Shown piece after piece: positions 1 through 64,000 of a stretch of DNA of 64,000 nucleotides. Below the pieces are notes generated by a model. It made no database searches and was not told where the DNA came from. It worked only from the letters and a program-made list of their open reading frames with translations. Where the stretch lies: NCBI RefSeq assembly GCF_027924965.1, contig NZ_AP027056.1, positions 1,736,001-1,800,000 of the forward strand, read 5' to 3'. A program made the translations under genes and the position numbers. How positions within the stretch are numbered: position 1 is the stretch's first letter; every line of letters begins with the position of its first letter. This stretch comes from Limnohabitans sp. TEGF004. Lineage in GTDB: Bacteria; Pseudomonadota; Gammaproteobacteria; Burkholderiales; Burkholderiaceae_C.

Positions 1-28
1 CCCCAACAGGGGGCCTCGGAGTCAAAAA

Positions 29-1924
29 TTGACTGAAATCATTACAACTTCCACTGAAACTGGTCCACCACCAGCAAGCGCATGGGTTCGCTTCTTACGA
101 ACCTATGGACCAACGCCTAACAACTTGACGATGTTTGACGAATACGTTGCAGGAGCGGTAGGAAGAGCAAAGGTTCAACCCATCACCCTCAGTGCGCCGA
201 TGCTAGAGCAAATGAAACAGCACATTGCCTCCGGTCGACCTGGCTCAATGCTGATTGCAGGGACTGCAGGGGATGGCAAAACATATCATTGCCGCGCACT
301 ATGGACCTCAATAGGAGGCAAGGAAAAAGACTGGGCAGATAAAGGCAATATTAAAGAGCATCGCCTTGCTGATGGGCGTTTAGCTGTTTTCATCAAAGAC
401 TTAAGCGAATTCAATGGCGAAGAAAGCGATGCACCACTAGCTAGACTTGAAAAATCAGTCCTTGGCGGCGACGATTCTGAAATAGTAATCATGGCGGCAA
501 ATCATGGCCAAGCTTTGGACCGGTTAAGAGATCTTGGACGTCGGCAAGGCCGCCCTCACCCACTTAGAAAACCGCTACAAGAATTCTTTTTACAAGCAGG
601 TGAAGCCCCTAATCGACTAGCCGTATTTGACTTGAGTCGCAATGCTGGCCGTCAAGCTCTTGAAGAAGTAGTTGCGGCAGTTGCAAATCACGTTGAATGG
701 AATAACTGCTCTACATGCACTCTCAAAGCTGATGGAAAAGTTTGTCCAATCTTTGAAAATCGTCAACGATTGTTAGGTCAAAGTGATGGTGGCCAATTCA
801 GCCAGCGGCTAGGCGACTTAGTAGAAATTGCTCGACTTAACGGTCTTCATATGCCCGTTCGAGATTTGTTGGCCTTGTGCGCCAACATGATCTTAGGACA
901 CAGAGAAGCTAAAGATGGTTTGATGTCATGTTCAGAAGTGTCGTGGATTCAAGAACAAGGTGTCATTGATCGTGCAAGCGTCTATGGCAATGCATTTGGA
1001 GCCAACTTACCAAGACGACGACTAGCAGATCGCCCTGTATTTAAAGCAATGGCAGCCTTTGGTGTCGGGAATGAAACTACTAATGGTGCAGATGGTTTAC
1101 TGGTCTATGGAAAGGATGACTCAAAACTCGCTCCATCATTCGCAAAGCTTGTAGGAAATGATCCTGTCTACGGCGCAAATGCACGACTTCTTAGCGCGCA
1201 GGATAAGTACTTAGAAGGAGAAGAAGCGGCACGAATTGAAGGTGGAGCATCCGATTTCATCAAGCTCTTAGAAGCTCAAAGACGACGACTCTTCTTCACA
1301 CTACCCAATGGCGAAGAAGGTTACCCCTATTGGTCAATGACAGTTTTCCGATTCGCAGGCGAATACCTAGAGATGCGGACCTCTCTATTGAATAAAAAAC
1401 CTGTTTCTGAACTTGTTCGAGGGCGACTAGTCAGAGGACTAAACAGAGTTATGACGGGTCTTTTGGTTGATAACGAAGATCGTATTTTTGTTGCTAGCTC
1501 AGGCGGATTTACCCAATCGAAAGTGAGTGTTCTCTGCGACACAGAAGCACCATCACGCCGACAAAACGGGATTGGACTCGCTATCAAACTTGATTCAATA
1601 ACAGATAGACCAACGTTAGACGTTGCCCTCTCTCCTGGAGCGGGAAATTCAGTGACATTCGATATAACACCTGTGAGGTTTGAGTTCTTGTCCAGAGTTG
1701 CTGATGGCGCTCTGCCGGGAAGTTTCTCCAATGAATGCTTAGAGGACATGCTAGCTTTCAAAGCAAAACTTCTTCGTAAAGCTGAATTGATACGAAACAA
1801 CAACGCACAAGACGATGACGAGGAGACGAGTGCTGACGAGGGATCAATCACCCTCAACTTTATTGACATTGAACAAGGTGGGCACGGATTTTCTCGTCCG
1901 ATCACCGTGAGGATTTCGGCATGA
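29..1924 (+). CDS. sspF: SspF/DptF-like restriction ATPase
   Basis: First gene of a three-gene set whose sizes (631, 509 and 1798 aa) and order match the DptFGH/SspFGH restriction modules paired with DNA phosphorothioation. A P-loop GTAGDGKT lies at residues 78-85, and a CxxC...C cluster around residues 227-239 could bind zinc. The start used is TTG at 29, with GGAG seven bases upstream, but the frame stays open to the window edge, so the true start may lie outside. The stop overlaps the next ATG (ATGA). Known for SspFGH: it damages DNA lacking phosphorothioate and blocks phage replication. The assignment rests on gene context and motifs. Confidence 0.7.
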   Translation: MTEIITTSTETGPPPASAWVRFLRTYGPTPNNLTMFDEYVAGAVGRAKVQPITLSAPMLEQMKQHIASGRPGSMLIAGTAGDGKTYHCRALWTSIGGKEKDWADKGNIKEHRLADGRLAVFIKDLSEFNGEESDAPLARLEKSVLGGDDSEIVIMAANHGQALDRLRDLGRRQGRPHPLRKPLQEFFLQAGEAPNRLAVFDLSRNAGRQALEEVVAAVANHVEWNNCSTCTLKADGKVCPIFENRQRLLGQSDGGQFSQRLGDLVEIARLNGLHMPVRDLLALCANMILGHREAKDGLMSCSEVSWIQEQGVIDRASVYGNAFGANLPRRRLADRPVFKAMAAFGVGNETTNGADGLLVYGKDDSKLAPSFAKLVGNDPVYGANARLLSAQDKYLEGEEAARIEGGASDFIKLLEAQRRRLFFTLPNGEEGYPYWSMTVFRFAGEYLEMRTSLLNKKPVSELVRGRLVRGLNRVMTGLLVDNEDRIFVASSGGFTQSKVSVLCDTEAPSRRQNGIGLAIKLDSITDRPTLDVALSPGAGNSVTFDITPVRFEFLSRVADGALPGSFSNECLEDMLAFKAKLLRKAELIRNNNAQDDDEETSADEGSITLNFIDIEQGGHGFSRPITVRISA

Positions 1925-3450
1925 GACAACGCATCGACAGTGTCGACTTCGCAGTAGACGAACACATTTGGGGACATCGTCTTTATGACGAACAACTACC
2001 CCATCTAACAGTTCTTGAATTTTTAGGAGTTCTTGGGTCGAACTTAGATTCCCCTTTAATTGCTAGTGCTACTTCGAAAGTTCGATACAGACCACAAAGG
2101 CAAATTCGATTGCGCGGATTGCTGTTCAACAACCCATTTGTTGAAGCCATAAGAGAACGATCAATTCCAGACGACGAAAAATGGCGTGAATGGAGCGCCC
2201 TTTTTGCGCAAGACGCAACAAAGCATGGCGACGAAGACATGAGCTATCTGCGCCAAGCCTTCTCGAACTTTGATCACTTTGCCAAAGCAATTGAACTTCT
2301 TCGATCATCAGCATTTGAAGCAAGAAGCAATAAGCGATGGAGTTCTAAATTTGTCTTTCCATTTGGCCCTGATGCTCTCTATGAGGATCTAAGGATTGAC
2401 CCAGGTTCAGTCAGCAATGACCGACGATTCTTTGCACGCACTGGCGAGCTTCTTTATCAGATGCTTAGTCGCGCAAAGCGAGGTCCTGAGTTGGGCGCGA
2501 TTCTTTCAAATCGTTTGTTTAACAAATCGGCTCCAATGAATCGACTTGTTCGAGCATTACAGGGCGAGCCACAGCTAGCCTCAGATGCTCGAGATACTGG
2601 TTATCTTCCACACGAAACTCATCCTCGCTTTGATCAATTGTGTGATGACTGGTTGGCAATCTTGGCCAAAGACATGCCAATCTATGACGCTCTAGAGCAC
2701 TTAATTACTTCTGCAGGTCTAAATTTACTTCTCTATTTCTTGGAGCAAGGAAAACAAGTTTCTGGCGATGATGATCCAGTTGAATTAATTTGTGAAATCG
2801 TTTCCAAAGAACGAACCAAAGTTCGAGCCTTATCTGGAGATTCCTATCAATTCAATCAAGGGATTTCACAAAAAGCTGTTCGAGCCGCAATCGAAAAAAT
2901 TCGACTCACCACCGAATGGGATGCAGCCGCGACATCAGACTACCCCGATGCCGAACGTGCAAAAGTAATGCGAGACTGGTTTCAATGGCCTGCAAGTGAG
3001 TCTGATGATGAAGCTGATTACTCACAAATGAGTGGAGACAAGCTCATTGAAACACTGGTCGATAAAGCGCTCTCGCGTCATGAACAACACGTTGGAAAAA
3101 TTCATGCTTCGTGGTCTCGAGCAATCGGATTAAGTTCACGCAGATTGTCTCGACGAACGAGGTATGCCCCGAATGACCGCCTTATCAAAACACTAGTCAT
3201 AACGATCGTTGATGATCGAATGCAGTTTGATGAATTTTTAACAGAAGCAAAGCGTCGTTATGGACTAGTCATCGGCGACGCTGAAGGAGCAAGATTGGTT
3301 GCGGATAAATTAGTTGATCAAGAGGCGCTTAGCGAAAACCGATCCAATCTAGAAACACGACTCGTTGGTCTTGGGTTGGTTCGAAGGCTATCTGACTCAT
3401 GTTCATTTGTTGAAAATCCATTTGGATTTAAAGGAGAAGAAAATTGCTGA
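1921..3450 (+). CDS. sspG: SspG/DptG-like restriction component
   Basis: A 509-residue protein with no motif I recognise by itself. It is called SspG/DptG-like because it sits between the P-loop protein and the large FtsK-like protein, as the middle gene does in DptFGH and SspFGH modules. It looks soluble, is rich in Arg, Glu and Asp, and shows no signal peptide. Its ATG overlaps the upstream stop (ATGA). Its last bases hold an AAGGAG ribosome site for the next gene, so the three proteins are probably made in fixed ratio. Its biochemical role in such complexes is not known to me. Confidence 0.6.
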   Translation: MRQRIDSVDFAVDEHIWGHRLYDEQLPHLTVLEFLGVLGSNLDSPLIASATSKVRYRPQRQIRLRGLLFNNPFVEAIRERSIPDDEKWREWSALFAQDATKHGDEDMSYLRQAFSNFDHFAKAIELLRSSAFEARSNKRWSSKFVFPFGPDALYEDLRIDPGSVSNDRRFFARTGELLYQMLSRAKRGPELGAILSNRLFNKSAPMNRLVRALQGEPQLASDARDTGYLPHETHPRFDQLCDDWLAILAKDMPIYDALEHLITSAGLNLLLYFLEQGKQVSGDDDPVELICEIVSKERTKVRALSGDSYQFNQGISQKAVRAAIEKIRLTTEWDAAATSDYPDAERAKVMRDWFQWPASESDDEADYSQMSGDKLIETLVDKALSRHEQHVGKIHASWSRAIGLSSRRLSRRTRYAPNDRLIKTLVITIVDDRMQFDEFLTEAKRRYGLVIGDAEGARLVADKLVDQEALSENRSNLETRLVGLGLVRRLSDSCSFVENPFGFKGEENC

Positions 3451-6400
3451 CCGATCGCATCATTGGGCGCGTCGGCGCTGACATTCTCGCGAAACGAATA
3501 AACGACGCTCGACAAGTTGACGGTGCAGCACAGGACTCCGCAGCCCTATTTCGACTTGACAAACTCTCTCCATCACAAATTGCCTCTGTTGCAAAGGCAG
3601 TTCAGGCAAATCACGCACTTTCAACACGTGTTGATTTGATGATTCCAGAATCCTTAGTTGAAGGACAAGGTCTTCCTGAGCATGTACTGATTCAACACAA
3701 TGCTGGATTTGTTCGAAACAATGCACAAACAAATAAAGAAGCAATCCTGACGGCAAATGGCAATGAGCATAATCTTGCAGACACTCTTGGGCACGTTACG
3801 GCTCTAGGCGCAAAAGAACTTCGAGCAAACGAAGATGTTTGGGTTGACGCAACGTTTCATGTTGCAGGGCTAACACCTGTCGTTGAAGATAAATTAGTTT
3901 TCAGAGCGGCACTGAAAGGATTAATTGCAGCTAATGAGCTTTCACTGATTCAACTTGGCGATTTTTGCTCGCACATTACAGAGGCAATGTCCTCGGCTCG
4001 AGGTTTACCAATCCGTGATGCCATTGGTTGGTCCTTGCCGAAAGTTGGATTACCTAGAGACACGTCTTTCTTTTCAAGTACCAGGACATACGGTAACGCT
4101 GCAAATCCATGGAAAAAAGCATTTGAAAAACTTTTCACTCATCGAGCACCACTACTACTAAGACTCCGCCCCAACGGTCAGCCTCTAGATCCAGATGAAA
4201 TGCGTCAGCGTCTGATTGACAATGCCGCAGACATTGCTGAATCAGCCCAAGCAGCATTAGAAGCTTTTATTAATGCCCCCCTAGGGGACAGTGAACCTGC
4301 AACCGAGATTGCAGAGTTCGAATGGGAAACCGATGGCATTTGCCACATCTTCGACAAGCCTAAAGAGCGCTTGCAAGGCCTGGCAGAGTCCACGCTTCGT
4401 TTTTTTGAGCATGATTGCGAAGACGCGGATGCACTTGATGAAAAGTGGAAACGTCATTTAGATGACCTAAAAGCACGCGAACGACGTTCCGAATGGAACG
4501 ATGACGACAAAGCATTCTTTGAACTTCATCGTCGCCATATTGAGCAATCTAAGCAACTACACGCTCGATGGGAAAAAGCCATATTCGGAAAAGCGATTGA
4601 ATGTCACGATTTCTTTGATGGATTCGCAAGCGTAGCTCACCACCTACTTGCAGGCACTGGTGATGTAACGGGAGAGCGAATCCTACGATTCACCGTAAAT
4701 AAAGGCCGTAAAGAATGGCGTGAACGCTTTAACTATGACGTTGGATCTTATTTTTCTGCGATGTACCGTGGACTAAAAGAACTCATGGGGGCAAGAGTTG
4801 AATGGCGCGTAGAGCGCATGGGCGCAGCAAACCTTCCCGATCCATTGTTTGAATATGAGAAGTTTTTTGCCAAAGAAAAAGAGCTTCGCGGTACTGTCAA
4901 ATCAGTTTCATCGCTTGCAAGAGCTGCCATCCAAATTAAATTTGATGTATCGCTTATTCAACGCAACGGTGATCAAGAAACCCTCGTAGACAAAACACAA
5001 CTTGTTTGGAGCTATCGCCCTGAGTCCATTGGTTTAGCAATGGTGTCTGATATGCGCAGATTACTGGAAAAAGGTGCAGTAGGTTGCACCGAAGTACCTC
5101 GTAGGCTTGTAAGCAAAAAAGGCGGTGTTCAAAGTGTTTCGCTGTTAGACACAGGAACTCTTGAGGCAACTTTCTCAAGAGATGCAGGATCCTTAGTCCC
5201 TCCTGCAAACAAATTGCGGAGTCTCCGAGCTGAAATTAAGGATCGAATTAAGGAACTTGCCTCTGAGGGGCGCTTGACTGACGAACAGCGTGTTGAATTA
5301 CGCACAGCTTGGGATACCTTCGAAGCCGACTACATAGCAGGCATGAAAGATTTTGTTGAAACAGGTCTTCAAGGTGAATCGGTTATGCGGCAAGCAGAAT
5401 CGTTCGCAACGCTTCTTAATGCACTTCTTGTTCATGCTCGTGGTGATGTTTGTCGCGCCAAACTTGTTTCCGAAGTTCTCACGATTGGAACAGCCCGAGT
5501 TTCTGGAGAACAACCATCTCTAATCATTCCACCTTGGCACCCAGAGCGAATGAAAGCTTTGGCAGTCAAGACCCGCCGCACAGCAGGTTTAGTTACGCAT
5601 CTACTCACTAGTGAAAACGTCCTCTTTGGCCATCGAGACATCTTTTTTAGGGAGTTTTCAGAAGAATTAGCACATCCGTACTATCCTGAAATTGCGGTCC
5701 TCATGCGCGGCAGTGCCCCAGTTTTAGTTTCAGAAACAAGCACTGTTAACGGCTACAGTCTTTTCGAACGCCCGGTCAAAGGAGAGGAAGACACGTTAAC
5801 AGACGTAGACCCTTCGTCTGCGGCTAAGCAAGCAAAAGATTTGCTGGAACGATATGTTGGACTACAGCCGCATGAAGCAACCAACCTAAGCGTTCTTCTT
5901 TATAACGCCGATGCAGCAGAACTTCCTTTATCAACAGTTCGTGAGCTAGCAGGACTTCAAACTGAAGACGATTTTCAGTGCAACGTATCAGTGCGCCATA
6001 GTGAGCCGTCTAAGCTGCGAAGAATTTATGCTGAGCTTGTAAACAAAGCAGGCGATGACCCTGAGCTGCCTGTTGTCAGTGAAACATCAGATAACTTTAT
6101 TTCAAAGCTTCGTATTGCAGTCACTCCAGCCGCCTCAACGCCTGCTCAAGGAGAAGGTGGCTTCAAGCCATTTGATATCGCTTTTCTGCATGATGTTGTT
6201 TCAAGGACTGCACAAGAAGAATGGCTGCCGATGGACTGGACTAATGATCGTCCAAGCCTAGAGCATGCCCCTTCAAGATGGTCATACAGAAGCGTCTCAG
6301 GAGAAAACGAACTCAAGTCCACAACCTTTTTGACTTGCCCATGGCAAACGGCCTCAGGTTGGGCTTACGTTGGCGCTGTCGCTGCTGTTGCAAGGCAAAC

Positions 6401-8840
6401 AGACGCCCCAGTTGGTTCTCGTTTTTTACCAGCTCGGCGCATTTCTCTTCAGCATGAAGCACTGGCAGCAACAATGGCTGATGCTCATTCATTAGCTGAA
6501 TGGGTTGCAACCTATGACGAATTGCTAGATAAGCGTCAGCTTCAACATAGCGGAGTAACAGTTGTTCGTTATCGAAGAGCGAACACTAACGGTCGAAACA
6601 TGATTGTCAGCTCGACTTCAGAGCTCCGACTTCTTAGTCTGCTTACAAGAAGACGCTTGAACGAACTGAGCCTCAATCTTTCTGCTGAACAAATTGATGA
6701 TGTGGCAGAAAAGGTGAAGAAAGACGCCCTACTTGTTTCAGGGGATATCGTCTTGAGAGCCGCAAAACGTGGCGTATCAGCAGGCGAAATGCTTGGGGTA
6801 GTGTTAAGTCGTCATTTAATAGCCGAAGAATTCTCTGCGCAAACAAATCCAGCTCGATCGTTTGGGGTCTACTTCCTTTTGGACGATTATGCTGACTGGC
6901 TGGCACAACGCGAGAGCCGTATTGCCGACATACTTGGTCTATGCGTAGAGGAAACTGACGCAGGGATATATCTGCGAATAGCAGTCGTTGAATCAAAGTA
7001 CGTATCCTCTGATGGTGCAGCAGAAGCGCGCCGCTCATCCAAAGCACAACTAATGGCTACGCTCTCAACATTTAGAGCTGCGTTATTTGGAGATCCAGGT
7101 CGACTTGATCGTGATGTTTGGCTATCAAGATTGGCCGATTTGCTAATTGATGCAGAGATACCGCCAGGACTCTCTGGCCTTTTAGAAAGAGCCAGAGCAA
7201 AGCTACGTGAGGGTGATATAGAAATTTCCCTTCAAGGCTATTCGCATGTATTTATACATTCGACCGACCCCACTCAATCAACATCTGCCTCAGAGCAGAT
7301 AAAAATTGATGAAACAGATGATGTCCAAGCTTGGCAAGAAGTCTTTGACAGACCCGAACTAAGAAAATTAGTTGAGGCTTACGCGGCAAACAGCAACACG
7401 GCTCAGGTCCGAGCAATTCTTGGTGGCTATGAACCTTGGAAAAACTCGACATTCAACCGGCCAGCCGCACGTGTAGCTTGGCATGCAATGCTAGAGCAAC
7501 TTGGCGATTCCGCCAGTTCTATTGGCGAATCTGAAGTTTCAACCACGCCCATTAAAGCTGATGTTGAGCAACCCACTATTTCAGAAGTTGATGCACAAGC
7601 ATCGAATGAGAAAAAATCAATTCAAACTTCTTTCCTCGAGATGGAAGACACCGCCTTGCATGGCATGGGCGAGCATCTAACTCAGCTAATTACATCTAAG
7701 CAAATTGCAACGACTGTGGCCGATGATGAACGTGACGCTTGGGCTCAAGAAGTCACTAAAAAGCTTAAAACAGCACTTAATGGTTATGGTCTCCAGGCCG
7801 CCATTCTTGGCACCCGTTTAACGCCAAATGGATGCCTTGTTCGACTAGCAGGTTCAGATAGGCTAAAAGTTGAAGACATCGAATCAAAGCGAACTCAACT
7901 ATTAACAACGCACGCCATAAATCTTGTCACCGTTCAACCTAAGCCTGGTGAAATCGTTGTCACGATTGCGGGAAGTAAACGACAAGCAGTATCTCTATGG
8001 GATCTATGGGCCAAACGGCAAGTGAACCGAAACGCTGCAGGTATCAACACATCTTTTGTGTTGGGCTTGCAAGAAGTTAATGGCGCACTCCTTTACTTAA
8101 ATCTCGGAAGTGAATTCGGGGGACTAGCATCCCATGAACCCCACTCTCTTGTTGCAGGTGCAACTGGCAGTGGGAAATCAGTTTTGATCCAAGCAGTTCT
8201 TCTAGACATTGCAGCAACAAACAAGAAAAATCTTGCTCAAATTGTTCTGATCGATCCCAAAATGGGAGTGGATTACTCTGCTCTTGAAGACTTACCGCAC
8301 ATGCGTGAACCGATTGTTACTACGCGCGAACGCTCCACTGAAGTGTTGGACTCACTCGTAGAGGAAATGGAAAATCGATACCGAGCATTTGCCCAGGCGC
8401 GAGCTCGTGACTTATCTACTTTCAACTCAAAGTCAGCTCCCGAAGACCGATTGCCTATGCTTTTTGTTGTTCACGATGAGTTTGCCGATTGGATGCTTGA
8501 CGATGGATACAAAGGCGCTGTAAGTGCAGCCGTACAACGATTAGGCGTAAAAGCGCGTGCTGCTGGAATTCATCTGATTTTCGCCGCTCAGCGTCCAGAT
8601 AAAGACGTTATGCCAATGCAACTTAGAGAGAACCTAGGAAACAGATTAATTTTGAAAGTTGCAAGTGAAGCCACATCCAAAATTGCACTTGATAGACCTG
8701 GGGCTGAAATGCTTCTTGGAAGAGGCCACATGGCAGCAAAACTAAACGGTGAGCAAGGTCTTGTTTTTTCACAGGCTCCTTTTTTAAGTGACGAAGAGAT
8801 CTCACTTGCAGTAAACGCAATTCGAGAGGACAACCAATGA
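3444..8840 (+). CDS. sspH: SspH/DptH-like FtsK/HerA-type DNA translocase
   Basis: Very large (1798 aa) protein with a long unrecognised N-terminal part and a C-terminal FtsK/HerA-type motor. The Walker A GATGSGKS is at residues 1572-1579, a Walker B-like stretch (LFVVHDEF) lies near 1673-1680, and it is followed by an IFAAQRP motif near 1711 that resembles the sensor region of FtsK ATPases. This matches the DptH layout: a long nuclease/recognition-sized region plus a DNA-pumping ATPase. The start is TTG at 3444 with AAGGAG seven bases before it, overlapping the sspG stop. The gene probably provides translocation and cleavage of DNA lacking phosphorothioate. Which part holds the nuclease cannot be seen. 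Confidence 0.7.
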   Translation: MLTDRIIGRVGADILAKRINDARQVDGAAQDSAALFRLDKLSPSQIASVAKAVQANHALSTRVDLMIPESLVEGQGLPEHVLIQHNAGFVRNNAQTNKEAILTANGNEHNLADTLGHVTALGAKELRANEDVWVDATFHVAGLTPVVEDKLVFRAALKGLIAANELSLIQLGDFCSHITEAMSSARGLPIRDAIGWSLPKVGLPRDTSFFSSTRTYGNAANPWKKAFEKLFTHRAPLLLRLRPNGQPLDPDEMRQRLIDNAADIAESAQAALEAFINAPLGDSEPATEIAEFEWETDGICHIFDKPKERLQGLAESTLRFFEHDCEDADALDEKWKRHLDDLKARERRSEWNDDDKAFFELHRRHIEQSKQLHARWEKAIFGKAIECHDFFDGFASVAHHLLAGTGDVTGERILRFTVNKGRKEWRERFNYDVGSYFSAMYRGLKELMGARVEWRVERMGAANLPDPLFEYEKFFAKEKELRGTVKSVSSLARAAIQIKFDVSLIQRNGDQETLVDKTQLVWSYRPESIGLAMVSDMRRLLEKGAVGCTEVPRRLVSKKGGVQSVSLLDTGTLEATFSRDAGSLVPPANKLRSLRAEIKDRIKELASEGRLTDEQRVELRTAWDTFEADYIAGMKDFVETGLQGESVMRQAESFATLLNALLVHARGDVCRAKLVSEVLTIGTARVSGEQPSLIIPPWHPERMKALAVKTRRTAGLVTHLLTSENVLFGHRDIFFREFSEELAHPYYPEIAVLMRGSAPVLVSETSTVNGYSLFERPVKGEEDTLTDVDPSSAAKQAKDLLERYVGLQPHEATNLSVLLYNADAAELPLSTVRELAGLQTEDDFQCNVSVRHSEPSKLRRIYAELVNKAGDDPELPVVSETSDNFISKLRIAVTPAASTPAQGEGGFKPFDIAFLHDVVSRTAQEEWLPMDWTNDRPSLEHAPSRWSYRSVSGENELKSTTFLTCPWQTASGWAYVGAVAAVARQTDAPVGSRFLPARRISLQHEALAATMADAHSLAEWVATYDELLDKRQLQHSGVTVVRYRRANTNGRNMIVSSTSELRLLSLLTRRRLNELSLNLSAEQIDDVAEKVKKDALLVSGDIVLRAAKRGVSAGEMLGVVLSRHLIAEEFSAQTNPARSFGVYFLLDDYADWLAQRESRIADILGLCVEETDAGIYLRIAVVESKYVSSDGAAEARRSSKAQLMATLSTFRAALFGDPGRLDRDVWLSRLADLLIDAEIPPGLSGLLERARAKLREGDIEISLQGYSHVFIHSTDPTQSTSASEQIKIDETDDVQAWQEVFDRPELRKLVEAYAANSNTAQVRAILGGYEPWKNSTFNRPAARVAWHAMLEQLGDSASSIGESEVSTTPIKADVEQPTISEVDAQASNEKKSIQTSFLEMEDTALHGMGEHLTQLITSKQIATTVADDERDAWAQEVTKKLKTALNGYGLQAAILGTRLTPNGCLVRLAGSDRLKVEDIESKRTQLLTTHAINLVTVQPKPGEIVVTIAGSKRQAVSLWDLWAKRQVNRNAAGINTSFVLGLQEVNGALLYLNLGSEFGGLASHEPHSLVAGATGSGKSVLIQAVLLDIAATNKKNLAQIVLIDPKMGVDYSALEDLPHMREPIVTTRERSTEVLDSLVEEMENRYRAFAQARARDLSTFNSKSAPEDRLPMLFVVHDEFADWMLDDGYKGAVSAAVQRLGVKARAAGIHLIFAAQRPDKDVMPMQLRENLGNRLILKVASEATSKIALDRPGAEMLLGRGHMAAKLNGEQGLVFSQAPFLSDEEISLAVNAIREDNQ

Positions 8841-9781
8841 AAGAAAACACTATCTTTTTAAAAGTTCTCCTCTGTTATTTCTTAGCTTTGGCACCTGTCA
8901 GCTATCTGCAGGCAAAGACAAGCCATCAAGATCAACCGCTTAAATTAGTTGAAACAAATCCGCACATAGACTCATCTTCTGCAGCACTTGATCTCCTTAA
9001 AAATCAGCTTGAAACGCAAAGAGATGACCACATATTGATAACGAAGAGACTTGATTTATTGGATAAAACACTTGCCCAATCTAGTGAGCGGGCGGACAAC
9101 ACCGCCTTTAGAACAAGTTGGATGAGTTTGGTAGGAATAGCATTTACTGTTGCTCTTGGATGGTTTGGTCTTCAGCACCAACACAAATTAAATGAATCGA
9201 AAGAACGAGCAGAAATCACCAATGCTTACATGGAGTGGACACTGAAGCAGGTTTCGGAATTTTACGGACCCCTTCGAGCACTACTAGGCCAATCAAATGC
9301 GATGTACCGACAAATGAATCATGTACTGATACATGCAGCCCCCGATATGTTCCGGTTTGAAAAAATGGATGGCCAAGACTTCGATAATTTGGTTTTTCAA
9401 ATTTTCAAGAATGGGCAATGGAGTCGCTTTAGAACAGTTAAAAATCTTGAAGACGTTTACAACAAAGGATTCAACGTTGAACCTTACTTTACAGATGTTG
9501 TAAACGTAGGCGAACAGATCGCAAATCTAATACGGGACAAAACAGGATATCTTCGGGCGGAAGACAAAGATTTGGTTGCAGTGCTTGGTGACTACTTGGC
9601 TCATTTTTCTGTCTTGAAGCGTCTTCATGAAGCTGGTGCGAAAAATGAAAAAATCAATGCGACCAAGGCCGATGAAAACGCCACATTCCCCATTCAGATG
9701 CAATCATTGGTTGATGATGGATTTCAAAAAATTAACGCACAAATCATTAATTGGCGCGACAAAGGACTCACCAAACTGTGA
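8837..9781 (+). CDS. membrane-anchored protein coupled to sspH
   Basis: A 314-residue protein not recognised as a named family. Residues about 7-26 form a hydrophobic signal/anchor ending in LQA. Residues about 30-92 look helical and coiled-coil prone. A second membrane segment is at about 95-112, followed by a 200-residue mostly helical soluble domain. Its ATG overlaps the sspH stop (ATGA), so it is co-translated with the restriction module. It is not part of the standard SspFGH set as I know it. It may be an accessory subunit tethering the complex to the membrane or an unrelated cargo gene; both are inference. Confidence 0.75.
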   Translation: MKENTIFLKVLLCYFLALAPVSYLQAKTSHQDQPLKLVETNPHIDSSSAALDLLKNQLETQRDDHILITKRLDLLDKTLAQSSERADNTAFRTSWMSLVGIAFTVALGWFGLQHQHKLNESKERAEITNAYMEWTLKQVSEFYGPLRALLGQSNAMYRQMNHVLIHAAPDMFRFEKMDGQDFDNLVFQIFKNGQWSRFRTVKNLEDVYNKGFNVEPYFTDVVNVGEQIANLIRDKTGYLRAEDKDLVAVLGDYLAHFSVLKRLHEAGAKNEKINATKADENATFPIQMQSLVDDGFQKINAQIINWRDKGLTKL

Positions 9782-10395
9782 ATGAATTTTCTCGTAGTGC
9801 AAAAAATACTGACGAAATGAATTTAGCCTATTACGAGGCTAATGCGCGCAACTATGCAGACATCACTCAATCAGCAAAAATCTCAAGCCTTCACGACAAA
9901 TTTCTAATCAACCTGCCTCATAAAGCCAAGGTGCTAGATGTTGGATGCGGAAGTGGTCGGGATTTAAAAGTTTTTAAAGATAGAGGACTCTTTGCAATCG
10001 GAATAGAACCGTCACATGCATTAGCTGAGATTGCTAGAAACCATTCTGGATGCGAAGTTACAGTTGAGAAAATTGAAAACATCAAATTTACAAATGCATT
10101 TGATGGCGTCTGGGCTTGTGCATCACTCTTACATTTACCCAAACAGAAATTCCCGCTAGCAATTCAAAAAATTTATGAATGTCTTCATGCTCACGGTTAT
10201 TTCTTCTTATCCATGCAGGCTGGATTCGGCGAGAGCACTAGTATCGACGGGAGGTTTTATTCGAGATATGAAGAAACCGAACTAGTTGATGTATTGAGGA
10301 AGTCTGGATTCTTCATTCAATCCACATGGCGAACCACAGACTCACTTGCAGGAAGGGCGTCTTTACAGTGGATCAACATAGTGGCACACAAATAA
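9778..10395 (+). CDS. class I SAM-dependent methyltransferase
   Basis: A 205-residue Rossmann methyltransferase. Motif I (VLDVGCGSG) is at residues 52-60, an acidic residue after the next strand (GIEP) follows, and a WACASLLHLP stretch fits motif IV of small-molecule or protein methyltransferases of the Methyltransf_11/25 type. There is no DNA-methylase DPPY/NPPY motif, so it is unlikely to modify DNA bases. The start chosen is GTG at 9778, overlapping the preceding stop (GTGA) with AAAGGA upstream; ATG at 9817 is an alternative. It is the last gene of the ssp restriction operon and ends 9 bp from the opposing sspD. Its target is unknown. Confidence 0.75.
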   Translation: MNEFSRSAKNTDEMNLAYYEANARNYADITQSAKISSLHDKFLINLPHKAKVLDVGCGSGRDLKVFKDRGLFAIGIEPSHALAEIARNHSGCEVTVEKIENIKFTNAFDGVWACASLLHLPKQKFPLAIQKIYECLHAHGYFFLSMQAGFGESTSIDGRFYSRYEETELVDVLRKSGFFIQSTWRTTDSLAGRASLQWINIVAHK

Positions 10396-10404
10396 TCACC
10401 AACG

Positions 10405-11247
10405 TCACTTGTGACAAATTAAACAAGAACCTCCCCCCTCATCCTCACCGTAAACATCATCAATATCTTCAGGGCAAGTTCGAACGGGTCTTAGTGGATT
10501 GATTGGAATTGAGGCTTTGGCACGGGCGCGTCTCTTTTCATAGTCTTCAATGATTTGCGCGATCCGCTCCGGTTTTTCCATCTCGATCAGTGATTCGCCA
10601 GCAGACCAAGTGAAAGGCGAACCATGCTCTAACGCATCTTTCTCCAACGACTTAGCTTCTTCAAACGCTTCAGGGTGTCGCTCTCGCAATCGCACCCATT
10701 CAATTTTCTGCTGGAAGAAGCAAAACGTACATCCACTACGTGACCTCCATTCATAGTACTTCGGATATCCGACGCCAGAAGATTCCAAAATATCAACGAC
10801 GGCTGGCTTATCAATACCGGCCTCTCTAAAGGGAAGCTTCACACTTAAATTCTCTTGCTTCGATGAATAGCCCTCACGGAACTCCTCGTCAGCTCGAATC
10901 GCAACATACGAAGTAACTTTTTCACCCGCCAACAGCATCGGCTTTATCCATTGTTCAAATGGAGTCAACTTAAGCTTTCTTGTACACCAACGTGTTTGAG
11001 GAGACGGCAAAAAGTGGTTGTATTCACGCAACCAAAAATCGAAGCCGCGTCGAGGATTTAATCGCTCGATTGGTTTCCCTAAGTAACCTTCTAATCGTCC
11101 AAGGAACTCATAAACCTCAGGAAGCTCTTTGCCTGTATCGGTGAAGAAGTACTCGATGTTTAGCTCAGGGTGAGCTTGACGCATGTAGACAGCGAGTGCG
11201 GCACTGTCTTTTCCTCCTGACAGTCCTAAGACATGGCGTTCAGACAT
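10405..11247 (-). CDS. sspD: SspD-like PAPS reductase/ATP-pyrophosphatase
   Basis: PP-loop protein of the PAPS-reductase/DndC superfamily, 280 aa. The ATP-binding SGGKDS is at residues 10-15, Cys88 sits in RWCTRK, and CxxC pairs at 173/176 and 275/278 plus Cys258 could bind a metal or Fe-S cluster. In Ssp and Dnd systems this enzyme adenylates the DNA backbone and takes part in sulfur insertion. The start at 11247 was chosen because AGGAAAG lies nine bases upstream and the ATG overlaps the sspC stop by 8 bp. It is the last gene of sspBCD and converges on the restriction operon. Confidence 0.8.
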   Translation of the reverse strand: MSERHVLGLSGGKDSAALAVYMRQAHPELNIEYFFTDTGKELPEVYEFLGRLEGYLGKPIERLNPRRGFDFWLREYNHFLPSPQTRWCTRKLKLTPFEQWIKPMLLAGEKVTSYVAIRADEEFREGYSSKQENLSVKLPFREAGIDKPAVVDILESSGVGYPKYYEWRSRSGCTFCFFQQKIEWVRLRERHPEAFEEAKSLEKDALEHGSPFTWSAGESLIEMEKPERIAQIIEDYEKRRARAKASIPINPLRPVRTCPEDIDDVYGEDEGGGSCLICHK

Positions 11248-14200
11248 GGTTACTTTCCTCATCGTTCGTTAATCGCATCCCGACTTTGGCAAGGATGGCA
11301 AGCAATACGTCAGTATCCAGACCTTGCCGTTTTAGCTGATCTGCAATTTCATCAGCCTTGGACTCAACAGCAGCTCGATGACGATCTGTAATTGCAAACG
11401 AGCGCGTAATTGTTCTTGCATCAGAACCTGCACCAATCACAACTGCAAATGCTTCACTATTTGGTTTACGTCCTCGAACTGCCACAAACGCTTCAGCTTG
11501 TCTAAAGCGTAATGAGAATTGCGAAATTTCTAACGACGCAACATCAATATCGCGATCAGTCCAATCACGCGGAGGCTTATTGGCCGCCATACTCAAGATA
11601 CCTTCAATGCTTTCCTTGCTGCCATCATGCTTTGCAAGTCTTGTCGCAAATGAATCTTGTCTTAAATCCCCTGTGATACCCGATACCGTCTCAGCACGAA
11701 TTCGCAAGCGATTCAATTGATCAGCTGGAGCATCAAGTGCATTAAGCATCTCGGCCTCAACTTTCTTCAACATGGCTTCATATGCACCAGCGAGCTCTGA
11801 AATCGGTGCTTTAAGAGCATTGATGTATGAAGTTGCGTCGCTGCTATCAAAGAGTGCAACCAAATCAACAAACAAAACTTTATGCGGATCGCTTGCTTTC
11901 AACAAAGTATCACGAATCGATCGAGCCGTTTCACTTAGTTGATGAGTTCTTTGAGCCCAAACAGGCAAATTGAATACAAGCGCAACAAGCCCTCGCGCAG
12001 CCTCTAATGGATCTCGAGCTTCAGCAGCATGTCCAACATCCGAAAGAATCTGTGCAATACCGTTCAGGATGTGTGTTTTCTCTTCATCAATGACGATCCA
12101 TCGTAAAGAAAAACGACTTGCATCCTGTAGATATTCATCAATATCTGCATCCGTTATTCGTGGAATAAACATTCCATCTTTATAGACAGCAACATTCGAT
12201 TTATGCGCCATCAAAAATGCAGTAAAGATGATCGGCTGTATTCCAGACTTCACACCGTACGGAGGGGCCAACCAAAGTTCATTGATAGCAGAGGCCTTAA
12301 CACGAGCCGTAGCATTGACAAACAGCTTCGTGGCAGCCTTCCACAACGGTAAAAACTCAGATGCGTGCTTCTTATTTGGAGCCATGAAACGCCAAACGCC
12401 ATCTTCATCTTGACGGTGCAGTTTCGTAGCTCCCAGCAGGGTTTCGTATAACCCACGTTCAGCTGGAAATCCTTCAATGCCAAGACTCTCGACATTTTCA
12501 TGATCAAGCATGCGATGCAACAAATCCCGTCGAGCCTTAACACTTGTACTTGAAACACTATCTCGATTTACCAACTCACTCCATACCGGAGGCGCGTCCG
12601 AATAAAGCTCGTCCGCCAGCTCAGATGCTATTGGAGACAAACGAGCACCGTTTTCGACAGGCTCATCGACACCTGTAAACCAGTGTGCGTTTGTCACCGC
12701 AACTTGTAGCTGTTCTTCTAGATTTGCACGCACTGAAGCCAAACGTGCGTGAACCTCTCGACGCGCTACCGCATCCCCTTGAAGTTCATGACGATCCTTA
12801 ACAATTTCAAGCGCAACCAATTCAGAGCCGAGCTCCTCAATACGAGCATGATTTTTGGGAATACCGACCAATACTGGCCATGGTTGCAAACGGGTGCTTT
12901 CTTGAGCACGTTTTTGTGCAGCCTTAAGGCTCACACCGCGACCAGGCAATGCGAGCGCGAACAAACCAAACTCTCCGCCGACAGGCGTGAACTTTTCAGC
13001 AAGACGCTCCGCCTCATCAAGTCGATAAAGTGCGAGATTCATCCAGCGCATACTGCCGGTCTCGTGATAGTGACGTTTAGCAACAACGGGGTGCAACCCC
13101 ATCAACTGCACCAAATGGTTGTAATCAACCCCTGATGAGGCAGCTAAGGTTTGAGCGATTGCTGCATCGATATCGAAGTCACTACCTTCAAAAACAGACC
13201 AAGCGCCAGTATGTTTCTTGAACAAAGCGACCTTCAAGCGTGCAAGCTCTTGGAGTCCTTTTTCAATATTTGAAATTGGCTCTTTGTAGAAAATGGAACC
13301 GAGCACATCTGAGTCAGCAGCTAAGCCTGATCCATTTCTAAACAAGTCAATGATGGCGATGTTTTTAATGAGCTCTACGAGGAAAGGACTACCTGACTTT
13401 GCCTCTGTACGCTCAACGGCCTCAACTGCTTGCGACCACCGATGGCCATCAGGCGACGCAAGAATTGCGGGCTCTAAGTTGGCGCGCAAGTAATCCCAAT
13501 AGTTATCTGGGCGATACCAAGTAGCAGCCTTTAATGGCGTGGACTCAAGATAAGAATGAAAGCCATGCGGCTCTACAGACGAAAGAAATCCAAACGTGCT
13601 ACGTTCATTTTGGCCAAATTGACGTTTTGAAATCGGTCCTAATAACGCCGCCATTGTTGGGTGAAGTGGCCAGCACGAGCTCAAGGCCTGCCCAAACTTC
13701 TTACCAACTGCTGGGCGTCGAGATCTTATCGACTCAGCGACTGCATTGGATGCATCTTGCATCCATGGTGGCCGACGATCTGCCTCAATAGCGCGACCAA
13801 TTAATTCAACAACTTCATCGCTGGCAGCAACAAAAGGCAAGTCAACGTATCGGCCTTGAACTTTCGACCAATCATTACGGGTATCCGTACCGAGCCTGGC
13901 TCCATATTGAGCGAACGACTGGTGCAGGATTCCTACTATGACCAATTTACCGTTAGCACGTGCCGCAGCTTCTGCCAATTCTTGGAAGAAATAAACATCA
14001 TCTCCTTGCCCCATTGCAGAGGCCTCTAGAAATTTGCCCATCTCATCAAGAACGACCAAAACGCCATCGTGTGCTCGATCTTCCGCTGTTTGAACCAGCT
14101 CATTTATTAATGCCGTTGGAGAGATCTTGCGGTTGTCACTACCCTTGCCTTTAGCCTTACGCAATGCGGCATTAAGCTCAGAAACAACACTTCCTCTCTT

Positions 14201-14566
14201 ACCGACAACCGGGACTATTAACCATCCCTTGCGGGTTTGGAATGCACGATCAAATGAAGCAGATCGATCTAGATTAAGAACAGTTCGCGCTTTTGCGCGC
14301 AGTGCTTTTTCAGGATGTAGCGCACTTGCCAAAGCAACTGCCAAAGAAGATTTGCCACCACCAAAAGGCCCCGTCCAAGTAAACGACCTTTGATTAGTTT
14401 CTGTAACTTGCTTGGACATACTGTCCAAAACAGAGGCTGCAGTTGAATGGCAAATAAACCCAGTTAAAGCATCGTGACGCCCCAAGTCAGCGTCCACGCG
14501 AATGGACCGCTGATAGTGGCGAGAAACACGGATGATGTCTTTGAGCATCAAACCTTCATCATTCAT
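11240..14566 (-). CDS. sspC: SspC-like large ATPase of phosphorothioation system
   Basis: A 1108-residue ATPase. A P-loop GPFGGGKS is at residues 66-73 and a Walker B hhhhDE (VLVVLDEMGKF) at 169-179. The rest is unrecognised, mostly helical by composition. Its position between the DUF4007 gene and the PP-loop gene is the standard sspB-C-D order. Known role: ATPase needed for strand-specific phosphorothioate insertion together with SspB and SspD. The ATG overlaps the sspB stop by 8 bp, and the stop overlaps sspD by 8 bp, so the trio is translationally coupled. Confidence 0.78.
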   Translation of the reverse strand: MNDEGLMLKDIIRVSRHYQRSIRVDADLGRHDALTGFICHSTAASVLDSMSKQVTETNQRSFTWTGPFGGGKSSLAVALASALHPEKALRAKARTVLNLDRSASFDRAFQTRKGWLIVPVVGKRGSVVSELNAALRKAKGKGSDNRKISPTALINELVQTAEDRAHDGVLVVLDEMGKFLEASAMGQGDDVYFFQELAEAAARANGKLVIVGILHQSFAQYGARLGTDTRNDWSKVQGRYVDLPFVAASDEVVELIGRAIEADRRPPWMQDASNAVAESIRSRRPAVGKKFGQALSSCWPLHPTMAALLGPISKRQFGQNERSTFGFLSSVEPHGFHSYLESTPLKAATWYRPDNYWDYLRANLEPAILASPDGHRWSQAVEAVERTEAKSGSPFLVELIKNIAIIDLFRNGSGLAADSDVLGSIFYKEPISNIEKGLQELARLKVALFKKHTGAWSVFEGSDFDIDAAIAQTLAASSGVDYNHLVQLMGLHPVVAKRHYHETGSMRWMNLALYRLDEAERLAEKFTPVGGEFGLFALALPGRGVSLKAAQKRAQESTRLQPWPVLVGIPKNHARIEELGSELVALEIVKDRHELQGDAVARREVHARLASVRANLEEQLQVAVTNAHWFTGVDEPVENGARLSPIASELADELYSDAPPVWSELVNRDSVSSTSVKARRDLLHRMLDHENVESLGIEGFPAERGLYETLLGATKLHRQDEDGVWRFMAPNKKHASEFLPLWKAATKLFVNATARVKASAINELWLAPPYGVKSGIQPIIFTAFLMAHKSNVAVYKDGMFIPRITDADIDEYLQDASRFSLRWIVIDEEKTHILNGIAQILSDVGHAAEARDPLEAARGLVALVFNLPVWAQRTHQLSETARSIRDTLLKASDPHKVLFVDLVALFDSSDATSYINALKAPISELAGAYEAMLKKVEAEMLNALDAPADQLNRLRIRAETVSGITGDLRQDSFATRLAKHDGSKESIEGILSMAANKPPRDWTDRDIDVASLEISQFSLRFRQAEAFVAVRGRKPNSEAFAVVIGAGSDARTITRSFAITDRHRAAVESKADEIADQLKRQGLDTDVLLAILAKVGMRLTNDEESNHV

Positions 14567-15485
14567 AAGCTACTCGAATCATTTCGCGGCGTAACTTCTC
14601 TGAGTCACCCGGTTGTTTATGAACTTGGCGCAATCCGGCTGTATCAGTCCAGGCCAAAAAACCTTTAGTCAGATCACTTAGAACCATCAATCGCTCAGCG
14701 ACAGAGTCTTCATCAAGTTTGAAAACACGTCCCGGCGATCCCTCACCATAAGCAACAGTCTCAAACGCTAATGAACTTAGACCTGCGTCTGTGTTTTCCC
14801 AAAAATCAAGAAGCGCGTATGCAAACATACCGTCATGCAAAGTTGCTTTGGATCCTCGGCGGAATGCATATTGCCCCTTATGGACTTCTTGCAGCAATCC
14901 AAGCTCACCTAATAGTGGCTCAGCAAAATCTTCAGGCGAACCACCCGCAAATCGAGGTGCATAGCTTCGTAAGCAAGTTTCGATATCACGCGACAAAGTT
15001 GACGCTGAAAGTTTGCGTTTTGGCTCTAGCTTTCTTGCGAAATCTGCTAGAGGAGCCTCAAGTTCTTGTCGAGTAAAAGTTGGGGCAGTTACTTGATTGA
15101 ACAGCCAACGCCATGTTGTGGACCGAGCACCCCGTCCGGCCAATAACCAATGAGCAAGCCATGCCGATGTAGGGTTCTCTGCATACGGATCTAATCCGCT
15201 GTCATCCAAAATTTGGATTGCAATTGGCGATATGGAAAAACTGTCAGGATGTTCAGCAGACTCCCTGAAGACATCACACGCCAAAGCCCAATGACGGATC
15301 GAGCTAACCATGTTTTTACCAACACCAAAAGTCGCAATAGCACCTTCATCTGTGAAGATTGCCTTTGGCACCTGCATCGAGGAATCTGCCTTATCAAAGG
15401 CTTTTTTCAGCCACATTTGACGAAGCGGGAATGTCTCATGGCCTGAGAAGTGAGCACCGCTGCTCGACCTAGTTGTTTTACGCAT
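14559..15485 (-). CDS. sspB: SspB-like DUF4007 DNA nickase
   Basis: A 308-residue DUF4007 protein with the family signature FSGHETFPLR at residues 13-22. DUF4007 proteins next to a PAPS-reductase-like enzyme are SspB, the nickase that starts single-strand phosphorothioation. It heads the sspBCD operon. No clear Shine-Dalgarno site precedes the ATG. A TAAAAT box at 15492-15497 sits so close that transcription from it would be leaderless or nearly so (inference). A perfect inverted repeat at 15504-15524 overlaps this putative promoter. The cysteine desulfurase partner SspA is not in the window. Confidence 0.8.
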   Translation of the reverse strand: MRKTTRSSSGAHFSGHETFPLRQMWLKKAFDKADSSMQVPKAIFTDEGAIATFGVGKNMVSSIRHWALACDVFRESAEHPDSFSISPIAIQILDDSGLDPYAENPTSAWLAHWLLAGRGARSTTWRWLFNQVTAPTFTRQELEAPLADFARKLEPKRKLSASTLSRDIETCLRSYAPRFAGGSPEDFAEPLLGELGLLQEVHKGQYAFRRGSKATLHDGMFAYALLDFWENTDAGLSSLAFETVAYGEGSPGRVFKLDEDSVAERLMVLSDLTKGFLAWTDTAGLRQVHKQPGDSEKLRREMIRVAYE

Positions 15486-15503
15486 AGGTTCATTTTAACG
15501 AGT

Positions 15504-15524
15504 AACTGGTGACTTTCACCAGTT
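15504..15524. promoter_or_regulatory. perfect inverted repeat upstream of sspB
   Basis: AACTGGTGA and TCACCAGTT are perfect 9-bp arms around a 3-bp spacer, 18 bp before the sspB start codon. The repeat overlaps a weak promoter candidate on the - strand (GTGAAA, 16 bp, TAAAAT at 15492-15497). The symmetry and spacing suggest a dimeric repressor operator. There is no T run, so it is not a terminator. The binding protein is unknown. Confidence 0.6.
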
Positions 15525-15582
15525 TGAGTACATGCCCTCACAAATCAATTTAATGAGAATTTTGGAGGTTCAACAATACTGA

Positions 15583-15602
15583 TACTGTACATGCAAACAG
15601 TA
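15583..15602. promoter_or_regulatory. LexA (SOS) box
   Basis: TACTGTACATGCAAACAGTA is a perfect CTGT-N8-ACAG LexA site with matching TA flanks. It lies about 100 bp upstream of sspB and about 125 bp upstream of a small + strand ORF. LexA of beta- and gammaproteobacteria binds this motif. Which flanking promoter it controls cannot be decided from the sequence. SOS control of the modification operon, or a relic of a prophage regulator, are both possible. Confidence 0.7.
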
Positions 15603-15727
15603 CAAGTAACCTTCCCAACCCCTCTGCACTTGATGATTTCCAAATACGCCGAAACATACCTAAAGCTCTAATTGTTTTTATAAATCACTATATTAATTAA
15701 TATATATCAATAATAAAGAATTAATTT

Positions 15728-15877
15728 ATGAATTCAAAACAAATCATTCAACTAGCAAAAATCAAAAAGCAATTACAAAGAGCAAGACGTAATGTCGCAA
15801 ACGGTAAAAAAGGGGCGAGAGACGTGGAAAGTAGGTGGCAAGGAAAACTTGTGATGTTTTACTTAAAAAACTTGTAG
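15728..15877 (+). CDS. possible small basic protein (49 aa)
   Basis: An ATG-started 49-codon frame giving a strongly basic peptide (Lys/Arg-rich N-terminal two thirds), ending 3 bp before the convergent phage Rz gene. Upstream is a very AT-rich stretch with a 14-bp palindrome (15690-15703), and only a weak ribosome site (AAAGAA). It may be a real small gene, the remnant of a DNA-binding protein, or chance. No family recognised. Confidence 0.25.
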   Translation: MNSKQIIQLAKIKKQLQRARRNVANGKKGARDVESRWQGKLVMFYLKNL

Positions 15878-15880
15878 CAC

Positions 15881-16378
15881 TTACCGTGGGTAGAGCCTTT
15901 GCTGACTGAGAAGCCATTTTTGAAGCTCAACGAGCATCAAAGTAGCCTGGGCAGCGTCTTGCATAGTCCGTTCGCAACTTAGGGTTGCACCTTCACTTCT
16001 ATTGGCAATAGGTACATAGTTGGTGGGATCTCCATCAATTCGTTCGGGACCTGCGGAAACGGGGGACAAACTGTCTGCATTGGACTCGTAGTTGTCGAGC
16101 ACCCGTTCAGCGACAACAGCACGGCTAGCCAACAAACTCGACTTCTTACGATAGTCATCTGAGATCTCCTTAGATATTTGGTTTTGAACTTGGGCCACAT
16201 CGGCAGCGTGCTGCTCTTGCTTTGCTTGAGCGATTTGCACAGTTTGTTTCTCAGCATCCCACCGGCGCTGCAGACGGGATTGCCCCATCTGCAGACCTAG
16301 TAAAAACGCCATGAGAAGCAGCAGCCCCTTGAGTAGCAAAGATTTGTTTAGTTCCACTAAAACACGGATCCAGCTCAT
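15881..16378 (-). CDS. phage i-spanin (Rz-like)
   Basis: A 165-residue inner-membrane spanin candidate. It has a single N-terminal membrane segment at about 13-31, then a charged, Gln/Lys-rich helical periplasmic region, as in lambda Rz. It follows endolysin and holin genes in the same operon (start overlaps the endolysin stop) and contains a second gene nested in another frame. It spans the periplasm with the o-spanin to fuse the membranes in the last step of lysis. It is the last phage gene on this side. Confidence 0.75.
   Translation of the reverse strand: MSWIRVLVELNKSLLLKGLLLLMAFLLGLQMGQSRLQRRWDAEKQTVQIAQAKQEQHAADVAQVQNQISKEISDDYRKKSSLLASRAVVAERVLDNYESNADSLSPVSAGPERIDGDPTNYVPIANRSEGATLSCERTMQDAAQATLMLVELQKWLLSQQRLYPR
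15979..16158 (-). CDS. phage o-spanin (Rz1-like), nested in Rz
   Basis: A 59-residue lipoprotein frame lying wholly inside the Rz gene. It has its own AAGGAG seven bases before the ATG at 16158. A hydrophobic signal at 9-19 ends in a lipobox-like LNGC with Cys20 as the likely lipidated residue. The mature part is about 40 residues and proline-rich (CPPFPQVP, IPP). Nested position, size, lipobox and prolines are the hallmarks of Rz1. It should sit in the outer membrane and bind the Rz protein. Confidence 0.78.
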   Translation of the reverse strand: MTIVRSRVCWLAVLLSLNGCSTTTSPMQTVCPPFPQVPNELMEIPPTMYLLPIEVKVQP

Positions 16379-16839
16379 ATCCCCTCCCCGTCCAACGAAC
16401 CCAAGTTGTAGGTACCAATCAAACGGATCAGCTTGTCGGCATAGTCAGGATCAGTCGCGTATCCAGCCTTGAGGAGTGCTCGTGCAAAGGTCTGAGCCGA
16501 CACACACAGGAAGCAGTCTTTGTAGCGAGGGTTACGCTTCAAGAATGCAGCATGGTCATCGACACTTGCTTGCCACGTCGGGTACTTGCGCCACTTAGCA
16601 GGCACAACGACCCACTGCCCTCGGATGAATTCCTTGGTGTCAAGCGTTACGGTTTCACCGCGCCACAAACTGTCGGCCTTGATCCCAAACAGGTTCTTGG
16701 CCGTTTTGGTGAGCCCTGATTCACCCCAGCCAGACTCGAGTGCCGCTTGGCTAACGGTAATGCTGGCTGGTACGCCAGTGGACTTGTGACAAGCCCGTGC
16801 GGCAGGACCAATGAGCGCAATGAAGTCTTGTGGTTTCAC
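16375..16839 (-). CDS. phage endolysin, glucosaminidase/muramidase (GH73-like)
   Basis: A 154-residue peptidoglycan hydrolase of the FlgJ/GH73 type. The conserved SQAALESGWGESGL block is at residues 30-43 with Glu35 as the expected catalytic acid, followed by the KNLFGIKA motif typical of these enzymes. There is no signal peptide, so release depends on the holin encoded just upstream (overlap with its stop). It degrades the cell-wall glycan at the end of the lytic cycle. Confidence 0.85.
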   Translation of the reverse strand: MKPQDFIALIGPAARACHKSTGVPASITVSQAALESGWGESGLTKTAKNLFGIKADSLWRGETVTLDTKEFIRGQWVVVPAKWRKYPTWQASVDDHAAFLKRNPRYKDCFLCVSAQTFARALLKAGYATDPDYADKLIRLIGTYNLGSLDGEGI

Positions 16840-17219
16840 AGCATCTCCCTCACATCTTTGGCAACCTCATCAATCGAGGCATCTCGCCTCTGCTCTATGA
16901 AGTTAAAAATCCACCGCACCAATGCCCAGCCGGGCAAGCCGCAAGCAAAGATCAAACCGCCCATGGCGCACAGGCCCACCGTTGAGAACGCCCAGTGGTG
17001 AAGCTGGAAATACTCGATAGTGGTTGCACCACCGCCGATGCTTGAAACCACCGTACTGATCAACCCCACTGTCCACTCACGCTTATCGCGGGGTGGTGTC
17101 ATAAGCATGACCACGACAGCAGCAAGCGTTGCACCACTGGCTGCGGCAGCAGCCGTTCCACCAAAGGCTTTGTATGCAGCGGCGGCGCCTGCCACTCCGC
17201 TGCTCGTAGGTTCTGGCAT
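16836..17219 (-). CDS. phage holin
   Basis: A 127-residue small membrane protein with hydrophobic segments at about 14-42, 49-66 and 76-103 and a charged C-terminal tail, located directly before the endolysin. This is the usual place and shape of a holin, which forms the inner-membrane lesion that triggers lysis. It is the first gene after a terminator that separates lysis from tail genes, so it may have its own promoter in the gap at 17220-17285, though none is obvious. The family within the many holin classes is not recognised. Confidence 0.7.
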   Translation of the reverse strand: MPEPTSSGVAGAAAAYKAFGGTAAAAASGATLAAVVVMLMTPPRDKREWTVGLISTVVSSIGGGATTIEYFQLHHWAFSTVGLCAMGGLIFACGLPGWALVRWIFNFIEQRRDASIDEVAKDVREML

Positions 17220-17230
17220 TTGATAACTCC

Positions 17231-17265
17231 CAAAAAAATACCCGCCTGAATCACTTCAAGGCGGG
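17231..17265 (-). terminator. intrinsic terminator after tail genes
   Basis: On the - strand the arms CCCGCCT and AGGCGGG (7 bp, 11-nt loop) are followed by TATTTTTTT. It lies between the tail-tip gene and the holin, so it would end or attenuate the tail transcript before the lysis cassette. Confidence 0.8.
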
Positions 17266-17285
17266 TTGTGAACAACTCGTTCGTT

Positions 17286-19565
17286 TTATGTTTGATCAGC
17301 GGCGTGAACTGCGACACTTTCTGCAACGCAGGTCACCTCCACCAAATCAGCTCGAGGCTTCACACTCATGACGCGCGCCATCTGGGCCCAGGTCTGCCCC
17401 ACCCCAAATGCAAAGTGCGTTCGCTCCTCACCTCCACCGGTTTGGAGTGCAATGCTCGGAGCTTGCTGCAGCACTGCATGTCGCTCTGTCGCTCCGAGCG
17501 TCACACCTATTGGGTCAGTCACAGAACCATCTACGCGTCTCAAAGCGATGTAGTGATTCGCCCCTGTCTGCCAAGGCAAGCGTTCAGAACAAACTAAGAC
17601 TTTTGATGCACCATCCCAAGACAAGGCCTCACCACTGACGCCCCAGCTAGGCATGTCATGGCTGATGGCTACCAAGTCCCCATAGGTCGGGATGAGCCCT
17701 TCAAGCTCTGTCCTAAAAGTGATGATTCGCCTGCGGTACCGATTGGCCGCTGCGATGTACTTGCCCTCGCGCATAGCTTGGAACTTGTCGGTGCAACCAA
17801 AGAGCTTCAAGCGAGCAGGTTTAGACAGGGCCGACCCCGCGAGGGCCACCGTGACCTCATCAGGCTTCCAGCTCTTGGGATTGAAGTATTCAACCGTAAC
17901 CGCATCCGCTGTCGCATCCCCCGGCATCACGTACTGAATCTTCAAACTGCTGCGCACGATGTTTCGGGTGGAGAACAAGGCCACAGGGATGGTCTTGGGT
18001 TCATCTCGAACAATGCGCACAATGCCGCCTTGCAGGAACGGAACCGCACGTCCAGCTCTAGCAATCTGCCCCATGGCGTCCCAAACCGTTAGGTTCTGGT
18101 CAAACACGCCATTGAACGTATCACCACGCGCAGACCACACGCCGTCCAGTCGACCGAGTGCATTCAAGTCAATCTTTGCATCAGGCAACCCTGCCCCGTA
18201 GCTCGAGCGCGCTGCATCTGCAAATGCCCAAGCAATCGAGCGAGTAGCTTGAGGTGAACTCCACCCTGTGGTCTTGGACCAAACAGGGAGTTTTCGTGTG
18301 ACCAAGCAGTTCACCAAACGAGATGACCGCTGTGACAAGTTATCTGTTGCCCGCATGCGCAATGCCAGCAAGGTCAAGTCCGATGGCAATGATGGATTTA
18401 CCAGATAGCCCTTTGCTTGCCCCCAGCGAAGCTCATGCCCCGCACGGTTGCTGGTGTCTTTGGTATCTAGCCTTTGAACGCGCACCTCATAGCGACCTGC
18501 CCCTACCACGTACTTGTAGGTTCTGCGTTGTGCCGTATTGGTGGCAGCCGAATAGGACTCATCCGCAAGATGGATCCATCCCGAGGTGGCATCTCCATCG
18601 TCGTTGATGGTTCTCGCCTCAACACGCCACTGGACCGCACGACTGTCTAGCGTCCCACTGTCTGTTGCGTAGTAAAGACCACGCATCATGACCACATCAA
18701 TCCCTATTTGATTGATTTGAGTCCCCACAGGATTCAGCGCAAATGGTCCGATGATGCTGCCGCCCGTATCAGCGACGGCAATCAACTCCTGCCCGGTGAC
18801 TTCAGCAGCAGTCACCACATCGTTGTTGAACAAGGTGTTTTGACCGCCTGGCTCAATCACTTGAGCCTGTACTTCTTCGAACGAAGAAATGGGACTGTCA
18901 TCAATTGAGAGCTCTTCAAACTGAAAGTGCCCAATACCGATCACATGGAGCTGGTGCAGGTACTCCTCGTTGTCGACGTACTCCGTATAGGGCATCGCTG
19001 CCAAATCCGGATAAATCAGATGCTGCCCATACACAACAGGAATCGGCTGGGACAGTCGCCCATAGTTGCCACGCGCCTGCAGTGAGTAGGTTGGACTTGG
19101 TGAAGATGAGCTGGCTGTGGCATTGGGCAGGCTCTGATTGGGCAGCGGCACCAAGGCATTCACGATGATGGAACCCGTCACAGCAATTGCCGTTGAGGCC
19201 ACCGAAGTCGCGACTGCCCCCGAATACCCGAACGAAGCGGCAAGCTCAGCACCATAGGCATTGGCCACGACCAATACGGCAATCATCAAAACCGTCTGCA
19301 ACGGGTTCTTACCCCCGCCTCCACCACCTTGCGGCAGCGACACCAATGCAATGACATCTCCAGCCTCAATGAGGGTCACGCAGCGTTCAGCCATCAGCAC
19401 AGGCCTACCGTTCTTGAGCACCAGCGTTGGTTGCTCAAAAACAATCTGCTCTTGTTTCATCCATTGGCTGATGGTTGGATTGCCCTGAACGTGATGGACA
19501 TCACGCTCATGGGGATCGAATGGGTTTCGAAGCCAAACTACGACACCGTCATTGCTGCTTGGCAT
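17286..19565 (-). CDS. tail tip / host-specificity protein (TipJ-like)
   Basis: A 759-residue protein of the lambda J/TipJ type that forms the tail tip and usually contacts the host receptor. It begins with a small beta-rich domain of the lambda I kind, then a Gly-run (GGGGGGK near 77) and a hydrophobic stretch at about 90-137. The body carries the TipJ-like VVYGQHLIYPDLAAM region and several beta-rich modules. It is shorter than lambda J, so receptor binding may be shared with the fibres encoded upstream. It overlaps the NlpC/P60 gene by 28 bp. Confidence 0.85.
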   Translation of the reverse strand: MPSSNDGVVVWLRNPFDPHERDVHHVQGNPTISQWMKQEQIVFEQPTLVLKNGRPVLMAERCVTLIEAGDVIALVSLPQGGGGGGKNPLQTVLMIAVLVVANAYGAELAASFGYSGAVATSVASTAIAVTGSIIVNALVPLPNQSLPNATASSSSPSPTYSLQARGNYGRLSQPIPVVYGQHLIYPDLAAMPYTEYVDNEEYLHQLHVIGIGHFQFEELSIDDSPISSFEEVQAQVIEPGGQNTLFNNDVVTAAEVTGQELIAVADTGGSIIGPFALNPVGTQINQIGIDVVMMRGLYYATDSGTLDSRAVQWRVEARTINDDGDATSGWIHLADESYSAATNTAQRRTYKYVVGAGRYEVRVQRLDTKDTSNRAGHELRWGQAKGYLVNPSLPSDLTLLALRMRATDNLSQRSSRLVNCLVTRKLPVWSKTTGWSSPQATRSIAWAFADAARSSYGAGLPDAKIDLNALGRLDGVWSARGDTFNGVFDQNLTVWDAMGQIARAGRAVPFLQGGIVRIVRDEPKTIPVALFSTRNIVRSSLKIQYVMPGDATADAVTVEYFNPKSWKPDEVTVALAGSALSKPARLKLFGCTDKFQAMREGKYIAAANRYRRRIITFRTELEGLIPTYGDLVAISHDMPSWGVSGEALSWDGASKVLVCSERLPWQTGANHYIALRRVDGSVTDPIGVTLGATERHAVLQQAPSIALQTGGGEERTHFAFGVGQTWAQMARVMSVKPRADLVEVTCVAESVAVHAADQT

Positions 19566-19981
19566 GGCTCACCTCGAAATGCATAAAACCCCTCGACACG
19601 CCAACCGTGACGGTCAAGCGCCCACAAGTCCTGAAACACCACACCCACACCATGCGCGCAATGGAGCACGCCTCCACCATCGATGTCTAGCCAAACACCG
19701 ACATGCACCGGATATCTGGACTGACGCATCAGCACAGCATCCCCATGTTTTGGCGTTGGTACGCACTGCCAGCGTTTGCGCTCAGGGTGCTCGTTGAATG
19801 TCCTGAGCACCACTCGCAGATCCAGCGCATCCACAGGGATGAGCGGAAGCACTCGTCCGAAGTGATTTCTCTGCACCCATAAAAAAAGGCCCCAGCAGTC
19901 AAATGACTCGGGGCCTCGTGCGCCTGCTATCCACGGGCGACCGATGTATCGATGCGCCCAGTAACCGTCTGTTGGTTTCAT
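19538..19981 (-). CDS. tail-associated NlpC/P60 peptidase
   Basis: A 147-residue NlpC/P60 cysteine peptidase of the phage tail (lambda K C-terminal domain type). Cys29 in FDCWG and His93 in VHVGVW form the expected catalytic pair, with His107/His110 as a possible third residue. It cleaves peptidoglycan cross-links during DNA entry or supports tail-tip assembly. Its place between the DUF1833 gene and the tail-tip gene matches other TipJ-type siphophages. Confidence 0.85.
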   Translation of the reverse strand: MKPTDGYWAHRYIGRPWIAGARGPESFDCWGLFLWVQRNHFGRVLPLIPVDALDLRVVLRTFNEHPERKRWQCVPTPKHGDAVLMRQSRYPVHVGVWLDIDGGGVLHCAHGVGVVFQDLWALDRHGWRVEGFYAFRGEPCQAAMTVS

Positions 19982-19991
19982 GACTTACCCA

Positions 19992-20534
19992 TCACCGGGC
20001 AAGTCCCGGAAACTCTGTTGATGTGTACAACCGACCTGGAAACGCTTTATTTCCGATATCGACCATGCGCGCTCTTGCGGTCACTCGCATCACAACTGCC
20101 TCCACCTCGGTCAGTACCAACGTGATGGGAGGATCCATCTGCGGCCCCTCCACATCGTTTGACAAGTACGGGCGATAGGTCACTTCGATGGAAGCTTCTG
20201 ACTCGGATGCAGCATCAAGGTGTTTGACGATCTCGCGTGAAACGTTGTCCAAGGTCAACACGACCTCAGGAACAGGTGCGATGTCCACAGGCGGCAAATC
20301 CAAATCGAACCCCATGGCCACGAACCTCACCGTTTCACTTGAGTTCAACGGTGCTGAGGCTTCGAGGCGAGCGAAGAGGTCTTGTTGGTCTCGCACCACC
20401 CTGATAGCTGTTGTCACACCCGACTCATTTTTAAAGTCAGGGTGGCGCAGCTCCAAGGTGTGCAGGATCACAACATCAGAAGGTGCGCTCGCATATGCCT
20501 CGCGCAACGCCTCTGAAAGCGTGACATCAGGCAT
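19992..20534 (-). CDS. DUF1833 tail-tip protein
   Basis: A 180-residue protein with the DUF1833 pattern: an N-terminal LxLREAYAS helix, then a beta-rich body with strands such as ILHTLELRHP. DUF1833 genes stand in the lambda gpL position, before the NlpC/P60 and J-like genes, and are presumed tail-tip hub parts. Its ATG overlaps the radical SAM stop by 8 bp. That ties the modification module into the structural tail operon. Confidence 0.75.
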   Translation of the reverse strand: MPDVTLSEALREAYASAPSDVVILHTLELRHPDFKNESGVTTAIRVVRDQQDLFARLEASAPLNSSETVRFVAMGFDLDLPPVDIAPVPEVVLTLDNVSREIVKHLDAASESEASIEVTYRPYLSNDVEGPQMDPPITLVLTEVEAVVMRVTARARMVDIGNKAFPGRLYTSTEFPGLAR

Positions 20535-21948
20535 GCGTCACCCGAACTGGAAATGGTTTCACAACTCGATCGAGAGGCGCAACGACGCTCATGTCACCGT
20601 TACTTTCCACGAAATCAAGGCAAATGACTTCAACTGCATCAACTCCGTCACGTCGAATCGATTCCCCCTCGATGCGCGTCAAAATCAAACCTTGGGTCTG
20701 GTAATAGATCGCAGCCGCCAAGACAGCCAGGTTGTGGCTGAATGAGTTATCACAGGCAGCACCCCAATAGTCATCTTCTAGGAATAGACATGCCCCTTTG
20801 CATAACTGAGCGACTGGGCAGCGAGGACATTCGCTTCTCGTACTAAAGTGATAGGCCGTATTGAGGCTGATTTCTTCAAACTGTTCAACATGGCCAATTT
20901 TGTGATTTGTCGAAGCACTCATGTTTTGACAAGTCATCACATTGCCCTTCATATCTACGGCAATCGAATCATCTCTGTCCATTCCACACTTCTGACCAAG
21001 AGCGTCTAGAGGTCGTGACTGTGCTTGCGATCTCATGAATTCATCGACTTTGTCACGCATCGTCCCGACTGCCATGCCAGATCCAGTCACCAGCTCCCAA
21101 AACACCCGGTGCATAAAGCGCTTGTGATCACTGCCATGCAGAGAAAGAGATAAGCCACTCTGGTCGTAAGGAAGCATCACCTCCTCCGTGGCGAGGACGA
21201 TGGCTTGCACAGGCAAATCTAACTTTTCGGAAAAGTACAACCGAACTGCCTTGAGCGACTGATTGTTACGGTGAAGCACCGTGTTGAAACTCATTCGATC
21301 AATCGACATCCGACGGGATACCCACCGTTTGATCTGAGCCAAGTTTTCAGGTTCATTCAATGGATCAGGACCACGGTAACTCTGTGCAGGCCCGTCATGC
21401 GACAAACCAATCCCCACGTCCAACTGTTCAACCCAAGCAAGTTTTTCATCATCAAAGAGTGAACCGTTGGTAACGATCGATAGCTGTGCATTCGGATATT
21501 TAGCTTTGACAGCCTTGCCCAAAGGCTTGAGTAGCTTCCAGTAGACGAAAGGCTCTCCGCCCCAAAACTCAATCTTTACGCCTTCTCCTCGTCCATCATC
21601 ACCACCCGCGAACCAGCTCTGCAGTTGATTCATAAATGGCGCAACATCTTCGGGGTGACCATCAATGTCATGGGGCTGATGCGCTTGGGAGCAATACTGG
21701 CAAGCGTAGTTGCACTTGAGACCGAGCTGAAGCTTCAAGTGTCGGATATCTTTTGACTTGCCTGCTGGGTTACGCGGATGGTGCAAATGCCAAAACGCAC
21801 CCCACTGCATATCTGACTGTCGAGGAAATGCTTGAGGCAGCGGCAATGGCTCACCGTTATCTGCCCAAACCAAGCTGGAATCTTCAGAGTCGTAGAGCGC
21901 CTGTTTTACAAACCCGTTCTGGCCGTTCAAGGTTAAATTAAATTTCAT
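20527..21948 (-). CDS. radical SAM/SPASM peptide-modifying enzyme
   Basis: A 473-residue radical SAM enzyme with a C-terminal SPASM domain. The CxxxCxxC cluster motif is at Cys79/83/86 and the GGEP motif at 130-133. The SPASM cysteines are at 321, 340 (in G-x4-C), 374, 377, 383, 387 and 399 in the C-x2-C-x5-C-x3-C arrangement. SPASM enzymes use auxiliary Fe-S clusters to crosslink or modify ribosomal peptides and proteins, often at Cys. It closes an overlapping operon with two dioxygenase-like proteins and a Cys-rich fibre, which is the obvious candidate substrate (inference). The ATG overlaps the previous stop (ATGA). Confidence 0.92.
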   Translation of the reverse strand: MKFNLTLNGQNGFVKQALYDSEDSSLVWADNGEPLPLPQAFPRQSDMQWGAFWHLHHPRNPAGKSKDIRHLKLQLGLKCNYACQYCSQAHQPHDIDGHPEDVAPFMNQLQSWFAGGDDGRGEGVKIEFWGGEPFVYWKLLKPLGKAVKAKYPNAQLSIVTNGSLFDDEKLAWVEQLDVGIGLSHDGPAQSYRGPDPLNEPENLAQIKRWVSRRMSIDRMSFNTVLHRNNQSLKAVRLYFSEKLDLPVQAIVLATEEVMLPYDQSGLSLSLHGSDHKRFMHRVFWELVTGSGMAVGTMRDKVDEFMRSQAQSRPLDALGQKCGMDRDDSIAVDMKGNVMTCQNMSASTNHKIGHVEQFEEISLNTAYHFSTRSECPRCPVAQLCKGACLFLEDDYWGAACDNSFSHNLAVLAAAIYYQTQGLILTRIEGESIRRDGVDAVEVICLDFVESNGDMSVVAPLDRVVKPFPVRVTHA

Positions 21949-22154
21949 GGTGCAACTTCCTCAAATGCAATGGGGTAAGCCTCACGACACACTTTGGCCA
22001 GATCGGCACCAGCTAATGTCTTAAGGTCAAAAATGTGACGGCCAGATGCTTTGCCATCCGTATTGATCACCAGCACGGTCATCACTAGATTTGTTTCATC
22101 CACCTGTGCTACTTCGACTTCGTAGCCATGGCGAACCGTAAGATCGAGACTCAT
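21945..22154 (-). CDS. small protein (69 aa) in modification operon
   Basis: A 69-residue, mostly beta-strand-like protein, not recognised. It overlaps both neighbours by ATGA, between an oxygenase-like gene and the radical SAM gene. The position and size would suit a carrier or recognition element of the PqqD/RRE type, but it is shorter than those domains (about 90 aa) and I see no PqqD signature, so this is only a suggestion. Confidence 0.7.
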   Translation of the reverse strand: MSLDLTVRHGYEVEVAQVDETNLVMTVLVINTDGKASGRHIFDLKTLAGADLAKVCREAYPIAFEEVAP

Positions 22155-22867
22155 TGGTCGGACTCCATAGATTTATCTTGGGTGTGAGCACGGATTTGCG
22201 CAGCAGACCAAGTTCGATCCCCGCCTTGATCGTCACGGTGCGTAAAGCGCACATTTGTGACGATGGCGACCTTGTCGCTCTCGGGATCAAACATCGGAAA
22301 TGTGGAATGCTCTAAGTAGCCCGGAAAAATGAACAACGCCCCTTGTAGGGGCGTTTGTGCAAAGAGCTTGTTTTCATGTCGGAGCATCCAATTGGCCTGC
22401 ACGGGTCTGGGATCATGGAAGCACAAAGCACCAGGCAGTCCCACCGCATCGCTACCTTCACGTGATCCGAGATGCACACGTGGGTAGTAGGTCGCCACCA
22501 ATTGGTTCCCCACATGACGGTGTGGAATCGCCCACTTACCCAAACCACGCTGGCGGTTCACGAAAGTGTTGTACGTAGCAACCAGCTCTGACGGATCAAG
22601 AGATGGATATGCTTTCTGTATGTAAACAGCAACTCTTTGCTCGATGGCTGTCAACAATCGCAGCAATGCCCGGCTAGGTTGCTCAGACATCATGGAAACC
22701 GTATCAGCTCGATGTGCCAACTTGGCAGTCGATTGCGTGTGTCGCTCATAAAAGCGTTCAGCCTCCTGTGCCAAAGTCTCACGGACATCGTCAAGCTCAA
22801 CAAGCTGATCAATCAAGATATGACTAGGCCACAGGCTCATCATTCGACACGTATCAATTGAAATCAT
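22151..22867 (-). CDS. putative 2OG-Fe(II) oxygenase (TIGR02466-like)
   Basis: A 238-residue protein resembling the TIGR02466 group of putative 2-oxoglutarate/Fe(II) oxygenases. It has an HRH motif at 116-118, a strand ending in FHDPRP at 150-155, and the diagnostic GALFIFPGYLEHS block at 176-188, then the C-terminal strand TNVRF. The histidines of HRH and LEHS are likely iron ligands. These enzymes are often phage- or tail-associated, with unknown hydroxylation targets. ATGA overlaps on both sides place it in one unit with the radical SAM gene. Confidence 0.7.
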   Translation of the reverse strand: MISIDTCRMMSLWPSHILIDQLVELDDVRETLAQEAERFYERHTQSTAKLAHRADTVSMMSEQPSRALLRLLTAIEQRVAVYIQKAYPSLDPSELVATYNTFVNRQRGLGKWAIPHRHVGNQLVATYYPRVHLGSREGSDAVGLPGALCFHDPRPVQANWMLRHENKLFAQTPLQGALFIFPGYLEHSTFPMFDPESDKVAIVTNVRFTHRDDQGGDRTWSAAQIRAHTQDKSMESDQ

Positions 22868-23658
22868 CGCGTCAAATCTCCATCAATAATCATCTGGACG
22901 GGGTGTTTGCAACCGTAAAACCTGTTTGGGCGATAGATTCGAGTCTGATGATCAAACTCAATCCAAGGCCAAACACTGAAGTGCACACTACAGCGGCTAC
23001 CTAGCCATGAATGTCGATTGATGAGGGTGTGCTTGTACTTTGAACAGTTCAGCCATAAACACTTGCCTTGGATAAAGCTCAGGTCATCCATATCCTCAAT
23101 TGACAGAACGATCCCCTGCGACACAGCCAAGCAGATGTCCAATCTCAACTCTTCAAAAAATGAAGTGTCTCGATGAGGATGAACCAGTGGCGCATTCAGA
23201 GGATTAGGAGGGACCAACACAGTGAGACGTCCAGATCCAACCGTCAAAGAGAACTGATCAAGCAAGGCCCCAAATCCGGGCAACCTTGCAACCTCTGAAC
23301 GATGAACAAAAGCCAAGTGATCTGCACCACTAAACCGTGCGGGCTCGGCGACAAGATACGGATCTATAGGTGCTACTGCCTGACCAGTTCTGGAGAGGGA
23401 TAGATTTCTGAATACACCAGGACTGGCATCACTGATTTCAGACTCCCAAACCAATGACTTGAACTCTTTGAAGGCAACGGCGAACTCGTGCGACAAATTC
23501 GAGGGAACCAGCACATGAGGCACATCCCTGATCGCAACAATGTTCTCAAGCTCTGGGTCGATCACTTCAGCGATTGCCAGCTCGAAATCCGTTTCTTGCC
23601 GCAAATAAGCAGCCACGGTCATATGGCTTGGAATGCTGTCTGCATGAACTTCCCACAT
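22864..23658 (-). CDS. aspartyl/asparaginyl beta-hydroxylase-like protein
   Basis: A 264-residue protein whose C-terminal half follows the aspartyl/asparaginyl beta-hydroxylase pattern. It has the HxD motif HRD at 162-164, LRLDICL after it, a QGKCLWLN strand at 197-204, distal His210, then R222 and the closing strand SVHFSVWPW. These are the iron and 2-oxoglutarate ligand positions of that family. Such enzymes hydroxylate Asp or Asn side chains in proteins. The nearby fibre has an Asn-Cys repeat tail, making Asn hydroxylation an attractive but untested idea. ATG at 23658 overlaps the preceding stop (TGATG). Confidence 0.65.
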   Translation of the reverse strand: MWEVHADSIPSHMTVAAYLRQETDFELAIAEVIDPELENIVAIRDVPHVLVPSNLSHEFAVAFKEFKSLVWESEISDASPGVFRNLSLSRTGQAVAPIDPYLVAEPARFSGADHLAFVHRSEVARLPGFGALLDQFSLTVGSGRLTVLVPPNPLNAPLVHPHRDTSFFEELRLDICLAVSQGIVLSIEDMDDLSFIQGKCLWLNCSKYKHTLINRHSWLGSRCSVHFSVWPWIEFDHQTRIYRPNRFYGCKHPVQMIIDGDLTR

Positions 23659-24461
23659 CAAACCACCTCCACTGATGCGCTGGTTTTGTGACTGAAATAC
23701 TTAAAGCCGACTTTGACCAAACCAACATCCCCAGAGTTGAGGCCTAGAGCTACCCAATTGAAATTCGCAACGCCATTCACGATCGGCACTTTGGTCTTTG
23801 GCAAGAACCCAGCCTCACACTCAAGGTACAAAACGCCACTTCGCGTTTCAATTGCTGGCATGTCGTTGGTCTCGTACGCAGGCTGAATCAGTCGCGCAAC
23901 ACAGGGGAGCGACTCACCAGCCGAACAAGAACTGCCCACCTCCAACTCAATCGAGGGAAGGACTGCGTTGTACAGAGACACCCTAGAGCGCACCTCTACA
24001 AATTCAGAAAACCCCTCTGGCGGCATGCTTTGCGGTGAATAGACCAAAACAGCAACCTCTTCAATCGAACTTTCTTCGAATGGCACGAAGAACAATACGA
24101 CACGAGGATGAAGGGGGCGACCAAGCAAGAAAGGGTTTTTGTGCAAATTTGTCTGTGGAAATACAGAGTGCAAATACCCTAAGTCTTCCCAGCCAAATCG
24201 CGACTCAAGCGCCCAATTGGTATGAATGCCCCAGTGCTTACCAAGATCAATGTGTGACTTGATGGCGGTTGGATCAAAAACGAATGGGCGAGATCCATAC
24301 TCTTTTTCATGCGACTCAGGATTGATACGCCATGGCGTCACCGTGATTGTTTGTGCTTGTACATCTCGCTCAACTCGGTAACTAACTGGGAACGCACCAA
24401 ATGTTTCAACTGGCGAAGGAATGTTGAACAAGCGGCCACCAATGGTGTTCGAATTACTCAT
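23658..24461 (-). CDS. unknown tail-module protein
   Basis: A 267-residue protein, not recognised. Composition suggests a beta-rich fold: an N-terminal YRVERDVQAQTITVTPWRI hairpin, then a WGIHTNW motif, a proline-bounded FFVPFEE strand, and a C-terminal immunoglobulin-like stretch ending in SASVEVV. There is no signal peptide or membrane segment. ATG at 24461 is preceded by GAGGAG seven bases upstream and lies 11 bp after the Cys-rich fibre stop. It may be a virion part, a fibre chaperone or a scaffold for the modification enzymes. Confidence 0.7.
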   Translation of the reverse strand: MSNSNTIGGRLFNIPSPVETFGAFPVSYRVERDVQAQTITVTPWRINPESHEKEYGSRPFVFDPTAIKSHIDLGKHWGIHTNWALESRFGWEDLGYLHSVFPQTNLHKNPFLLGRPLHPRVVLFFVPFEESSIEEVAVLVYSPQSMPPEGFSEFVEVRSRVSLYNAVLPSIELEVGSSCSAGESLPCVARLIQPAYETNDMPAIETRSGVLYLECEAGFLPKTKVPIVNGVANFNWVALGLNSGDVGLVKVGFKYFSHKTSASVEVV

Positions 24462-24472
24462 GACCGCGCTCC

Positions 24473-25069
24473 TCAACAGTCCGTACTGCAATTGCAATTA
24501 CAGTTGCAGTTGCAATTCGTTCGACAGTTAAAAGCCGTCGTCCCGCAATTGCAGTTGGAATATCCCCCGCAGTTGCAATTGCAGTTGCATGCTCGATACC
24601 AACGGCGGTACTCAGCACCACCAATCTCATCTTGCGCAAGGTAATAGCCGTCGTAGTTCAATACAACAGACGGAACAGCGTAGTTGCCATAACTCGTACC
24701 ACCTACCCCGTCGTACTGACCGCTATTCGCGCAGTAGTTAAAACCCAAACCCCAAGTCCACCAGTTCGCATTAGGTGGTACCCAATTGGCATTGCTTGCG
24801 CAATTGCCATTCGGCAGGTATCCATTGCAGTTGCTTGCCCGGTCGTCGTAGTACTGACTTGATCGCCCCATCTCACCGAGGTCTTGTCCATCCCCCATCT
24901 TGTAGCCAGTGTTACGAGCATCGTCACCCGTCACACTGCTTTTAAAGAGGGCCCCATTGGTCATCGTGATGGACCCGGTCATGGTTCCACCTGCTTTGTC
25001 CAACTTACCAGTAATCTCCGTCTGCAAGGCATCATCTAGCCCCGCCTTGGGGATACGTGTAATTGCCAT
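24473..25069 (-). CDS. tail-fibre protein with Asn-Cys repeat tail
   Basis: A 198-residue fibre-type protein. The N-terminus carries the phage-fibre signature DKAGGTMTGSITM (24-36). The middle is Tyr/Trp/Gly/Asn-rich with Cys81, 90 and 113. From residue 160 the chain turns into runs of alternating Asn and Cys: 13 cysteines among the last 38 residues (161, 163, 165, 167, 173, 175, 182, 186, 188, 190, 192, 194, 198). Alternating NC repeats are not normal fibre sequence, and reduced thiols at such density would be reactive on a virion, so crosslinking, metal binding or modification is likely. AGGAG precedes the ATG. It is the candidate substrate of the downstream enzymes. Confidence 0.85.
   Translation of the reverse strand: MAITRIPKAGLDDALQTEITGKLDKAGGTMTGSITMTNGALFKSSVTGDDARNTGYKMGDGQDLGEMGRSSQYYDDRASNCNGYLPNGNCASNANWVPPNANWWTWGLGFNYCANSGQYDGVGGTSYGNYAVPSVVLNYDGYYLAQDEIGGAEYRRWYRACNCNCNCGGYSNCNCGTTAFNCRTNCNCNCNCNCSTDC
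24484..24592 (-). repeat. in-frame hexanucleotide repeats coding Asn-Cys
   Basis: Clusters of TGCAAT/TGCAGT-type hexamers (+ strand: TTGCAA, TTGCAG, TTACAG units) encode the NC dipeptides. Three clusters lie at about 24484-24516, 24543-24557 and 24568-24592. Because the unit is 6 bp, gain or loss of units changes the number of NC pairs without shifting the frame. Confidence 0.8.
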
Positions 25070-25081
25070 GATTTCTCCTAG

Positions 25082-27739
25082 TTAGATGTAACGCACCACG
25101 ATCCGCGCGCTGGCGGCTGGTGCTGACGTGAATCGCAACGTTGTGCCTGAGTTCACCAAGACGTATGCATCCAGTGAGTCCTGCACCACGTAATTGACCG
25201 TGACAATCAACTTGTGAACGCTGGACGCCGCAGTACTTAGCGTGAAGTCCGTTGCAGATCCATTGCCAGTGAACACTTGCGGCGCGACGTTCGATCCACC
25301 TGCCGCAGCGGCATAGCCCTGCGCTTGATTCATGTAACTCTGAGATTGCGTCGCAGAGTTAGCTGAAGCGGTTGCCGAGGATGCCGACTGACTTGCGCTA
25401 GTCGCGGAGGCACTTGCAGATGCAGCTGCCGCCGCAGACTGTTGCGTTGCAGTTGCTGCGTTTGCAGCAATGGATTGCGCGTAATACTTGGCCGAATACT
25501 CTGTCGCACCAGAAACAGGCCCAGAAGTTTTATTCGCCCACTCCTCAGCCGCGGCTGCACCAGATTGCGCTTCCTTATCGAGATAGCGAACGCTGATGCC
25601 AACGCCATTGGCCGGAGCTGACGAAAACCTCAGCGTTGTCGTTGATGGCGTTGTGTAGGAATCAAGCGGAGCTTGTGGGACACCTGCAACCGTCACCATC
25701 AAAGCGCCGGGATAACCGACTGGTCGGCTCAGCGTGAAATCTGTCTTGACCCCGTCTCCCGTAAAAACGTCAGCGGGAATCACGGTATTGGCCGTTACTG
25801 CTGCAGCAGAGCCTGCCGCTTGCGACGCCCAATACTTTGCAGAGTAGCCGGTGCCGTCTACCGTTGCAGACGTTTTCTCCGCCCAATCTGCGGCACGAAC
25901 GGCCTGCGCCTGAGCCGCCGTTAATGCCGTTGACGCATTACCCGCACTGCTAGAAGCAGAACTTGCAGAGCTTGCAGCCGCTGTCGCACTTGCTTGTGCA
26001 TCAGTCGCTTTTGCTCCTGCCGTGCTGGCAGAAGTAGAAGCAGCCGTCGCGGATGCAGTGGCGTTGGTTGCACTGCTCGCGGCATTCGTAGCGGATGCGG
26101 CTGCAGCAGTTGCACTGGTTTGCGCATCAGTGGCTTTGGTGGAAGCTGTGGTGGCCGAGCCCGCCGCCGCACTCGCCGAACTTGCAGCCCCGGTTGCTGA
26201 GGTCGATGCAGCGGTGGCTTGCGTTGACGCCACCCCCGCAGAAGCTGCCGCATTGGTGGCTGAAGTCGTTGCATCTGTTGCTTTCGTGCCTGCTGTGGTG
26301 GCCGATGCAGCAGCTGCGGTCGCACTCGTCGCTGCATCGCTTGCTTTTGTCGAAGCTGTGCTGGCAGCTCCTGATGCGGAGGTCGCAGAAGCGGCAGCAC
26401 TTGTTGCGCTAGTCGCCGCATTGGTAGCCGATGTTGCTGCCGTATTCGCACTCGTTTGCGCTTCACCTGCTTTAGTCGAAGCCGTGGTGGCCGAACTTGC
26501 TGCAGCACTCGCCGAACTGGTTGCCGACGTCGCAGAGCTCGAAGCACCAGTAGCTTGCGTTGTTGCCACCACAGCAGATGCTGCCGCATTGGTCGCATAG
26601 GTCGCCGCGTCCGTGGCTTTTGAACCTGCCGTGGTAGCTGAACCCGCCGCTGCCGTTGCACTGGTTGCAGCATCACTTGCTTTTTGGGTCGCAGTTGCCG
26701 CCGCCGTGCTAATTGACTGTGCGTAGTATTTGGCGGAGTAATCACTCCCCGATACAGGGGCTGTGGTTTTAGTCGCCCAATCCTGAGCCGATGTGGCACT
26801 TGAACTGGCCTGACTTGCGGAACTTGCCGAGGCAGTCGCACTCGCTGCTGAGTCAGTGGCCTTTGTACTTGCCGTAGTTGCGGAAGCCGCCGCAGCCGTG
26901 GCACTTGCAGCCGAAGCTGTTGCAGAGCTCGCCGCCTCGCTCGCTTTGGTTGAAGAAGTAACAGCAGAAGTTGCCGAATTACTTGCTGATACGCCTGCCG
27001 CATCTGCTTTCGAAGATGCGGTCGTTGCGCTGGCTGCCGATGCAGAGGCACTCGTGGCTGCACCACTGGCAGATGTTGCCGCAGCACTGGCACTACCCGC
27101 TGCTGCTTGAGCTTGGTACTTTGCTGAGTACTCGCTACCTTGAACTGGCCCGTTCGTTTTGCTGGCCCAATCCATTGAGGACGCCGCACCCGTTTGACTC
27201 TCTTTGTCGAGAATTCGGGCCGTGATCTCAACGCCATTGACGGGCGCAGAACTGAAGCGCACAGTGGTCGAGTTTGCCAAGGCGTAGGACACGAACGGAG
27301 TTTGTAAAACTCCAGCCACTGTGATTTGAAGCGCACCAGGATGGCCAACTGGGTAGTCAAGCGTGAAATCCGTCAACGCCCCAGTTCCAGTCCACGTTTT
27401 GGTTGGAATGACCGTCGCGCTGGTGGCCTTGTTCGCTTCATCAATGACGCGCGTCAAAGTGGCACTTGCATCAGCCGCTTTCGTTGAAGCAAGCGTTGCG
27501 CTTTGAGCGGCATTGCTTGCCTGAGTGGTGGCAACCGTAACTTGTTGCGTTAGCTCAGTTCTTGAAGCTGCCAAGTCATCTTGAACACCTTTGATCGCCT
27601 TGGCCACCGTCTTGACCGGACCACCCTCTGTCACAACATCTGTATGGTCATTGCCATGAACGATCGAATGCAGAATCGTTGCGTCAGCAGTTGCCTTATC
27701 AACCACTGCTTCAATTTGTTGCTGTAGGTTTAAGGCCAT
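25082..27739 (-). CDS. long Ala/Ser/Thr-rich tail fibre
   Basis: An 885-residue fibre. Two or three copies of a beta-rich unit (near 115-175, 650-710 and 835-885, each with a VDxFTGxGxxTDFTLxxPVGxPGAL-like pattern) flank several hundred residues of degenerate heptad-like Ala/Ser/Thr repeats (ASATTASTKATDAxTSA and variants). Such repeats form long trimeric coiled shafts, as in lambda Stf and its relatives. The conserved WAxKTxxPVxGxxYSAKYYAQ segments recur between them. It ends 12 bp before the Cys-rich fibre, to which it may connect. Confidence 0.88.
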   Translation of the reverse strand: MALNLQQQIEAVVDKATADATILHSIVHGNDHTDVVTEGGPVKTVAKAIKGVQDDLAASRTELTQQVTVATTQASNAAQSATLASTKAADASATLTRVIDEANKATSATVIPTKTWTGTGALTDFTLDYPVGHPGALQITVAGVLQTPFVSYALANSTTVRFSSAPVNGVEITARILDKESQTGAASSMDWASKTNGPVQGSEYSAKYQAQAAAGSASAAATSASGAATSASASAASATTASSKADAAGVSASNSATSAVTSSTKASEAASSATASAASATAAAASATTASTKATDSAASATASASSASQASSSATSAQDWATKTTAPVSGSDYSAKYYAQSISTAAATATQKASDAATSATAAAGSATTAGSKATDAATYATNAAASAVVATTQATGASSSATSATSSASAAASSATTASTKAGEAQTSANTAATSATNAATSATSAAASATSASGAASTASTKASDAATSATAAAASATTAGTKATDATTSATNAAASAGVASTQATAASTSATGAASSASAAAGSATTASTKATDAQTSATAAAASATNAASSATNATASATAASTSASTAGAKATDAQASATAAASSASSASSSAGNASTALTAAQAQAVRAADWAEKTSATVDGTGYSAKYWASQAAGSAAAVTANTVIPADVFTGDGVKTDFTLSRPVGYPGALMVTVAGVPQAPLDSYTTPSTTTLRFSSAPANGVGISVRYLDKEAQSGAAAAEEWANKTSGPVSGATEYSAKYYAQSIAANAATATQQSAAAAASASASATSASQSASSATASANSATQSQSYMNQAQGYAAAAGGSNVAPQVFTGNGSATDFTLSTAASSVHKLIVTVNYVVQDSLDAYVLVNSGTTLRFTSAPAASARIVVRYI

Positions 27740-27752
27740 TAAAAGCTTTCAA

Positions 27753-28232
27753 TCACCAGTTTTCGGTGGGCAAGTGTTGATTTACCAAAATGTCAAAGTT
27801 GTCAGCTGATCGCTGCAAGTCTTCAAGTTCGCTATCGAGCAAGATGCCAAGCGCACCTTGCGTCAATGTCGGGCGATTTCTAATCTCCAGCTCACCCGTC
27901 ACTTCCCACTGGTTTTTTCGAACCAACTTGGCTTGATAGGCCTTGGTAAATCTGGCTTGGTGTGTCGCCATCCCAATGCCACCCAACAGTTCAATGTCAA
28001 ACCACTCCGCCCCCTCCTTCGCTTCGTGTTTGAACCAAGCTTCAAAGATGGCGTAGGTCAGTGGTCTCAAATTCCAGCGAACAGCCACCTTGGCAGGGGT
28101 TTGTGTAAACCGACGCCGTGCACGCGCAGCGCCTGACTCCATGTCCGTTCGAATCACCCCCTCACTTGGGGATATCTGATACCCATCGACTGTGGGAAGC
28201 GGGATCTTGTCCGGCCAAACTAAATTAGTCAT
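27753..28232 (-). CDS. minor tail protein
   Basis: A 159-residue protein beginning at the tape-measure stop (ATGA overlap). The LPTVDGYQISPSEGVIRTDMESG start and beta-rich body fit the small tail-tip proteins found between tape measure and hub genes (lambda M position). The exact family is not recognised. It probably joins the tail tube to the tip complex. Confidence 0.6.
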   Translation of the reverse strand: MTNLVWPDKIPLPTVDGYQISPSEGVIRTDMESGAARARRRFTQTPAKVAVRWNLRPLTYAIFEAWFKHEAKEGAEWFDIELLGGIGMATHQARFTKAYQAKLVRKNQWEVTGELEIRNRPTLTQGALGILLDSELEDLQRSADNFDILVNQHLPTENW

Positions 28233-30850
28233 CGCATTGCTCCTGCGGCGGGGTTGAGTCCATAGCGACGCTCAAGCGTTGGCGCAATGCCCGTGCCCTG
28301 GCCAATTGAGCGGGACATGCGGGCTTCGATTTGCTCAACGATGATGTCCAGACGCATGGAGCCATCCGCCTGTTGCGAGGACTGCACTCGCGCATCCACG
28401 CCAGAAGCGTTGTTGATCACGTTCACGGCTACGCGTACTTGCGGTTGGTTCTTTGAGGAAAGCGCCCCACCCAATGCACGCATCTGACCGGGCGTGAACA
28501 CAGCCTCACCGGGCTGGGCAATGATGGGCACCTCCCCATCGACCAAACCACCTGTGTGATAACGGGTAGCACCTGCGAAGTTGTGAAGCCCAACGGAGCG
28601 GGAAGCCAAATTGTCCGATCCAATCAAGCCACCGGTGTGCGCCACTGCGACCAAGGGATTCATAAGGTCTGTCGCACCGATTGGAACGATGCTGCCCCCG
28701 GGTGTAGGAGTGGGTGTTGAACCCAAACCGCCCAACCATCCTGCCAATGGCAAAGTGACCATCCGCTGGATCTGAATGCGCACCAGGTCAGCAATGATGG
28801 AGTTGGCCAAACTGCTGAAATCGAGCTTGCCCGTGGTCACGAACTGAACCAGCGCATCCTCCATGCCCTTGAAAGCAGAAGTCACTGCCCGCTCAGCTTG
28901 TTTGGCAGCGTTGGTGGAATCTTCCACATAGCTGCGAACAGATGAGCGCATGCCGTAATCAAAGCTACGTTGGTACTCCGCATTGGCACGAGCCAAATCC
29001 ACAATCACAGGTAACTGGCGAGACAGCGCGTGGTTGATCAGCTCGATGGCTTCGGCCTTCAGACCCGGGTCAGTGATTTGATCCGCTTGTTTACGTGCAG
29101 CGTAGGCCGCTTTCTCCAAATCGAAGCGCACTTGCATGCCCGCGCGTTCGACCTCACCCACATCAAGCATCTGACGCTTGAGCACCAGCTCCTCTTGCTT
29201 GAGTCGGTTGTTGCCGATGTAGCCTTCGGTGATCTGGTAGACCTTTTGGAGCTCTTTCTCGTACTCATCGAACTTCTTGTCCGAGACCTTTTGCTTCTCC
29301 ATGGCCTCAATGACCTGGATGTACTTCTCAGCCTCAGCCCGAACGCCCGCGTAGCCCTTCTTCTCCAAGTCAAGCGCCTTGGCTCTTAGCTCGGCAGCTT
29401 CACCTCCCGTCACACGCAGTGAGCGTTGCTCAAGTTGCTTTAAGAACTGCAGGCCTTCGTTGTTCTTATCAAACCCCGAGAGGTCCATCCCCGTGGGGGC
29501 CTTTCTGGGCATCTTTGGCAAGAACTCGTCATAGATCTTTTGAACCTGTGCAGCCTGCTCTGCCGTATCGAGGACAAACTTCTGCCCCATCACCCGAACG
29601 GTGCGACGTTGCTCGTCGAAGAACTTCTCAATAGAGTTCACATAGCCCGGGTTGTCATTGATGCGTGCCAGGCGCTCATTGGCCGATTCGACAAACTTGT
29701 CACGAGCGCTTTGCAGCTTGGCAATCTCTGCATCAATCTGCTGTTCGTTGTAGCCCATGGACTTCATCGAGCGCAACATGTCGCTCTTCATCCAAGTCTC
29801 GACGTCCTTGCTCACCACCGACAAACTATCGAATGGCTGAGAGATCACCCGCTTGGCCAACACCGCAGACTCGGCGATGAAGCCAAGCCCCTTGGCAACG
29901 TCTTCAAGGTAGTTGAGGACTTGCTGGCGGTTGTTGCTGATGGCAATGAGCTCGCTGCTAAAACCGCCCGTCTCCGTCTTGGCAATGAAGAGGTGATCGG
30001 TCAGGTCGGCCAAGATTGGAATGAATGCCGAGCCAATTTGGCGCTGTACACCTTCGTTGACTGCGTGCAGTCGCTTGAGGTTGTCGTTGAACTCTTCAGA
30101 AGCTCGGGCAGCATCTGCCGACATCACTAAACCCAAACGCTTGGCTTCTTCCATCATGGCCGTGATGCCCTCACGCCCTTGGTTGAGCATCGGGATCATG
30201 TCCAGACCGTTCTTGCCAAAAAGCTTCACAGCCAATGCTGCCTTCTCGGCGCTGTCAGGCATGGCAGAGAACTTGTCTGCCAGGTCGAGCAAGACTTCTT
30301 CGGTCGGGCGAATCTGGTTATGTGCATCCACAGCAGAGATGCCAAACGCACGCAACGCTGCGCTGCCCTCGCCCCCTTTGACTTTCGCGTCAAACATGGC
30401 AGTCGACAAGAACTTCAAAGCCTTGGTCAAACTCTCCGTGCTCACATCCGACAACTCAGACGCATAAAGCAGCGCAGACAAAGCTTCTACGGACACAGCC
30501 GTTTTTTGAGAGAGCTTGTTGAGCTCTTCGCCCACCTCAGCCACGGGCACGATCAACTGGTGCATGCCGTAGCCTGCAGCGGCAATCGAAGCTCCAGCAA
30601 TCAAACCTGCGGGACCGAGTTTTCCCAACACGGTACCGAGCATGCCAAGACGTGACGTTGCATCTTCCATTTGGGCGAATGCATCGTTCGCAGCTTTGGA
30701 GACGATCTGCAAACCCGCCGATGCTGGGTGGGAAGCTGATTCAATGCGCTTGAGGGATTTCTCTCCGGCTTCGCCCACATCAGACAACTCAGCCTTGACT
30801 TTGCCGCCATCCACCACCGAGAGTCGAATTGCGAGATTGCGTTCAGCCAT
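28229..30850 (-). CDS. tail tape measure protein
   Basis: An 873-residue tape measure protein. It has an N-terminal helical region, a hydrophobic stretch at about 75-105 (GPAGLIAGASIAAAGYGMHQLIVPVAEV), then long charged helices at about 380-650 and a glycine-rich hydrophobic C-terminal region. Position after the G/GT chaperone genes and length agree with a siphophage tape measure, which fixes tail length and is ejected before DNA. The length predicts a tail of roughly 130 nm by the usual 1.5 angstrom per residue rule (inference). Confidence 0.9.
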   Translation of the reverse strand: MAERNLAIRLSVVDGGKVKAELSDVGEAGEKSLKRIESASHPASAGLQIVSKAANDAFAQMEDATSRLGMLGTVLGKLGPAGLIAGASIAAAGYGMHQLIVPVAEVGEELNKLSQKTAVSVEALSALLYASELSDVSTESLTKALKFLSTAMFDAKVKGGEGSAALRAFGISAVDAHNQIRPTEEVLLDLADKFSAMPDSAEKAALAVKLFGKNGLDMIPMLNQGREGITAMMEEAKRLGLVMSADAARASEEFNDNLKRLHAVNEGVQRQIGSAFIPILADLTDHLFIAKTETGGFSSELIAISNNRQQVLNYLEDVAKGLGFIAESAVLAKRVISQPFDSLSVVSKDVETWMKSDMLRSMKSMGYNEQQIDAEIAKLQSARDKFVESANERLARINDNPGYVNSIEKFFDEQRRTVRVMGQKFVLDTAEQAAQVQKIYDEFLPKMPRKAPTGMDLSGFDKNNEGLQFLKQLEQRSLRVTGGEAAELRAKALDLEKKGYAGVRAEAEKYIQVIEAMEKQKVSDKKFDEYEKELQKVYQITEGYIGNNRLKQEELVLKRQMLDVGEVERAGMQVRFDLEKAAYAARKQADQITDPGLKAEAIELINHALSRQLPVIVDLARANAEYQRSFDYGMRSSVRSYVEDSTNAAKQAERAVTSAFKGMEDALVQFVTTGKLDFSSLANSIIADLVRIQIQRMVTLPLAGWLGGLGSTPTPTPGGSIVPIGATDLMNPLVAVAHTGGLIGSDNLASRSVGLHNFAGATRYHTGGLVDGEVPIIAQPGEAVFTPGQMRALGGALSSKNQPQVRVAVNVINNASGVDARVQSSQQADGSMRLDIIVEQIEARMSRSIGQGTGIAPTLERRYGLNPAAGAMR

Positions 30851-31522
30851 GTCCGTTACCTGTTGTTGATACGTTGCTTGAAGAATTCATGGCTGCCGTC
30901 ACCCCTGCCTCAATCGCAGGGAATATGTGCGACATCGCACAGACATCCGCATCCAAAACCTCACTGGCTTGTTTCCATGCGTTGAAGTCCAAACCAATAA
31001 CTGTGTTCTGGGCCATGCGAAGCTGAGCCGCACAAACCTCCAGCACCGACAGCGCCTGCCAGCCTTCTTCGGTTTGGGGCGCGTTCAATCGGTATGGACA
31101 CTCAGGGCACGTTGAACCGCACGCTTCGCAGTACGTGGGCCCGCCACCGAAGTGCCATTCGGTGCGAGCCTTCAGACGTTTTTTTCTGCATCCAGCAAAT
31201 AAAGCGCCGCCAGATACTCACGCTCGAAAGCGTCGGCCACAGGCCACAGCTCCATCAAGGCTTCAATGCCCTCTGGGGTCACTGGTGTGGCCTTGCCCTT
31301 TTCGTCACCCACACCTTCCCAAGCCAGCACCGCCAGCTTGGCAAGTTCGGTGATCAGCGTTGCGGTGCGTTGACCCGCTGCAGCATGGTCTTTGCCATCG
31401 ATGACAGACGCCGCATGGCGCGCAGCCATGACCAGCGCTGTGGTGGCGGGTTTGACCTTGACGCGCACGCCATGGTTCAAGTCGAGCCAATACGGCTCAC
31501 GTTTTAAGTTGAGTTTGAGCAT
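30843..31522 (-). CDS. tail assembly chaperone GT fusion by -1 frameshift
   Basis: Extended product of the tail assembly chaperone pair, as lambda gpGT. The first frame (31522-31172) ends just after A_AAA_AAC at 31184-31178. A -1 slip there continues into an open frame through CGT CTG and a Cys-rich segment (YCEACGSTCPECPY) to the stop at 30843, giving about 226 aa. The downstream frame alone would need a TTG start at 31088 with no good ribosome site, which favours fusion. The product recruits tail tube subunits onto the tape measure protein. Confidence 0.75.
31172..31522 (-). CDS. tail assembly chaperone G-like protein
   Basis: A 116-residue protein in the lambda gpG place, between the tail tube and tape measure genes. 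ATG at 31522 is used rather than the TTG at 31549, because an AAGAGA site precedes it and the sequence MLKLNLKREPYW looks like a natural start. It is helical and acidic at the C-terminus. The end carries the slippery run GAA AAA AAC GTC TGA that feeds the GT fusion. Confidence 0.8.
   Translation of the reverse strand: MLKLNLKREPYWLDLNHGVRVKVKPATTALVMAARHAASVIDGKDHAAAGQRTATLITELAKLAVLAWEGVGDEKGKATPVTPEGIEALMELWPVADAFEREYLAALYLLDAEKNV
31178..31184 (-). promoter_or_regulatory. programmed -1 frameshift slippery site
   Basis: On the - strand the heptamer A AAA AAC lies in the correct phase (GA-A AAA AAC) four codons before the G stop. It is the most efficient type of X XXY YYZ site in bacteria. 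The -1 frame remains open for 111 codons. Confidence 0.8.
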
Positions 31523-31545
31523 GGGAATGAATCTCTTGGAGTGGC

Positions 31546-32490
31546 TCAATAGCTGGCCACGTCGTTGTGAAGAATGACCGTGAACATCCGACCTGCGGCG
31601 GTGTTCTTGGCGGCTTGCCAGTTGAAGGTGGCCTGAATGCCACCAGGCCCGGAAATGGAAAGCTTGGGCTTTGGTAGGTACACCTCATGCGCGATGAAGG
31701 TCAAACTCTTCGTGGCATCAATGACGTAGCTGAACGTCAACTCAAGCGGTGCGTTGTTGGTCGCCGCATCGATGAGGTCTGTGTCGGCAAACCGAACCTC
31801 AAGGTTTCCGGTCAGACTGGCAACCGTTGGATCAGCCCCTTCGATTTTTCCGTCAGAACGGATGGTCTCGATGCGGGCTAGGTTATTTGAATAGGTGAGC
31901 TGCGCCGCCACCACGTTGCCAAGCGCCTGTCCGTTCTTTTTGATCGAACCTTGGAACTGGTTAAAGCGGGTGATTCCGAGCGCCTGCGGTGTTGCATCCA
32001 CTGACACCAGTTGCTTGACTTCACCTTGCGCGATTAACCCCAAGGTCGCATCCGCTGCACCTGAGCGCGCGAACTTGACCTGAACGGAGTTGACCATCAC
32101 ACCCGAAGACTCAAAGTACGCGGGGATATCAGGCAGACCAGTCTCAAGCGCGAGGCTTGGCAAAACAGGCTGACCAGAGCCAAAGGTGTGCTGATGATCC
32201 ACATCGCCTGTAGAAACAGGAGCGCCCAACAATGCCTTGAGCCACAAGCCAAAGTTGCGCAAGTCGATGGGGACCACCATGTCGCCCTCGACCTTGATCA
32301 CATCCCGAATGGGTGCGCTGGGGTCTCGACCCAATCCAATCAGGTCATTGGCAATAAGGCCTTGCTCAGACCCCAACGAGGTGGACACAAAGGGGAGCTT
32401 CCAGTACTCGGTCGTGCCGCTGGGGTGCGTTCCGTAGGAAGGTTCGAATGCAGCCAGCAAGCTGGCATTTGCGCCATAGGCACGGGCCAT
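31546..32490 (-). CDS. major tail tube protein
   Basis: A 314-residue beta-rich protein in the major tail subunit position (lambda V). It starts ARAYGANASLLAAFEPSYGT, a pattern seen in phage tail tube proteins of this arrangement, and contains repeated strands (VEGDMVVPIDLRNFGLWLKALLG). The C-terminal part from about 240 may form an extra surface domain, since tube subunits are often near 200-250 aa. It polymerises into the tail tube around the tape measure. Confidence 0.78.
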   Translation of the reverse strand: MARAYGANASLLAAFEPSYGTHPSGTTEYWKLPFVSTSLGSEQGLIANDLIGLGRDPSAPIRDVIKVEGDMVVPIDLRNFGLWLKALLGAPVSTGDVDHQHTFGSGQPVLPSLALETGLPDIPAYFESSGVMVNSVQVKFARSGAADATLGLIAQGEVKQLVSVDATPQALGITRFNQFQGSIKKNGQALGNVVAAQLTYSNNLARIETIRSDGKIEGADPTVASLTGNLEVRFADTDLIDAATNNAPLELTFSYVIDATKSLTFIAHEVYLPKPKLSISGPGGIQATFNWQAAKNTAAGRMFTVILHNDVASY

Positions 32491-32515
32491 AGTTTTTCTC
32501 CAGTTTCAAAAAGAT

Positions 32516-32965
32516 TCAAGCCAGCGGATCGCTGCTTGCGTAATGCATCACCACATCCAAGGTGCAGGCCTTGATGCCCACAGCGCCATCGGGTGCGACT
32601 TCTTCGAACTTCGGGGGATGGATTTCAATGAACTCCACAACGCCACCCAAAGTCCGGTCTGCCCTGACAAGCAACGAGAACTGCTTGAGCAACGCATCCA
32701 TGCGCGCGTCTCGCTCCGCGCCATCGGGGTGACTCACGTACACCTCCAAATTGGCTGAGTGCTCCCACTGATAAGTCAGCGGCGAGAGCATCACCTCAAC
32801 TTCATTCATGTCGCCATCACGCAGCACCACCATGGAGTGCTCTGTCATGCGCTCGGGCAGCGCGCTGTTGCGCTTAGGAGCATTGCCACCAAGGGGCAAC
32901 TGCCCCAACAACTGAAACAAAGCCCCGACGGCTTCTTCACGCTTGGACATAAAAAAACAGGCCAA
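32516..32965 (-). CDS. tail terminator-like protein (gpU position)
   Basis: A 149-residue protein just before the tail tube gene, the lambda U position. Its pattern of a long N-terminal helix then beta strands (NLEVYVSHPDG, DVVMHYASS) fits tail terminators, which cap the tail at its final length. The start may be TTG at 32965, which has GGAG seven bases upstream, or ATG at 32950. The latter lies directly after a hairpin plus T run. Confidence 0.65.
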   Translation of the reverse strand: MACFFMSKREEAVGALFQLLGQLPLGGNAPKRNSALPERMTEHSMVVLRDGDMNEVEVMLSPLTYQWEHSANLEVYVSHPDGAERDARMDALLKQFSLLVRADRTLGGVVEFIEIHPPKFEEVAPDGAVGIKACTLDVVMHYASSDPLA

Positions 32966-32972
32966 TGGCCTG
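32951..32972 (-). terminator. hairpin with T run at start of tail terminator gene
   Basis: On the - strand CAGGCC-ATT-GGCCTG is followed by seven T residues. It has the form of a short intrinsic terminator inside the late operon and overlaps the first codons of the tail terminator frame. It could attenuate downstream tail transcription or mask the TTG start. Confidence 0.5.
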
Positions 32973-32995
32973 CTCCGGTAAATCAGCTCCTGCCC

Positions 32996-33643
32996 TCATT
33001 CATCGGGCCAGTTGGAGATGACGTTTTGTATGAGCTGGGATTCCCAGCGTTGAACGGCTGAATTGATATCGAACTTCTTCTTGAGCTGAGCCTGAGGCAC
33101 CAGCAAGAAGATCGGCACACTCACCAGCCCCTTACCGGACTGCTGCGCCGAAGCAGAAGCGGTTGTGAAACCGCCCCGCTTGCCTGCTCTTGCACGTTGG
33201 TTGTCCTCCACCAAGAGTGACGGCTTACCCGCTCGGTAGACGAATCGAAGTCTCTGGCCGCGCATGCGCTCCCAAAGCCCCGGTGTGATGCGCTTGCCGC
33301 GTGGGCCTGTTCCTGCGGCTGGCAATGGAATGGAGAGCCAAAACCCGTTCTTCGAACGAATTAGTGCGCCCTCGTCATGGGCCGCCACAACAACAGGCGC
33401 TCGGCTGTAAACCAAGCCTGCTGCTCCCAGACTCTCGCGCCCCTTGGGATACACCTCACCTCGCCAGGTATTGGCAAGACGCGCGCCTAGACCAGCCCCA
33501 GTGATCTGACTGCGCAGCTCACCTTTGAGACCATCGGTGGCATCACGCACACCAGTGGTCACCGCATGTCTGGCAGCCTTGAGTTCAGCGGCCATGAGTT
33601 CTTGAAGATTGCCACTCAGCGCAGCAATAAGTCTTGACGACAC
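32996..33643 (-). CDS. DUF6441-like minor tail protein
   Basis: A 215-residue protein in the lambda Z position (head-tail or tail completion). The N-terminal helix has Glu/Ala/Arg-rich content, followed by a GLGARLANTWRGEVYPKG stretch and a basic C-terminal half, resembling DUF6441. GTG at 33643 is used since GGAGG precedes it by five bases; TTG at 33649 overlaps the upstream stop and is an alternative. It likely helps tail completion or joining. Confidence 0.6.
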   Translation of the reverse strand: MSSRLIAALSGNLQELMAAELKAARHAVTTGVRDATDGLKGELRSQITGAGLGARLANTWRGEVYPKGRESLGAAGLVYSRAPVVVAAHDEGALIRSKNGFWLSIPLPAAGTGPRGKRITPGLWERMRGQRLRFVYRAGKPSLLVEDNQRARAGKRGGFTTASASAQQSGKGLVSVPIFLLVPQAQLKKKFDINSAVQRWESQLIQNVISNWPDE

Positions 33644-33645
33644 AC

Positions 33646-33966
33646 TCAATCCTCCGGCCAGATAGATGCACTCACCGTCCAGACGAGCCGCTCACGGTCA
33701 ATGAGCGGCTCCCCATGGAGGACATAACGCGTCCCACCCAACACCAATCGATCGCCATCTCTTGGCTGTTTGACCTCGGACGCCATCAACTCAAAGCGCT
33801 GGGTATCGACCACCAGATGGGTTTGACCGAAGTCTTGAACCGCATCAGGCGCTTTGGCGATCACCCGCACATCGAGAGAAACCCCCGCTTGTGTGATGTA
33901 CACAGCGGGAGTTCCCAAGCGAAGAAACAACCGAGAGATGAGCTGAACGAAAGGATCTCGACTCAT
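33646..33966 (-). CDS. head-tail joining protein (gpFII-like)
   Basis: A 106-residue beta-rich protein following the major capsid gene, where lambda FII (117 aa) stands. It shows a helical start, then hairpins (VSLDVRVIAKAPDAV, GTRYVLHGEPLI) ending WTVSASIWPE. FII sits on the portal/gpW connector and provides the tail docking site. ATG at 33966 has GAGGGG upstream. Confidence 0.7.
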   Translation of the reverse strand: MSRDPFVQLISRLFLRLGTPAVYITQAGVSLDVRVIAKAPDAVQDFGQTHLVVDTQRFELMASEVKQPRDGDRLVLGGTRYVLHGEPLIDRERLVWTVSASIWPED

Positions 33967-33977
33967 CAACTAGCCCC

Positions 33978-34982
33978 TCAGCTAGCGACGACTTTGACCA
34001 ACAAGCTCGGGCGATGGCACATGGGCAACGGGTTACTCTGCGTGTGCAAGTCCGTACCGCGACCAAAGTCACGAGGCTCTTGCTTGGCGTAGAGCGGTTG
34101 GCCCAAAGTGTTAACCGTCTCGTTGAAGTCAGCAGGCGCGAAGTACGTGGCAAACGTATCGAGCGTACCTTCTGGGAACGCCTGACCTTGGCCGGGTTCA
34201 ATGAAGCGGCGCAGATTGCCCGACATGTCAGTCGCTTGGCCCAAGTACTCTTCAAATGTCACACCTGCAAAGGTGAAACCAGAGCGTTGGTCCGTGCGCA
34301 ACATGGCGCTTTCTTGGGTGAGCTGATAAGCACGGATCACATTGGGGTGACTGGTGAGCGCATCGAAAAAGTCCGAGGACACCAGCACGCGCACATTGGT
34401 CATGTACTCGCCTTTGAGGTTGAGCTCAAAGTAGCGCTTCAGGTCCAGGCACTTTTTCTTGACGTCTGTGTCCTTCTTACTGAGTTCGAAATTGAACACG
34501 GCAGGCGTGATCTGGAACTCTTCAAACAGGTCATACAGCACGGAGCCATCTGCATCCAAGATAACGCCCTTCAAAGCACCCATGCGTAAGTGCTCCAAAG
34601 TGATCGCATGCTTGTTGCGCATGGACTGCAAGTGATCGGTCATTACATTAGCTACTGTCTCGGTGTCTGTTTCAGAACCAAAAGCGCGCAGGCCTTGGAT
34701 TTCCTCGGGTAACACCACATCGTCGTGTGGGATGTGAGGAATCATGAACGAGCGCAACTTGCGACGACCACGCTGGCCCACCGTGCCGGGGGCACCCACA
34801 GGCAATGTGGGCAGAAGGTTCAACACACCATCACGCTCTTCAATGGCAATTTGGCGAAAACGCACAGGCTTGGCAGGCATGAGGTTGATCTGTTCAATCT
34901 TGCCAAACTGGTTGGGCAAGATGTTGATTGCGGCGGTCAGTGCGGTCATCGAGAACGCGGGGGACTGGAAAGGATTGTTCAT
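33978..34982 (-). CDS. major capsid protein (lambda gpE family)
   Basis: A 334-residue capsid protein of the lambda E family (E is 341 aa). The region IEERDGVLNLLPTLPVG followed by RSFMIPHIPHDDVVLPEEIQGLRAFG is characteristic of the group, with the E-loop-like segment in between. It forms the T=7-type HK97-fold shell together with the small decoration protein encoded just upstream. Gap to that gene is only 3 bp. Confidence 0.92.
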   Translation of the reverse strand: MNNPFQSPAFSMTALTAAINILPNQFGKIEQINLMPAKPVRFRQIAIEERDGVLNLLPTLPVGAPGTVGQRGRRKLRSFMIPHIPHDDVVLPEEIQGLRAFGSETDTETVANVMTDHLQSMRNKHAITLEHLRMGALKGVILDADGSVLYDLFEEFQITPAVFNFELSKKDTDVKKKCLDLKRYFELNLKGEYMTNVRVLVSSDFFDALTSHPNVIRAYQLTQESAMLRTDQRSGFTFAGVTFEEYLGQATDMSGNLRRFIEPGQGQAFPEGTLDTFATYFAPADFNETVNTLGQPLYAKQEPRDFGRGTDLHTQSNPLPMCHRPSLLVKVVAS

Positions 34983-34985
34983 TGC

Positions 34986-35363
34986 TTAGGCTCCTTGACG
35001 AACGAGAATGCCGACAGCTTCGAGCTGCGCAGTGGCAGTCGCTTTTTCTTCGGCGGTGATGGCTGCGGGCCACACGAGTGCGTGGTGCGCGACGATGGAC
35101 TGACGGGTCACAGCGATGCCGCTGGACTTGTCGCCTGTGGTGGCATCCACGGACTGCAACAAAACAGCCGTGGCGATTTGCGTGCCATCGGTGGCAGCGG
35201 GGTCGAGCGCTTTGACCTTGCCGTTGGCATCAACGCGTCCGAGGACCGTGCCGATGCGCAAGTTCTGGCCTGCAGCGACTGTGACTTGGTCGCGGGAATA
35301 GAGGGACTCTTCCTCATACTTGAGCAAATCGCCCAAGGTCAACTCATTGGTGAGAACCGACAT
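34986..35363 (-). CDS. head decoration protein (gpD-like)
   Basis: A 125-residue protein with the head-decoration fold pattern. An extended N-terminus TNELTLGDLLKYEEE is followed by the beta-tulip part (YSRDQVTVAAGQNLRIGTVLG), as in lambda gpD (110 aa). Trimers stabilise the expanded capsid at its three-fold points, which allows packaging of a full-length genome. It lies between the protease/scaffold gene and the capsid gene, as in lambda. Confidence 0.92.
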   Translation of the reverse strand: MSVLTNELTLGDLLKYEEESLYSRDQVTVAAGQNLRIGTVLGRVDANGKVKALDPAATDGTQIATAVLLQSVDATTGDKSSGIAVTRQSIVAHHALVWPAAITAEEKATATAQLEAVGILVRQGA

Positions 35364-35372
35364 TTAAAACTC

Positions 35373-35879
35373 CTAGTTGGATTTGTAAGAAGGACGATTG
35401 GCTGCAAGTTTTTGGGCACGCTGCTGTGCAGCGATCACCACAGGGCTTTGCTCAGGCTTGGTCGTCGTTTGGGTACCGGCTTGCGGCAAAATGCGAGAGC
35501 TGATCTCGGGGCTATCGGACGCTTTGGCGGCCAACAACTCATTGCGAACCTGCTCCACACTCAAGCCACGCTCCAGCGCAGAAAACGTCATGTCTGACTT
35601 ACCAGCCAACAAGCACATCTCGGCAACGGCCAGCACGTTGGCACTGGCTTTACGGATGTCATGACTGGCAGCCGCTGCAGATGCGGCGGCAACTGCAGGC
35701 TGAACCACTTCAGTGGCTTCACCCTTTGGAGCATCAGCGCCAGCAGGTGATTCAGTTTCTTGATGAGACTCTTGTGGATTCGTATCCTCAGGAACCACAC
35801 CGGTGGAAGTGGTGGCGACAGCTTCTGTCGATTCAGTGACTGCAGGCGGTCCGGATGACTGCGGTGATGCTTGAGACAT
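35373..35879 (-). CDS. nested scaffold protein (Nu3-like)
   Basis: In-frame internal start of the protease gene: ATG at 35879 preceded by TAAGGAGAAATTG, a strong Shine-Dalgarno site at ideal distance. It would give the 168-residue C-terminal scaffold alone, exactly as lambda Nu3 is made within C. The product is low-complexity at the N-terminal end and helical at the C-terminal end. It guides capsid assembly and is later degraded. Confidence 0.8.
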   Translation of the reverse strand: MSQASPQSSGPPAVTESTEAVATTSTGVVPEDTNPQESHQETESPAGADAPKGEATEVVQPAVAAASAAAASHDIRKASANVLAVAEMCLLAGKSDMTFSALERGLSVEQVRNELLAAKASDSPEISSRILPQAGTQTTTKPEQSPVVIAAQQRAQKLAANRPSYKSN

Positions 35880-36818
35880 CAATTTCTCCTTAGAAAGAAC
35901 TGGATCGGGAAGTGAGACTTCCATCTCGCGCCCCGATCCAAACGATCGCGCGATGGCAGATTTGCGTTGTTGGACTTCAACCGCCAGCGCGCGCAAGGCG
36001 TCGTCTGCCGTGCCAATGGCATCAGCAAACCCAGCCTCAATCGCGTCACCCGCGTAGAAGAGTCCTGCTTGTGTGTCTCGCACAGCCTGTGCATCCAACC
36101 CTCGGTTGGTTGCCACCGTTGAGACAAACATCTCGTAGAGCCGATCCACTTCCGTTTGCAGCGCCGTGGACGCTTCGTTGGAGAGTGGCAAGTGCGGCGA
36201 GAGATCGTTTTTGCGGTCCCCTGCGTAGATGGCCGTGTATCGGTAGCCATCAAGCGCATCGCGCTGCGTTTGGTCTACGTGCAGAGCAATCACACCAATG
36301 GAGCCCACACCACCTGTGCGCGTCAGATAAATGCGCTCAGCACTGCAGGCAATCGCGTACGCGGCAGAGAACGCATCGTCATTGGCCACCGCCCAGATGG
36401 GCTTGGTGCTTCGCGCACTCACGATTTCGTCGGCCAGATCGAACGCCCCGCCCGCCTCACCACCAGGCGAGTCAATATCAAGCAGCACAGCGTCCACATT
36501 GGGATCGTTGATCGCCGCATTGATTTGCGCGCTGATGGAGGCATAACTGGTCAGGCCAGAAGCTGCATCCATGGCCCCCGTGCGTCGCACCAGCGTCCCT
36601 AGGATGCTGATGACTGCGATGTTGGGTACTTGAAGGTCTGTGCGCATCACACGCTCAGGAGGAGAGATTTGCGCCAGCTGCGCAGAGGCTTCTGGAACGA
36701 CCATGCCCATTCGTGGCCCCACCACCGAGAGGATGACCTCAAGCTTGCGGGGATGAATGAGCAAAGGCGTGCCAAAAACCCGCGAAGCCAGATACGGCAT
36801 CGTCGGAAGATTTGTCAT
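35373..36818 (-). CDS. S49-family capsid protease with scaffold domain (gpC-like)
   Basis: A 481-residue lambda C-type protein. Residues 60-290 are an SppA/S49 serine protease with LLDIDSPGGEAGG at 112-124, nucleophile Ser151 in AFSAAY and Lys203 as general base in AGDRKND. The C-terminal 170 residues are Gln/Ala/Ser/Thr-rich, low in order, and serve as the scaffold, also made separately from an internal start. The protease matures the procapsid. ATG at 36818 is preceded by AGAGG. Confidence 0.92.
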   Translation of the reverse strand: MTNLPTMPYLASRVFGTPLLIHPRKLEVILSVVGPRMGMVVPEASAQLAQISPPERVMRTDLQVPNIAVISILGTLVRRTGAMDAASGLTSYASISAQINAAINDPNVDAVLLDIDSPGGEAGGAFDLADEIVSARSTKPIWAVANDDAFSAAYAIACSAERIYLTRTGGVGSIGVIALHVDQTQRDALDGYRYTAIYAGDRKNDLSPHLPLSNEASTALQTEVDRLYEMFVSTVATNRGLDAQAVRDTQAGLFYAGDAIEAGFADAIGTADDALRALAVEVQQRKSAIARSFGSGREMEVSLPDPVLSKEKLMSQASPQSSGPPAVTESTEAVATTSTGVVPEDTNPQESHQETESPAGADAPKGEATEVVQPAVAAASAAAASHDIRKASANVLAVAEMCLLAGKSDMTFSALERGLSVEQVRNELLAAKASDSPEISSRILPQAGTQTTTKPEQSPVVIAAQQRAQKLAANRPSYKSN

Positions 36819-36853
36819 AGGACCTCTGAGTTATGAGATGAAAAGAACCGTGT

Positions 36854-38362
36854 CTAGGTTTCTTGGTCCACCAGCGGCGCATCAGGCACATCTGGTGGAT
36901 GGGTGGGAGCGACTTGGTTGGTAGCTCCGTTGCGTGCGACCAAGCGTGGGTCGGTGTCAAGCACCAAGCCCAGCGAATCGGCGCGTGCGTTGTCTGCGGC
37001 GATCTCCCGATCAATGGATTCCGCGTCGTAGCCGTAGGACGAAATTGCTTCTGAGCGACTCATCAAGCCAGAGCGAATGGCCAACTGCATGGCCTTGAAC
37101 TCTTTCTCGGGATCTACCCATTGCCAGCCCTGCGGGATCCACTTGGCCGCTTGGTACTCGCGCGCTTTGATGCGGTAGTTGGGCAAATCAAGCTTGCCCT
37201 CGAGCACGGCTTGCTGCATCCATGCGCGCCATATCGGGCGACACAACTGATGCACGATCACGCCGTGCTGCAAGGTCTCACAGCGACGCCGAAACTCCAA
37301 CAGTCCAGCCCGGATGGATGAGTAGTTCACTTGGGTCAAGTCACCCGTGAGCATCTCAAACGTGATGCCCATGGCTGCGGCCACCGCTCTGAACTGCTGA
37401 CGCATGAACTCGGCATAGCTCGAACCCACATCCGCAGGTGCAGAGAACTTGATGTCCTCACCTGGCTCCAAGATCTGCAATGTTCCAGGCTCCATGCCTG
37501 CCAAGGCCACACCGCTCTCATCGGCATCACCCTCGCCCATGAGGTTGTCCTCAGGGGCCATGCGGGTGATGAAACCCGCAAACATGGCAGCCGTCTTCTT
37601 GCGCACCAGCTCAGCGTCGTCGTACTGGTCCAGCTCATTGAGCTTGACCAACGCTCTGGCAAGCCAAGGCTCACCCCGAATCTGACCCGGTCGAAGTGGT
37701 CGGTACAGATGCACAATTTCAGTCGCATCCACCCGGACCAAATCAAGACTACCCGTCCCTGACATAGGCGCCAGCATTCCGTCATTGGGATGCGCGCGGT
37801 ACAGGTGATACGCCACGCGTCGGCCCAAGAGGTCGAACTCAATGCCCGCTCGAATCACATTGCCGTTGGGCAAGTCTTGATTCAGGCTGATGGGCAAGTG
37901 CTCTGCTTCGAGCACTTGGAGCTGGAACGCCACAGACAGGTTGTCTTCTGCTCTTCGGTAGCGCATGCGCACAAACGCCTCACCACCTTCGAGCATGGCG
38001 CGCGTGGCCAAGCCTTGAAGGCCATAGAAGTCAGTAAGTCCCGCCGCATCGGCATCCTCACACCAACTCCACCACAGGGCATGCACTGCCTCGCGCTGGG
38101 GTTGGTCTTGAATCATGCTTTGCGGCTTGATGCCCGTGCCAATTGCGTTGGCCACAAAGGCTTCAATGCCTGCAGCGGCCCAAGCGTTGCGACGCACAAG
38201 ATCGCGGCTCTTGGTGCGCAGCTGGTCTTGGGTGAGCGCCAGCGCTGAGACAGCACCCGGATTGCCCGGATTCCATTTCAGCGCGCGCCGTCCCATCCCC
38301 GTGCCGTCATAGACCGGAGTGTTGCCAAACATCCGGCGCTTGATGGTGTTGATCCAACTCAT
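36854..38362 (-). CDS. portal protein (lambda gpB family)
   Basis: A 502-residue portal protein of the lambda B type (533 aa). It has an N-terminal RRALKWNPGNPGAVSAL segment, the LRTKSRDLVRRNAWAAAGIEAFVANAIGTGI region typical of this family, and a long helical C-terminal wing/clip part. Twelve copies form the DNA entry ring. ATG at 38362 overlaps the gpW stop (TGATG). Confidence 0.93.
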   Translation of the reverse strand: MSWINTIKRRMFGNTPVYDGTGMGRRALKWNPGNPGAVSALALTQDQLRTKSRDLVRRNAWAAAGIEAFVANAIGTGIKPQSMIQDQPQREAVHALWWSWCEDADAAGLTDFYGLQGLATRAMLEGGEAFVRMRYRRAEDNLSVAFQLQVLEAEHLPISLNQDLPNGNVIRAGIEFDLLGRRVAYHLYRAHPNDGMLAPMSGTGSLDLVRVDATEIVHLYRPLRPGQIRGEPWLARALVKLNELDQYDDAELVRKKTAAMFAGFITRMAPEDNLMGEGDADESGVALAGMEPGTLQILEPGEDIKFSAPADVGSSYAEFMRQQFRAVAAAMGITFEMLTGDLTQVNYSSIRAGLLEFRRRCETLQHGVIVHQLCRPIWRAWMQQAVLEGKLDLPNYRIKAREYQAAKWIPQGWQWVDPEKEFKAMQLAIRSGLMSRSEAISSYGYDAESIDREIAADNARADSLGLVLDTDPRLVARNGATNQVAPTHPPDVPDAPLVDQET

Positions 38363-38571
38363 CACAACCCCTTAGACGTTGTGATGCGGATCTGGCGAGA
38401 CTTGCGCTTACCTGCGGCACGTGCAATCTGCGACTCCACTTCAGCAATGGCTGCCTTGAGATCGGTCACGCTTCTGTACTCGACACTCTTGCCGTCGTAG
38501 GTCACGCGATGTTCGCCGCTGGCCAAGGCCTCTCGCAAAGCCTGAAGGTGTTGTTCGGTATAGCTCGTCAT
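38362..38571 (-). CDS. head-tail joining protein gpW-like
   Basis: A 69-residue protein with the gpW shape: one helix (TEQHLQALREAL), a beta hairpin (HRVTYDGKSVEYRS), a second helix, and a basic tail. lambda gpW is 68 aa. It binds beneath the portal to keep packaged DNA inside and to receive the next connector protein. It is coupled to both neighbours by TGATG overlaps. Confidence 0.9.
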   Translation of the reverse strand: MTSYTEQHLQALREALASGEHRVTYDGKSVEYRSVTDLKAAIAEVESQIARAAGKRKSRQIRITTSKGL

Positions 38572-40736
38572 CACTTCATCCAGTTACTGCGAATGACCCT
38601 CCTGCCGCGCTGGGGGACTTTGTTCATAAAAAAGCCACCGACGGGGGTGGCTGGGAGAGTTGTAAGAATTGGGGCACTGGGCAATGGAGACGGGCTGCGC
38701 CATGGCACATCCTCCACAGGCTCATCCACCTCTTCATCCTGATCGGCATGGACTTCGACCTTGGGCTCTGCTTCCACAAAGTCCATGTCATCGTTGGGTG
38801 GTCGCACACCCTGAATCCCTTGCAAGAACTCAGGCGTCTCAAAACCTGGACGCACCGGGAACAGTCCATCCATACGCAACTCAGGTGGCTCAGCACTCAG
38901 CGGAATGCCCAGTTGGCGCTCTAGCTCCAACCAGTGACGTTCCTCAAAACGGTCTAAGCCCGCCAGACTGGCAGCAGCACGCGCGTAGACGTAGCAGTCC
39001 AAGGCCTCGTTGCGTTCGCGCACTTTTTGCCACTCGCGAAACGAGAAGCCATTGCGGTCACGCCGCGTGACCAGTTGTTCTGAACACAGCTGCTGGACGT
39101 ACTCGGCATCGACTTTCGGCAGATGGACGTACCCGTTGGGGAACACGATCTCGCCGTCTTCGGTGACCTCAATCGTTTTGCGCAGGTTGTTGAAGAACTC
39201 CAGCTTGGCAATGCCACCCACCACCGCATAGACACGCAGGCCTCGGCGCAGACGTCTGCCGTTGGTGGTCATGTCCACAGCAGTGGGCAAGCCAACCAAC
39301 GCGGCTCCGCGCGCAACGCCTTTCATAGGCAACAAGCGTGGGTCGTGCTGGCGACGCACAAAGGCATAAGCCTCTTGGGTTGCATAGCCGGTATCAAGTC
39401 CCATGCGCACCAAACGCATCGGCACACCGCTGATGTGCGTCCAGCTCTCTTGCAGCATGAGCCCCAAACGCAGCCAAACATCATCTCGGGCGGTATCGCC
39501 TTCGAGCACCCGGTGCTCAATGAGCCAAGAGCGCTTCTCCCGTCCGAAGCCCCAGATGGAGACTTCGATGCGGTCTTTTTGAATGTCGATACCGCCTGCA
39601 AGCAGTAGCGCGCCATAGGGCACAATGCCCATGCGGTAGGACTCACGCCGCTCAAGCAAGCGTTCCCACTCAGGCGTTTCGCCCTGCTCGACCCAAGTCT
39701 CACCCAGCTCGGTGTTCTTAAAAGCTTTCAGCGCCGTGGCCGAACCTTGCGCCAGCTCCCACGCCTGTGCAATCTCCACCCAACTGCGCCAGCCCACTGG
39801 GCTGTACAGACTAGACAGATGAAAACCAGCCGTGCGACCGTTACCGGGAATCGTTGCCACCCAACGCCCAAGCTCCAACATCTGGGTCTTGGCGTGTTCA
39901 TAGATCGGCTCCTCGCATCCGGTGCAGAGGTAGCGCACCGAGTCAGGTTGGCCTTTCTCCCAAATCAGCCGCTCAAACTGCAAGCGTTGCTCATGCCCAC
40001 AGTGAGGGCACGGCACCATGAAGTGGCGCTGGTCGGATTGCTCAAACTCCCGCTCGATGCGTGACGCACCAGAGATGGTCGGGGTCGACACAATCAAAAT
40101 CTTGCGCCGGGCAAACGTACGGGTACGCGCTTCGGCCAGCGAGATGGCGTCACCCTCACCTTCTACGTCACCGGGGTAACCGTCCACCTCATCCAAGAAG
40201 AGGTAACGCACAGGCATGGAACGCAGACCCACCGCACTGTTAGCGCCTGTGAGGACCAACACCCCGCCTCGGAACTCCTTGGCAAGGATGGTGTTGCCTG
40301 AGTCACGTGCGCGCGCAGGTGCGATGAGGGCCGAGAGTGTTTCGCTCTCTTCAATCAACGGATCAATCCGCTGCTTGGAGTTTCGTTTGGCCATCTCCAC
40401 CGTGGGGGCAACGGCCATCATCGGACCTGGTGCCATGTGAATCACATAGCCAATCCAGTTGTTACCGCACTCGGTACCGCCCACCTGAGCACCCTTCATG
40501 AAGACCACTCGCTCCACGGGTGAGGTGGGCGAGAGGCAATCCATGATCTCTTTGAGGTAAGGCGTGCGGCTCGTGCGCCAGCGGCCAGGCTCAGAAGCTG
40601 ACTTACCCGACAAGAAGCGGTATTGGTCAGCCCATTCAGAAACGCTCAGTAATGGGTCAGGGGTGAGTCCCTCGCGCCACGCCTCAGCAATGGCATCAAT
40701 TCCGTCGTAGTGTTCAAACACATTGGTGTTCCTCAA
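38571..40736 (-). CDS. terminase large subunit (lambda gpA family)
   Basis: A 721-residue packaging motor and nuclease of the GpA family (lambda A is 641 aa). The ATPase motif MKGAQVGGTE is at 80-89 (Walker A-like) and YLFLDEVDGYP at 178-187 (Walker B). A zinc-finger-like CPHCGHE...CTGCEEP segment lies near 240-275, and the nuclease domain occupies the C-terminal half. TTG at 40736 overlaps the small subunit stop (TTGA); GTG at 40721 is possible. It cuts concatemers at cos and pumps DNA. Confidence 0.93.
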   Translation of the reverse strand: MRNTNVFEHYDGIDAIAEAWREGLTPDPLLSVSEWADQYRFLSGKSASEPGRWRTSRTPYLKEIMDCLSPTSPVERVVFMKGAQVGGTECGNNWIGYVIHMAPGPMMAVAPTVEMAKRNSKQRIDPLIEESETLSALIAPARARDSGNTILAKEFRGGVLVLTGANSAVGLRSMPVRYLFLDEVDGYPGDVEGEGDAISLAEARTRTFARRKILIVSTPTISGASRIEREFEQSDQRHFMVPCPHCGHEQRLQFERLIWEKGQPDSVRYLCTGCEEPIYEHAKTQMLELGRWVATIPGNGRTAGFHLSSLYSPVGWRSWVEIAQAWELAQGSATALKAFKNTELGETWVEQGETPEWERLLERRESYRMGIVPYGALLLAGGIDIQKDRIEVSIWGFGREKRSWLIEHRVLEGDTARDDVWLRLGLMLQESWTHISGVPMRLVRMGLDTGYATQEAYAFVRRQHDPRLLPMKGVARGAALVGLPTAVDMTTNGRRLRRGLRVYAVVGGIAKLEFFNNLRKTIEVTEDGEIVFPNGYVHLPKVDAEYVQQLCSEQLVTRRDRNGFSFREWQKVRERNEALDCYVYARAAASLAGLDRFEERHWLELERQLGIPLSAEPPELRMDGLFPVRPGFETPEFLQGIQGVRPPNDDMDFVEAEPKVEVHADQDEEVDEPVEDVPWRSPSPLPSAPILTTLPATPVGGFFMNKVPQRGRRVIRSNWMK

Positions 40737-41284
40737 TCGATTCGCACCGCCATGTCACCTAAGTCGAGCAAATGCTCTCGCACCGCCTTCTCCAAGACTT
40801 GGTGCATTTGGTGAGCATCGACGTTCAAGTCAGACGCTAGCTGTGCAGAGACACGAGCGGGCCAGTTCAGCCACGCATCGCGCTGTGTGCGCGCTAATTT
40901 GTAGACATGGGCCACCGCTTGGGATCGGTCCACTAAGTCACCCTTGAGGCGCGCTAAGCGCACCTTGTTGGTTTGCGCTTTGAGCACCTCATTGGCCGTT
41001 CGGGCTTGCAGCAAGGTGGTGCCACCCACTGCAGGCGCTTGTGCCCCAGATGAATCCCCTAACGCCTCACGAACGCTGGCAATCGCCTCGTTGGGTACAG
41101 GGCGTTGTTCGCCGCGCTGTTGAGAAGCATCGGTGTTGCGCCGCCACTCATCGTTAGCCCGGTCCACATCAATGGAGCCATCGGCATTGGCCGTGATGCG
41201 CCCTGAGTTGATGGCTTTGCGCACAGCGCCTTCGGAAATTCCACGGTAGCGGGCATAAGCGCGCATGGACATGTTTTGGCTCAT
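40733..41284 (-). CDS. terminase small subunit (Nu1-like)
   Basis: A 183-residue Nu1-type protein (lambda Nu1 is 181 aa). The N-terminal winged-helix/excisionase-like domain reads MRAYARYRGISEGAVRKAINSGRI and is followed by a coiled-coil region and the C-terminal segment that binds the large subunit. It recognises the cos region. AGGA lies eight bases before the ATG. This is the first gene of the packaging and structural operon. Confidence 0.9.
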   Translation of the reverse strand: MSQNMSMRAYARYRGISEGAVRKAINSGRITANADGSIDVDRANDEWRRNTDASQQRGEQRPVPNEAIASVREALGDSSGAQAPAVGGTTLLQARTANEVLKAQTNKVRLARLKGDLVDRSQAVAHVYKLARTQRDAWLNWPARVSAQLASDLNVDAHQMHQVLEKAVREHLLDLGDMAVRID

Positions 41285-41445
41285 GAATGAGGTCCTGTGA
41301 GTGCGTGCGCGCGAAAAAGCGTACTAAAGCGCACTCATGTCCAAGTGATTCAGTCTGACTCAAAGAAGAACTTGATCTTGTTCACGAACAGAGCGTTCAT
41401 ACGTACATGCGCTAACGCATTTGATTAATTTTTTTGGAGCGATTG
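41285..41445. other. divergent intergenic region, possible cos vicinity
   Basis: 161 bp between the small terminase and a + strand gene. It holds a direct repeat AAAGCG(T/C)ACT at about 41317-41336 and an inverted repeat TGCG-CTAA-CGCA at about 41408-41419. Promoters for both directions should lie here, but none matches consensus well. In lambda-like phages cos lies before the small terminase gene, so this stretch and the 44.5-44.9 kb gap are the candidates. Confidence 0.4.
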
Positions 41446-41661
41446 ATGAACCACCACACCACAGCCAACGCGATCACCGCGCCCTCTTTGCTTTTGGAGC
41501 AGATCGCTTTGAAGCACTTTTTTGTTGAGACCCTGCAGACACAGAACCGCGACTCTTTGGACTTTCACGACGTTTCGGTTTGGGCGATTGAGTCGGCTCT
41601 GAAGGCTGCGTTTGAGGCAGGGGTTCAGGCTGCTTTGAAGGAGACGACAAAGAAGGCTTAA
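41446..41661 (+). CDS. DUF6900 protein
   Basis: A 71-residue protein matching the DUF6900 pattern: LLLEQIALKHFFVETLQTQNRDSLDFHDVSVWAIESALKAAFEAG spans most of the sequence. GGAG lies six bases before the ATG at 41446. DUF6900 and DUF3489 genes are often neighbours in phages and mobile elements, and their functions are unknown. It is one of only four phage genes on the + strand. Confidence 0.75.
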   Translation: MNHHTTANAITAPSLLLEQIALKHFFVETLQTQNRDSLDFHDVSVWAIESALKAAFEAGVQAALKETTKKA

Positions 41662-41770
41662 AGAGCACAAGGAGTTCAAGCAAGAGATTCACAACTCGCT
41701 TGACTCGATCGGAAATAGAAGCGTTCATCACGCACCTCACTGATAAAGATTTGGAAAAGGAATGAAAGAA

Positions 41771-42268
41771 ATGACCACACAACTCACAGCCACCCAGCAA
41801 GCCATCCTTGCCCACGCCCACCAACACACAGCAGGCAAGATTGAATGGTTCCCCGAGAACATCAAAGGCGGAGCGCGCCAAAAAGTGCTCGACGGCTTGT
41901 TCAACCGCGCACTCATCACCAAGAGCGCCAGCGACTGGTTGATTGCAGCCGAGGGCTACGACGCGCTCGGTGTGCCACGCAAGGGGGCAATCAACGCGCC
42001 AGCAGCAGATACAAACACCGCGCCAGCAAATCCCAAAACACCACGCACAAGAGAAAACAGCAAGCAAGCCCAAATGATTGAGTTGCTCAAGCGCTCTGAC
42101 GGCGCAACCTTGAATCAACTGATTGAAGCCACAGGCTGGCAAGCACACACGGTGCGCGGCGCGATGGCCGGGGCCCTGAAAAAGAAACTTGGCCTCACCA
42201 TCACTTCAGACAAAGCAACGGGCCAAGAGCGCACCTATCGCATCAGCAGCGAAGGAGTAACAGCATGA
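41771..42268 (+). CDS. DUF3489 protein
   Basis: A 165-residue protein with a C-terminal DUF3489 winged-helix-like domain: KQAQMIELLKRSDGATLNQLIEATGWQAHTVRGAMAGALKKKLGL at about 100-144. The N-terminal half is a second short helical domain (TATQQAILAHAHQH), joined by an Ala/Thr/Asn/Pro-rich linker. The fold suggests nucleic-acid binding and regulation. ATG at 41771 fits the AAAAGGA site; 41762 is an alternative. Overlaps the next gene (ATGA). Confidence 0.8.
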   Translation: MTTQLTATQQAILAHAHQHTAGKIEWFPENIKGGARQKVLDGLFNRALITKSASDWLIAAEGYDALGVPRKGAINAPAADTNTAPANPKTPRTRENSKQAQMIELLKRSDGATLNQLIEATGWQAHTVRGAMAGALKKKLGLTITSDKATGQERTYRISSEGVTA

Positions 42269-42624
42269 GCACGATGACCATCACGATTGAGCGCATACCC
42301 CGCACCTTGAACTTCGGCGGCAAGCAAATTGAAGTTGAGGAACTCAGCGTTGAGCTGCCTTTTGCGCGAAAGCCTTGCAGCCTCGAAGAAGTTGGCGGCT
42401 ACGGTAACTACAAGGTGCTCGTAATCGAAACGCGCGAGATGACTGCGGATGAATTCGACAGCTTTGGCAGAACGCTCCTCAGGTCACGCGATTGGCTTGC
42501 AGGAAAAGGAGGGGGCACAGGCGACGGATTCTTGTGCGTTGAGATCAAAGCACCAGGTCGCCCCTTCCTCTACGTCAACCCCGAGGGCGGGGACTATGCG
42601 CGCTATGTGGCGCGCTTGGGATAA
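42265..42624 (+). CDS. hypothetical phage protein
   Basis: A 119-residue protein, not recognised. It starts at the DUF3489 stop (ATGA), so it is co-translated. It looks like a small alpha/beta protein with strand-rich N-terminus (MTITIERIPRTLNFGG) and a C-terminal glycine-rich part. It is followed at once by a terminator-like stem that serves the opposite strand. Confidence 0.7.
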   Translation: MSTMTITIERIPRTLNFGGKQIEVEELSVELPFARKPCSLEEVGGYGNYKVLVIETREMTADEFDSFGRTLLRSRDWLAGKGGGTGDGFLCVEIKAPGRPFLYVNPEGGDYARYVARLG

Positions 42625-42660
42625 AAGAAAAGGCGGCTAGGCCTGAACCTTTGCCGCCTT
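42622..42660 (-). terminator. intrinsic terminator of HU gene
   Basis: On the - strand the arms AAGGCGGC and GCCGCCTT enclose a 15-nt loop and are followed by TTCTTTTA. It lies 22 bp after the HU stop codon. The opposite strand lacks a T run. Confidence 0.75.
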
Positions 42661-42682
42661 GTGCGATGCACAAGAGAAGTGA

Positions 42683-42964
42683 TTACTTCTTCTTGTTCAA
42701 TGCTGCTTTGAAAGCTGCACCAGGTGTGAACTTAGGCACATTGGCTGCAGCGATCTTCAATGTCTCGCCAGTACGTGGGTTGCGACCTGTACGTGCAGCA
42801 CGCTTGCTGGCTTTGAAAGTACCAAAGCCAATCAACTGGACATCTTGCTTCTTGGCAACAGACTTGGTGATGATTTCAAGCAATGCATCGATTGCACGAC
42901 CAGCAGCGGCCTTTGACATTTCAGTTTCGTGGGCCAACGCCTCGATCAATTCAGTCTTATTCAA
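42683..42964 (-). CDS. HU-family DNA-binding protein
   Basis: A 93-residue HU protein of full length. It has the N-terminal [31 protein letters not shown] helices, [26 protein letters not shown] with the DNA-intercalating NP pair, and the C-terminal [12 protein letters not shown] helix. It bends and compacts DNA and can assist replication, packaging (IHF-like role at cos) or repression. It has its own ribosome site (AAAAGGAG) and terminator, suggesting an independent moron-like unit within the phage. Confidence 0.93.
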
Positions 42965-43020
42965 TTTTTTCTCCTTTTGATGAACGGTCGAGATTCTGAC
43001 ACGGCTTTATGTCAACTCGC

Positions 43021-44268
43021 TCAAGGGTTTTCGTCAAGAACTTGAGGCGTATCAAGCTCTACCGTATCTGCACGGTGAAGGACCGCCTTCTTGCCAGTGA
43101 AGTCCTCCCAACGCTTGACGATCACATCCACGAACTTGGGATCCAACTCCATGAGTCGGGCGTGTCGGTTGGTTTTTTCACAAGCAATGGCTGTGGTGCC
43201 AGAGCCGCCGAACAAATCGAGCACGATGTCTCGGCTCTTGGATGAGTTCTTCACTGCGCGCTCAACCAGCTCCACGGGCTTCATCGTGGGATGCAGGTCA
43301 TTGACGCGGGGCTTGTTGTAAAACCAAACGTCAGCCTGGTCACGGTCACCACACCAAAAGTGATCCGAGCCTTGCTTCCACCCGTAGAGGATGGGCTCGT
43401 ATTGGCGCTGATAGTCAGCACGTCCTAACGTGAACGAGTTCTTCGCCCAAATCACAAAGGTCGACCACTTACCACCCGCATCGAGCCAAGCTTTCTGCAA
43501 GGTGTGGAGCTCTGAAGAGCTCATGCACACGTAGCACGCACCCTTGGTCATGATGAGCAAGTTCAGGCATGCGTCGTACAAGAACTTGTAGAACCCATCG
43601 CCCAGTGCATCGTTCAGGATGCGACGGTCTTTACCGCGCATCTTGTCTTTGGCGCTATTGCCGTAGTCCACGTTGTAGGGCGGGTCCGTGAAGGCCATGT
43701 CTGCGAGTTGGCCATCCATGAGACGCTCAACATCTGAGAGCACCGTGGAGTCACCACAAAGGAGGCGGTGGTTGCCGAGAATCCACAAGTCCCCAGGTCT
43801 GGAAACAGGATCTACTGGTGGTTCTGGGATTGCATCATCCTCGGTTAAACCACCGCCTTCATCTTGCGGATTGAGCAAGTCGTCAATCTCGTCATCCGTA
43901 AAGCCCATGAGAGACAAGTCATAGTCGGCAGCTTGCAACTCAGCCAGCTCGAGCTTCAAGAGCTCTTGGTCCCAGCCTGCGTTTTCCGCAATGCGGTTGT
44001 CGGCCAAGATGTACGCCTTCTTTTGCTCAGGGGTCAGGTGAGCCAGCTCGATGACTGGCACCTCGTTAAGGCCAAGCTTTCTGGCAGCCATTAATCGACC
44101 ATGGCCTGCAATGACGCCCCGCTCACCGTCTGTGAGGATGGGGTTGGTCCAGCCGTACTCGGCAATGGATGCTGCGATTTGTGCGACCTGCGCATCGTTG
44201 TGGGTGCGGGCATTGCGGGCGTACGGGATGAGCGTATCGACCGCGATCATTCGAATCTCGGGTGTCAT
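43021..44268 (-). CDS. ParB-domain DNA methyltransferase
   Basis: A 415-residue fusion. Residues 5-95 form a ParB/Srx-like domain (GHGR at 55-58), and about 155-410 are an N6-adenine/N4-cytosine methylase with DPPYNV at 195-200 and DLFGGSGTT at 351-359, the beta-class order of motifs. These fusions are common in phages and protect phage DNA from host restriction or alter regulation. The target site cannot be read from sequence. It lies next to HU on the same strand. Confidence 0.9.
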   Translation of the reverse strand: MTPEIRMIAVDTLIPYARNARTHNDAQVAQIAASIAEYGWTNPILTDGERGVIAGHGRLMAARKLGLNEVPVIELAHLTPEQKKAYILADNRIAENAGWDQELLKLELAELQAADYDLSLMGFTDDEIDDLLNPQDEGGGLTEDDAIPEPPVDPVSRPGDLWILGNHRLLCGDSTVLSDVERLMDGQLADMAFTDPPYNVDYGNSAKDKMRGKDRRILNDALGDGFYKFLYDACLNLLIMTKGACYVCMSSSELHTLQKAWLDAGGKWSTFVIWAKNSFTLGRADYQRQYEPILYGWKQGSDHFWCGDRDQADVWFYNKPRVNDLHPTMKPVELVERAVKNSSKSRDIVLDLFGGSGTTAIACEKTNRHARLMELDPKFVDVIVKRWEDFTGKKAVLHRADTVELDTPQVLDENP

Positions 44269-44312
44269 AGGGGCCTTGGGTAAAATTTCGCAAACAACAA
44301 CGAAAAGCTGCA

Positions 44313-44528
44313 GTGCGAATCAAAGTCATAAACGGGGTCTTAGCCCGTCAGAAAAATAAAGATGGAAGCGATGCAGGCTTTGCACCACTAGTCGCAGGGA
44401 CTTACGAGGTCACAGGCCCCGCCAAGGACGGCCAACTCGAAGTCCAGAAAGATGCTGAGCACACTGTGTTCATGCCACTCGATAAGCTCGACCACTACGT
44501 CAAGCTAGGTGACATTCAAATCATTTGA
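44313..44528 (+). CDS. small hypothetical protein (71 aa)
   Basis: A GTG-started frame of 71 codons, divergent from the methylase gene with a 44-bp gap. The protein is a plausible small beta-rich domain (MRIKVINGVLA, GTYEVTGPAKDGQLEVQ, TVFMPLDKLDHYVKLG). Its even amino acid usage supports reality; the weak ribosome site counts against it. No family recognised. Confidence 0.5.
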   Translation: MRIKVINGVLARQKNKDGSDAGFAPLVAGTYEVTGPAKDGQLEVQKDAEHTVFMPLDKLDHYVKLGDIQII

Positions 44529-44934
44529 GATGGGCACTGGGTGCGTACCCGGTGCGTACTGCGTACCCCGAATTTAGGGCTGTCGGTAGCGAAATCTCGC
44601 GCCTTTGCCCCCCGCATAGGTTTATCGCCAGGAAGGACCCGTGAATTCAGGAGGTTGGGGGTAACTTGGCTTGATTGACGCCAGTGGTTGAGCGTTTTGT
44701 GCCTGAGATGGCGCATGGATTCGTGAGGTCACGCGCTACGAGTCACTTACTCTTTCGCACTTAGCCACTTACGGTCACTGTGTGGGTTCACTTGACTCAC
44801 AACTGCCGCGACCATAGACAGAAATGTAGCTTCAAAACGCCGAAATGTTGCAGCGTGATTTGGGCTCATAAACCGCGCATTTCCTCTCCCCCTTTAACTG
44901 CGCCGCTTACTCACTTCAAATCACGCTAGAACCC
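44529..44934. other. gene-free phage region with TGCGTAC repeats
   Basis: About 400 bp without a convincing gene. At its left end TGCGTAC occurs three times (44543, 44554, 44561). Short repeats of GTCAC/CACTTA (44727-44780) follow. It separates the DUF6362 gene from the methylase unit and may hold promoters, cos or protein-binding sites. Nothing more definite is seen. Confidence 0.5.
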
Positions 44935-45339
44935 TCACAAACGGTTCGCAGATGGTTTTGCTTTGGCGTTGAGCTTGTCGGTCACGACTTGAATGTCGCG
45001 CTTCCAACGTCTCCACGCTGTGGTGCGGTCGCAGCCAAAGCGCTTACCGATCTCTCGCCAGTCGTATCGCTTGGCGCGCATCCACACCAAGTGCCGCTCA
45101 TCCAACTCCAAGACTTGCACCCACTGCATGACCTCAAGCATCAGGTCCACATCCTTAGGACTAGGTGGCGGCAATCGATAAAGCTTCTCGCGATCGGGAT
45201 ATGCCTCGAGTTCACTTTGCACGACCACTGGCCAAGTGCTCACGTAGCCTTGCACAGTCACTCGAGGCAGTCGCCTCGCAGTGCGTGCAGCTTCTGTGAA
45301 ACGCTCAGCCACAACATCAATCGTCCACACCTCATCCAT
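44935..45339 (-). CDS. DUF6362 family protein
   Basis: A 134-residue protein of the DUF6362 type. An N-terminal DEVWTIDVVAERFTEAARTARRLP segment is followed by a C-terminal helix-turn-helix WREIGKRFGCDRTTAWRRWKRDI at about residues 94-116. A DNA-binding role, perhaps late-gene control or terminase-linked, is likely. ATG at 45339 was chosen as AGAGG precedes it and it overlaps the previous stop by 8 bp. Confidence 0.75.
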   Translation of the reverse strand: MDEVWTIDVVAERFTEAARTARRLPRVTVQGYVSTWPVVVQSELEAYPDREKLYRLPPPSPKDVDLMLEVMQWVQVLELDERHLVWMRAKRYDWREIGKRFGCDRTTAWRRWKRDIQVVTDKLNAKAKPSANRL

Positions 45340-45568
45340 GCTGGCCTCTCTTGGGTGAGTTTGGTGAGGCATGGTGTGATTGGCCGTAGAGCCGCTCACC
45401 AATGCTGCGAATGAGTTGGCGCTCCAAAAAGTTCAGGCGTGTGTCTTGCTCAGAGATGACCAAGATGTGTTGCTCTTGCCATCCTTGGCGCTTAGTGGCT
45501 TCAACATCCATGGGGTTGGCTTGCATGCGCCCAAGGGGCGATGGATAGTGCGGTTGGGGAATGTTCAT
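45332..45568 (-). CDS. hypothetical phage protein (78 aa)
   Basis: A 78-residue protein, not recognised. A helical amphipathic stretch (EQDTRLNFLERQLIRSIGERLYG) occupies the C-terminal half. It is coupled by overlaps to both neighbours: its ATG to the 60-aa frame before it (ATGA), its stop to the DUF6362 start. This makes it likely to be expressed. Confidence 0.65.
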   Translation of the reverse strand: MNIPQPHYPSPLGRMQANPMDVEATKRQGWQEQHILVISEQDTRLNFLERQLIRSIGERLYGQSHHASPNSPKRGQHG

Positions 45569-45747
45569 TGAACACCTCCAACCGTGAAATATCCATGTGC
45601 CGATGGAAGGGCAAATGCGTCGAATGACGCATTTGACGTTTTAAAACATTCCTTCTCTTTATGCGCGTATGTACGTACGCGTAGAGAACTACTGTTAAGT
45701 AGTGTCGTAAGTGTCAAAGTACCTGTTTTTGAATTCCTTAGTTTCAT
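45565..45747 (-). CDS. possible small protein (60 aa)
   Basis: A 60-codon frame starting 10 bp after the primase gene. It has a strong AGGAG site seven bases before its ATG and its stop overlaps the next ATG (ATGA). Those signals favour a real gene. The amino acid sequence (Ser/Thr-rich) is not recognisable, and the DNA is packed with palindromes that might instead serve replication. Confidence 0.45.
   Translation of the reverse strand: MKLRNSKTGTLTLTTLLNSSSLRVRTYAHKEKECFKTSNASFDAFALPSAHGYFTVGGVQ
45612..45703. repeat. cluster of four palindromes
   Basis: Within 92 bp: CAAATGCGTC-GAAT-GACGCATTTG (perfect 10-bp arms, 45612-45635), GTTTTAAAAC (45638-45647), an 18-bp near-palindrome CGCGTATGTACGTACGCG (45664-45681) and ACTACT-GTTA-AGTAGT (45688-45703). 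They lie just downstream of the primase-helicase gene, a place where phage or P4-like origins occur. Confidence 0.75.
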
Positions 45748-45756
45748 TTTTATCTC

Positions 45757-48075
45757 CTAATTATCGTTGTAGGGGTAGCTGCGATTAGGGAAATTGGTGG
45801 GCTGTTTGATGTCGATACCCGCAAAGCCCCGAACGCCCATGGAGTTGCGCCACTTGTCGAAACGTCGCGTGATGAGGGCATCAGAAAATCGGCGTTGTGT
45901 GCCCACGAACTCACCGCTCATCTCGGCCCATTGCTTCCAATCGTTGAAGAGAGTCACCGTCAGCGCTTTGTCATTGGCTCCAAGCTTGCAGCGCTCATCC
46001 ATCCAACGCCCCATGGCGTCTTCGCCCTCGAAATATTCATCCGTGGCACTGGTCACCGAGAGAGGTTGCTTGAGCCCGATCTGCTGCCAGAGCAAACAAC
46101 CCTGTAGCGCCCAAGCCAAGATGCCGTCACGCTCAGAGAGCAACTTCTCCGTGAGCAAGGGGTCACGTTTCTCAGGAGGCACCGTGATCGTGAAAGGGAT
46201 CAAATGCATGCGACGACGCATCGCCTCATCGATGTTGCGAATGGCAGGCTTGTGATTGCCCGCAATCAAGAGCTTGAACTGAGGTGGGTAGGTGAAGAAG
46301 TCTTGGTGCATCAGTCGAGCCGTCACCAAGTCACCACCTGTGATGGCTTTGATCTTGGATTCGTTCCAACGCCTGCCCTGCTCGGTTTCTGTGGCCGAGA
46401 CGAAGCGTGCGCCACGCAAGCCCGCAAGGTCTGTTGGGTGACGATCTGAGCGTGTTTCCATGAACGTGTCCATGGGAGCGTTAGCCGCGTAATCACCCAA
46501 GATGGTTGAGATGACGTTGACGAACACGGACTTGCCGTTTGCCCCTGTGCCATACAAGAAGAACAACGCGTGCGTGCTGATATCGCCCGTGAGGCAGTAG
46601 CCCACCACGCGTTGCAAGTACAGCTGCAACTCTTTGTCGCCTCCCGTCACGTTCTCAAGGAAATTAGCCCACACGGGGCTCTCGCCTTTGGGTGTGGCTG
46701 TGGTGACCTTGGTCATGCGTCGATCGCGCCTGTGCGGCCCCATTCCGCCACGCCTGAGGTCAATGATTCCACCAGGCGTATTGAGCAACCAAGGATCGGC
46801 ATCCCACTCCTCAACGGTCGCACTGTGACGTGGGTCGGTGCGAACGATGCGTTCAATCGCAGACATGGTGCTCGATCCAGCCAAGCGGGACTTGAGTCTT
46901 GGCGTGTCTGCTTTGTAGGACGCGGCACGACAAACCGTTCGACTCAGGTGATGCACGTAGAGCGACTTGTCGATGTTCCAGCGCACGCCATTCCACACCA
47001 ACCATTTGCCCCATGGTGAACAAAACCGCCAGTCCTCACCAAACTGACGCGTAAACGCCATGGCCAAGCCATCTTCTGTGGTGTAGTCCAATCCATCCAC
47101 AATGTCTGTTGCCATGTTCTCGTCGGCTTGACGCACAACGGGCATGCGGTCGCCTGCCGCGATAAAACCAGCGACATCGAATCCTTCTACGCGCGCATCG
47201 GCCACATCCCAGCCTTCAGGTTTTTCCTCTGGGGGCTGGAGAATCGCGCAGCTGAGTGCCCCCGCAAGCAGGATGGCTTGTGACGCACGGTCCGCATAGT
47301 CCCAACCAGGCTTGTCGCGGTCAGGCCAGATGAGCACATGCTTGCCAGCAAGTGGTGTCCAGTCAGTTTTATCCACGGGCGCATTAGCACCGTGCATGGC
47401 AGTCGTGGCGCACACGCCCAACTCAATGAGCGCTTGAGCGCACTTCTCACCCTCGACCAGAACGATTCGCTCGGCGTACGAGATTCCGGGTTGGTTGAAC
47501 AAGGGACGCGGGTCAGGGGGGGCCATCTTGCGACGTTTCACATCCCATGGACGAAACTCTTTCTTGCCGGGTTCAGGGTCATAGCGGTAGACCACCGCAA
47601 TCAGCTTGCCTGATGCATCTTGGTAGTCCCACTTGGCAGTAGCGGGCCCAAGTTCATCGACTGCAGGCGTTTTGGCCTTGTCTTTACTTGGGGGGCGTTG
47701 CGGCAGTGAGTCCACTCGACCCAGTAAATCCTTGGCACGTTTGAGCACATCCGGGAAATGGGTCTGTATGTTGAGCTGGTAGTGACGTGCAATCAGATCG
47801 AAGATGTCACCACCCTCACCTGTTGCGCGGTCAGTCCACAGTCCTGCTTTGGGGCCTGAGAGCAGCAACTCCAAACTGTCACCTGGGCCGCCCATCACAT
47901 CGCCCACCAAGTACTTGGTGTTACGGCGTTTGCCTGCTGGCCAAATCTCAGCGATGAGAGTGCTCAGGCGTTCAAGCAAGGCTTGTCGGATGTCATCTTT
48001 TTCGCGCGAGATATCCGTTTTAGGTGGAATCGTTTTGCGAAACGCCTCTTGGGCGGGGTCGTTGAAATCAAGCAT
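45757..48075 (-). CDS. phage primase-helicase (D5/P4 type)
   Basis: A 772-residue replication protein. A Toprim-like VLVEGEKCAQAL is near residues 205-216, a DUF5906/D5_N-like middle follows, and the SF3/D5 helicase has Walker A GTGANGKS at about 508-515 and ATETEQG/KLLIAGNHKP motifs after it. ATG at 48075 was chosen since it overlaps the preceding stop by 8 bp and starts MLDFNDPAQEAF; the longer frame has no support. It primes and unwinds phage DNA. Confidence 0.9.
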   Translation of the reverse strand: MLDFNDPAQEAFRKTIPPKTDISREKDDIRQALLERLSTLIAEIWPAGKRRNTKYLVGDVMGGPGDSLELLLSGPKAGLWTDRATGEGGDIFDLIARHYQLNIQTHFPDVLKRAKDLLGRVDSLPQRPPSKDKAKTPAVDELGPATAKWDYQDASGKLIAVVYRYDPEPGKKEFRPWDVKRRKMAPPDPRPLFNQPGISYAERIVLVEGEKCAQALIELGVCATTAMHGANAPVDKTDWTPLAGKHVLIWPDRDKPGWDYADRASQAILLAGALSCAILQPPEEKPEGWDVADARVEGFDVAGFIAAGDRMPVVRQADENMATDIVDGLDYTTEDGLAMAFTRQFGEDWRFCSPWGKWLVWNGVRWNIDKSLYVHHLSRTVCRAASYKADTPRLKSRLAGSSTMSAIERIVRTDPRHSATVEEWDADPWLLNTPGGIIDLRRGGMGPHRRDRRMTKVTTATPKGESPVWANFLENVTGGDKELQLYLQRVVGYCLTGDISTHALFFLYGTGANGKSVFVNVISTILGDYAANAPMDTFMETRSDRHPTDLAGLRGARFVSATETEQGRRWNESKIKAITGGDLVTARLMHQDFFTYPPQFKLLIAGNHKPAIRNIDEAMRRRMHLIPFTITVPPEKRDPLLTEKLLSERDGILAWALQGCLLWQQIGLKQPLSVTSATDEYFEGEDAMGRWMDERCKLGANDKALTVTLFNDWKQWAEMSGEFVGTQRRFSDALITRRFDKWRNSMGVRGFAGIDIKQPTNFPNRSYPYNDN

Positions 48076-48370
48076 GTGCAGCCTCGCTTCCTTGAGATTG
48101 GCGAGATGACTCAGACGCAAGTTGGTCTTGTGCTTCCTTTGCTTGCGCCGCCAACAGTTCACCGAGTTGCGCATGCCACACCCGTAACTCATTCAAGCGA
48201 TAGCGCACGAGCTTGTTGATGTAGTAATGCGGGATTTGCAGCTTCTTGCGCTTGTAGGGATTTCGGAAAAAGTAAAACGGCAGATTGAATGCGACTGCCG
48301 CTTGCTCAGACGAGAGCATGGTTTCAAAGTTCGGACTGGCGTTTGTGTTTCGGGGTATTTGATTTGTCAT
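48068..48370 (-). CDS. small DNA-binding-like phage protein
   Basis: A 100-residue protein. Residues 18-60 (MLSSEQAAVAFNLPFYFFRNPYKRKKLQIPHYYINKLVRY in part) resemble a winged-helix region of AlpA or terminase-small type, followed by a long charged helix. It is coupled to the primase gene by an 8-bp overlap. It may load the primase or regulate it. Family not identified. Confidence 0.65.
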   Translation of the reverse strand: MTNQIPRNTNASPNFETMLSSEQAAVAFNLPFYFFRNPYKRKKLQIPHYYINKLVRYRLNELRVWHAQLGELLAAQAKEAQDQLASESSRQSQGSEAAHA

Positions 48371-48466
48371 GGCAAAAGCTCTCCCTGCTGACCGTTGGCA
48401 CGGTCAGCATCAGGTTTTTAAAATTGGATAAAGCGCAGCAGCTAGTGCTGCGTTTGGGTTGCGTGT

Positions 48467-48898
48467 CTAGCCGTAGGACTCTTGGCCAAGCATTCGCAAA
48501 GGCGGGTACTTGCTTGCCTCATGCGCTTGCACCATCGCTTCGACATAGGTGGTGACAACCGCGTTGATCAGAAGCAAAGCCTCCTCCTGTGAGTAAGTAC
48601 TCAGCGCGCGGTCCATGCCCACTTCGTTCGCTGCCTCGCCCAAGGGTTTTAGGCAACGATGCATGGCGGCCATCTCAGCTTCGGAAGGATCAATCACATT
48701 GCCCTCCTTCACTGAGGTGCGCGCATCGCCACGGTTGAGCAAACGCACACCAGCTTCGTAGAGTTTGTGAAAACACCGCTGGCAACGCTGCGAACAAAAC
48801 ACCCAGTCGACGGGGTAGCGTGCTGCACGTCCCACCTTGAATCGAATGTCTGCATGACCGAAGCCTCTGGCCTGCCGTGAACACACCCAACACTTCAT
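48467..48898 (-). CDS. DUF6511 zinc-binding protein
   Basis: A 143-residue protein with an N-terminal treble-clef-like zinc site: CWVCSRQARGFGHAD (Cys3/Cys6) and FCSQRCQRCF (near 35-43), characteristic of DUF6511. The C-terminal part is helical. ATG at 48898 is used because family members start MKCWVC; a longer frame begins seven codons earlier. Function unknown; it travels with phage replication genes. Confidence 0.75.
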   Translation of the reverse strand: MKCWVCSRQARGFGHADIRFKVGRAARYPVDWVFCSQRCQRCFHKLYEAGVRLLNRGDARTSVKEGNVIDPSEAEMAAMHRCLKPLGEAANEVGMDRALSTYSQEEALLLINAVVTTYVEAMVQAHEASKYPPLRMLGQESYG

Positions 48899-48934
48899 GA
48901 CTGCGCGTTTGCTCACCATGTGTCTCGACTTGAC

Positions 48935-49642
48935 TTACTGAGCCCATGAAGGACGTCCCTGTGTGCTGGGTACTCGCGTTTGGGTGGAGTACCCCGTGGG
49001 TGGGTAGTTCGATGGAGGCAAGTTAGCAGGCGGCACGTGTGACACGGGGACAGCCGCAGCGGGTGCACCACCATTTGATCCACCATGCCCTGCTGCTTGC
49101 GCCTTGGCCAAGATCAGATCGGCATAGTCTTTATGGTCAGGCTCAATCACCATGCGGATGATGTTGCGCAGCTCACCCTTGCCGTCTTTTTCAACACCGA
49201 TGCGTGCGGGGAACTCCACGCCATCGAGATCTGCAAAGCCTCGGATTTGTCGCGCATGCGCCGCCTCGGGTGAGTTGTCATCCGGGTGAATGTTGCGCGA
49301 GCTGTTGAGCACCGCCTTGATAAAGCTGCGCCCCATTTGTCCCCATGTGGGTCCTTTGTTGGAGTGCAAGCCAACATTGCTCCAGATCTTGCGTTTGGCA
49401 AATTGACCATGCAGCACAACAAACTCACACGACAGGAAAACGGCTCCCGTTTCATGTGAAGCAGTTGCGTAGCCGCCAGTCCATCCGCGCTCAGGTTCGT
49501 CGTAACCACCAGGCTTGATGGTCATACGCACCACGGCTTGGGTACCTTTGGGAATCAGGTCAAAGCCACTTTGTTGGGCTTCGGCGTCGTTGAAATCGCT
49601 CCAGCTGCTGGGAGCGCTATGGGTGTGTTGTTCTGGGTACAT
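48935..49642 (-). CDS. putative ssDNA-binding phage protein
   Basis: A 235-residue protein. Residues 20-150 show a strand-rich domain with VVLHGQFAKRKIWSNVGLHSNKGPTWGQMGRSFIKAVLNS, like the DUF669 group of phage recombination or ssDNA-binding proteins. The C-terminal 60 residues are Pro/Gly/Ala/Ser-rich and end in a short tail. The start is ATG at 49642; the longer frame upstream reads through the next gene and is unlikely. The identification is tentative. Confidence 0.6.
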   Translation of the reverse strand: MYPEQHTHSAPSSWSDFNDAEAQQSGFDLIPKGTQAVVRMTIKPGGYDEPERGWTGGYATASHETGAVFLSCEFVVLHGQFAKRKIWSNVGLHSNKGPTWGQMGRSFIKAVLNSSRNIHPDDNSPEAAHARQIRGFADLDGVEFPARIGVEKDGKGELRNIIRMVIEPDHKDYADLILAKAQAAGHGGSNGGAPAAAVPVSHVPPANLPPSNYPPTGYSTQTRVPSTQGRPSWAQ

Positions 49643-49679
49643 ATGTAAATCCAATGAATGTGTGAATGAGGGGGTTGAT

Positions 49680-50165
49680 TCAGAGCTGGACTTCGCCGAC
49701 CCAACGAATCTTGAATTGAGGCTCGGTGACAAGCTCTTGGCGCGCGGGCTGGAAAGCAGCACGAAGCAATGGATGCCACTTGGCATAGTCCTCCTCGGAA
49801 ACTGACAAGTGAACTTCCATGAAGTCCTGCACGCGGTCCCCGGCTGCGACCATGCGGTCGGCGATTTGGGTGAGGTGTTCCTGATCCCAGACGATCTCTT
49901 TTGCTTGCGAGACATCAATCTGCAAGTCACCGTCGTCAATACGGAAACGTGCTGACTCCTCCTCACCAAAGTTATTGGCTTGTCGGATTTGTTCGTCGTA
50001 GCGTTGTTCAAGACCACGGTTAATACGACCACGCATCTGGATGGTCCAGTCATGGAGTTCTTGCACCGCATGGCTAAACTGAGCCAGTTGGTCTTTGGGG
50101 AGTCGGCTGATTTGGTTGGCCGAGAGGTCAGGCAAAGCGGCCTGGTGGAGTTGGAGGTGGTTCAT
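49680..50165 (-). CDS. hypothetical phage protein (161 aa)
   Basis: A 161-residue acidic, helix-rich protein, not recognised. An N-terminal coiled-coil-like part (SANQISRLPKDQLAQFSHAV) is followed by IDDGDLQIDVSQAKEIVWD. GAGGAG stands six bases before the ATG at 50165. It lies between the HTH gene and the ssDNA-binding candidate, so a role in replication or recombination is plausible. Confidence 0.65.
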   Translation of the reverse strand: MNHLQLHQAALPDLSANQISRLPKDQLAQFSHAVQELHDWTIQMRGRINRGLEQRYDEQIRQANNFGEEESARFRIDDGDLQIDVSQAKEIVWDQEHLTQIADRMVAAGDRVQDFMEVHLSVSEEDYAKWHPLLRAAFQPARQELVTEPQFKIRWVGEVQL

Positions 50166-50175
50166 GTTTGGCTCC

Positions 50176-50448
50176 TCAGCTTGCGACACGTTGTGAAGTT
50201 GAGATGTGTTGCACGAAGTTCTCGTACGCCTCAATCGCGTTAACGGTGTAGGTCACGCGCTTGCCGAGCTTTAGATAGTGAGGACCACGACCTTCGGTTC
50301 GCCAGCGCTGCAGAGTCTTTGGACTCATGCCCCAACGAGAAGCCAAATCAGCCTCGGTGAAGACCATTCGCTCGGCAGGCAGAGCATCTTGACCTGGTGT
50401 GCCGAGAGGGGAAGTGCGCCCGGTTCGGGCAGGTGTTGCAGACCGCAT
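50176..50448 (-). CDS. excisionase/AlpA-like HTH protein
   Basis: A 90-residue protein with a MerR-like winged HTH (FTEADLASRWGMSPKTLQRWRTEGRGPHYLKLGKRVTYTV in part, residues 30-68) of the HTH_17/excisionase type. AAGGAG lies five bases before the ATG. It is the first gene of the leftward phage operon and may be an excisionase, an activator or a control protein. No integrase is next to it. Confidence 0.8.
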   Translation of the reverse strand: MRSATPARTGRTSPLGTPGQDALPAERMVFTEADLASRWGMSPKTLQRWRTEGRGPHYLKLGKRVTYTVNAIEAYENFVQHISTSQRVAS

Positions 50449-50793
50449 ATTTACTCCTTTGATTTAGTAGAGGGACAACGGCTCTATTTCAGGAAATCAA
50501 TGGAGAACTGATAAGGAACTGATTGGTGAACTTATGCGAAAACTCCAGTTCGCCAATCTTGCGGACGGCTGCTAAACATTACAGTCCCAATCGACCACAC
50601 GTGCCAATCCGTCGTGACCGACAATTCATACCACCGAGTCAAACCACGTGACTAATGTTTAAAAATGTGATAGATCTGGCCAAGATAGACTGGCGTAGCC
50701 AATCTGTCCTTCACTCAATTAACTAGATTGCAATTTTTCTTCTCGTCATTATTTACTTCTAACTCATCAAAGCCCTACAAGGAATTGTCCAAA
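50449..50793. other. phage/host boundary region, candidate regulatory repeats
   Basis: About 345 bp between the leftward phage operon and the rightward EamA gene. GAACTGAT is repeated at 50505 and 50516 (11-bp period), and GCGAA/TTCGC arms frame 50536-50553. These could be operators of the phage operon. No tRNA, integrase or clear attachment repeat is seen, so the exact phage end is undefined. Confidence 0.4.
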
Positions 50794-51834
50794 GTGAATC
50801 ATGATGTTTTCTATGCTTTGCTCGCTGCGACGCTCTTTGGAGCAAGTACACCGTTTGCAAAGCTCTTAGTCAGTGACGATGCTCCAGTGATGCTGGCTGG
50901 ATTGCTTTACCTTGGTAGCGGTATTGGTCTAGCTCTACTTCGAATCATTCGCGACCGAGGCTGGCAGTCTCCAAACCTTGGTGCTGCCGAATGGCCTTGG
51001 CTCTTAGGCGCTATCTTGTTTGGTGGTGTGCTGGGGCCTGTCGCTCTTCTATTGGGCTTGGGCTATACAACTGGCTCGGCTGCCTCTTTGCTACTTAACT
51101 TAGAAGCTGTGCTGACTGCTGTGATTGCATGGGTAGTGTTTCGAGAAAGCGCAGACAAACGCATCGTGCTTGGTATGGTGGCCATCGTTCTTGGCGGCAT
51201 CGCCCTGTCTTGGCAAGCAGATGCTTATGCCAGCTCGAATTTGCTTGGCCCCGTATTGATTGCCTTGGCTTGCCTTTGCTGGGCCATCGACAACAATCTA
51301 ACACGTAAAGTGTCTGCCTCGGATGCCTTGTTCATTGCTGGTATCAAAGGATTGATCGCAGGCACCGTCAACTGCGTACTTGCCTTGCTCTTGGGTCTGT
51401 CGTTACCAGCCGTTCTTGTGGTTTTCTCAACCATGACACTAGGATTGATAGGTTATGGCTTGAGCCTTGTTTTGTTTGTTCTGGCGTTACGTGGCTTAGG
51501 CACAGCTCGAACGGGTGCTTACTTTTCAACGGCCCCCTTCATTGGTGCAGCCATATCGGTGGTGCTGATGGACGAGGCAACGGGTGGGCTTTTTTGGCTG
51601 GCGGCTTGTCTGATGGCGGTGGGTGTCTGGATTCACCTCACCGAGCACCACGAACATGAGCATCACCATGAATCACTTGACCATGAGCACGGTCACACGC
51701 ATGATGTTCATCATCAACATACCCACAACTTTGCGTGGGATGGGCAGGAGCCTCACAGTCACAGGCATGTGCATACCGAAGTGATCCACAAACACCCACA
51801 CTATCCAGATATTCACCATCGACACACTCACTGA
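50794..51834 (+). CDS. EamA/DMT-family transporter with His-rich tail
   Basis: A 346-residue integral membrane protein with about ten hydrophobic segments and the two EamA halves (ALLAATLFGASTPFAKLL at the start of the first). The last 66 residues hold 26 histidines in HxH and HHxH patterns, a likely metal-binding cytoplasmic or periplasmic tail. EamA proteins move varied small solutes; with this tail and the metal genes nearby, metal export is likely (inference). GTG at 50794 has AAGGA ten bases before it; a TTG at 50728 is less likely. Confidence 0.85.
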   Translation: MNHDVFYALLAATLFGASTPFAKLLVSDDAPVMLAGLLYLGSGIGLALLRIIRDRGWQSPNLGAAEWPWLLGAILFGGVLGPVALLLGLGYTTGSAASLLLNLEAVLTAVIAWVVFRESADKRIVLGMVAIVLGGIALSWQADAYASSNLLGPVLIALACLCWAIDNNLTRKVSASDALFIAGIKGLIAGTVNCVLALLLGLSLPAVLVVFSTMTLGLIGYGLSLVLFVLALRGLGTARTGAYFSTAPFIGAAISVVLMDEATGGLFWLAACLMAVGVWIHLTEHHEHEHHHESLDHEHGHTHDVHHQHTHNFAWDGQEPHSHRHVHTEVIHKHPHYPDIHHRHTH

Positions 51835-51935
51835 CTATCTACAAAATTAGAAAGCAACGAATGGCCAACAACAGTTCGCCGCTACCTGATTGGTACTCAG
51901 CGCTTCTGATGACTTGGATGTTAAAATCATAAGCG

Positions 51936-52040
51936 TCACTGGGAATAGCCGCTCTCATTTTGAAGAGGCTTACGTCAACACACTTGACCATACGGTCATG
52001 GCGTAAGCAGCCCAAAGCCTGGCAAGACCTTTGACCATGA
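51936..52040 (+). ncRNA. yybP-ykoY (Mn2+) riboswitch candidate
   Basis: The leader of the Gdt1/MneA gene carries motifs of the yybP-ykoY riboswitch: CACTGGGAATAGCCGC at 51937-51952 (like the GGGGAGUAGC loop), ACGTCAACACACTTG near 51973-51987, and CTGGCAAGACC at 52019-52029 (like the AGGCGAGACC loop). That riboswitch senses Mn2+ and precedes Mn exporters of exactly this family. Bounds are approximate. Confidence 0.75.
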
Positions 52041-52102
52041 TGCCTCCATAAGGCTGGAGATGCGTCGTGGTCATTTGTCTTTGATCCAGCCTTGGAGCTT
52101 TT

Positions 52103-52681
52103 ATGGAATCCCTTCTCGTCTCTACTGGTGCTGTTGCTCTCGCCGAAATCGGAGACAAAACCCAACTCCTTGCGTTCATTCTGGCGGCAAGGTTCAAAAA
52201 ACCAATACCAATCATTGCTGGCATTCTCATTGCGACGATCATCAACCATGGTCTTGCAGGTGCTCTTGGTGCATGGATTACCTCTACAGTTAACCCAGAA
52301 ACATTACGTTGGGTACTTGGATCCTCATTCATTTGCATGGCAATTTGGACAATGATTCCAGATGAGATCGAAGAAGATGAAACACAAGTTGCAAAACGTT
52401 TTGGAGTGTTTGGCGCAACACTGATCACCTTCTTTTTGGCTGAGATGGGCGACAAAACTCAAATCGCAACAGTGGCAATGGCAGCGCACTATTCAACACC
52501 TCTGTTGGTTGTAATTGGAACTACGCTTGGTATGTTGATTGCGGATGTACCTGCTGTCTTCGTGGGCGATAAGCTCGCTGACAGAATTCCAATGCGACTT
52601 ATTCACTCCATTGCTGCTGGTGTTTTCGCTGTGTTGGGTATCGCTACATTGCTAGGTGCTGGCTCAGGTTTTGGGTTCTAA
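52103..52681 (+). CDS. Gdt1/TMEM165 (UPF0016)-family Mn exporter
   Basis: A 192-residue, six-segment membrane protein with the two signature motifs EIGDKTQ (15-21) and EMGDKTQ (114-120) of the UPF0016/Gdt1 family, whose bacterial members (MneA) export Mn2+. A yybP-ykoY-type leader lies directly upstream, which agrees with Mn-dependent induction. GGAG is five bases before the ATG. Confidence 0.9.
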   Translation: MESLLVSTGAVALAEIGDKTQLLAFILAARFKKPIPIIAGILIATIINHGLAGALGAWITSTVNPETLRWVLGSSFICMAIWTMIPDEIEEDETQVAKRFGVFGATLITFFLAEMGDKTQIATVAMAAHYSTPLLVVIGTTLGMLIADVPAVFVGDKLADRIPMRLIHSIAAGVFAVLGIATLLGAGSGFGF

Positions 52682-52696
52682 GTTTAGGTATCGGCA

Positions 52697-53083
52697 ATGA
52701 GATTTCTACAGGCCATTCGAGTTTGGGCAAAGAAAATCAAAAGAGACAGCGTGACCCTATGGTTCGCTGAAAAACATCCCCGCACGCCTAAATTGATAAA
52801 GTTTTTGGGTATGTTTGTGGTGGCGTACGCACTGAGTCCTATCGACCTCATTCCAGACTTTATTCCTGTGCTGGGTTATCTTGATGATGTGATCTTGTTG
52901 CCAGCACTTATCTGGTTAACGGTGAAGCTGTTGCCGATGGACATCTTGATTGTGTGTCAACAACAGGCAGATGACTGGATGCAGGAGAAGCAAGCCAAGC
53001 CAACTAGCCGTTGGGGAATTGTGTTTGTTGTTTCAGTTTGGGCGGTGACGGCGGTTGTGCTTTGGAATTGGGTATCGTTCTAG
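52697..53083 (+). CDS. DUF1232 (YkvA-like) membrane protein
   Basis: A 128-residue protein with the DUF1232 core [30 protein letters not shown] at about 47-76 and a second hydrophobic segment at 105-125. The family is widespread, function unknown. It follows the Gdt1 gene by 15 bp and may share its Mn-responsive transcript. Confidence 0.85.
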
Positions 53084-53139
53084 GAACGACTTCAAATTTA
53101 AACTTCCAAAGCTGGGTTATCTTTTTTAAAAGCTCAAAT

Positions 53140-53466
53140 ATGAAAACACTATTTCTCTATTTCGCTACGGCCGTAGCTGAAATTGTTGGCTGCTACCTAC
53201 CTTGGTTCTGGCTACGGCAGGGAGGATCCATTTGGCTTCTCATACCCGCATCGATTAGCTTAGCTTTGTTCGCTTGGCTACTGACTTTGCATGACGCCAC
53301 CTCTGGGCGTGTTTATGCTGCCTACGGTGGGGTCTACATCAGTGTTGCCATAGTCTGGCTCTGGCTTGTTGATGGCGTTCGCCCATCAATCTGGGATGTG
53401 GCTGGTGTTGCAGTGGCATTGGCTGGAATGAGCATCATCGCCTTTCAACCGCGTTGGGAGTTTTGA
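53140..53466 (+). CDS. YnfA-family small membrane protein (UPF0060)
   Basis: A 108-residue, four-segment membrane protein with the YnfA pattern [19 protein letters not shown] at 8-26 and [19 protein letters not shown] at 62-80. YnfA-type proteins resemble SMR transporters and have been linked to drug or cation export. ATG at 53140 was chosen as it gives the normal family length; the longer frame overlaps the upstream gene. Confidence 0.9.
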
Positions 53467-53541
53467 ATAACTTCATTGGCCAATTGGGGAAATACAAACA
53501 AGCAAGTAGAAAGTAACCTTTGCACATGATTTTTTGACAGA

Positions 53542-53925
53542 TTATTTGAGCGTGAATCGCACTGTTGCCACTTTGGAAGTGTTGATGACTTGCACAACTA
53601 TCTTTGTTCCGACAAGCGTATTGAATTTTCCAACGGCTTCAAGTTTGTCGCCCGTTGGTTTTAGTTCAACCTCTTGCTTTTCACCACCTGAAAGCATCGT
53701 GACTTTGGCTGAAGCTTTAGTGATATTTACAGGCTTACCGTGATCGCGCAGATAAAGTTGCAAAGCATCGGCTCTTGCCACAAATTCATATTCAATGTCC
53801 TTCACCTCAGTAACCACACCTCCATGCATTGGTTGGGCATTGCCATGACTATGACCTTCTCCGGCTGCGAATGCGGCAGTGCTCAACAGCAAACTCAGAA
53901 CAATCGCAAATTTTTGGAATTTCAT
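53542..53925 (-). CDS. periplasmic protein of the efflux cluster
   Basis: A 127-residue exported protein. The signal peptide ends about AFA-AG (residue 20) and the mature N-terminus is AGEGHSHGNAQPMHGG, a His-rich potential metal site. The rest is a beta-sandwich-like domain of the kind that follows HME-RND genes. It is the last gene of the leftward operon. It may be a periplasmic metal chaperone. Confidence 0.7.
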   Translation of the reverse strand: MKFQKFAIVLSLLLSTAAFAAGEGHSHGNAQPMHGGVVTEVKDIEYEFVARADALQLYLRDHGKPVNITKASAKVTMLSGGEKQEVELKPTGDKLEAVGKFNTLVGTKIVVQVINTSKVATVRFTLK

Positions 53926-53946
53926 TTCTGACCTTTCATTTATAAA

Positions 53947-56900
53947 TTAAAGTGCTTCGGCGTCTTTGTCTTCAAGCAAACGTTCGGCATCTCGACGACC
54001 AAAGAGCCAGAACATAACTGGAGTCAGGAACGTATCCAGCAGCGTGGAGCTGATTAGTCCTGAAAAAATCACAACCGCAACTGGATGTAAGACCTCAGTC
54101 CCTGGGCGCTCTGCTTCGAAAAGCAATGGCGCCAATGCAAAAGCAGTCACTAAAGCGGTCATCAAAACGGGGCTCAATCGTTCAAGCGAACCCCGCAAAA
54201 TCATTTTGTGATCAAAGTATTCACCTTCAAAGCGCATCAAGTTGATGTAGTGACTAACTTTCAAGATGCCGTTTCTGACTGAAATACCAGCTAATGTGAT
54301 GAATCCCACTAAAGCGGCAACAGACAACGGTTGTCCCGACAACCACAACCCGAGAACTGCACCGACTAAGGCCAGCGGTATGTTCACCATGATCAACGCT
54401 GAAAGACGCGTTGACTTGTAGCGGCTGTAAAGGACGACAAACATCAGCACCAGCGACACAATTGAAAGAAGACCAACTAGTCGTGATGCTTCTTCTTGGG
54501 CTTTGAACTGTCCTCCAAGCGTGATGAAATAACCCTCAGGTAGTTTGGTTTCAGCAACCACTGCCCGGATATCCGCAACAATTTCCGATAAAGCCCGGCC
54601 CGATGCGTTTGCGGATAAAACTATGCGGCGTTTTCCATCATCGCGGCTGATTTGATTTGGACCATCTCCATCCTCAATCGTCGCCAACTTTGACAAAGGA
54701 ACTCGACCATTGGGTGTCTCAATCAAGATTTGGCTCAAGCCCTCAACCGAGCGAGCTGACTCGGGTAAGCGCACGACCAGTGCAAAACGCCGACCGCCTT
54801 CCACAATTTGTGTGATTTTTTCGCCTTCCACCAAGCTTTGTAAAGTAGAAAGCACTTGTGGCGCTGGAATTCCATACTGAGCTGCGGCGGCATAGTCAAT
54901 GCGAACCTTGATTTGCGGTGCCAACACTTGCTTTTCAATTTGCAAATCAGCGATACCAGGAATAGTCGCTAACTGTGCACGCAGTGAATCGGCTTGCCCG
55001 CGTAAACCATCCAAGTCATCCCCAAATATTTTGATAGCGATTTGTGATCGCACACCTGACAACATGTGATCGATTCGGTGAGAAATGGGTTGTCCGATTT
55101 CAAGTGCAGCGGGTAAATTCACAAGGCGAGATCGGATATCTGCCTTGATTTCATCCATGCTGCGGTTCAACTCTGCCGTAGGCTTAAGCCCAACGTCCAG
55201 CTCACTCACATGGACGCCTTCTGCATGCTCATCAAGCTCAGCTCGTCCGCTTCGACGACCGACATGGGTGACCTCTGGCACTTGCTTAACTAAGACCTCA
55301 GCTTGTCTGGCTAAGGCCGTTGTTTCAGACAAGGTCACACCGGGATTTAAGCGCAATCCAATCAGCAATGTTCCTTCGCTAAATGGCGGCAAGAAAGTCT
55401 TAGGAAAGAACGGAACTGCCGCAATCGCCGTTAGCACAGCTATACCAGAGGTAATCAATGCAATCTTAGGCTTGTGCAGAATACTTTGAAGACTGTTTGC
55501 GTATCGGGTTTTGAGCCATATTAAAACCTTGGTGTCGCCATGATCCAAGTTCTTCATTGATGGAAGAAGGTAATAACTCAGCACTGGGGTGATGGTCACT
55601 GAAACAAGCAAGGATGCCAAAGTAGAAACGATGAAAGAAATACCCAAGGGAACAAAGAGCTTGCCCTCCAATCCGGGCAATGCAAACAACGGAATAAAAA
55701 CTAGGACGATGATCACCGTGGCGTACAAAATGGCAGATCTAACTTCCATTGAGGCTTTTGCCACAACTTCCAGGGGATTAAGGCGATGCTGCGGATGTTT
55801 TATACGGTCTTCTTTTAACCTTCGCAGAATGTTTTCTACGTCAACAACTGCGTCGTCGACCAAACCTCCAATGGCAATGGCCAACCCACCAAGTGTCATG
55901 GTGTTGATAGACAGACCAAAGTACTTAAATACCAAAGAGGTAATGAAGATTGATACAGGAATCGCTGTCAAAGCGATGATGGTGGGTCGGACCGTGCCCA
56001 AGAAAAAGAACAAAATCACAGCTACAAAAACAGATGCACCAATCAATTTACCTTGCAGCGTATTGATGGACGCTTCGATGAAGCTTGCTTGTCTGAACGT
56101 GACTCGGGGGGCTTCCATGCCAGCTGGCAAGGACGATTTCAAACCCAGCAGGGCATCTTCAATTGCACGGGTTAGAGCAATCGTGTCAGCCGTTGGCTGC
56201 TTTTGGATGCCAAGAATGACTGCAGGTTTTCCCTCAAACCCAGCGTCACCACGCTTTAATGCCGCAGCAAAAGTGATCTCGGCAATTTGACGTAACAGGA
56301 TCGGTTGTCCATTTTTTGAAGTCACTGCCAGATTTTTCAAATCATCTAACCGGGAAGTTCGTCCAAGGTTGCGAATTAGGTATTCCCGACCGTTCAGCTC
56401 TAAAAAACCACCTGATGTGTTAGCGGAAAACCCTTTCAGCGCAGCTTCCATCTGGTCGTGAGAAATCCCCAATTCAGCCATGCGAGCTGTATTAGGTTGC
56501 ACTTGAAACTGACGAACCTCGCCACCAATCGGGATGACTTGCGCGACACCGGAAACTGACAGTAGGCGGGGACGCAAAACCCAGTCTGCATATTCTCGAA
56601 CTGCCATGGCCGAGATCTTCTGCGTATCGACGGGTATAGCGATTTGCATGATCTCACCCATGATGGAGCTAATTGGCCCCATGCGCGGAAGAATGCCTAC
56701 CGGGATGCCGCCCTCCATAGCTGAAAGTCGTTCGGATACTAACTGTCTTGCGCGAAAGATGTCTGTATCCCATCTAAAAGTCACATACAGAAAAGACAAA
56801 CCGGCTGAAGAAATTGATCTGACGGATTCGACGCCAGGCAAGCCGTTCATCGCAGTCTCTAGTGGGAATGTGATGAGTTGCTCCACCTCCTCAGGAGCCA

Positions 56901-57066
56901 TGCCACCTGACTCGGTCATGATGGTCACGGTGGGTTTGTTCAAATCAGGAAAAACATCCACAGGCGTTTTTGTCAACGTGAATGCACCGTAAGTCATCAA
57001 CACGACACTAGCGATGATCACCAGCAATCGATTGGCTAAACTGTTTTCAAGTAACCACTTAAACAT
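53947..57066 (-). CDS. HME-RND heavy-metal efflux pump permease (CzcA/CusA-like)
   Basis: A 1039-residue RND permease of the heavy-metal efflux family with 12 membrane segments and two large periplasmic loops. The TM4 signature reads [20 protein letters not shown] rather than the DFGxxVDGAV of CzcA, so Zn/Co specificity should not be assumed; a related HME subgroup is likely. It is preceded by adaptor, accessory and TolC-type genes with minimal gaps, giving a complete tripartite pump. It exports metal ions from the periplasm or cytoplasm. Confidence 0.9.
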
Positions 57067-57067
57067 A

Positions 57068-58192
57068 TCAGCGCACCTGGTTAATCAATGTTGCACCTTG
57101 TGCCGCGATTAGATCGCCACTTTCAAGACCCGATGTAACTGCAACCCGCGTACCGTCCAAGGGTTCAAAAGTAATCGTGCGAGGCGTGAATCTCTCAGCG
57201 GCTGTTTTGACCCAAACAATAGACTGATTGGCAGGATTCTTCATCAACGCAGACACTGGTACAGCCATCCCTTTCACCTTATCTTTGGTCTGAATCACAA
57301 CTCTTATTGGTTCACCGAGAGCCAAAGCGCTCAGTTCCTCCCCTTGGGCTTTGAAATTCATGGGTAATGCTTGCTCACGTAAGCTACGTGCTGCGCCCAA
57401 AAATTGAAGCGCGATCCGCTGGTTATTTACGGCAACAAACGCTTTATCTACACTGGCGATGAGCGAAGTATCAAAGGCCAAGGCCTCAATTCTCAGACGT
57501 GCTGGGTCCACAATTTCAAATACCAACTCACGCGCATCAATCACTTGTCCTGCCACAGCATTTGATGATGCAATCACTCCAGAAACCGGGGCTGCCAACG
57601 GCTCCCTGTGATTAAGTCCTGTGCTAACAGCTGAGACACGACCCGTTAAACTTTGCAAGTCACTCTCAGCAGCTTCGATGTCTTTGCGTGGAACGGTATC
57701 TGATAACTCCCTCAATCTTGCCAGTCGTTTTTCAGCAAGCGATTTAGCTGCCTTCAGTTCTGCCAGCTGTGCAAACTGATTGGATTGCTCAATAGGTGCC
57801 AGTGAGGAAACTAGATAGGCAAGAACATCACCTTTGCGTACCGCACTACCGAGATTTGGCAAGCCTTTGGGGCCGGCCTCGACTCGGCCAGCATTGATGG
57901 CTTGCACTTTGCCTCCTGCATTGGGGTCCATGCTGACCTTACCGTTGAGTTCTATAGATTTCGGTAAGTCTGCAATTTCAGCTTTGATGGTGCGAATTAC
58001 CAACTGGCGTTGAGCTGACTTCGGCAAGAAGACACTGCCATCAGGCAAACGCTGAGGACCATTCATACTGGGAGTGGCCGATATACCTCCATGGTCATGA
58101 CCTTCTCCAGCCCAAGAATTAGTCGCCGGACACAGAGCAATTACTGCGGCCATCACGACAGTCAATGTTGAAAATTTTGTTTTGAAAGTCAT
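57068..58192 (-). CDS. RND periplasmic adaptor (CzcB/CusB-like)
   Basis: A 374-residue membrane-fusion protein. A signal peptide (1-27) is followed by AGEGHDHGG, then barrel-sandwich and hairpin domains typical of HlyD/CusB adaptors ([20 protein letters not shown]; helical hairpin near 150-185). It bridges the RND permease and the TolC channel. ATG at 58192 was chosen for its GGAGG site and ATGA overlap; a longer frame is unlikely. Confidence 0.9.
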
Positions 58193-58770
58193 GCTGCACC
58201 TCCTGTGCTGTTTGATTGGTGAGTCATCAGGCGCTTGCGAACAAAAAATAGCGCTACCAGCACGGCAGCAGAAAATAAAGCCCAGATGAACCACTTATGC
58301 AACCTATTCTTAGAGTTGCTACCCTGCGCGGACGCATCTGGATGAAAGTCCAACTCTCCTGCCAATAAGTCAACTTCTTCGTCAATCGTGACGGTCGCCG
58401 TCACGCTGATAAGACCGGGTTGCGGCTCAGCTGGCAGCACAACTTCAAATTTATCTTGACCATACTTCTGTGCAAAAAATTTAACGCCTGAAAACTCAAG
58501 CTCAATTAGTGCTTCTTTGACAGGTTCATTGGTTTCAAGCCGATCTAAGTAGAGTGTTATTTGCTTGCCATTCAAAACACCTACCAATTCGAGTGCATCT
58601 GAAACTGCTGCAAAACGTGGCGTGGAGGTAGCTGATGCGTTGGCTTTGACATCTCCATGACCTTCCCCGGCCCAACTCAGACTGGAAAGAGTCAAACTAA
58701 GGATCAGACAAATGTTTCTAAGTCTTGATGAAATATTCATTGAAATTTTTAGTAATGTTGATTGATTCAT
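58189..58770 (-). CDS. periplasmic/membrane accessory protein of HME-RND operon
   Basis: A 193-residue protein with a signal peptide (about 11-34, ending SWA), AGEGHGD at the mature start, a beta-rich domain (about 60-150) and a C-terminal membrane segment at about 161-178. It stands between the TolC-like and adaptor genes, a place occupied in related Czc clusters by small unknown proteins. It may capture metal or stabilise the pump. It overlaps the adaptor start (ATGA). Confidence 0.75.
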   Translation of the reverse strand: MNQSTLLKISMNISSRLRNICLILSLTLSSLSWAGEGHGDVKANASATSTPRFAAVSDALELVGVLNGKQITLYLDRLETNEPVKEALIELEFSGVKFFAQKYGQDKFEVVLPAEPQPGLISVTATVTIDEEVDLLAGELDFHPDASAQGSNSKNRLHKWFIWALFSAAVLVALFFVRKRLMTHQSNSTGGAA

Positions 58771-58778
58771 GACGCACC

Positions 58779-60041
58779 TTATTGAGGTAAGAGTCCAGCT
58801 GCTTGGCGTAGTGCTGAGATGGACGCTGAATATTCGATACGACTGAGGGCTGCTTGACGTCGCGCTTCAACGGCTTCCGCTTCGATGCGCAGACGAGTTG
58901 GCAAGTCGGATTCGCCAAGCTGAAACGATTTATCAAAGAAAGTGCGAGACTCCAAAGCCAATTTGGCTCTGCGCTCTGCTGCTTTGAGCTGGGCTTGCGC
59001 AGCGTTGGCTTTTGCTTGAGCGATGCGCCACATCGACTGTGTACGGTCTCGCTCTAAGCTCAATTGAGCTTGGGCTTGTGTTGCCTCTGCTTGAGCGTTA
59101 GCCACGGTTGCCTCATAGCGAGGACCACTACCAAAAGGAAGTCGAATACCAATCGTGACTTTGGAACTGTAGGGATCTACTAAATTGCCGCGGTCTCTGG
59201 ATTTAGCGATTGTGAATTCAGGGTTCGCTCTTGTCCTTGTAGTGGCCAATGCAACAGTACGCTCAGCAACATCCGAGCGTGCTTGTAATTCCATCAACGC
59301 AGCGTGTACTTGTGGATATTCAGCTGAAGGCGGCAACTCAGGGCTTTCTGACAGATCCAGGATTGAGAAACTTGTTGCCCCAATCGATGATTGGATGATT
59401 TGAGTGGCAAGTTCTAAATTGGCTTGAGCCATGGCATACGCAGATTCAGCCACTGCAGCGGCACCTTCGGCTTGGTGTTGATCCGATTGAGCTAAATCAC
59501 CTGCTTTCACACGTTTTGCGACATCATCAGCCAAGCGTCGCGCATTGGTCAATTGATCCGCAGTGACTTCTTGCTCAATGCGAGCACGGTGTAAATTCCA
59601 CCAATCTTCTCGAATTTTTCCAGCTACACGCAGTTGATTGGCTTTGATTTGATACTCTAAAGCGTTGGCTTGAGCTTCTGCAAGCGCAGAGCTTTTGCTT
59701 CGTTCGCCAGGTAACCACATCGGAACTGCGATTGCGATTTGTTCCTCCCGTGCCCCCAAATTTCTGTTCCACTGATCAGATTTTGAGTTCAGCTCTACCG
59801 CTGCGGGTTCTGGCGTTAATGCTGCCGCCGCTCGCTTTTGAGCTTGCAAGGCTTGCTGCCGTGACTCTAAAGCTTGCGCTTCAGGTTGACGTAACCAAGT
59901 GGCATCAAAAATATCTTTGACGCTTTGAATTTGCCTTGGCTGATTGGTATTTTGCGCAAATACATTAATGACACTGCATACTGAAAAGGCTGCTACTGCA
60001 CACAGCTGCCTTTTGTAATTCCATTTTTCTCTTCGATACAT
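58779..60041 (-). CDS. TolC-family outer-membrane factor (CzcC-like)
   Basis: A 420-residue outer-membrane efflux protein. It has a signal peptide (about 10-30, ending VFA) and two long repeat halves of coiled-coil helices, Ala/Gln/Glu-rich as in OEP proteins. It completes the tripartite metal pump with the downstream adaptor and permease. AGGAG precedes the ATG. It is the first gene of the efflux operon. Confidence 0.88.
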   Translation of the reverse strand: MYRREKWNYKRQLCAVAAFSVCSVINVFAQNTNQPRQIQSVKDIFDATWLRQPEAQALESRQQALQAQKRAAAALTPEPAAVELNSKSDQWNRNLGAREEQIAIAVPMWLPGERSKSSALAEAQANALEYQIKANQLRVAGKIREDWWNLHRARIEQEVTADQLTNARRLADDVAKRVKAGDLAQSDQHQAEGAAAVAESAYAMAQANLELATQIIQSSIGATSFSILDLSESPELPPSAEYPQVHAALMELQARSDVAERTVALATTRTRANPEFTIAKSRDRGNLVDPYSSKVTIGIRLPFGSGPRYEATVANAQAEATQAQAQLSLERDRTQSMWRIAQAKANAAQAQLKAAERRAKLALESRTFFDKSFQLGESDLPTRLRIEAEAVEARRQAALSRIEYSASISALRQAAGLLPQ

Positions 60042-60177
60042 TCGACTCTCCTAGGTCGTTAAAAACCATGACTTGGAGATCGGTAAAGACGCTGCATCGA
60101 CATGCGCAGCCACTTCAGAACTGAGGTTCAGTTCTTATGAAATAGGCTAAAGCGATGGATTGAACAAACCTCACCGA

Positions 60178-60549
60178 TCAGGCGAGGTGGTTCCACTGAG
60201 GTCGTTCTGGTCGTTCGATAGCAGAACGAAAGAAGAGTTCGGTTTGGGTTGCCGTCATGTGCTGAGGCACTTGGGATGAAGGTATTTTAGTTTGAACAAT
60301 CAGTGCTGCACAACAACCGGCGTGGCAACTGGCGCAATCTGTATCAGTACCGTCGAGATTGTTCATCTTTGAGGTGGGCACTTTTGAATCGGACGCGGAG
60401 TCGCCAGACTTGTGCTCATGCTCGTGATGACCGGGATGTTGTGCTTGGGAGCTGGTATTGCTTTCGTGCTGGCAATAACCACTCACTGCAGCCCAAGAGA
60501 GCTGCAGCGGTGTAAATACCAGCAAAAGAATGACTATCCAGCGTTGCAT
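60178..60549 (-). CDS. CzcI-like periplasmic protein
   Basis: A 123-residue exported protein with a signal peptide (about 1-21, ending SWA), a His-rich stretch (HHEHEH near 38-43) and a Cys-rich CASCHAGCCAAL motif at about 72-83. It resembles CzcI-type proteins of Cupriavidus czc clusters, which modulate efflux gene expression. ATG at 60549 gives a natural signal peptide start. It lies 136 bp upstream of the TolC gene, with no gene between. Confidence 0.7.
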   Translation of the reverse strand: MQRWIVILLLVFTPLQLSWAAVSGYCQHESNTSSQAQHPGHHEHEHKSGDSASDSKVPTSKMNNLDGTDTDCASCHAGCCAALIVQTKIPSSQVPQHMTATQTELFFRSAIERPERPQWNHLA

Positions 60550-60610
60550 TGTTTTAGAGTCTATCAGCAAAGAATAAAGTGAAGGTTAGTTACGCCCTGA
60601 ATAAACATGG

Positions 60611-62839
60611 TCACTTTGGGGTTTTCAACAAACGTAAACCGTTGAAGACAACCAACAGACTTGCCCCCATGTCGGCAAACACTGCCATCCACATGGATGC
60701 ATCACCAAAAATTGCCAGAGCCAAAAACACCGCCTTGATGCCTAGAGCCAATGTGATGTTTTGCCAAAGCACGGCATGTGTTTTCTTAGACAAGTGAATG
60801 GTCTCAGGTAAGCGACGTAAGTCATCGTTCATCACAACCACATCAGCCGCTTCCATCGCTGTATGTGTGCCAGCGCCTCCCATCGCAAAACCGATATTGG
60901 CTTTTGCCAAGGCTGGTGCGTCGTTAATTCCGTCACCCGTCATGGCAGTGACGCCAAATCTTTTCTGCAACTCAGCAATCGCTTCTAGTTTGTCTTCTGG
61001 CAAAAGGTTACCTCTGACCTCATCAATTCCTGCTTGGGCTGCCACTGTATGAGCTGTGGCAATGTTGTCACCAGTCAACATCACGGGAGTTACGCCCATC
61101 GCTTTTAACTCAGCCACTGCTTGTGTAGATGACGGTTTAATCGTGTCAGCCACAGCGCACAAAGCCATCACCCGATTGGCATTGGTCAATATGGTGACGG
61201 TTTGTCCTGCTTCTTCATGAATTTTGAGGCGAGCTTCTAGTTCAGCAGAGCATTGGTCGCGCTCTTCAATCCAACGGTGATTGGCTAACGCATAGTTATG
61301 CGTGTCAATCACACCTTGAACACCTCGTCCTACAACGGCTTGGAAATCGCTGACGTCTTGCAGATCTGCTGTGAGACCTTCGGCAATGGCTTTAGACACG
61401 GGATGATCTGAACGAGCAGCAAGACTTTTCGCGATGCATTGAATCATTGCGGGGTCTAGGCTTGTATCGATGGGTTCAAACGCTACCAATTTGGGTTTAC
61501 CTTGTGTGATCGTTCCCGTTTTGTCTAATGCCACCACCTTGATGCTTCGGGCCTCTTCAAGATAAACGCCGCCTTTAATCAAAATGCCACGGCGTGCCGC
61601 TGCTGCCAAACCGCTGACCACAGTGACAGGCGTGGAGATGACCAAGGCACAAGGGCAAGCAATGACCAAAAGTACCAAGGCTTTGTAGAGTGCTTGCATC
61701 CAAGTCCAATCCGTGAGCCAAGGCATCAGCACAGCAACCGCAACAGCTAAAACAAAAACCGCAGGGGTGTAAATGGTCGCAAATTGATCGACGAACCGTT
61801 GAGTTGGCGCACGTGAAGCCTGAGCTTGCTCAACGGCGTGAATGATGCGAGTTAAGGTGCTGTCCGAAGCCAAAGCAGTGACCCGAATTTCTAGCGCACC
61901 CGACTGATTGATGGTGCCTGCATAGACTTCATCACCAGCTGCTTTATCAACAGGAAGACTTTCGCCAGTGACAGGGGCTTGATTGACGGCACTGATGCCC
62001 GACGTGACAACACCATCAAGGGCAATTCGCTCACCTGGACGCACACGCACAGTCGCCCCTACTTCAATGGTTTTGACGGGGCATTGCAGCCATTGACCGT
62101 CAGCTTGGAGAACTTCGGCTTGCTCTGGTGCAAGTGCCAAAAGGCTTTTGATGGCATTACGAGCACGGTCAACTGCGCGGGCCTCAATGGCTTCTGCAAT
62201 CGCATACAGCGCCATCACCATGGCGGCTTCAGGCCATTGCCCAATTAAGAAGGCACCTGTGACAGCCACCGTCATTAGGGCGTTCATGTTCAAGCGTCCC
62301 TGCATCAGAGCCGATACACCTTTGCCGTAAACAGAAAACCCAGCCAAGGCGATTGCACAAGCGGCAAGCGCCATGCCTAGTATCTTTGTTGGCAAGTAAT
62401 CAGGGAGGGCAAATGCCAGGCCCTCAGCGGCCAAAGACAGTGCCAATGCACAAATCAATTTTCCCCATGACGCCCAAAAGCTGTGAGATACAACGTTGCC
62501 ATCATTTGCGTTGTCACTATTTAAAGGCTCTGGCTTAAAGCCTACCTTGCGAATGGCGTTAACCGCTTCTATAACGACCTGTTCATCAGCCGCAATCGTC
62601 AACTCTCGAGCGGTCAGATTGAAACCCAGACTTTGAATACCTTCAACATTTGTCAGCGCATGGCGAATTTCTGATTCCTCTGAGGCGCAGTCCATGTTGG
62701 CAATACGAAACCTCTGTCCATCAAGATTTGAAATAACGTTACTGGTCTGTTCAAAAGTGACAGGCGTGGTGTCGCAAGCAGTCCCGCATCCGCAGGAAGT
62801 TTGAGTTTTAGATGGCTGAACTTGCTCAGTGGCTGACAT
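60611..62839 (-). CDS. Cd/Zn/Pb P1B-type ATPase (CadA/PbrA-like)
   Basis: A 742-residue heavy-metal ATPase. An N-terminal CGCGTAC metal-binding motif (16-22) is followed by an HMA domain with MDCASEE at 49-55. The transmembrane CPC motif is at about 395, the phosphorylation motif DKTGT at about 436 and GDGIND follows. The MDCxSEE type and CPC assign it to the Zn2+/Cd2+/Pb2+ group. A divergent MerR-family regulator and a 19-bp-spacer promoter lie upstream. It exports these ions from the cytoplasm. Confidence 0.93.
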   Translation of the reverse strand: MSATEQVQPSKTQTSCGCGTACDTTPVTFEQTSNVISNLDGQRFRIANMDCASEESEIRHALTNVEGIQSLGFNLTARELTIAADEQVVIEAVNAIRKVGFKPEPLNSDNANDGNVVSHSFWASWGKLICALALSLAAEGLAFALPDYLPTKILGMALAACAIALAGFSVYGKGVSALMQGRLNMNALMTVAVTGAFLIGQWPEAAMVMALYAIAEAIEARAVDRARNAIKSLLALAPEQAEVLQADGQWLQCPVKTIEVGATVRVRPGERIALDGVVTSGISAVNQAPVTGESLPVDKAAGDEVYAGTINQSGALEIRVTALASDSTLTRIIHAVEQAQASRAPTQRFVDQFATIYTPAVFVLAVAVAVLMPWLTDWTWMQALYKALVLLVIACPCALVISTPVTVVSGLAAAARRGILIKGGVYLEEARSIKVVALDKTGTITQGKPKLVAFEPIDTSLDPAMIQCIAKSLAARSDHPVSKAIAEGLTADLQDVSDFQAVVGRGVQGVIDTHNYALANHRWIEERDQCSAELEARLKIHEEAGQTVTILTNANRVMALCAVADTIKPSSTQAVAELKAMGVTPVMLTGDNIATAHTVAAQAGIDEVRGNLLPEDKLEAIAELQKRFGVTAMTGDGINDAPALAKANIGFAMGGAGTHTAMEAADVVVMNDDLRRLPETIHLSKKTHAVLWQNITLALGIKAVFLALAIFGDASMWMAVFADMGASLLVVFNGLRLLKTPK

Positions 62840-62862
62840 GACGATTACTCCTAGTTGCCTAT

Positions 62863-62893
62863 ATTAAAAACCCTATAGCCGCTACAGAGTCAA
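62863..62893 (-). promoter_or_regulatory. MerR-type promoter/operator of the P-type ATPase gene
   Basis: On the - strand TTGACT (62893-62888) and TTTAAT (62868-62863) are separated by 19 bp, the over-long spacer typical of MerR-activated promoters. The imperfect dyad ACTCTGTAG...CTATAGGGT (62870-62890) fills it, matching CadR/PbrR operators. It lies upstream of the ATPase gene and about 45 bp before the regulator gene on the other strand. Confidence 0.8.
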
Positions 62894-62935
62894 CCACTTA
62901 AAATACAAGTCTTCAAATTAGTTGAGAAAACCACG

Positions 62936-63385
62936 ATGAAGATCGGTGAATTAGCCAAAACCACTCATACACAGGTGGAAACGATTCGATATTACGAGCG
63001 CGAAGGGTTGTTGCCTGAGACGGTTCGCACGGAGGGCAACTACCGAATTTATAGCCCTGATCACGCCACACGGGTGTCGTTCATTCGCCACTGTCGAAGC
63101 CTAGATATGACGCTGAACGAAATTCGCACCTTATTGACGTTCAAGGATGCACCACAAGGAGACTGCGCGGGCGTCAATGAATTGGTAGACGCACACATAG
63201 CGCACGTTGCGTCAAGGATTAAAGAACTAAAAGCATTAGAGCGTCAACTAAAAGAGCTGAGACAAACTTGCACAGAATCCAAAGAGACAAATCAATGCGG
63301 CATTCTTGCTGAGCTGTCTGTGCCTCCACGCAAATCTGCTGCTCTCAAAAGCATTGCCGGACATATTTCTGGAACACACGCATAA
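62936..63385 (+). CDS. cadR: Cd(II)/Pb(II)-responsive MerR-family regulator (CadR/PbrR)
   Basis: A 149-residue MerR-family activator. It has the N-terminal HTH (IGELAKTTHTQVETIRYYEREGLL in part), a long dimerisation helix and the metal-binding cysteines Cys77 (GDCAGVN), Cys112 and Cys121 in the CadR/PbrR arrangement. The His-containing C-terminal tail is short. It acts on the divergent P-type ATPase promoter. pbrR is an equally fair name, since Cd and Pb specificity cannot be separated by eye. Confidence 0.88.
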   Translation: MKIGELAKTTHTQVETIRYYEREGLLPETVRTEGNYRIYSPDHATRVSFIRHCRSLDMTLNEIRTLLTFKDAPQGDCAGVNELVDAHIAHVASRIKELKALERQLKELRQTCTESKETNQCGILAELSVPPRKSAALKSIAGHISGTHA

Positions 63386-63412
63386 AACTTGAGAACGACC
63401 CGTTAGTAATTT

Positions 63413-63478
63413 TGGTCAACAGCACTGGACTGGCTGGTCACATTACCGGACTCAGTGGTCAACTTAACTGGAATAAGT
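63413..63478. repeat. three imperfect 21-22 bp repeats, possible IS21-type end
   Basis: TGGTCA recurs at 63413, 63435 and 63456, each followed by a similar ACnnnnACtGGA stretch. Multiple terminal repeats of this kind resemble the ends of IS21-family elements. No transposase is nearby, so this may be a solo end left after deletion. The rest of 63386-63630 holds no gene. Confidence 0.4.
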
Positions 63479-63581
63479 AGCTGCTCATCCCCAAAAAGCT
63501 TATCAGACCAGCTTGCGAAAATAGCTCTAAATTAGCCAAGGCCTGAAATGACAAGGATTAGAGAGCGATGCGGCAAAGAAA

Positions 63582-63611
63582 AAGCCCAATCAGGCATGCC
63601 TGACTGGGCTT
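63582..63611 (-). terminator. intrinsic terminator of hipA-like gene
   Basis: AAGCCCA/TGGGCTT and TCAGGC/GCCTGA arms form a 13-bp stem with one mismatch. On the - strand it is followed by TTTCTTTG. It lies 19 bp after the HipA-like stop codon. The stem would also work weakly on the + strand. Confidence 0.8.
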
Positions 63612-63630
63612 AGAAAAAAGATGAGTTGAT

Positions 63631-64000
63631 TTAAGCTGCGGTCATCGAAAGAGCAGCTTTGCTGTTTGCATCAATAACAGCACCTATTCGCTCAACAAGC
63701 GCCTTCTCCGATTCGTTAATTTGATGTTGACTGATAGCAGTGGCTACAGTTTTATCCCAAGACTTTCCGATATCTTCGGCCATTTTTCTAAACTGCCGCA
63801 TCGTCGGTTTGAAACCGAATCCACAGTCCTCACAAAAAGCCTCCCACGAGTGAGAGCCAACAGCATCGTAGGTACTCTCATCCCCGATGAACAGAGCCAA
63901 ATCGTTGTCACCATAGGCTTGCACGCACAGAAGGTCATAAAAAGGAGCCAGTTCATAGCCTTGGCTATTGACCATCAATGAAATGTTTTTGGCGTGCGCA
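63631..64000 (-). CDS. HipA-like toxin kinase, C-terminal part (cut by window end)
   Basis: The frame is open to the window edge, so only the last 123 codons are visible. It begins AHAKNISLMV, the catalytic-loop motif of HipA kinases, followed by YELAPFYDLLCV with the metal-binding Asp, then a helical C-terminus. HipA-type toxins phosphorylate aminoacyl-tRNA synthetases and pair with a HipB repressor, expected beyond this window on the far side of the gene. Confidence 0.85.
   Translation of the reverse strand, partial: AHAKNISLMVNSQGYELAPFYDLLCVQAYGDNDLALFIGDESTYDAVGSHSWEAFCEDCGFGFKPTMRQFRKMAEDIGKSWDKTVATAISQHQINESEKALVERIGAVIDANSKAALSMTAA

Follow-up and report, generated by a model that had tools for sequence, protein, structure and literature searches.

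Organization of the locus

The window analyzed here, a stretch of 64,000 nucleotides from Limnohabitans sp. TEGF004 (contig NZ_AP027056.1, positions 1,736,001 to 1,800,000), contains a minus-strand cassette within a lambda-like prophage, composed of the gene of a Cys-tail protein and five overlapping genes (Table 1). All six genes lie on the minus strand at the positions given in an earlier note made from the sequence alone. That note placed the genes downstream of the fibre gene in one overlapping operon; with corrected starts their overlaps are 1–4 bases, and a gap of 11 bases separates the stop codon of the fibre gene from the next start. For the Ig-like gene, ATG 24461 is more likely the start and is favored over TTG 24497; the start of the Asp/Asn-hydroxylase-like gene is more likely at ATG 23658. 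An Rfam search of positions 19000–28500 identified no RNA element.

Table 1. The cassette and its surroundings, in window coordinates and in the direction of transcription.
Feature	Coordinates	Strand	Evidence
Tape measure protein (context)	28229..30850	-	
Upstream fibre stalk gene, 885 aa, Phage_T7_tail-type modules, Ala-rich repeats	25082..27739	-	PF03906 above cut-off; phrog_3279 tail fiber
Fibre-type protein, 198 aa, Asn-Cys tail, predicted substrate	24473..25069	-	No Pfam/NCBIfam match; weak PHROG fibre match
Cys-rich tail codons (residues 161-198, 13 Cys) plus stop	24473..24589	-	Synonymous divergence in relatives
Beta-rich protein, C-terminal Ig-like domain (residues 169-267), predicted partner of tip or enzyme	23658..24461	-	
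Asp/Asn-hydroxylase-like protein, predicted Fe(II)/2OG oxygenase	22864..23658	-	Conserved HxD/H/R; weak 7v4f match
Predicted Fe(II)/2OG oxygenase	22151..22867	-	phrog_81 8.9e-14; PF13759 below cut-off; weak 3bvc match
69-aa protein, role unassigned, only in nearer relatives	21945..22154	-	
Radical SAM/SPASM enzyme, 473 aa	20527..21948	-	phrog_1802 3.2e-57; TIGR04085 above cut-off; 5wgg/4k37 profile matches
DUF1833 tail-region protein, next gene downstream (context)	19992..20534	-	PF08875 5.1e-41

The fibre-type protein and its Cys-rich tail

The 198-residue protein contains 16 Cys residues, and the alternating Asn-Cys tail reported in the earlier note is present as described, with 13 Cys among its 38 residues. 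Searches of Pfam and NCBIfam with this protein gave no match; it carries the short fibre motif KLDKAGGTMTG and has a weak match to phrog_8443 (0.027), and its neighbors are tail genes. Among open reading frames of at least 50 residues on either strand of the 64-kb window, it is the only one with a run of four or more XC units. Its tip-family relatives number 125, of which 120 are listed. The AlphaFold model of the tip leaves the tail without a fold (pLDDT under 40) and is poor overall (pTM 0.43).

Comparison of the 38 tail codons with those of eight near relatives reveals 4–21 synonymous and 0–2 non-synonymous changes, indicating purifying selection on the protein sequence of the tail, which rules out a chance repeat as its source. 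An antisense or wrong-frame echo was also rejected: in 193 loci, run-bearing reading frames number 173 on the plus strand versus 15 on the minus strand, ten of these 15 lying opposite an NC gene and two being the window gene itself, in loci that were in reverse orientation.

The radical SAM/SPASM enzyme

The designation of the enzyme as a textbook radical SAM/SPASM protein is borne out by the presence of CX3CX2C and the full SPASM motif in its sequence. The SPASM domain model TIGR04085 scores 36.3 bits against a cut-off of 27, and PF04055 is borderline, at 29.3 against 29.5 bits in one scan and 31.6 (above cut-off) in another. CX3CX2C together with CX9-16GX4C and CX2CX5CX3C is found in the window enzyme and in 86 of 87 representatives of the family. 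The single representative lacking the motifs (L127) has a broken enzyme frame that was left uncorrected. The family profile aligns over the core and SPASM domain with 5wgg, which we take to be the SCIFF maturase, and with 4k37. Among the matches listed, covering 25 of 46 families, none of the named maturase equivalogs (TIGR04064, PapB, QhpD, SCIFF, and others) is above its cut-off; the best equivalog score there is 67.1 against 518.7 bits, and PapB scores 62.1 against 340. Because the enzyme falls far under every specific maturase cut-off listed, family membership does not reveal which reaction it performs. In a sample of 398 genomes from the phylum, the family is detected at E ≤ 1e-60 in a single one, that of the window.

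Association of the tail with the enzyme

The earlier note had proposed that the phage uses the SPASM enzyme to modify the tip of its own fibre and had advised a search for phage operons pairing such enzymes with NC-repeat proteins. Such operons were found repeatedly, and the proposal withstood the comparison of genomes, in which homologous enzymes consistently adjoin NC-repeat proteins.

Starting from the tip family, an enzyme gene is located downstream on the same strand in 101 of 113 loci (window included), and the 12 loci without one all have under 1.7 kb of downstream sequence. With at least 5 kb downstream the enzyme is present in 85/85 loci, or 72/72 by distinct tip sequence; the 85 include only loci of that length, and a looser rule also admitted any locus showing the enzyme. 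The counts of 101 and 85, and that of 223 carriers below, are redundant in that some contigs were sampled twice (e.g., L017 and L035), and the reduced sets comprise the 72 distinct tip sequences and 87 enzymes under 90% identity, for which the copies with the most upstream sequence were chosen.

Starting from the enzyme, an (xC)n or tip-family reading frame occurs within 9 kb upstream in 79 of the 87 non-redundant enzymes; of the remaining eight, six have at most 2 kb of upstream sequence, and two (L167, L184) have degenerate Cys tails. Among the best 80 of at least 568 confirmed enzyme stretches, 53 have 7 kb upstream, and a script counted tails in 48. The five script misses (L164, L167, L173, L181, L184) have shorter or degenerate Cys tails on reading, which leaves L025, where no NC protein was found in the 8 kb upstream of the enzyme. 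L025 is among the 48 script-counted tails by a run that looks like chance. It is absent from the 87-enzyme set as a near copy of L038, whose enzyme is 97% identical and is accompanied by an NC protein.

Starting from the tail DNA, reading frames with a C-terminal NCNCNCNC are followed by the enzyme in 40/40 cases with 5 kb downstream and in 65/66 with 3 kb, and no enzyme reading frame was found on the opposite strand in this search. Thirty of those 40 tails are attached to bodies beyond the recognition of the tip model. Overall, 16 of 92 C-terminal tails lack the enzyme, 15 of the 16 having under 3 kb downstream; L297 has a tail and 3.6 kb downstream, yet no enzyme. Internal run matches with 3 kb downstream are accompanied by the enzyme in one case of seven (L305, where the run is 17 residues from the end). 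This search returned at least 120 stretches, of which 118 were used (80 in some analyses), and several contigs are shared with the earlier sets. At E ≤ 1e-10 the enzyme model lacks complete specificity, another radical SAM protein of the same genome scoring 6.7e-22, but 58 of the 65 enzyme matches in the tail-DNA search are below 1e-100.

In isolated phages, an INPHARED search with the tail protein gave no match, and a search with the enzyme at E ≤ 1e-20 identified JWF (two records) and 2-1, which keep the tail-enzyme pair at 38% enzyme identity. A threshold of E ≤ 1e-5 adds one unannotated fecal phage record at 20% identity, together with 15 records of Campylobacter phages in which an identity of 27–28% extends across a quarter of the protein. 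Dozens of other phages have a Cys tail paired with a radical SAM gene, on proteins that are otherwise unlike one another.

Because the pairing holds from the tip family, from the enzyme, and from the tail DNA, with runs that are mostly C-terminal, a role of the tail as the substrate is very probable. On sequence grounds, the reading that we consider probable is that the C-terminal (Asn/Ala/Asp)-Cys tail is acted on by the downstream SPASM enzyme, which is predicted to form thioethers along it; the modification itself, the thioether bond, and the location in the virion are what we infer.

Alternative roles for the tail

The XC units of 90 unique tails have a strict two-residue period, with X being Asn in 391, Ala in 84, and Asp in 35 of 532 units, the Asn share being partly built in by a composition filter that required NCNC or at least four units. 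A tail of this kind might form a ladder within a trimeric tip, held by disulfides or binding metal or Fe-S clusters, with the radical SAM and 2OG enzymes altering it in some minor or different way, although we consider this unlikely. Alternate Cys residues on a strand could line a trimer, and in the available portion of the report on T4-type (gp37) fibre tips, iron is bound by HxH motifs, in which metal-binding side chains at the tip are likewise spaced two residues apart (PMC11705849). Those tips use His, whereas the window protein has Cys and contains no His, and hence no HxH motif, and a ladder leaves unexplained the pairing of the enzyme with tails on dissimilar bodies.

Also unlikely, and slightly more so than the ladder, is that the enzyme acts like the proteusin and YydG-type epimerases and inverts every second residue, so that D and L residues alternate along the tail, with the Cys residues present for some other purpose. 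The strict period agrees with this, the enzyme family profile also matches the epimerase YydG (8ai3, 1.2e-8), and proteusin pathways apply radical SAM and 2OG enzymes to Asn-rich alternating peptides. However, within the runs it is Cys that is fixed (by the definition of a run) and X that varies, mostly among Asn, Ala, and Asp, and Cys at every second place is needless for an epimerase.

Partner genes and carriers of the tail

The earlier note regarded two of the intervening genes as oxygenases. For 22151–22867 this agrees with a match to phrog_81 (2OG-Fe(II) oxygenase), whereas PF13759 remains below cut-off (23.4 versus 27 bits); the PDB profile match to 3bvc is weak (E 0.0056). The product of 22864–23658 has no family match in Pfam, NCBIfam, or PHROG, and its family alignment retains the H-x-D...H...R facial triad and Arg of Fe(II)/2OG oxygenases: in 19 sequences, one of them truncated, H162-x-D164 is invariant and H210 and R222 are present in at least 90%. 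A PDB profile match to beta-hydroxylase 7v4f is weak (E 0.016), no 2OG Pfam family was detected at E ≤ 1 in the 19 members, and Pfam scans of this family and the Ig-like family gave weak matches at most. Foldseek of the Ig-like protein, which covered little of its N-terminal part, returned mainly immunoglobulin look-alikes, and the JWF gene between tail and enzyme goes unrecognized by the Ig-like family (2 bits, E 0.009).

Matches to 2OG profiles occur in 25 of the 53 enzyme loci with 7 kb upstream, and a second radical SAM enzyme in 25 loci, 22 of which are without a recognized oxygenase. The oxygenases that the earlier note included in the modification system thus lie outside the predicted core of Cys tail and SPASM enzyme, and are optional. 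This patchiness, and the placement of the phage 2OG family in moron/auxiliary metabolism by PHROGs, would suit enzymes that act elsewhere, on the host surface or a small molecule, and merely share a transcription unit with the fibre. We judge this improbable, given that the association follows the tail and not one fibre body from all three search starting points.

The tail-bearing reading frames, measured stop to stop, span 67–900 residues, and the L029 protein combines an NC tail with collagen repeats and, at its N-terminus, a T7-fibre domain. In 210 of 223 reading frames no more than 20 residues separate the run from the C-terminus, and the other 13 carry an extension past the run, Hint-like in most and starting right after it; a Hint domain (Hom_end_hint) is above the Pfam cut-off in JWF and L104. 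By BLASTP of up to 95 residues preceding the tail the carriers form 14 groups. Some of these look related by eye (L199, L205, L262). That a single ancestral tail cassette was inherited whole, its association lacking functional meaning, is very improbable, for although 134 of 154 bodies form one single-linkage group and gene order is similar, there are the 14 BLASTP groups, short carriers of 67–137 residues, two tail-enzyme pairs on one contig (L085), and enzymes diverging to about 36% identity across the set.

Discussion

If the tail is the substrate of the SPASM enzyme, the enzyme would work along it, each Cys sulfur being joined by a thioether to a carbon of the neighboring Asn, Ala, or Asp. 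The available portion of one report describes a SPASM enzyme that links Cys by thioethers to Asn and Ala (PMC8188230). The oxygenases would hydroxylate Asn or nearby residues, the Ig-like protein might present or cap the tip, and in carriers with a Hint extension, self-cleavage would expose the tail. The protein would be in the virion, and the product would be a rigid tip, resistant to reductants and proteases, used at adsorption. More tentatively, and with somewhat less than even confidence, a widespread class of tailed phages may complete the virion by radical chemistry after translation, in which the SPASM enzyme would make a thioether ladder on a portable tail tag grafted onto many dissimilar bodies, oxygenases or a second radical SAM enzyme would elaborate it, and Hint domains would free some tails, yielding a covalent needle at the fibre tip.

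SPASM peptide maturases (PapB, the SCIFF maturase, RumMC2, and the nif11-type TIGR04064) have in common with this system CX3CX2C, the SPASM domain, and a nearby Cys-rich substrate gene, whereas the predicted substrate here is the C-terminal tail of a fibre-type protein in a phage operon and mostly not a short leader peptide. As in thioether RiPPs (sacti- and ranthipeptides), a predicted Cys-rich substrate is encoded near the SPASM enzyme; those peptides have a short precursor with a cleaved leader, whereas the Cys run here ends a longer protein of 198 residues. QhpD, the SPASM enzyme that introduces cross-links into a quinohemoprotein amine dehydrogenase subunit, is alike in acting on a protein subunit and not a secreted peptide, and the window enzyme matches TIGR03906 at 2.9e-14, below cut-off. 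To our knowledge, the QhpD system is unlike the window in that it has an enzyme-subunit substrate, no Asn-Cys repeat, and no 2OG enzyme, and is non-viral. Hint-domain proteins resemble the few carriers in which an extension directly follows the NC run; the window protein has no such extension. In environmental pelagimyophages, radical SAM genes occur with fibre genes in a variable host-recognition island, and the available portion of that report proposes neither an Asn-Cys tail nor a modification for these cassettes (PMC7029224).

The earlier note knew of no described virion maturation of this type, and a literature search for phage maturation of this kind likewise found no description. What is new would be the system and its role; the enzyme superfamily is known, and the chemistry may be of a known type. 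Since two isolated phages carry the pair, the idea is directly testable. If it is true, viruses apply RiPP-type radical chemistry to their own structural proteins, and new chemistry exists where a phage may touch its host. A portable tag recognized by a SPASM enzyme on dissimilar proteins would be useful for protein engineering, and phrog_1802 would gain a function, as would some phage 2OG genes currently classed under auxiliary metabolism.

Recurrence of tail and enzyme

The earlier note had counted 13 Cys in the 38-residue C-terminal Asn-Cys run (hereafter the tail) of the 198-aa fibre-type protein, a figure that a recount reproduces, and had proposed a search for SPASM enzymes paired with Asn-Cys-repeat proteins; this pairing recurs whether the search starts from the tip family (relatives of the 198-aa protein), from the enzyme, or from tail DNA. 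All 85 partly redundant tip-family loci having 5 kb of downstream sequence carry the enzyme on the same strand, no more than 6.0 kb downstream, and so do 72 of 72 when distinct tip sequences are counted under that requirement; without the length condition it lies downstream in 101 of 113 loci. In the reverse direction, a tail lies upstream of 79 of 87 non-redundant enzymes; six of the remaining eight are cut off, and in the other two, L167 and L184, the Cys tail is degenerate. The third search was seeded with the DNA of four Asn-Cys pairs, using neither tip nor enzyme, and among the matches listed a same-strand radical SAM enzyme follows no more than 6 kb away in every C-terminal match that has 5 kb downstream (40 of 40), in 65 of 66 with 3 kb, and in one of seven internal four-Asn-Cys matches with 3 kb, which are mostly chance frames. 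No enzyme was found in the sequence downstream of one C-terminal tail (L297), and no Asn-Cys tail protein was found upstream of the L025 enzyme; the enzyme of L038, a locus having the tail, shares 97% identity with it.

Genomic setting and cassette partners

The source genome (2.77 Mb, two contigs) holds a single copy each of tail and enzyme, and a lambda-like prophage lies inside the window (C1:1736001-1800000). Its minus-strand genes include terminase, portal, protease, major head protein, minor tail protein, tape measure, endolysin, and spanin; gpJ-like, NlpC/P60, and DUF1833 genes are also present. As read from the sequence, neighbouring cassette genes share a few bases at their ends; only the fibre gene is set apart from the next one, by 11 bases.

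Cassette and other features (window positions unless a locus from another contig is named)
Feature	Position	Strand	Remark
SspG	1921-3447	+	Ssp phosphorothioate defence; adjoins prophage
SspD, SspC, SspB	10408-15485	-	Ssp phosphorothioate defence; adjoins prophage
DUF1833 gene	19992-20534		flanks cassette on other side
Enzyme	20527-21948	-	radical SAM/SPASM, 473 aa
Oxygenase-type gene	22151-22867	-	predicted Fe(II)/2OG oxygenase
Oxygenase-type gene	22864-23658	-	predicted Fe(II)/2OG oxygenase
Gene after fibre	23658-24461	-	
Fibre-type gene	24473-25069	-	tail at residues 161-198
Stalk gene	25082-27739		flanks cassette on one side
ParB-like and DNA methyltransferase family matches	43021-44268	-	one protein; prophage region
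RND efflux genes	53950-60041	-	AcrB-type pump, HlyD-type adaptor, outer-membrane channel
Second radical SAM family, example	L072:11410-12450		own CX3CX2C
Non-Hint extension after the run	L101:3321-4391		
Short-ORF carrier	L199:3054-11671		82-residue NC-ended ORF, then four radical SAM genes
Short-ORF carrier	L238:243-6609		71-residue NC-ended ORF, then three radical SAM genes

Among 53 enzyme loci from the best 80 of 568 stretches, the family of the gene after the fibre is present in 43 and 2OG profiles match 25; neither of the two oxygenase-type genes is obligatory. At 25 loci a second radical SAM enzyme stands in or near the cassette, and 22 of these loci have no 2OG match. The predicted structure of the protein encoded after the fibre has an Ig-like second domain, and the proteins closest to it in full-length structural comparison are uncharacterised or unnamed viral ones.

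Carriers of the tail

Judged by sequence comparison, the tail is a portable tag: the up to 95 residues preceding it fall into 14 BLASTP groups, although on visual inspection the carriers at L199, L205, and L262 seem related despite this split. One carrier (L029) is a fibre with a T7-type attachment domain and collagen repeats, others consist of three short proteins each (L177, L179, and L182), and the shortest are ORFs of 67-82 residues with, where the contig allows, between one and four radical SAM genes after them (L199, L205, and L238). The arrangements at L199 and L238 are close to a classical RiPP cluster. The tail family also occurs on four contigs of Alphaproteobacteria MAG02 (L109, L110, L112, and L122), reflecting either several prophages or mixed binning.

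More than 100 residues extend beyond the run in 13 of 223 partly redundant carriers, and 12 of these extensions start Hint-like by eye, that of L101 being the exception. Among seven extended tail proteins scanned with Pfam, six match Hint-type models at E<=0.01, two of them (JWF and L104) passing the Pfam cut-off, and L081 has no such match at E<=0.01. Because the Hint-like part starts no more than a few residues after the run, self-cleavage would put the tail at the protein end. Extensions at L101, L204, and L303 are of a non-Hint kind opening with a CTKL- or CTEL-like motif; that of L101 has no Pfam match.

Predicted chemistry

The 198-aa protein has 125 protein-database relatives. Aligned sequences (n = 91, window included) keep N80-C81, N89-C90, and most tail Cys invariant or nearly so, and tails of near relatives differ almost solely by synonymous changes. 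The last run in each of 90 unique enzyme-adjacent tails comprises 3-11 X-Cys units, X being Asn, Ala, or Asp at 510 of 532 positions; Asn precedes 781 of 1,084 Cys in the proteins bearing them, a set chosen by NCNC or four units and therefore favouring Asn. Constant across tails are Cys at every second place and small neighbours.

Constant on the enzyme side is a SPASM radical SAM protein whose profile matches both 5wgg, a thioether-forming SCIFF maturase, and an anaerobic sulfatase-maturating enzyme across core and SPASM domain. That the tail is its substrate we predict with high confidence. Given the alternating Cys with small neighbours, a SPASM enzyme matching 5wgg, and the reported acceptance of Asn and Ala by the sactisynthase RumMC2 (PMC8188230), the enzyme would build a Cys-to-X thioether ladder processively along the tail. 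This predicted chemistry is the most economical reading, and we put the chance of thioethers in the tail at about even; epimerisation by the same enzyme is a possible alternative, as is metal binding by the Cys-rich tail.

Isolated phages

In the full-text literature as far as covered, with subscription papers and preprints outside the search, no account was found of an Asn-Cys fibre tail or of a virion protein modified by a radical SAM enzyme. Xylophilus phage Lumi, related to Achromobacter phage JWF, has been described (PMC9959647). JWF itself, a siphovirus reported to be temperate and UV-inducible (PMC3899368), encodes in order a fibre-type protein with an Asn-Cys run and Hint domain, one further gene, and the enzyme, and it offers an experimental entry point to this system.
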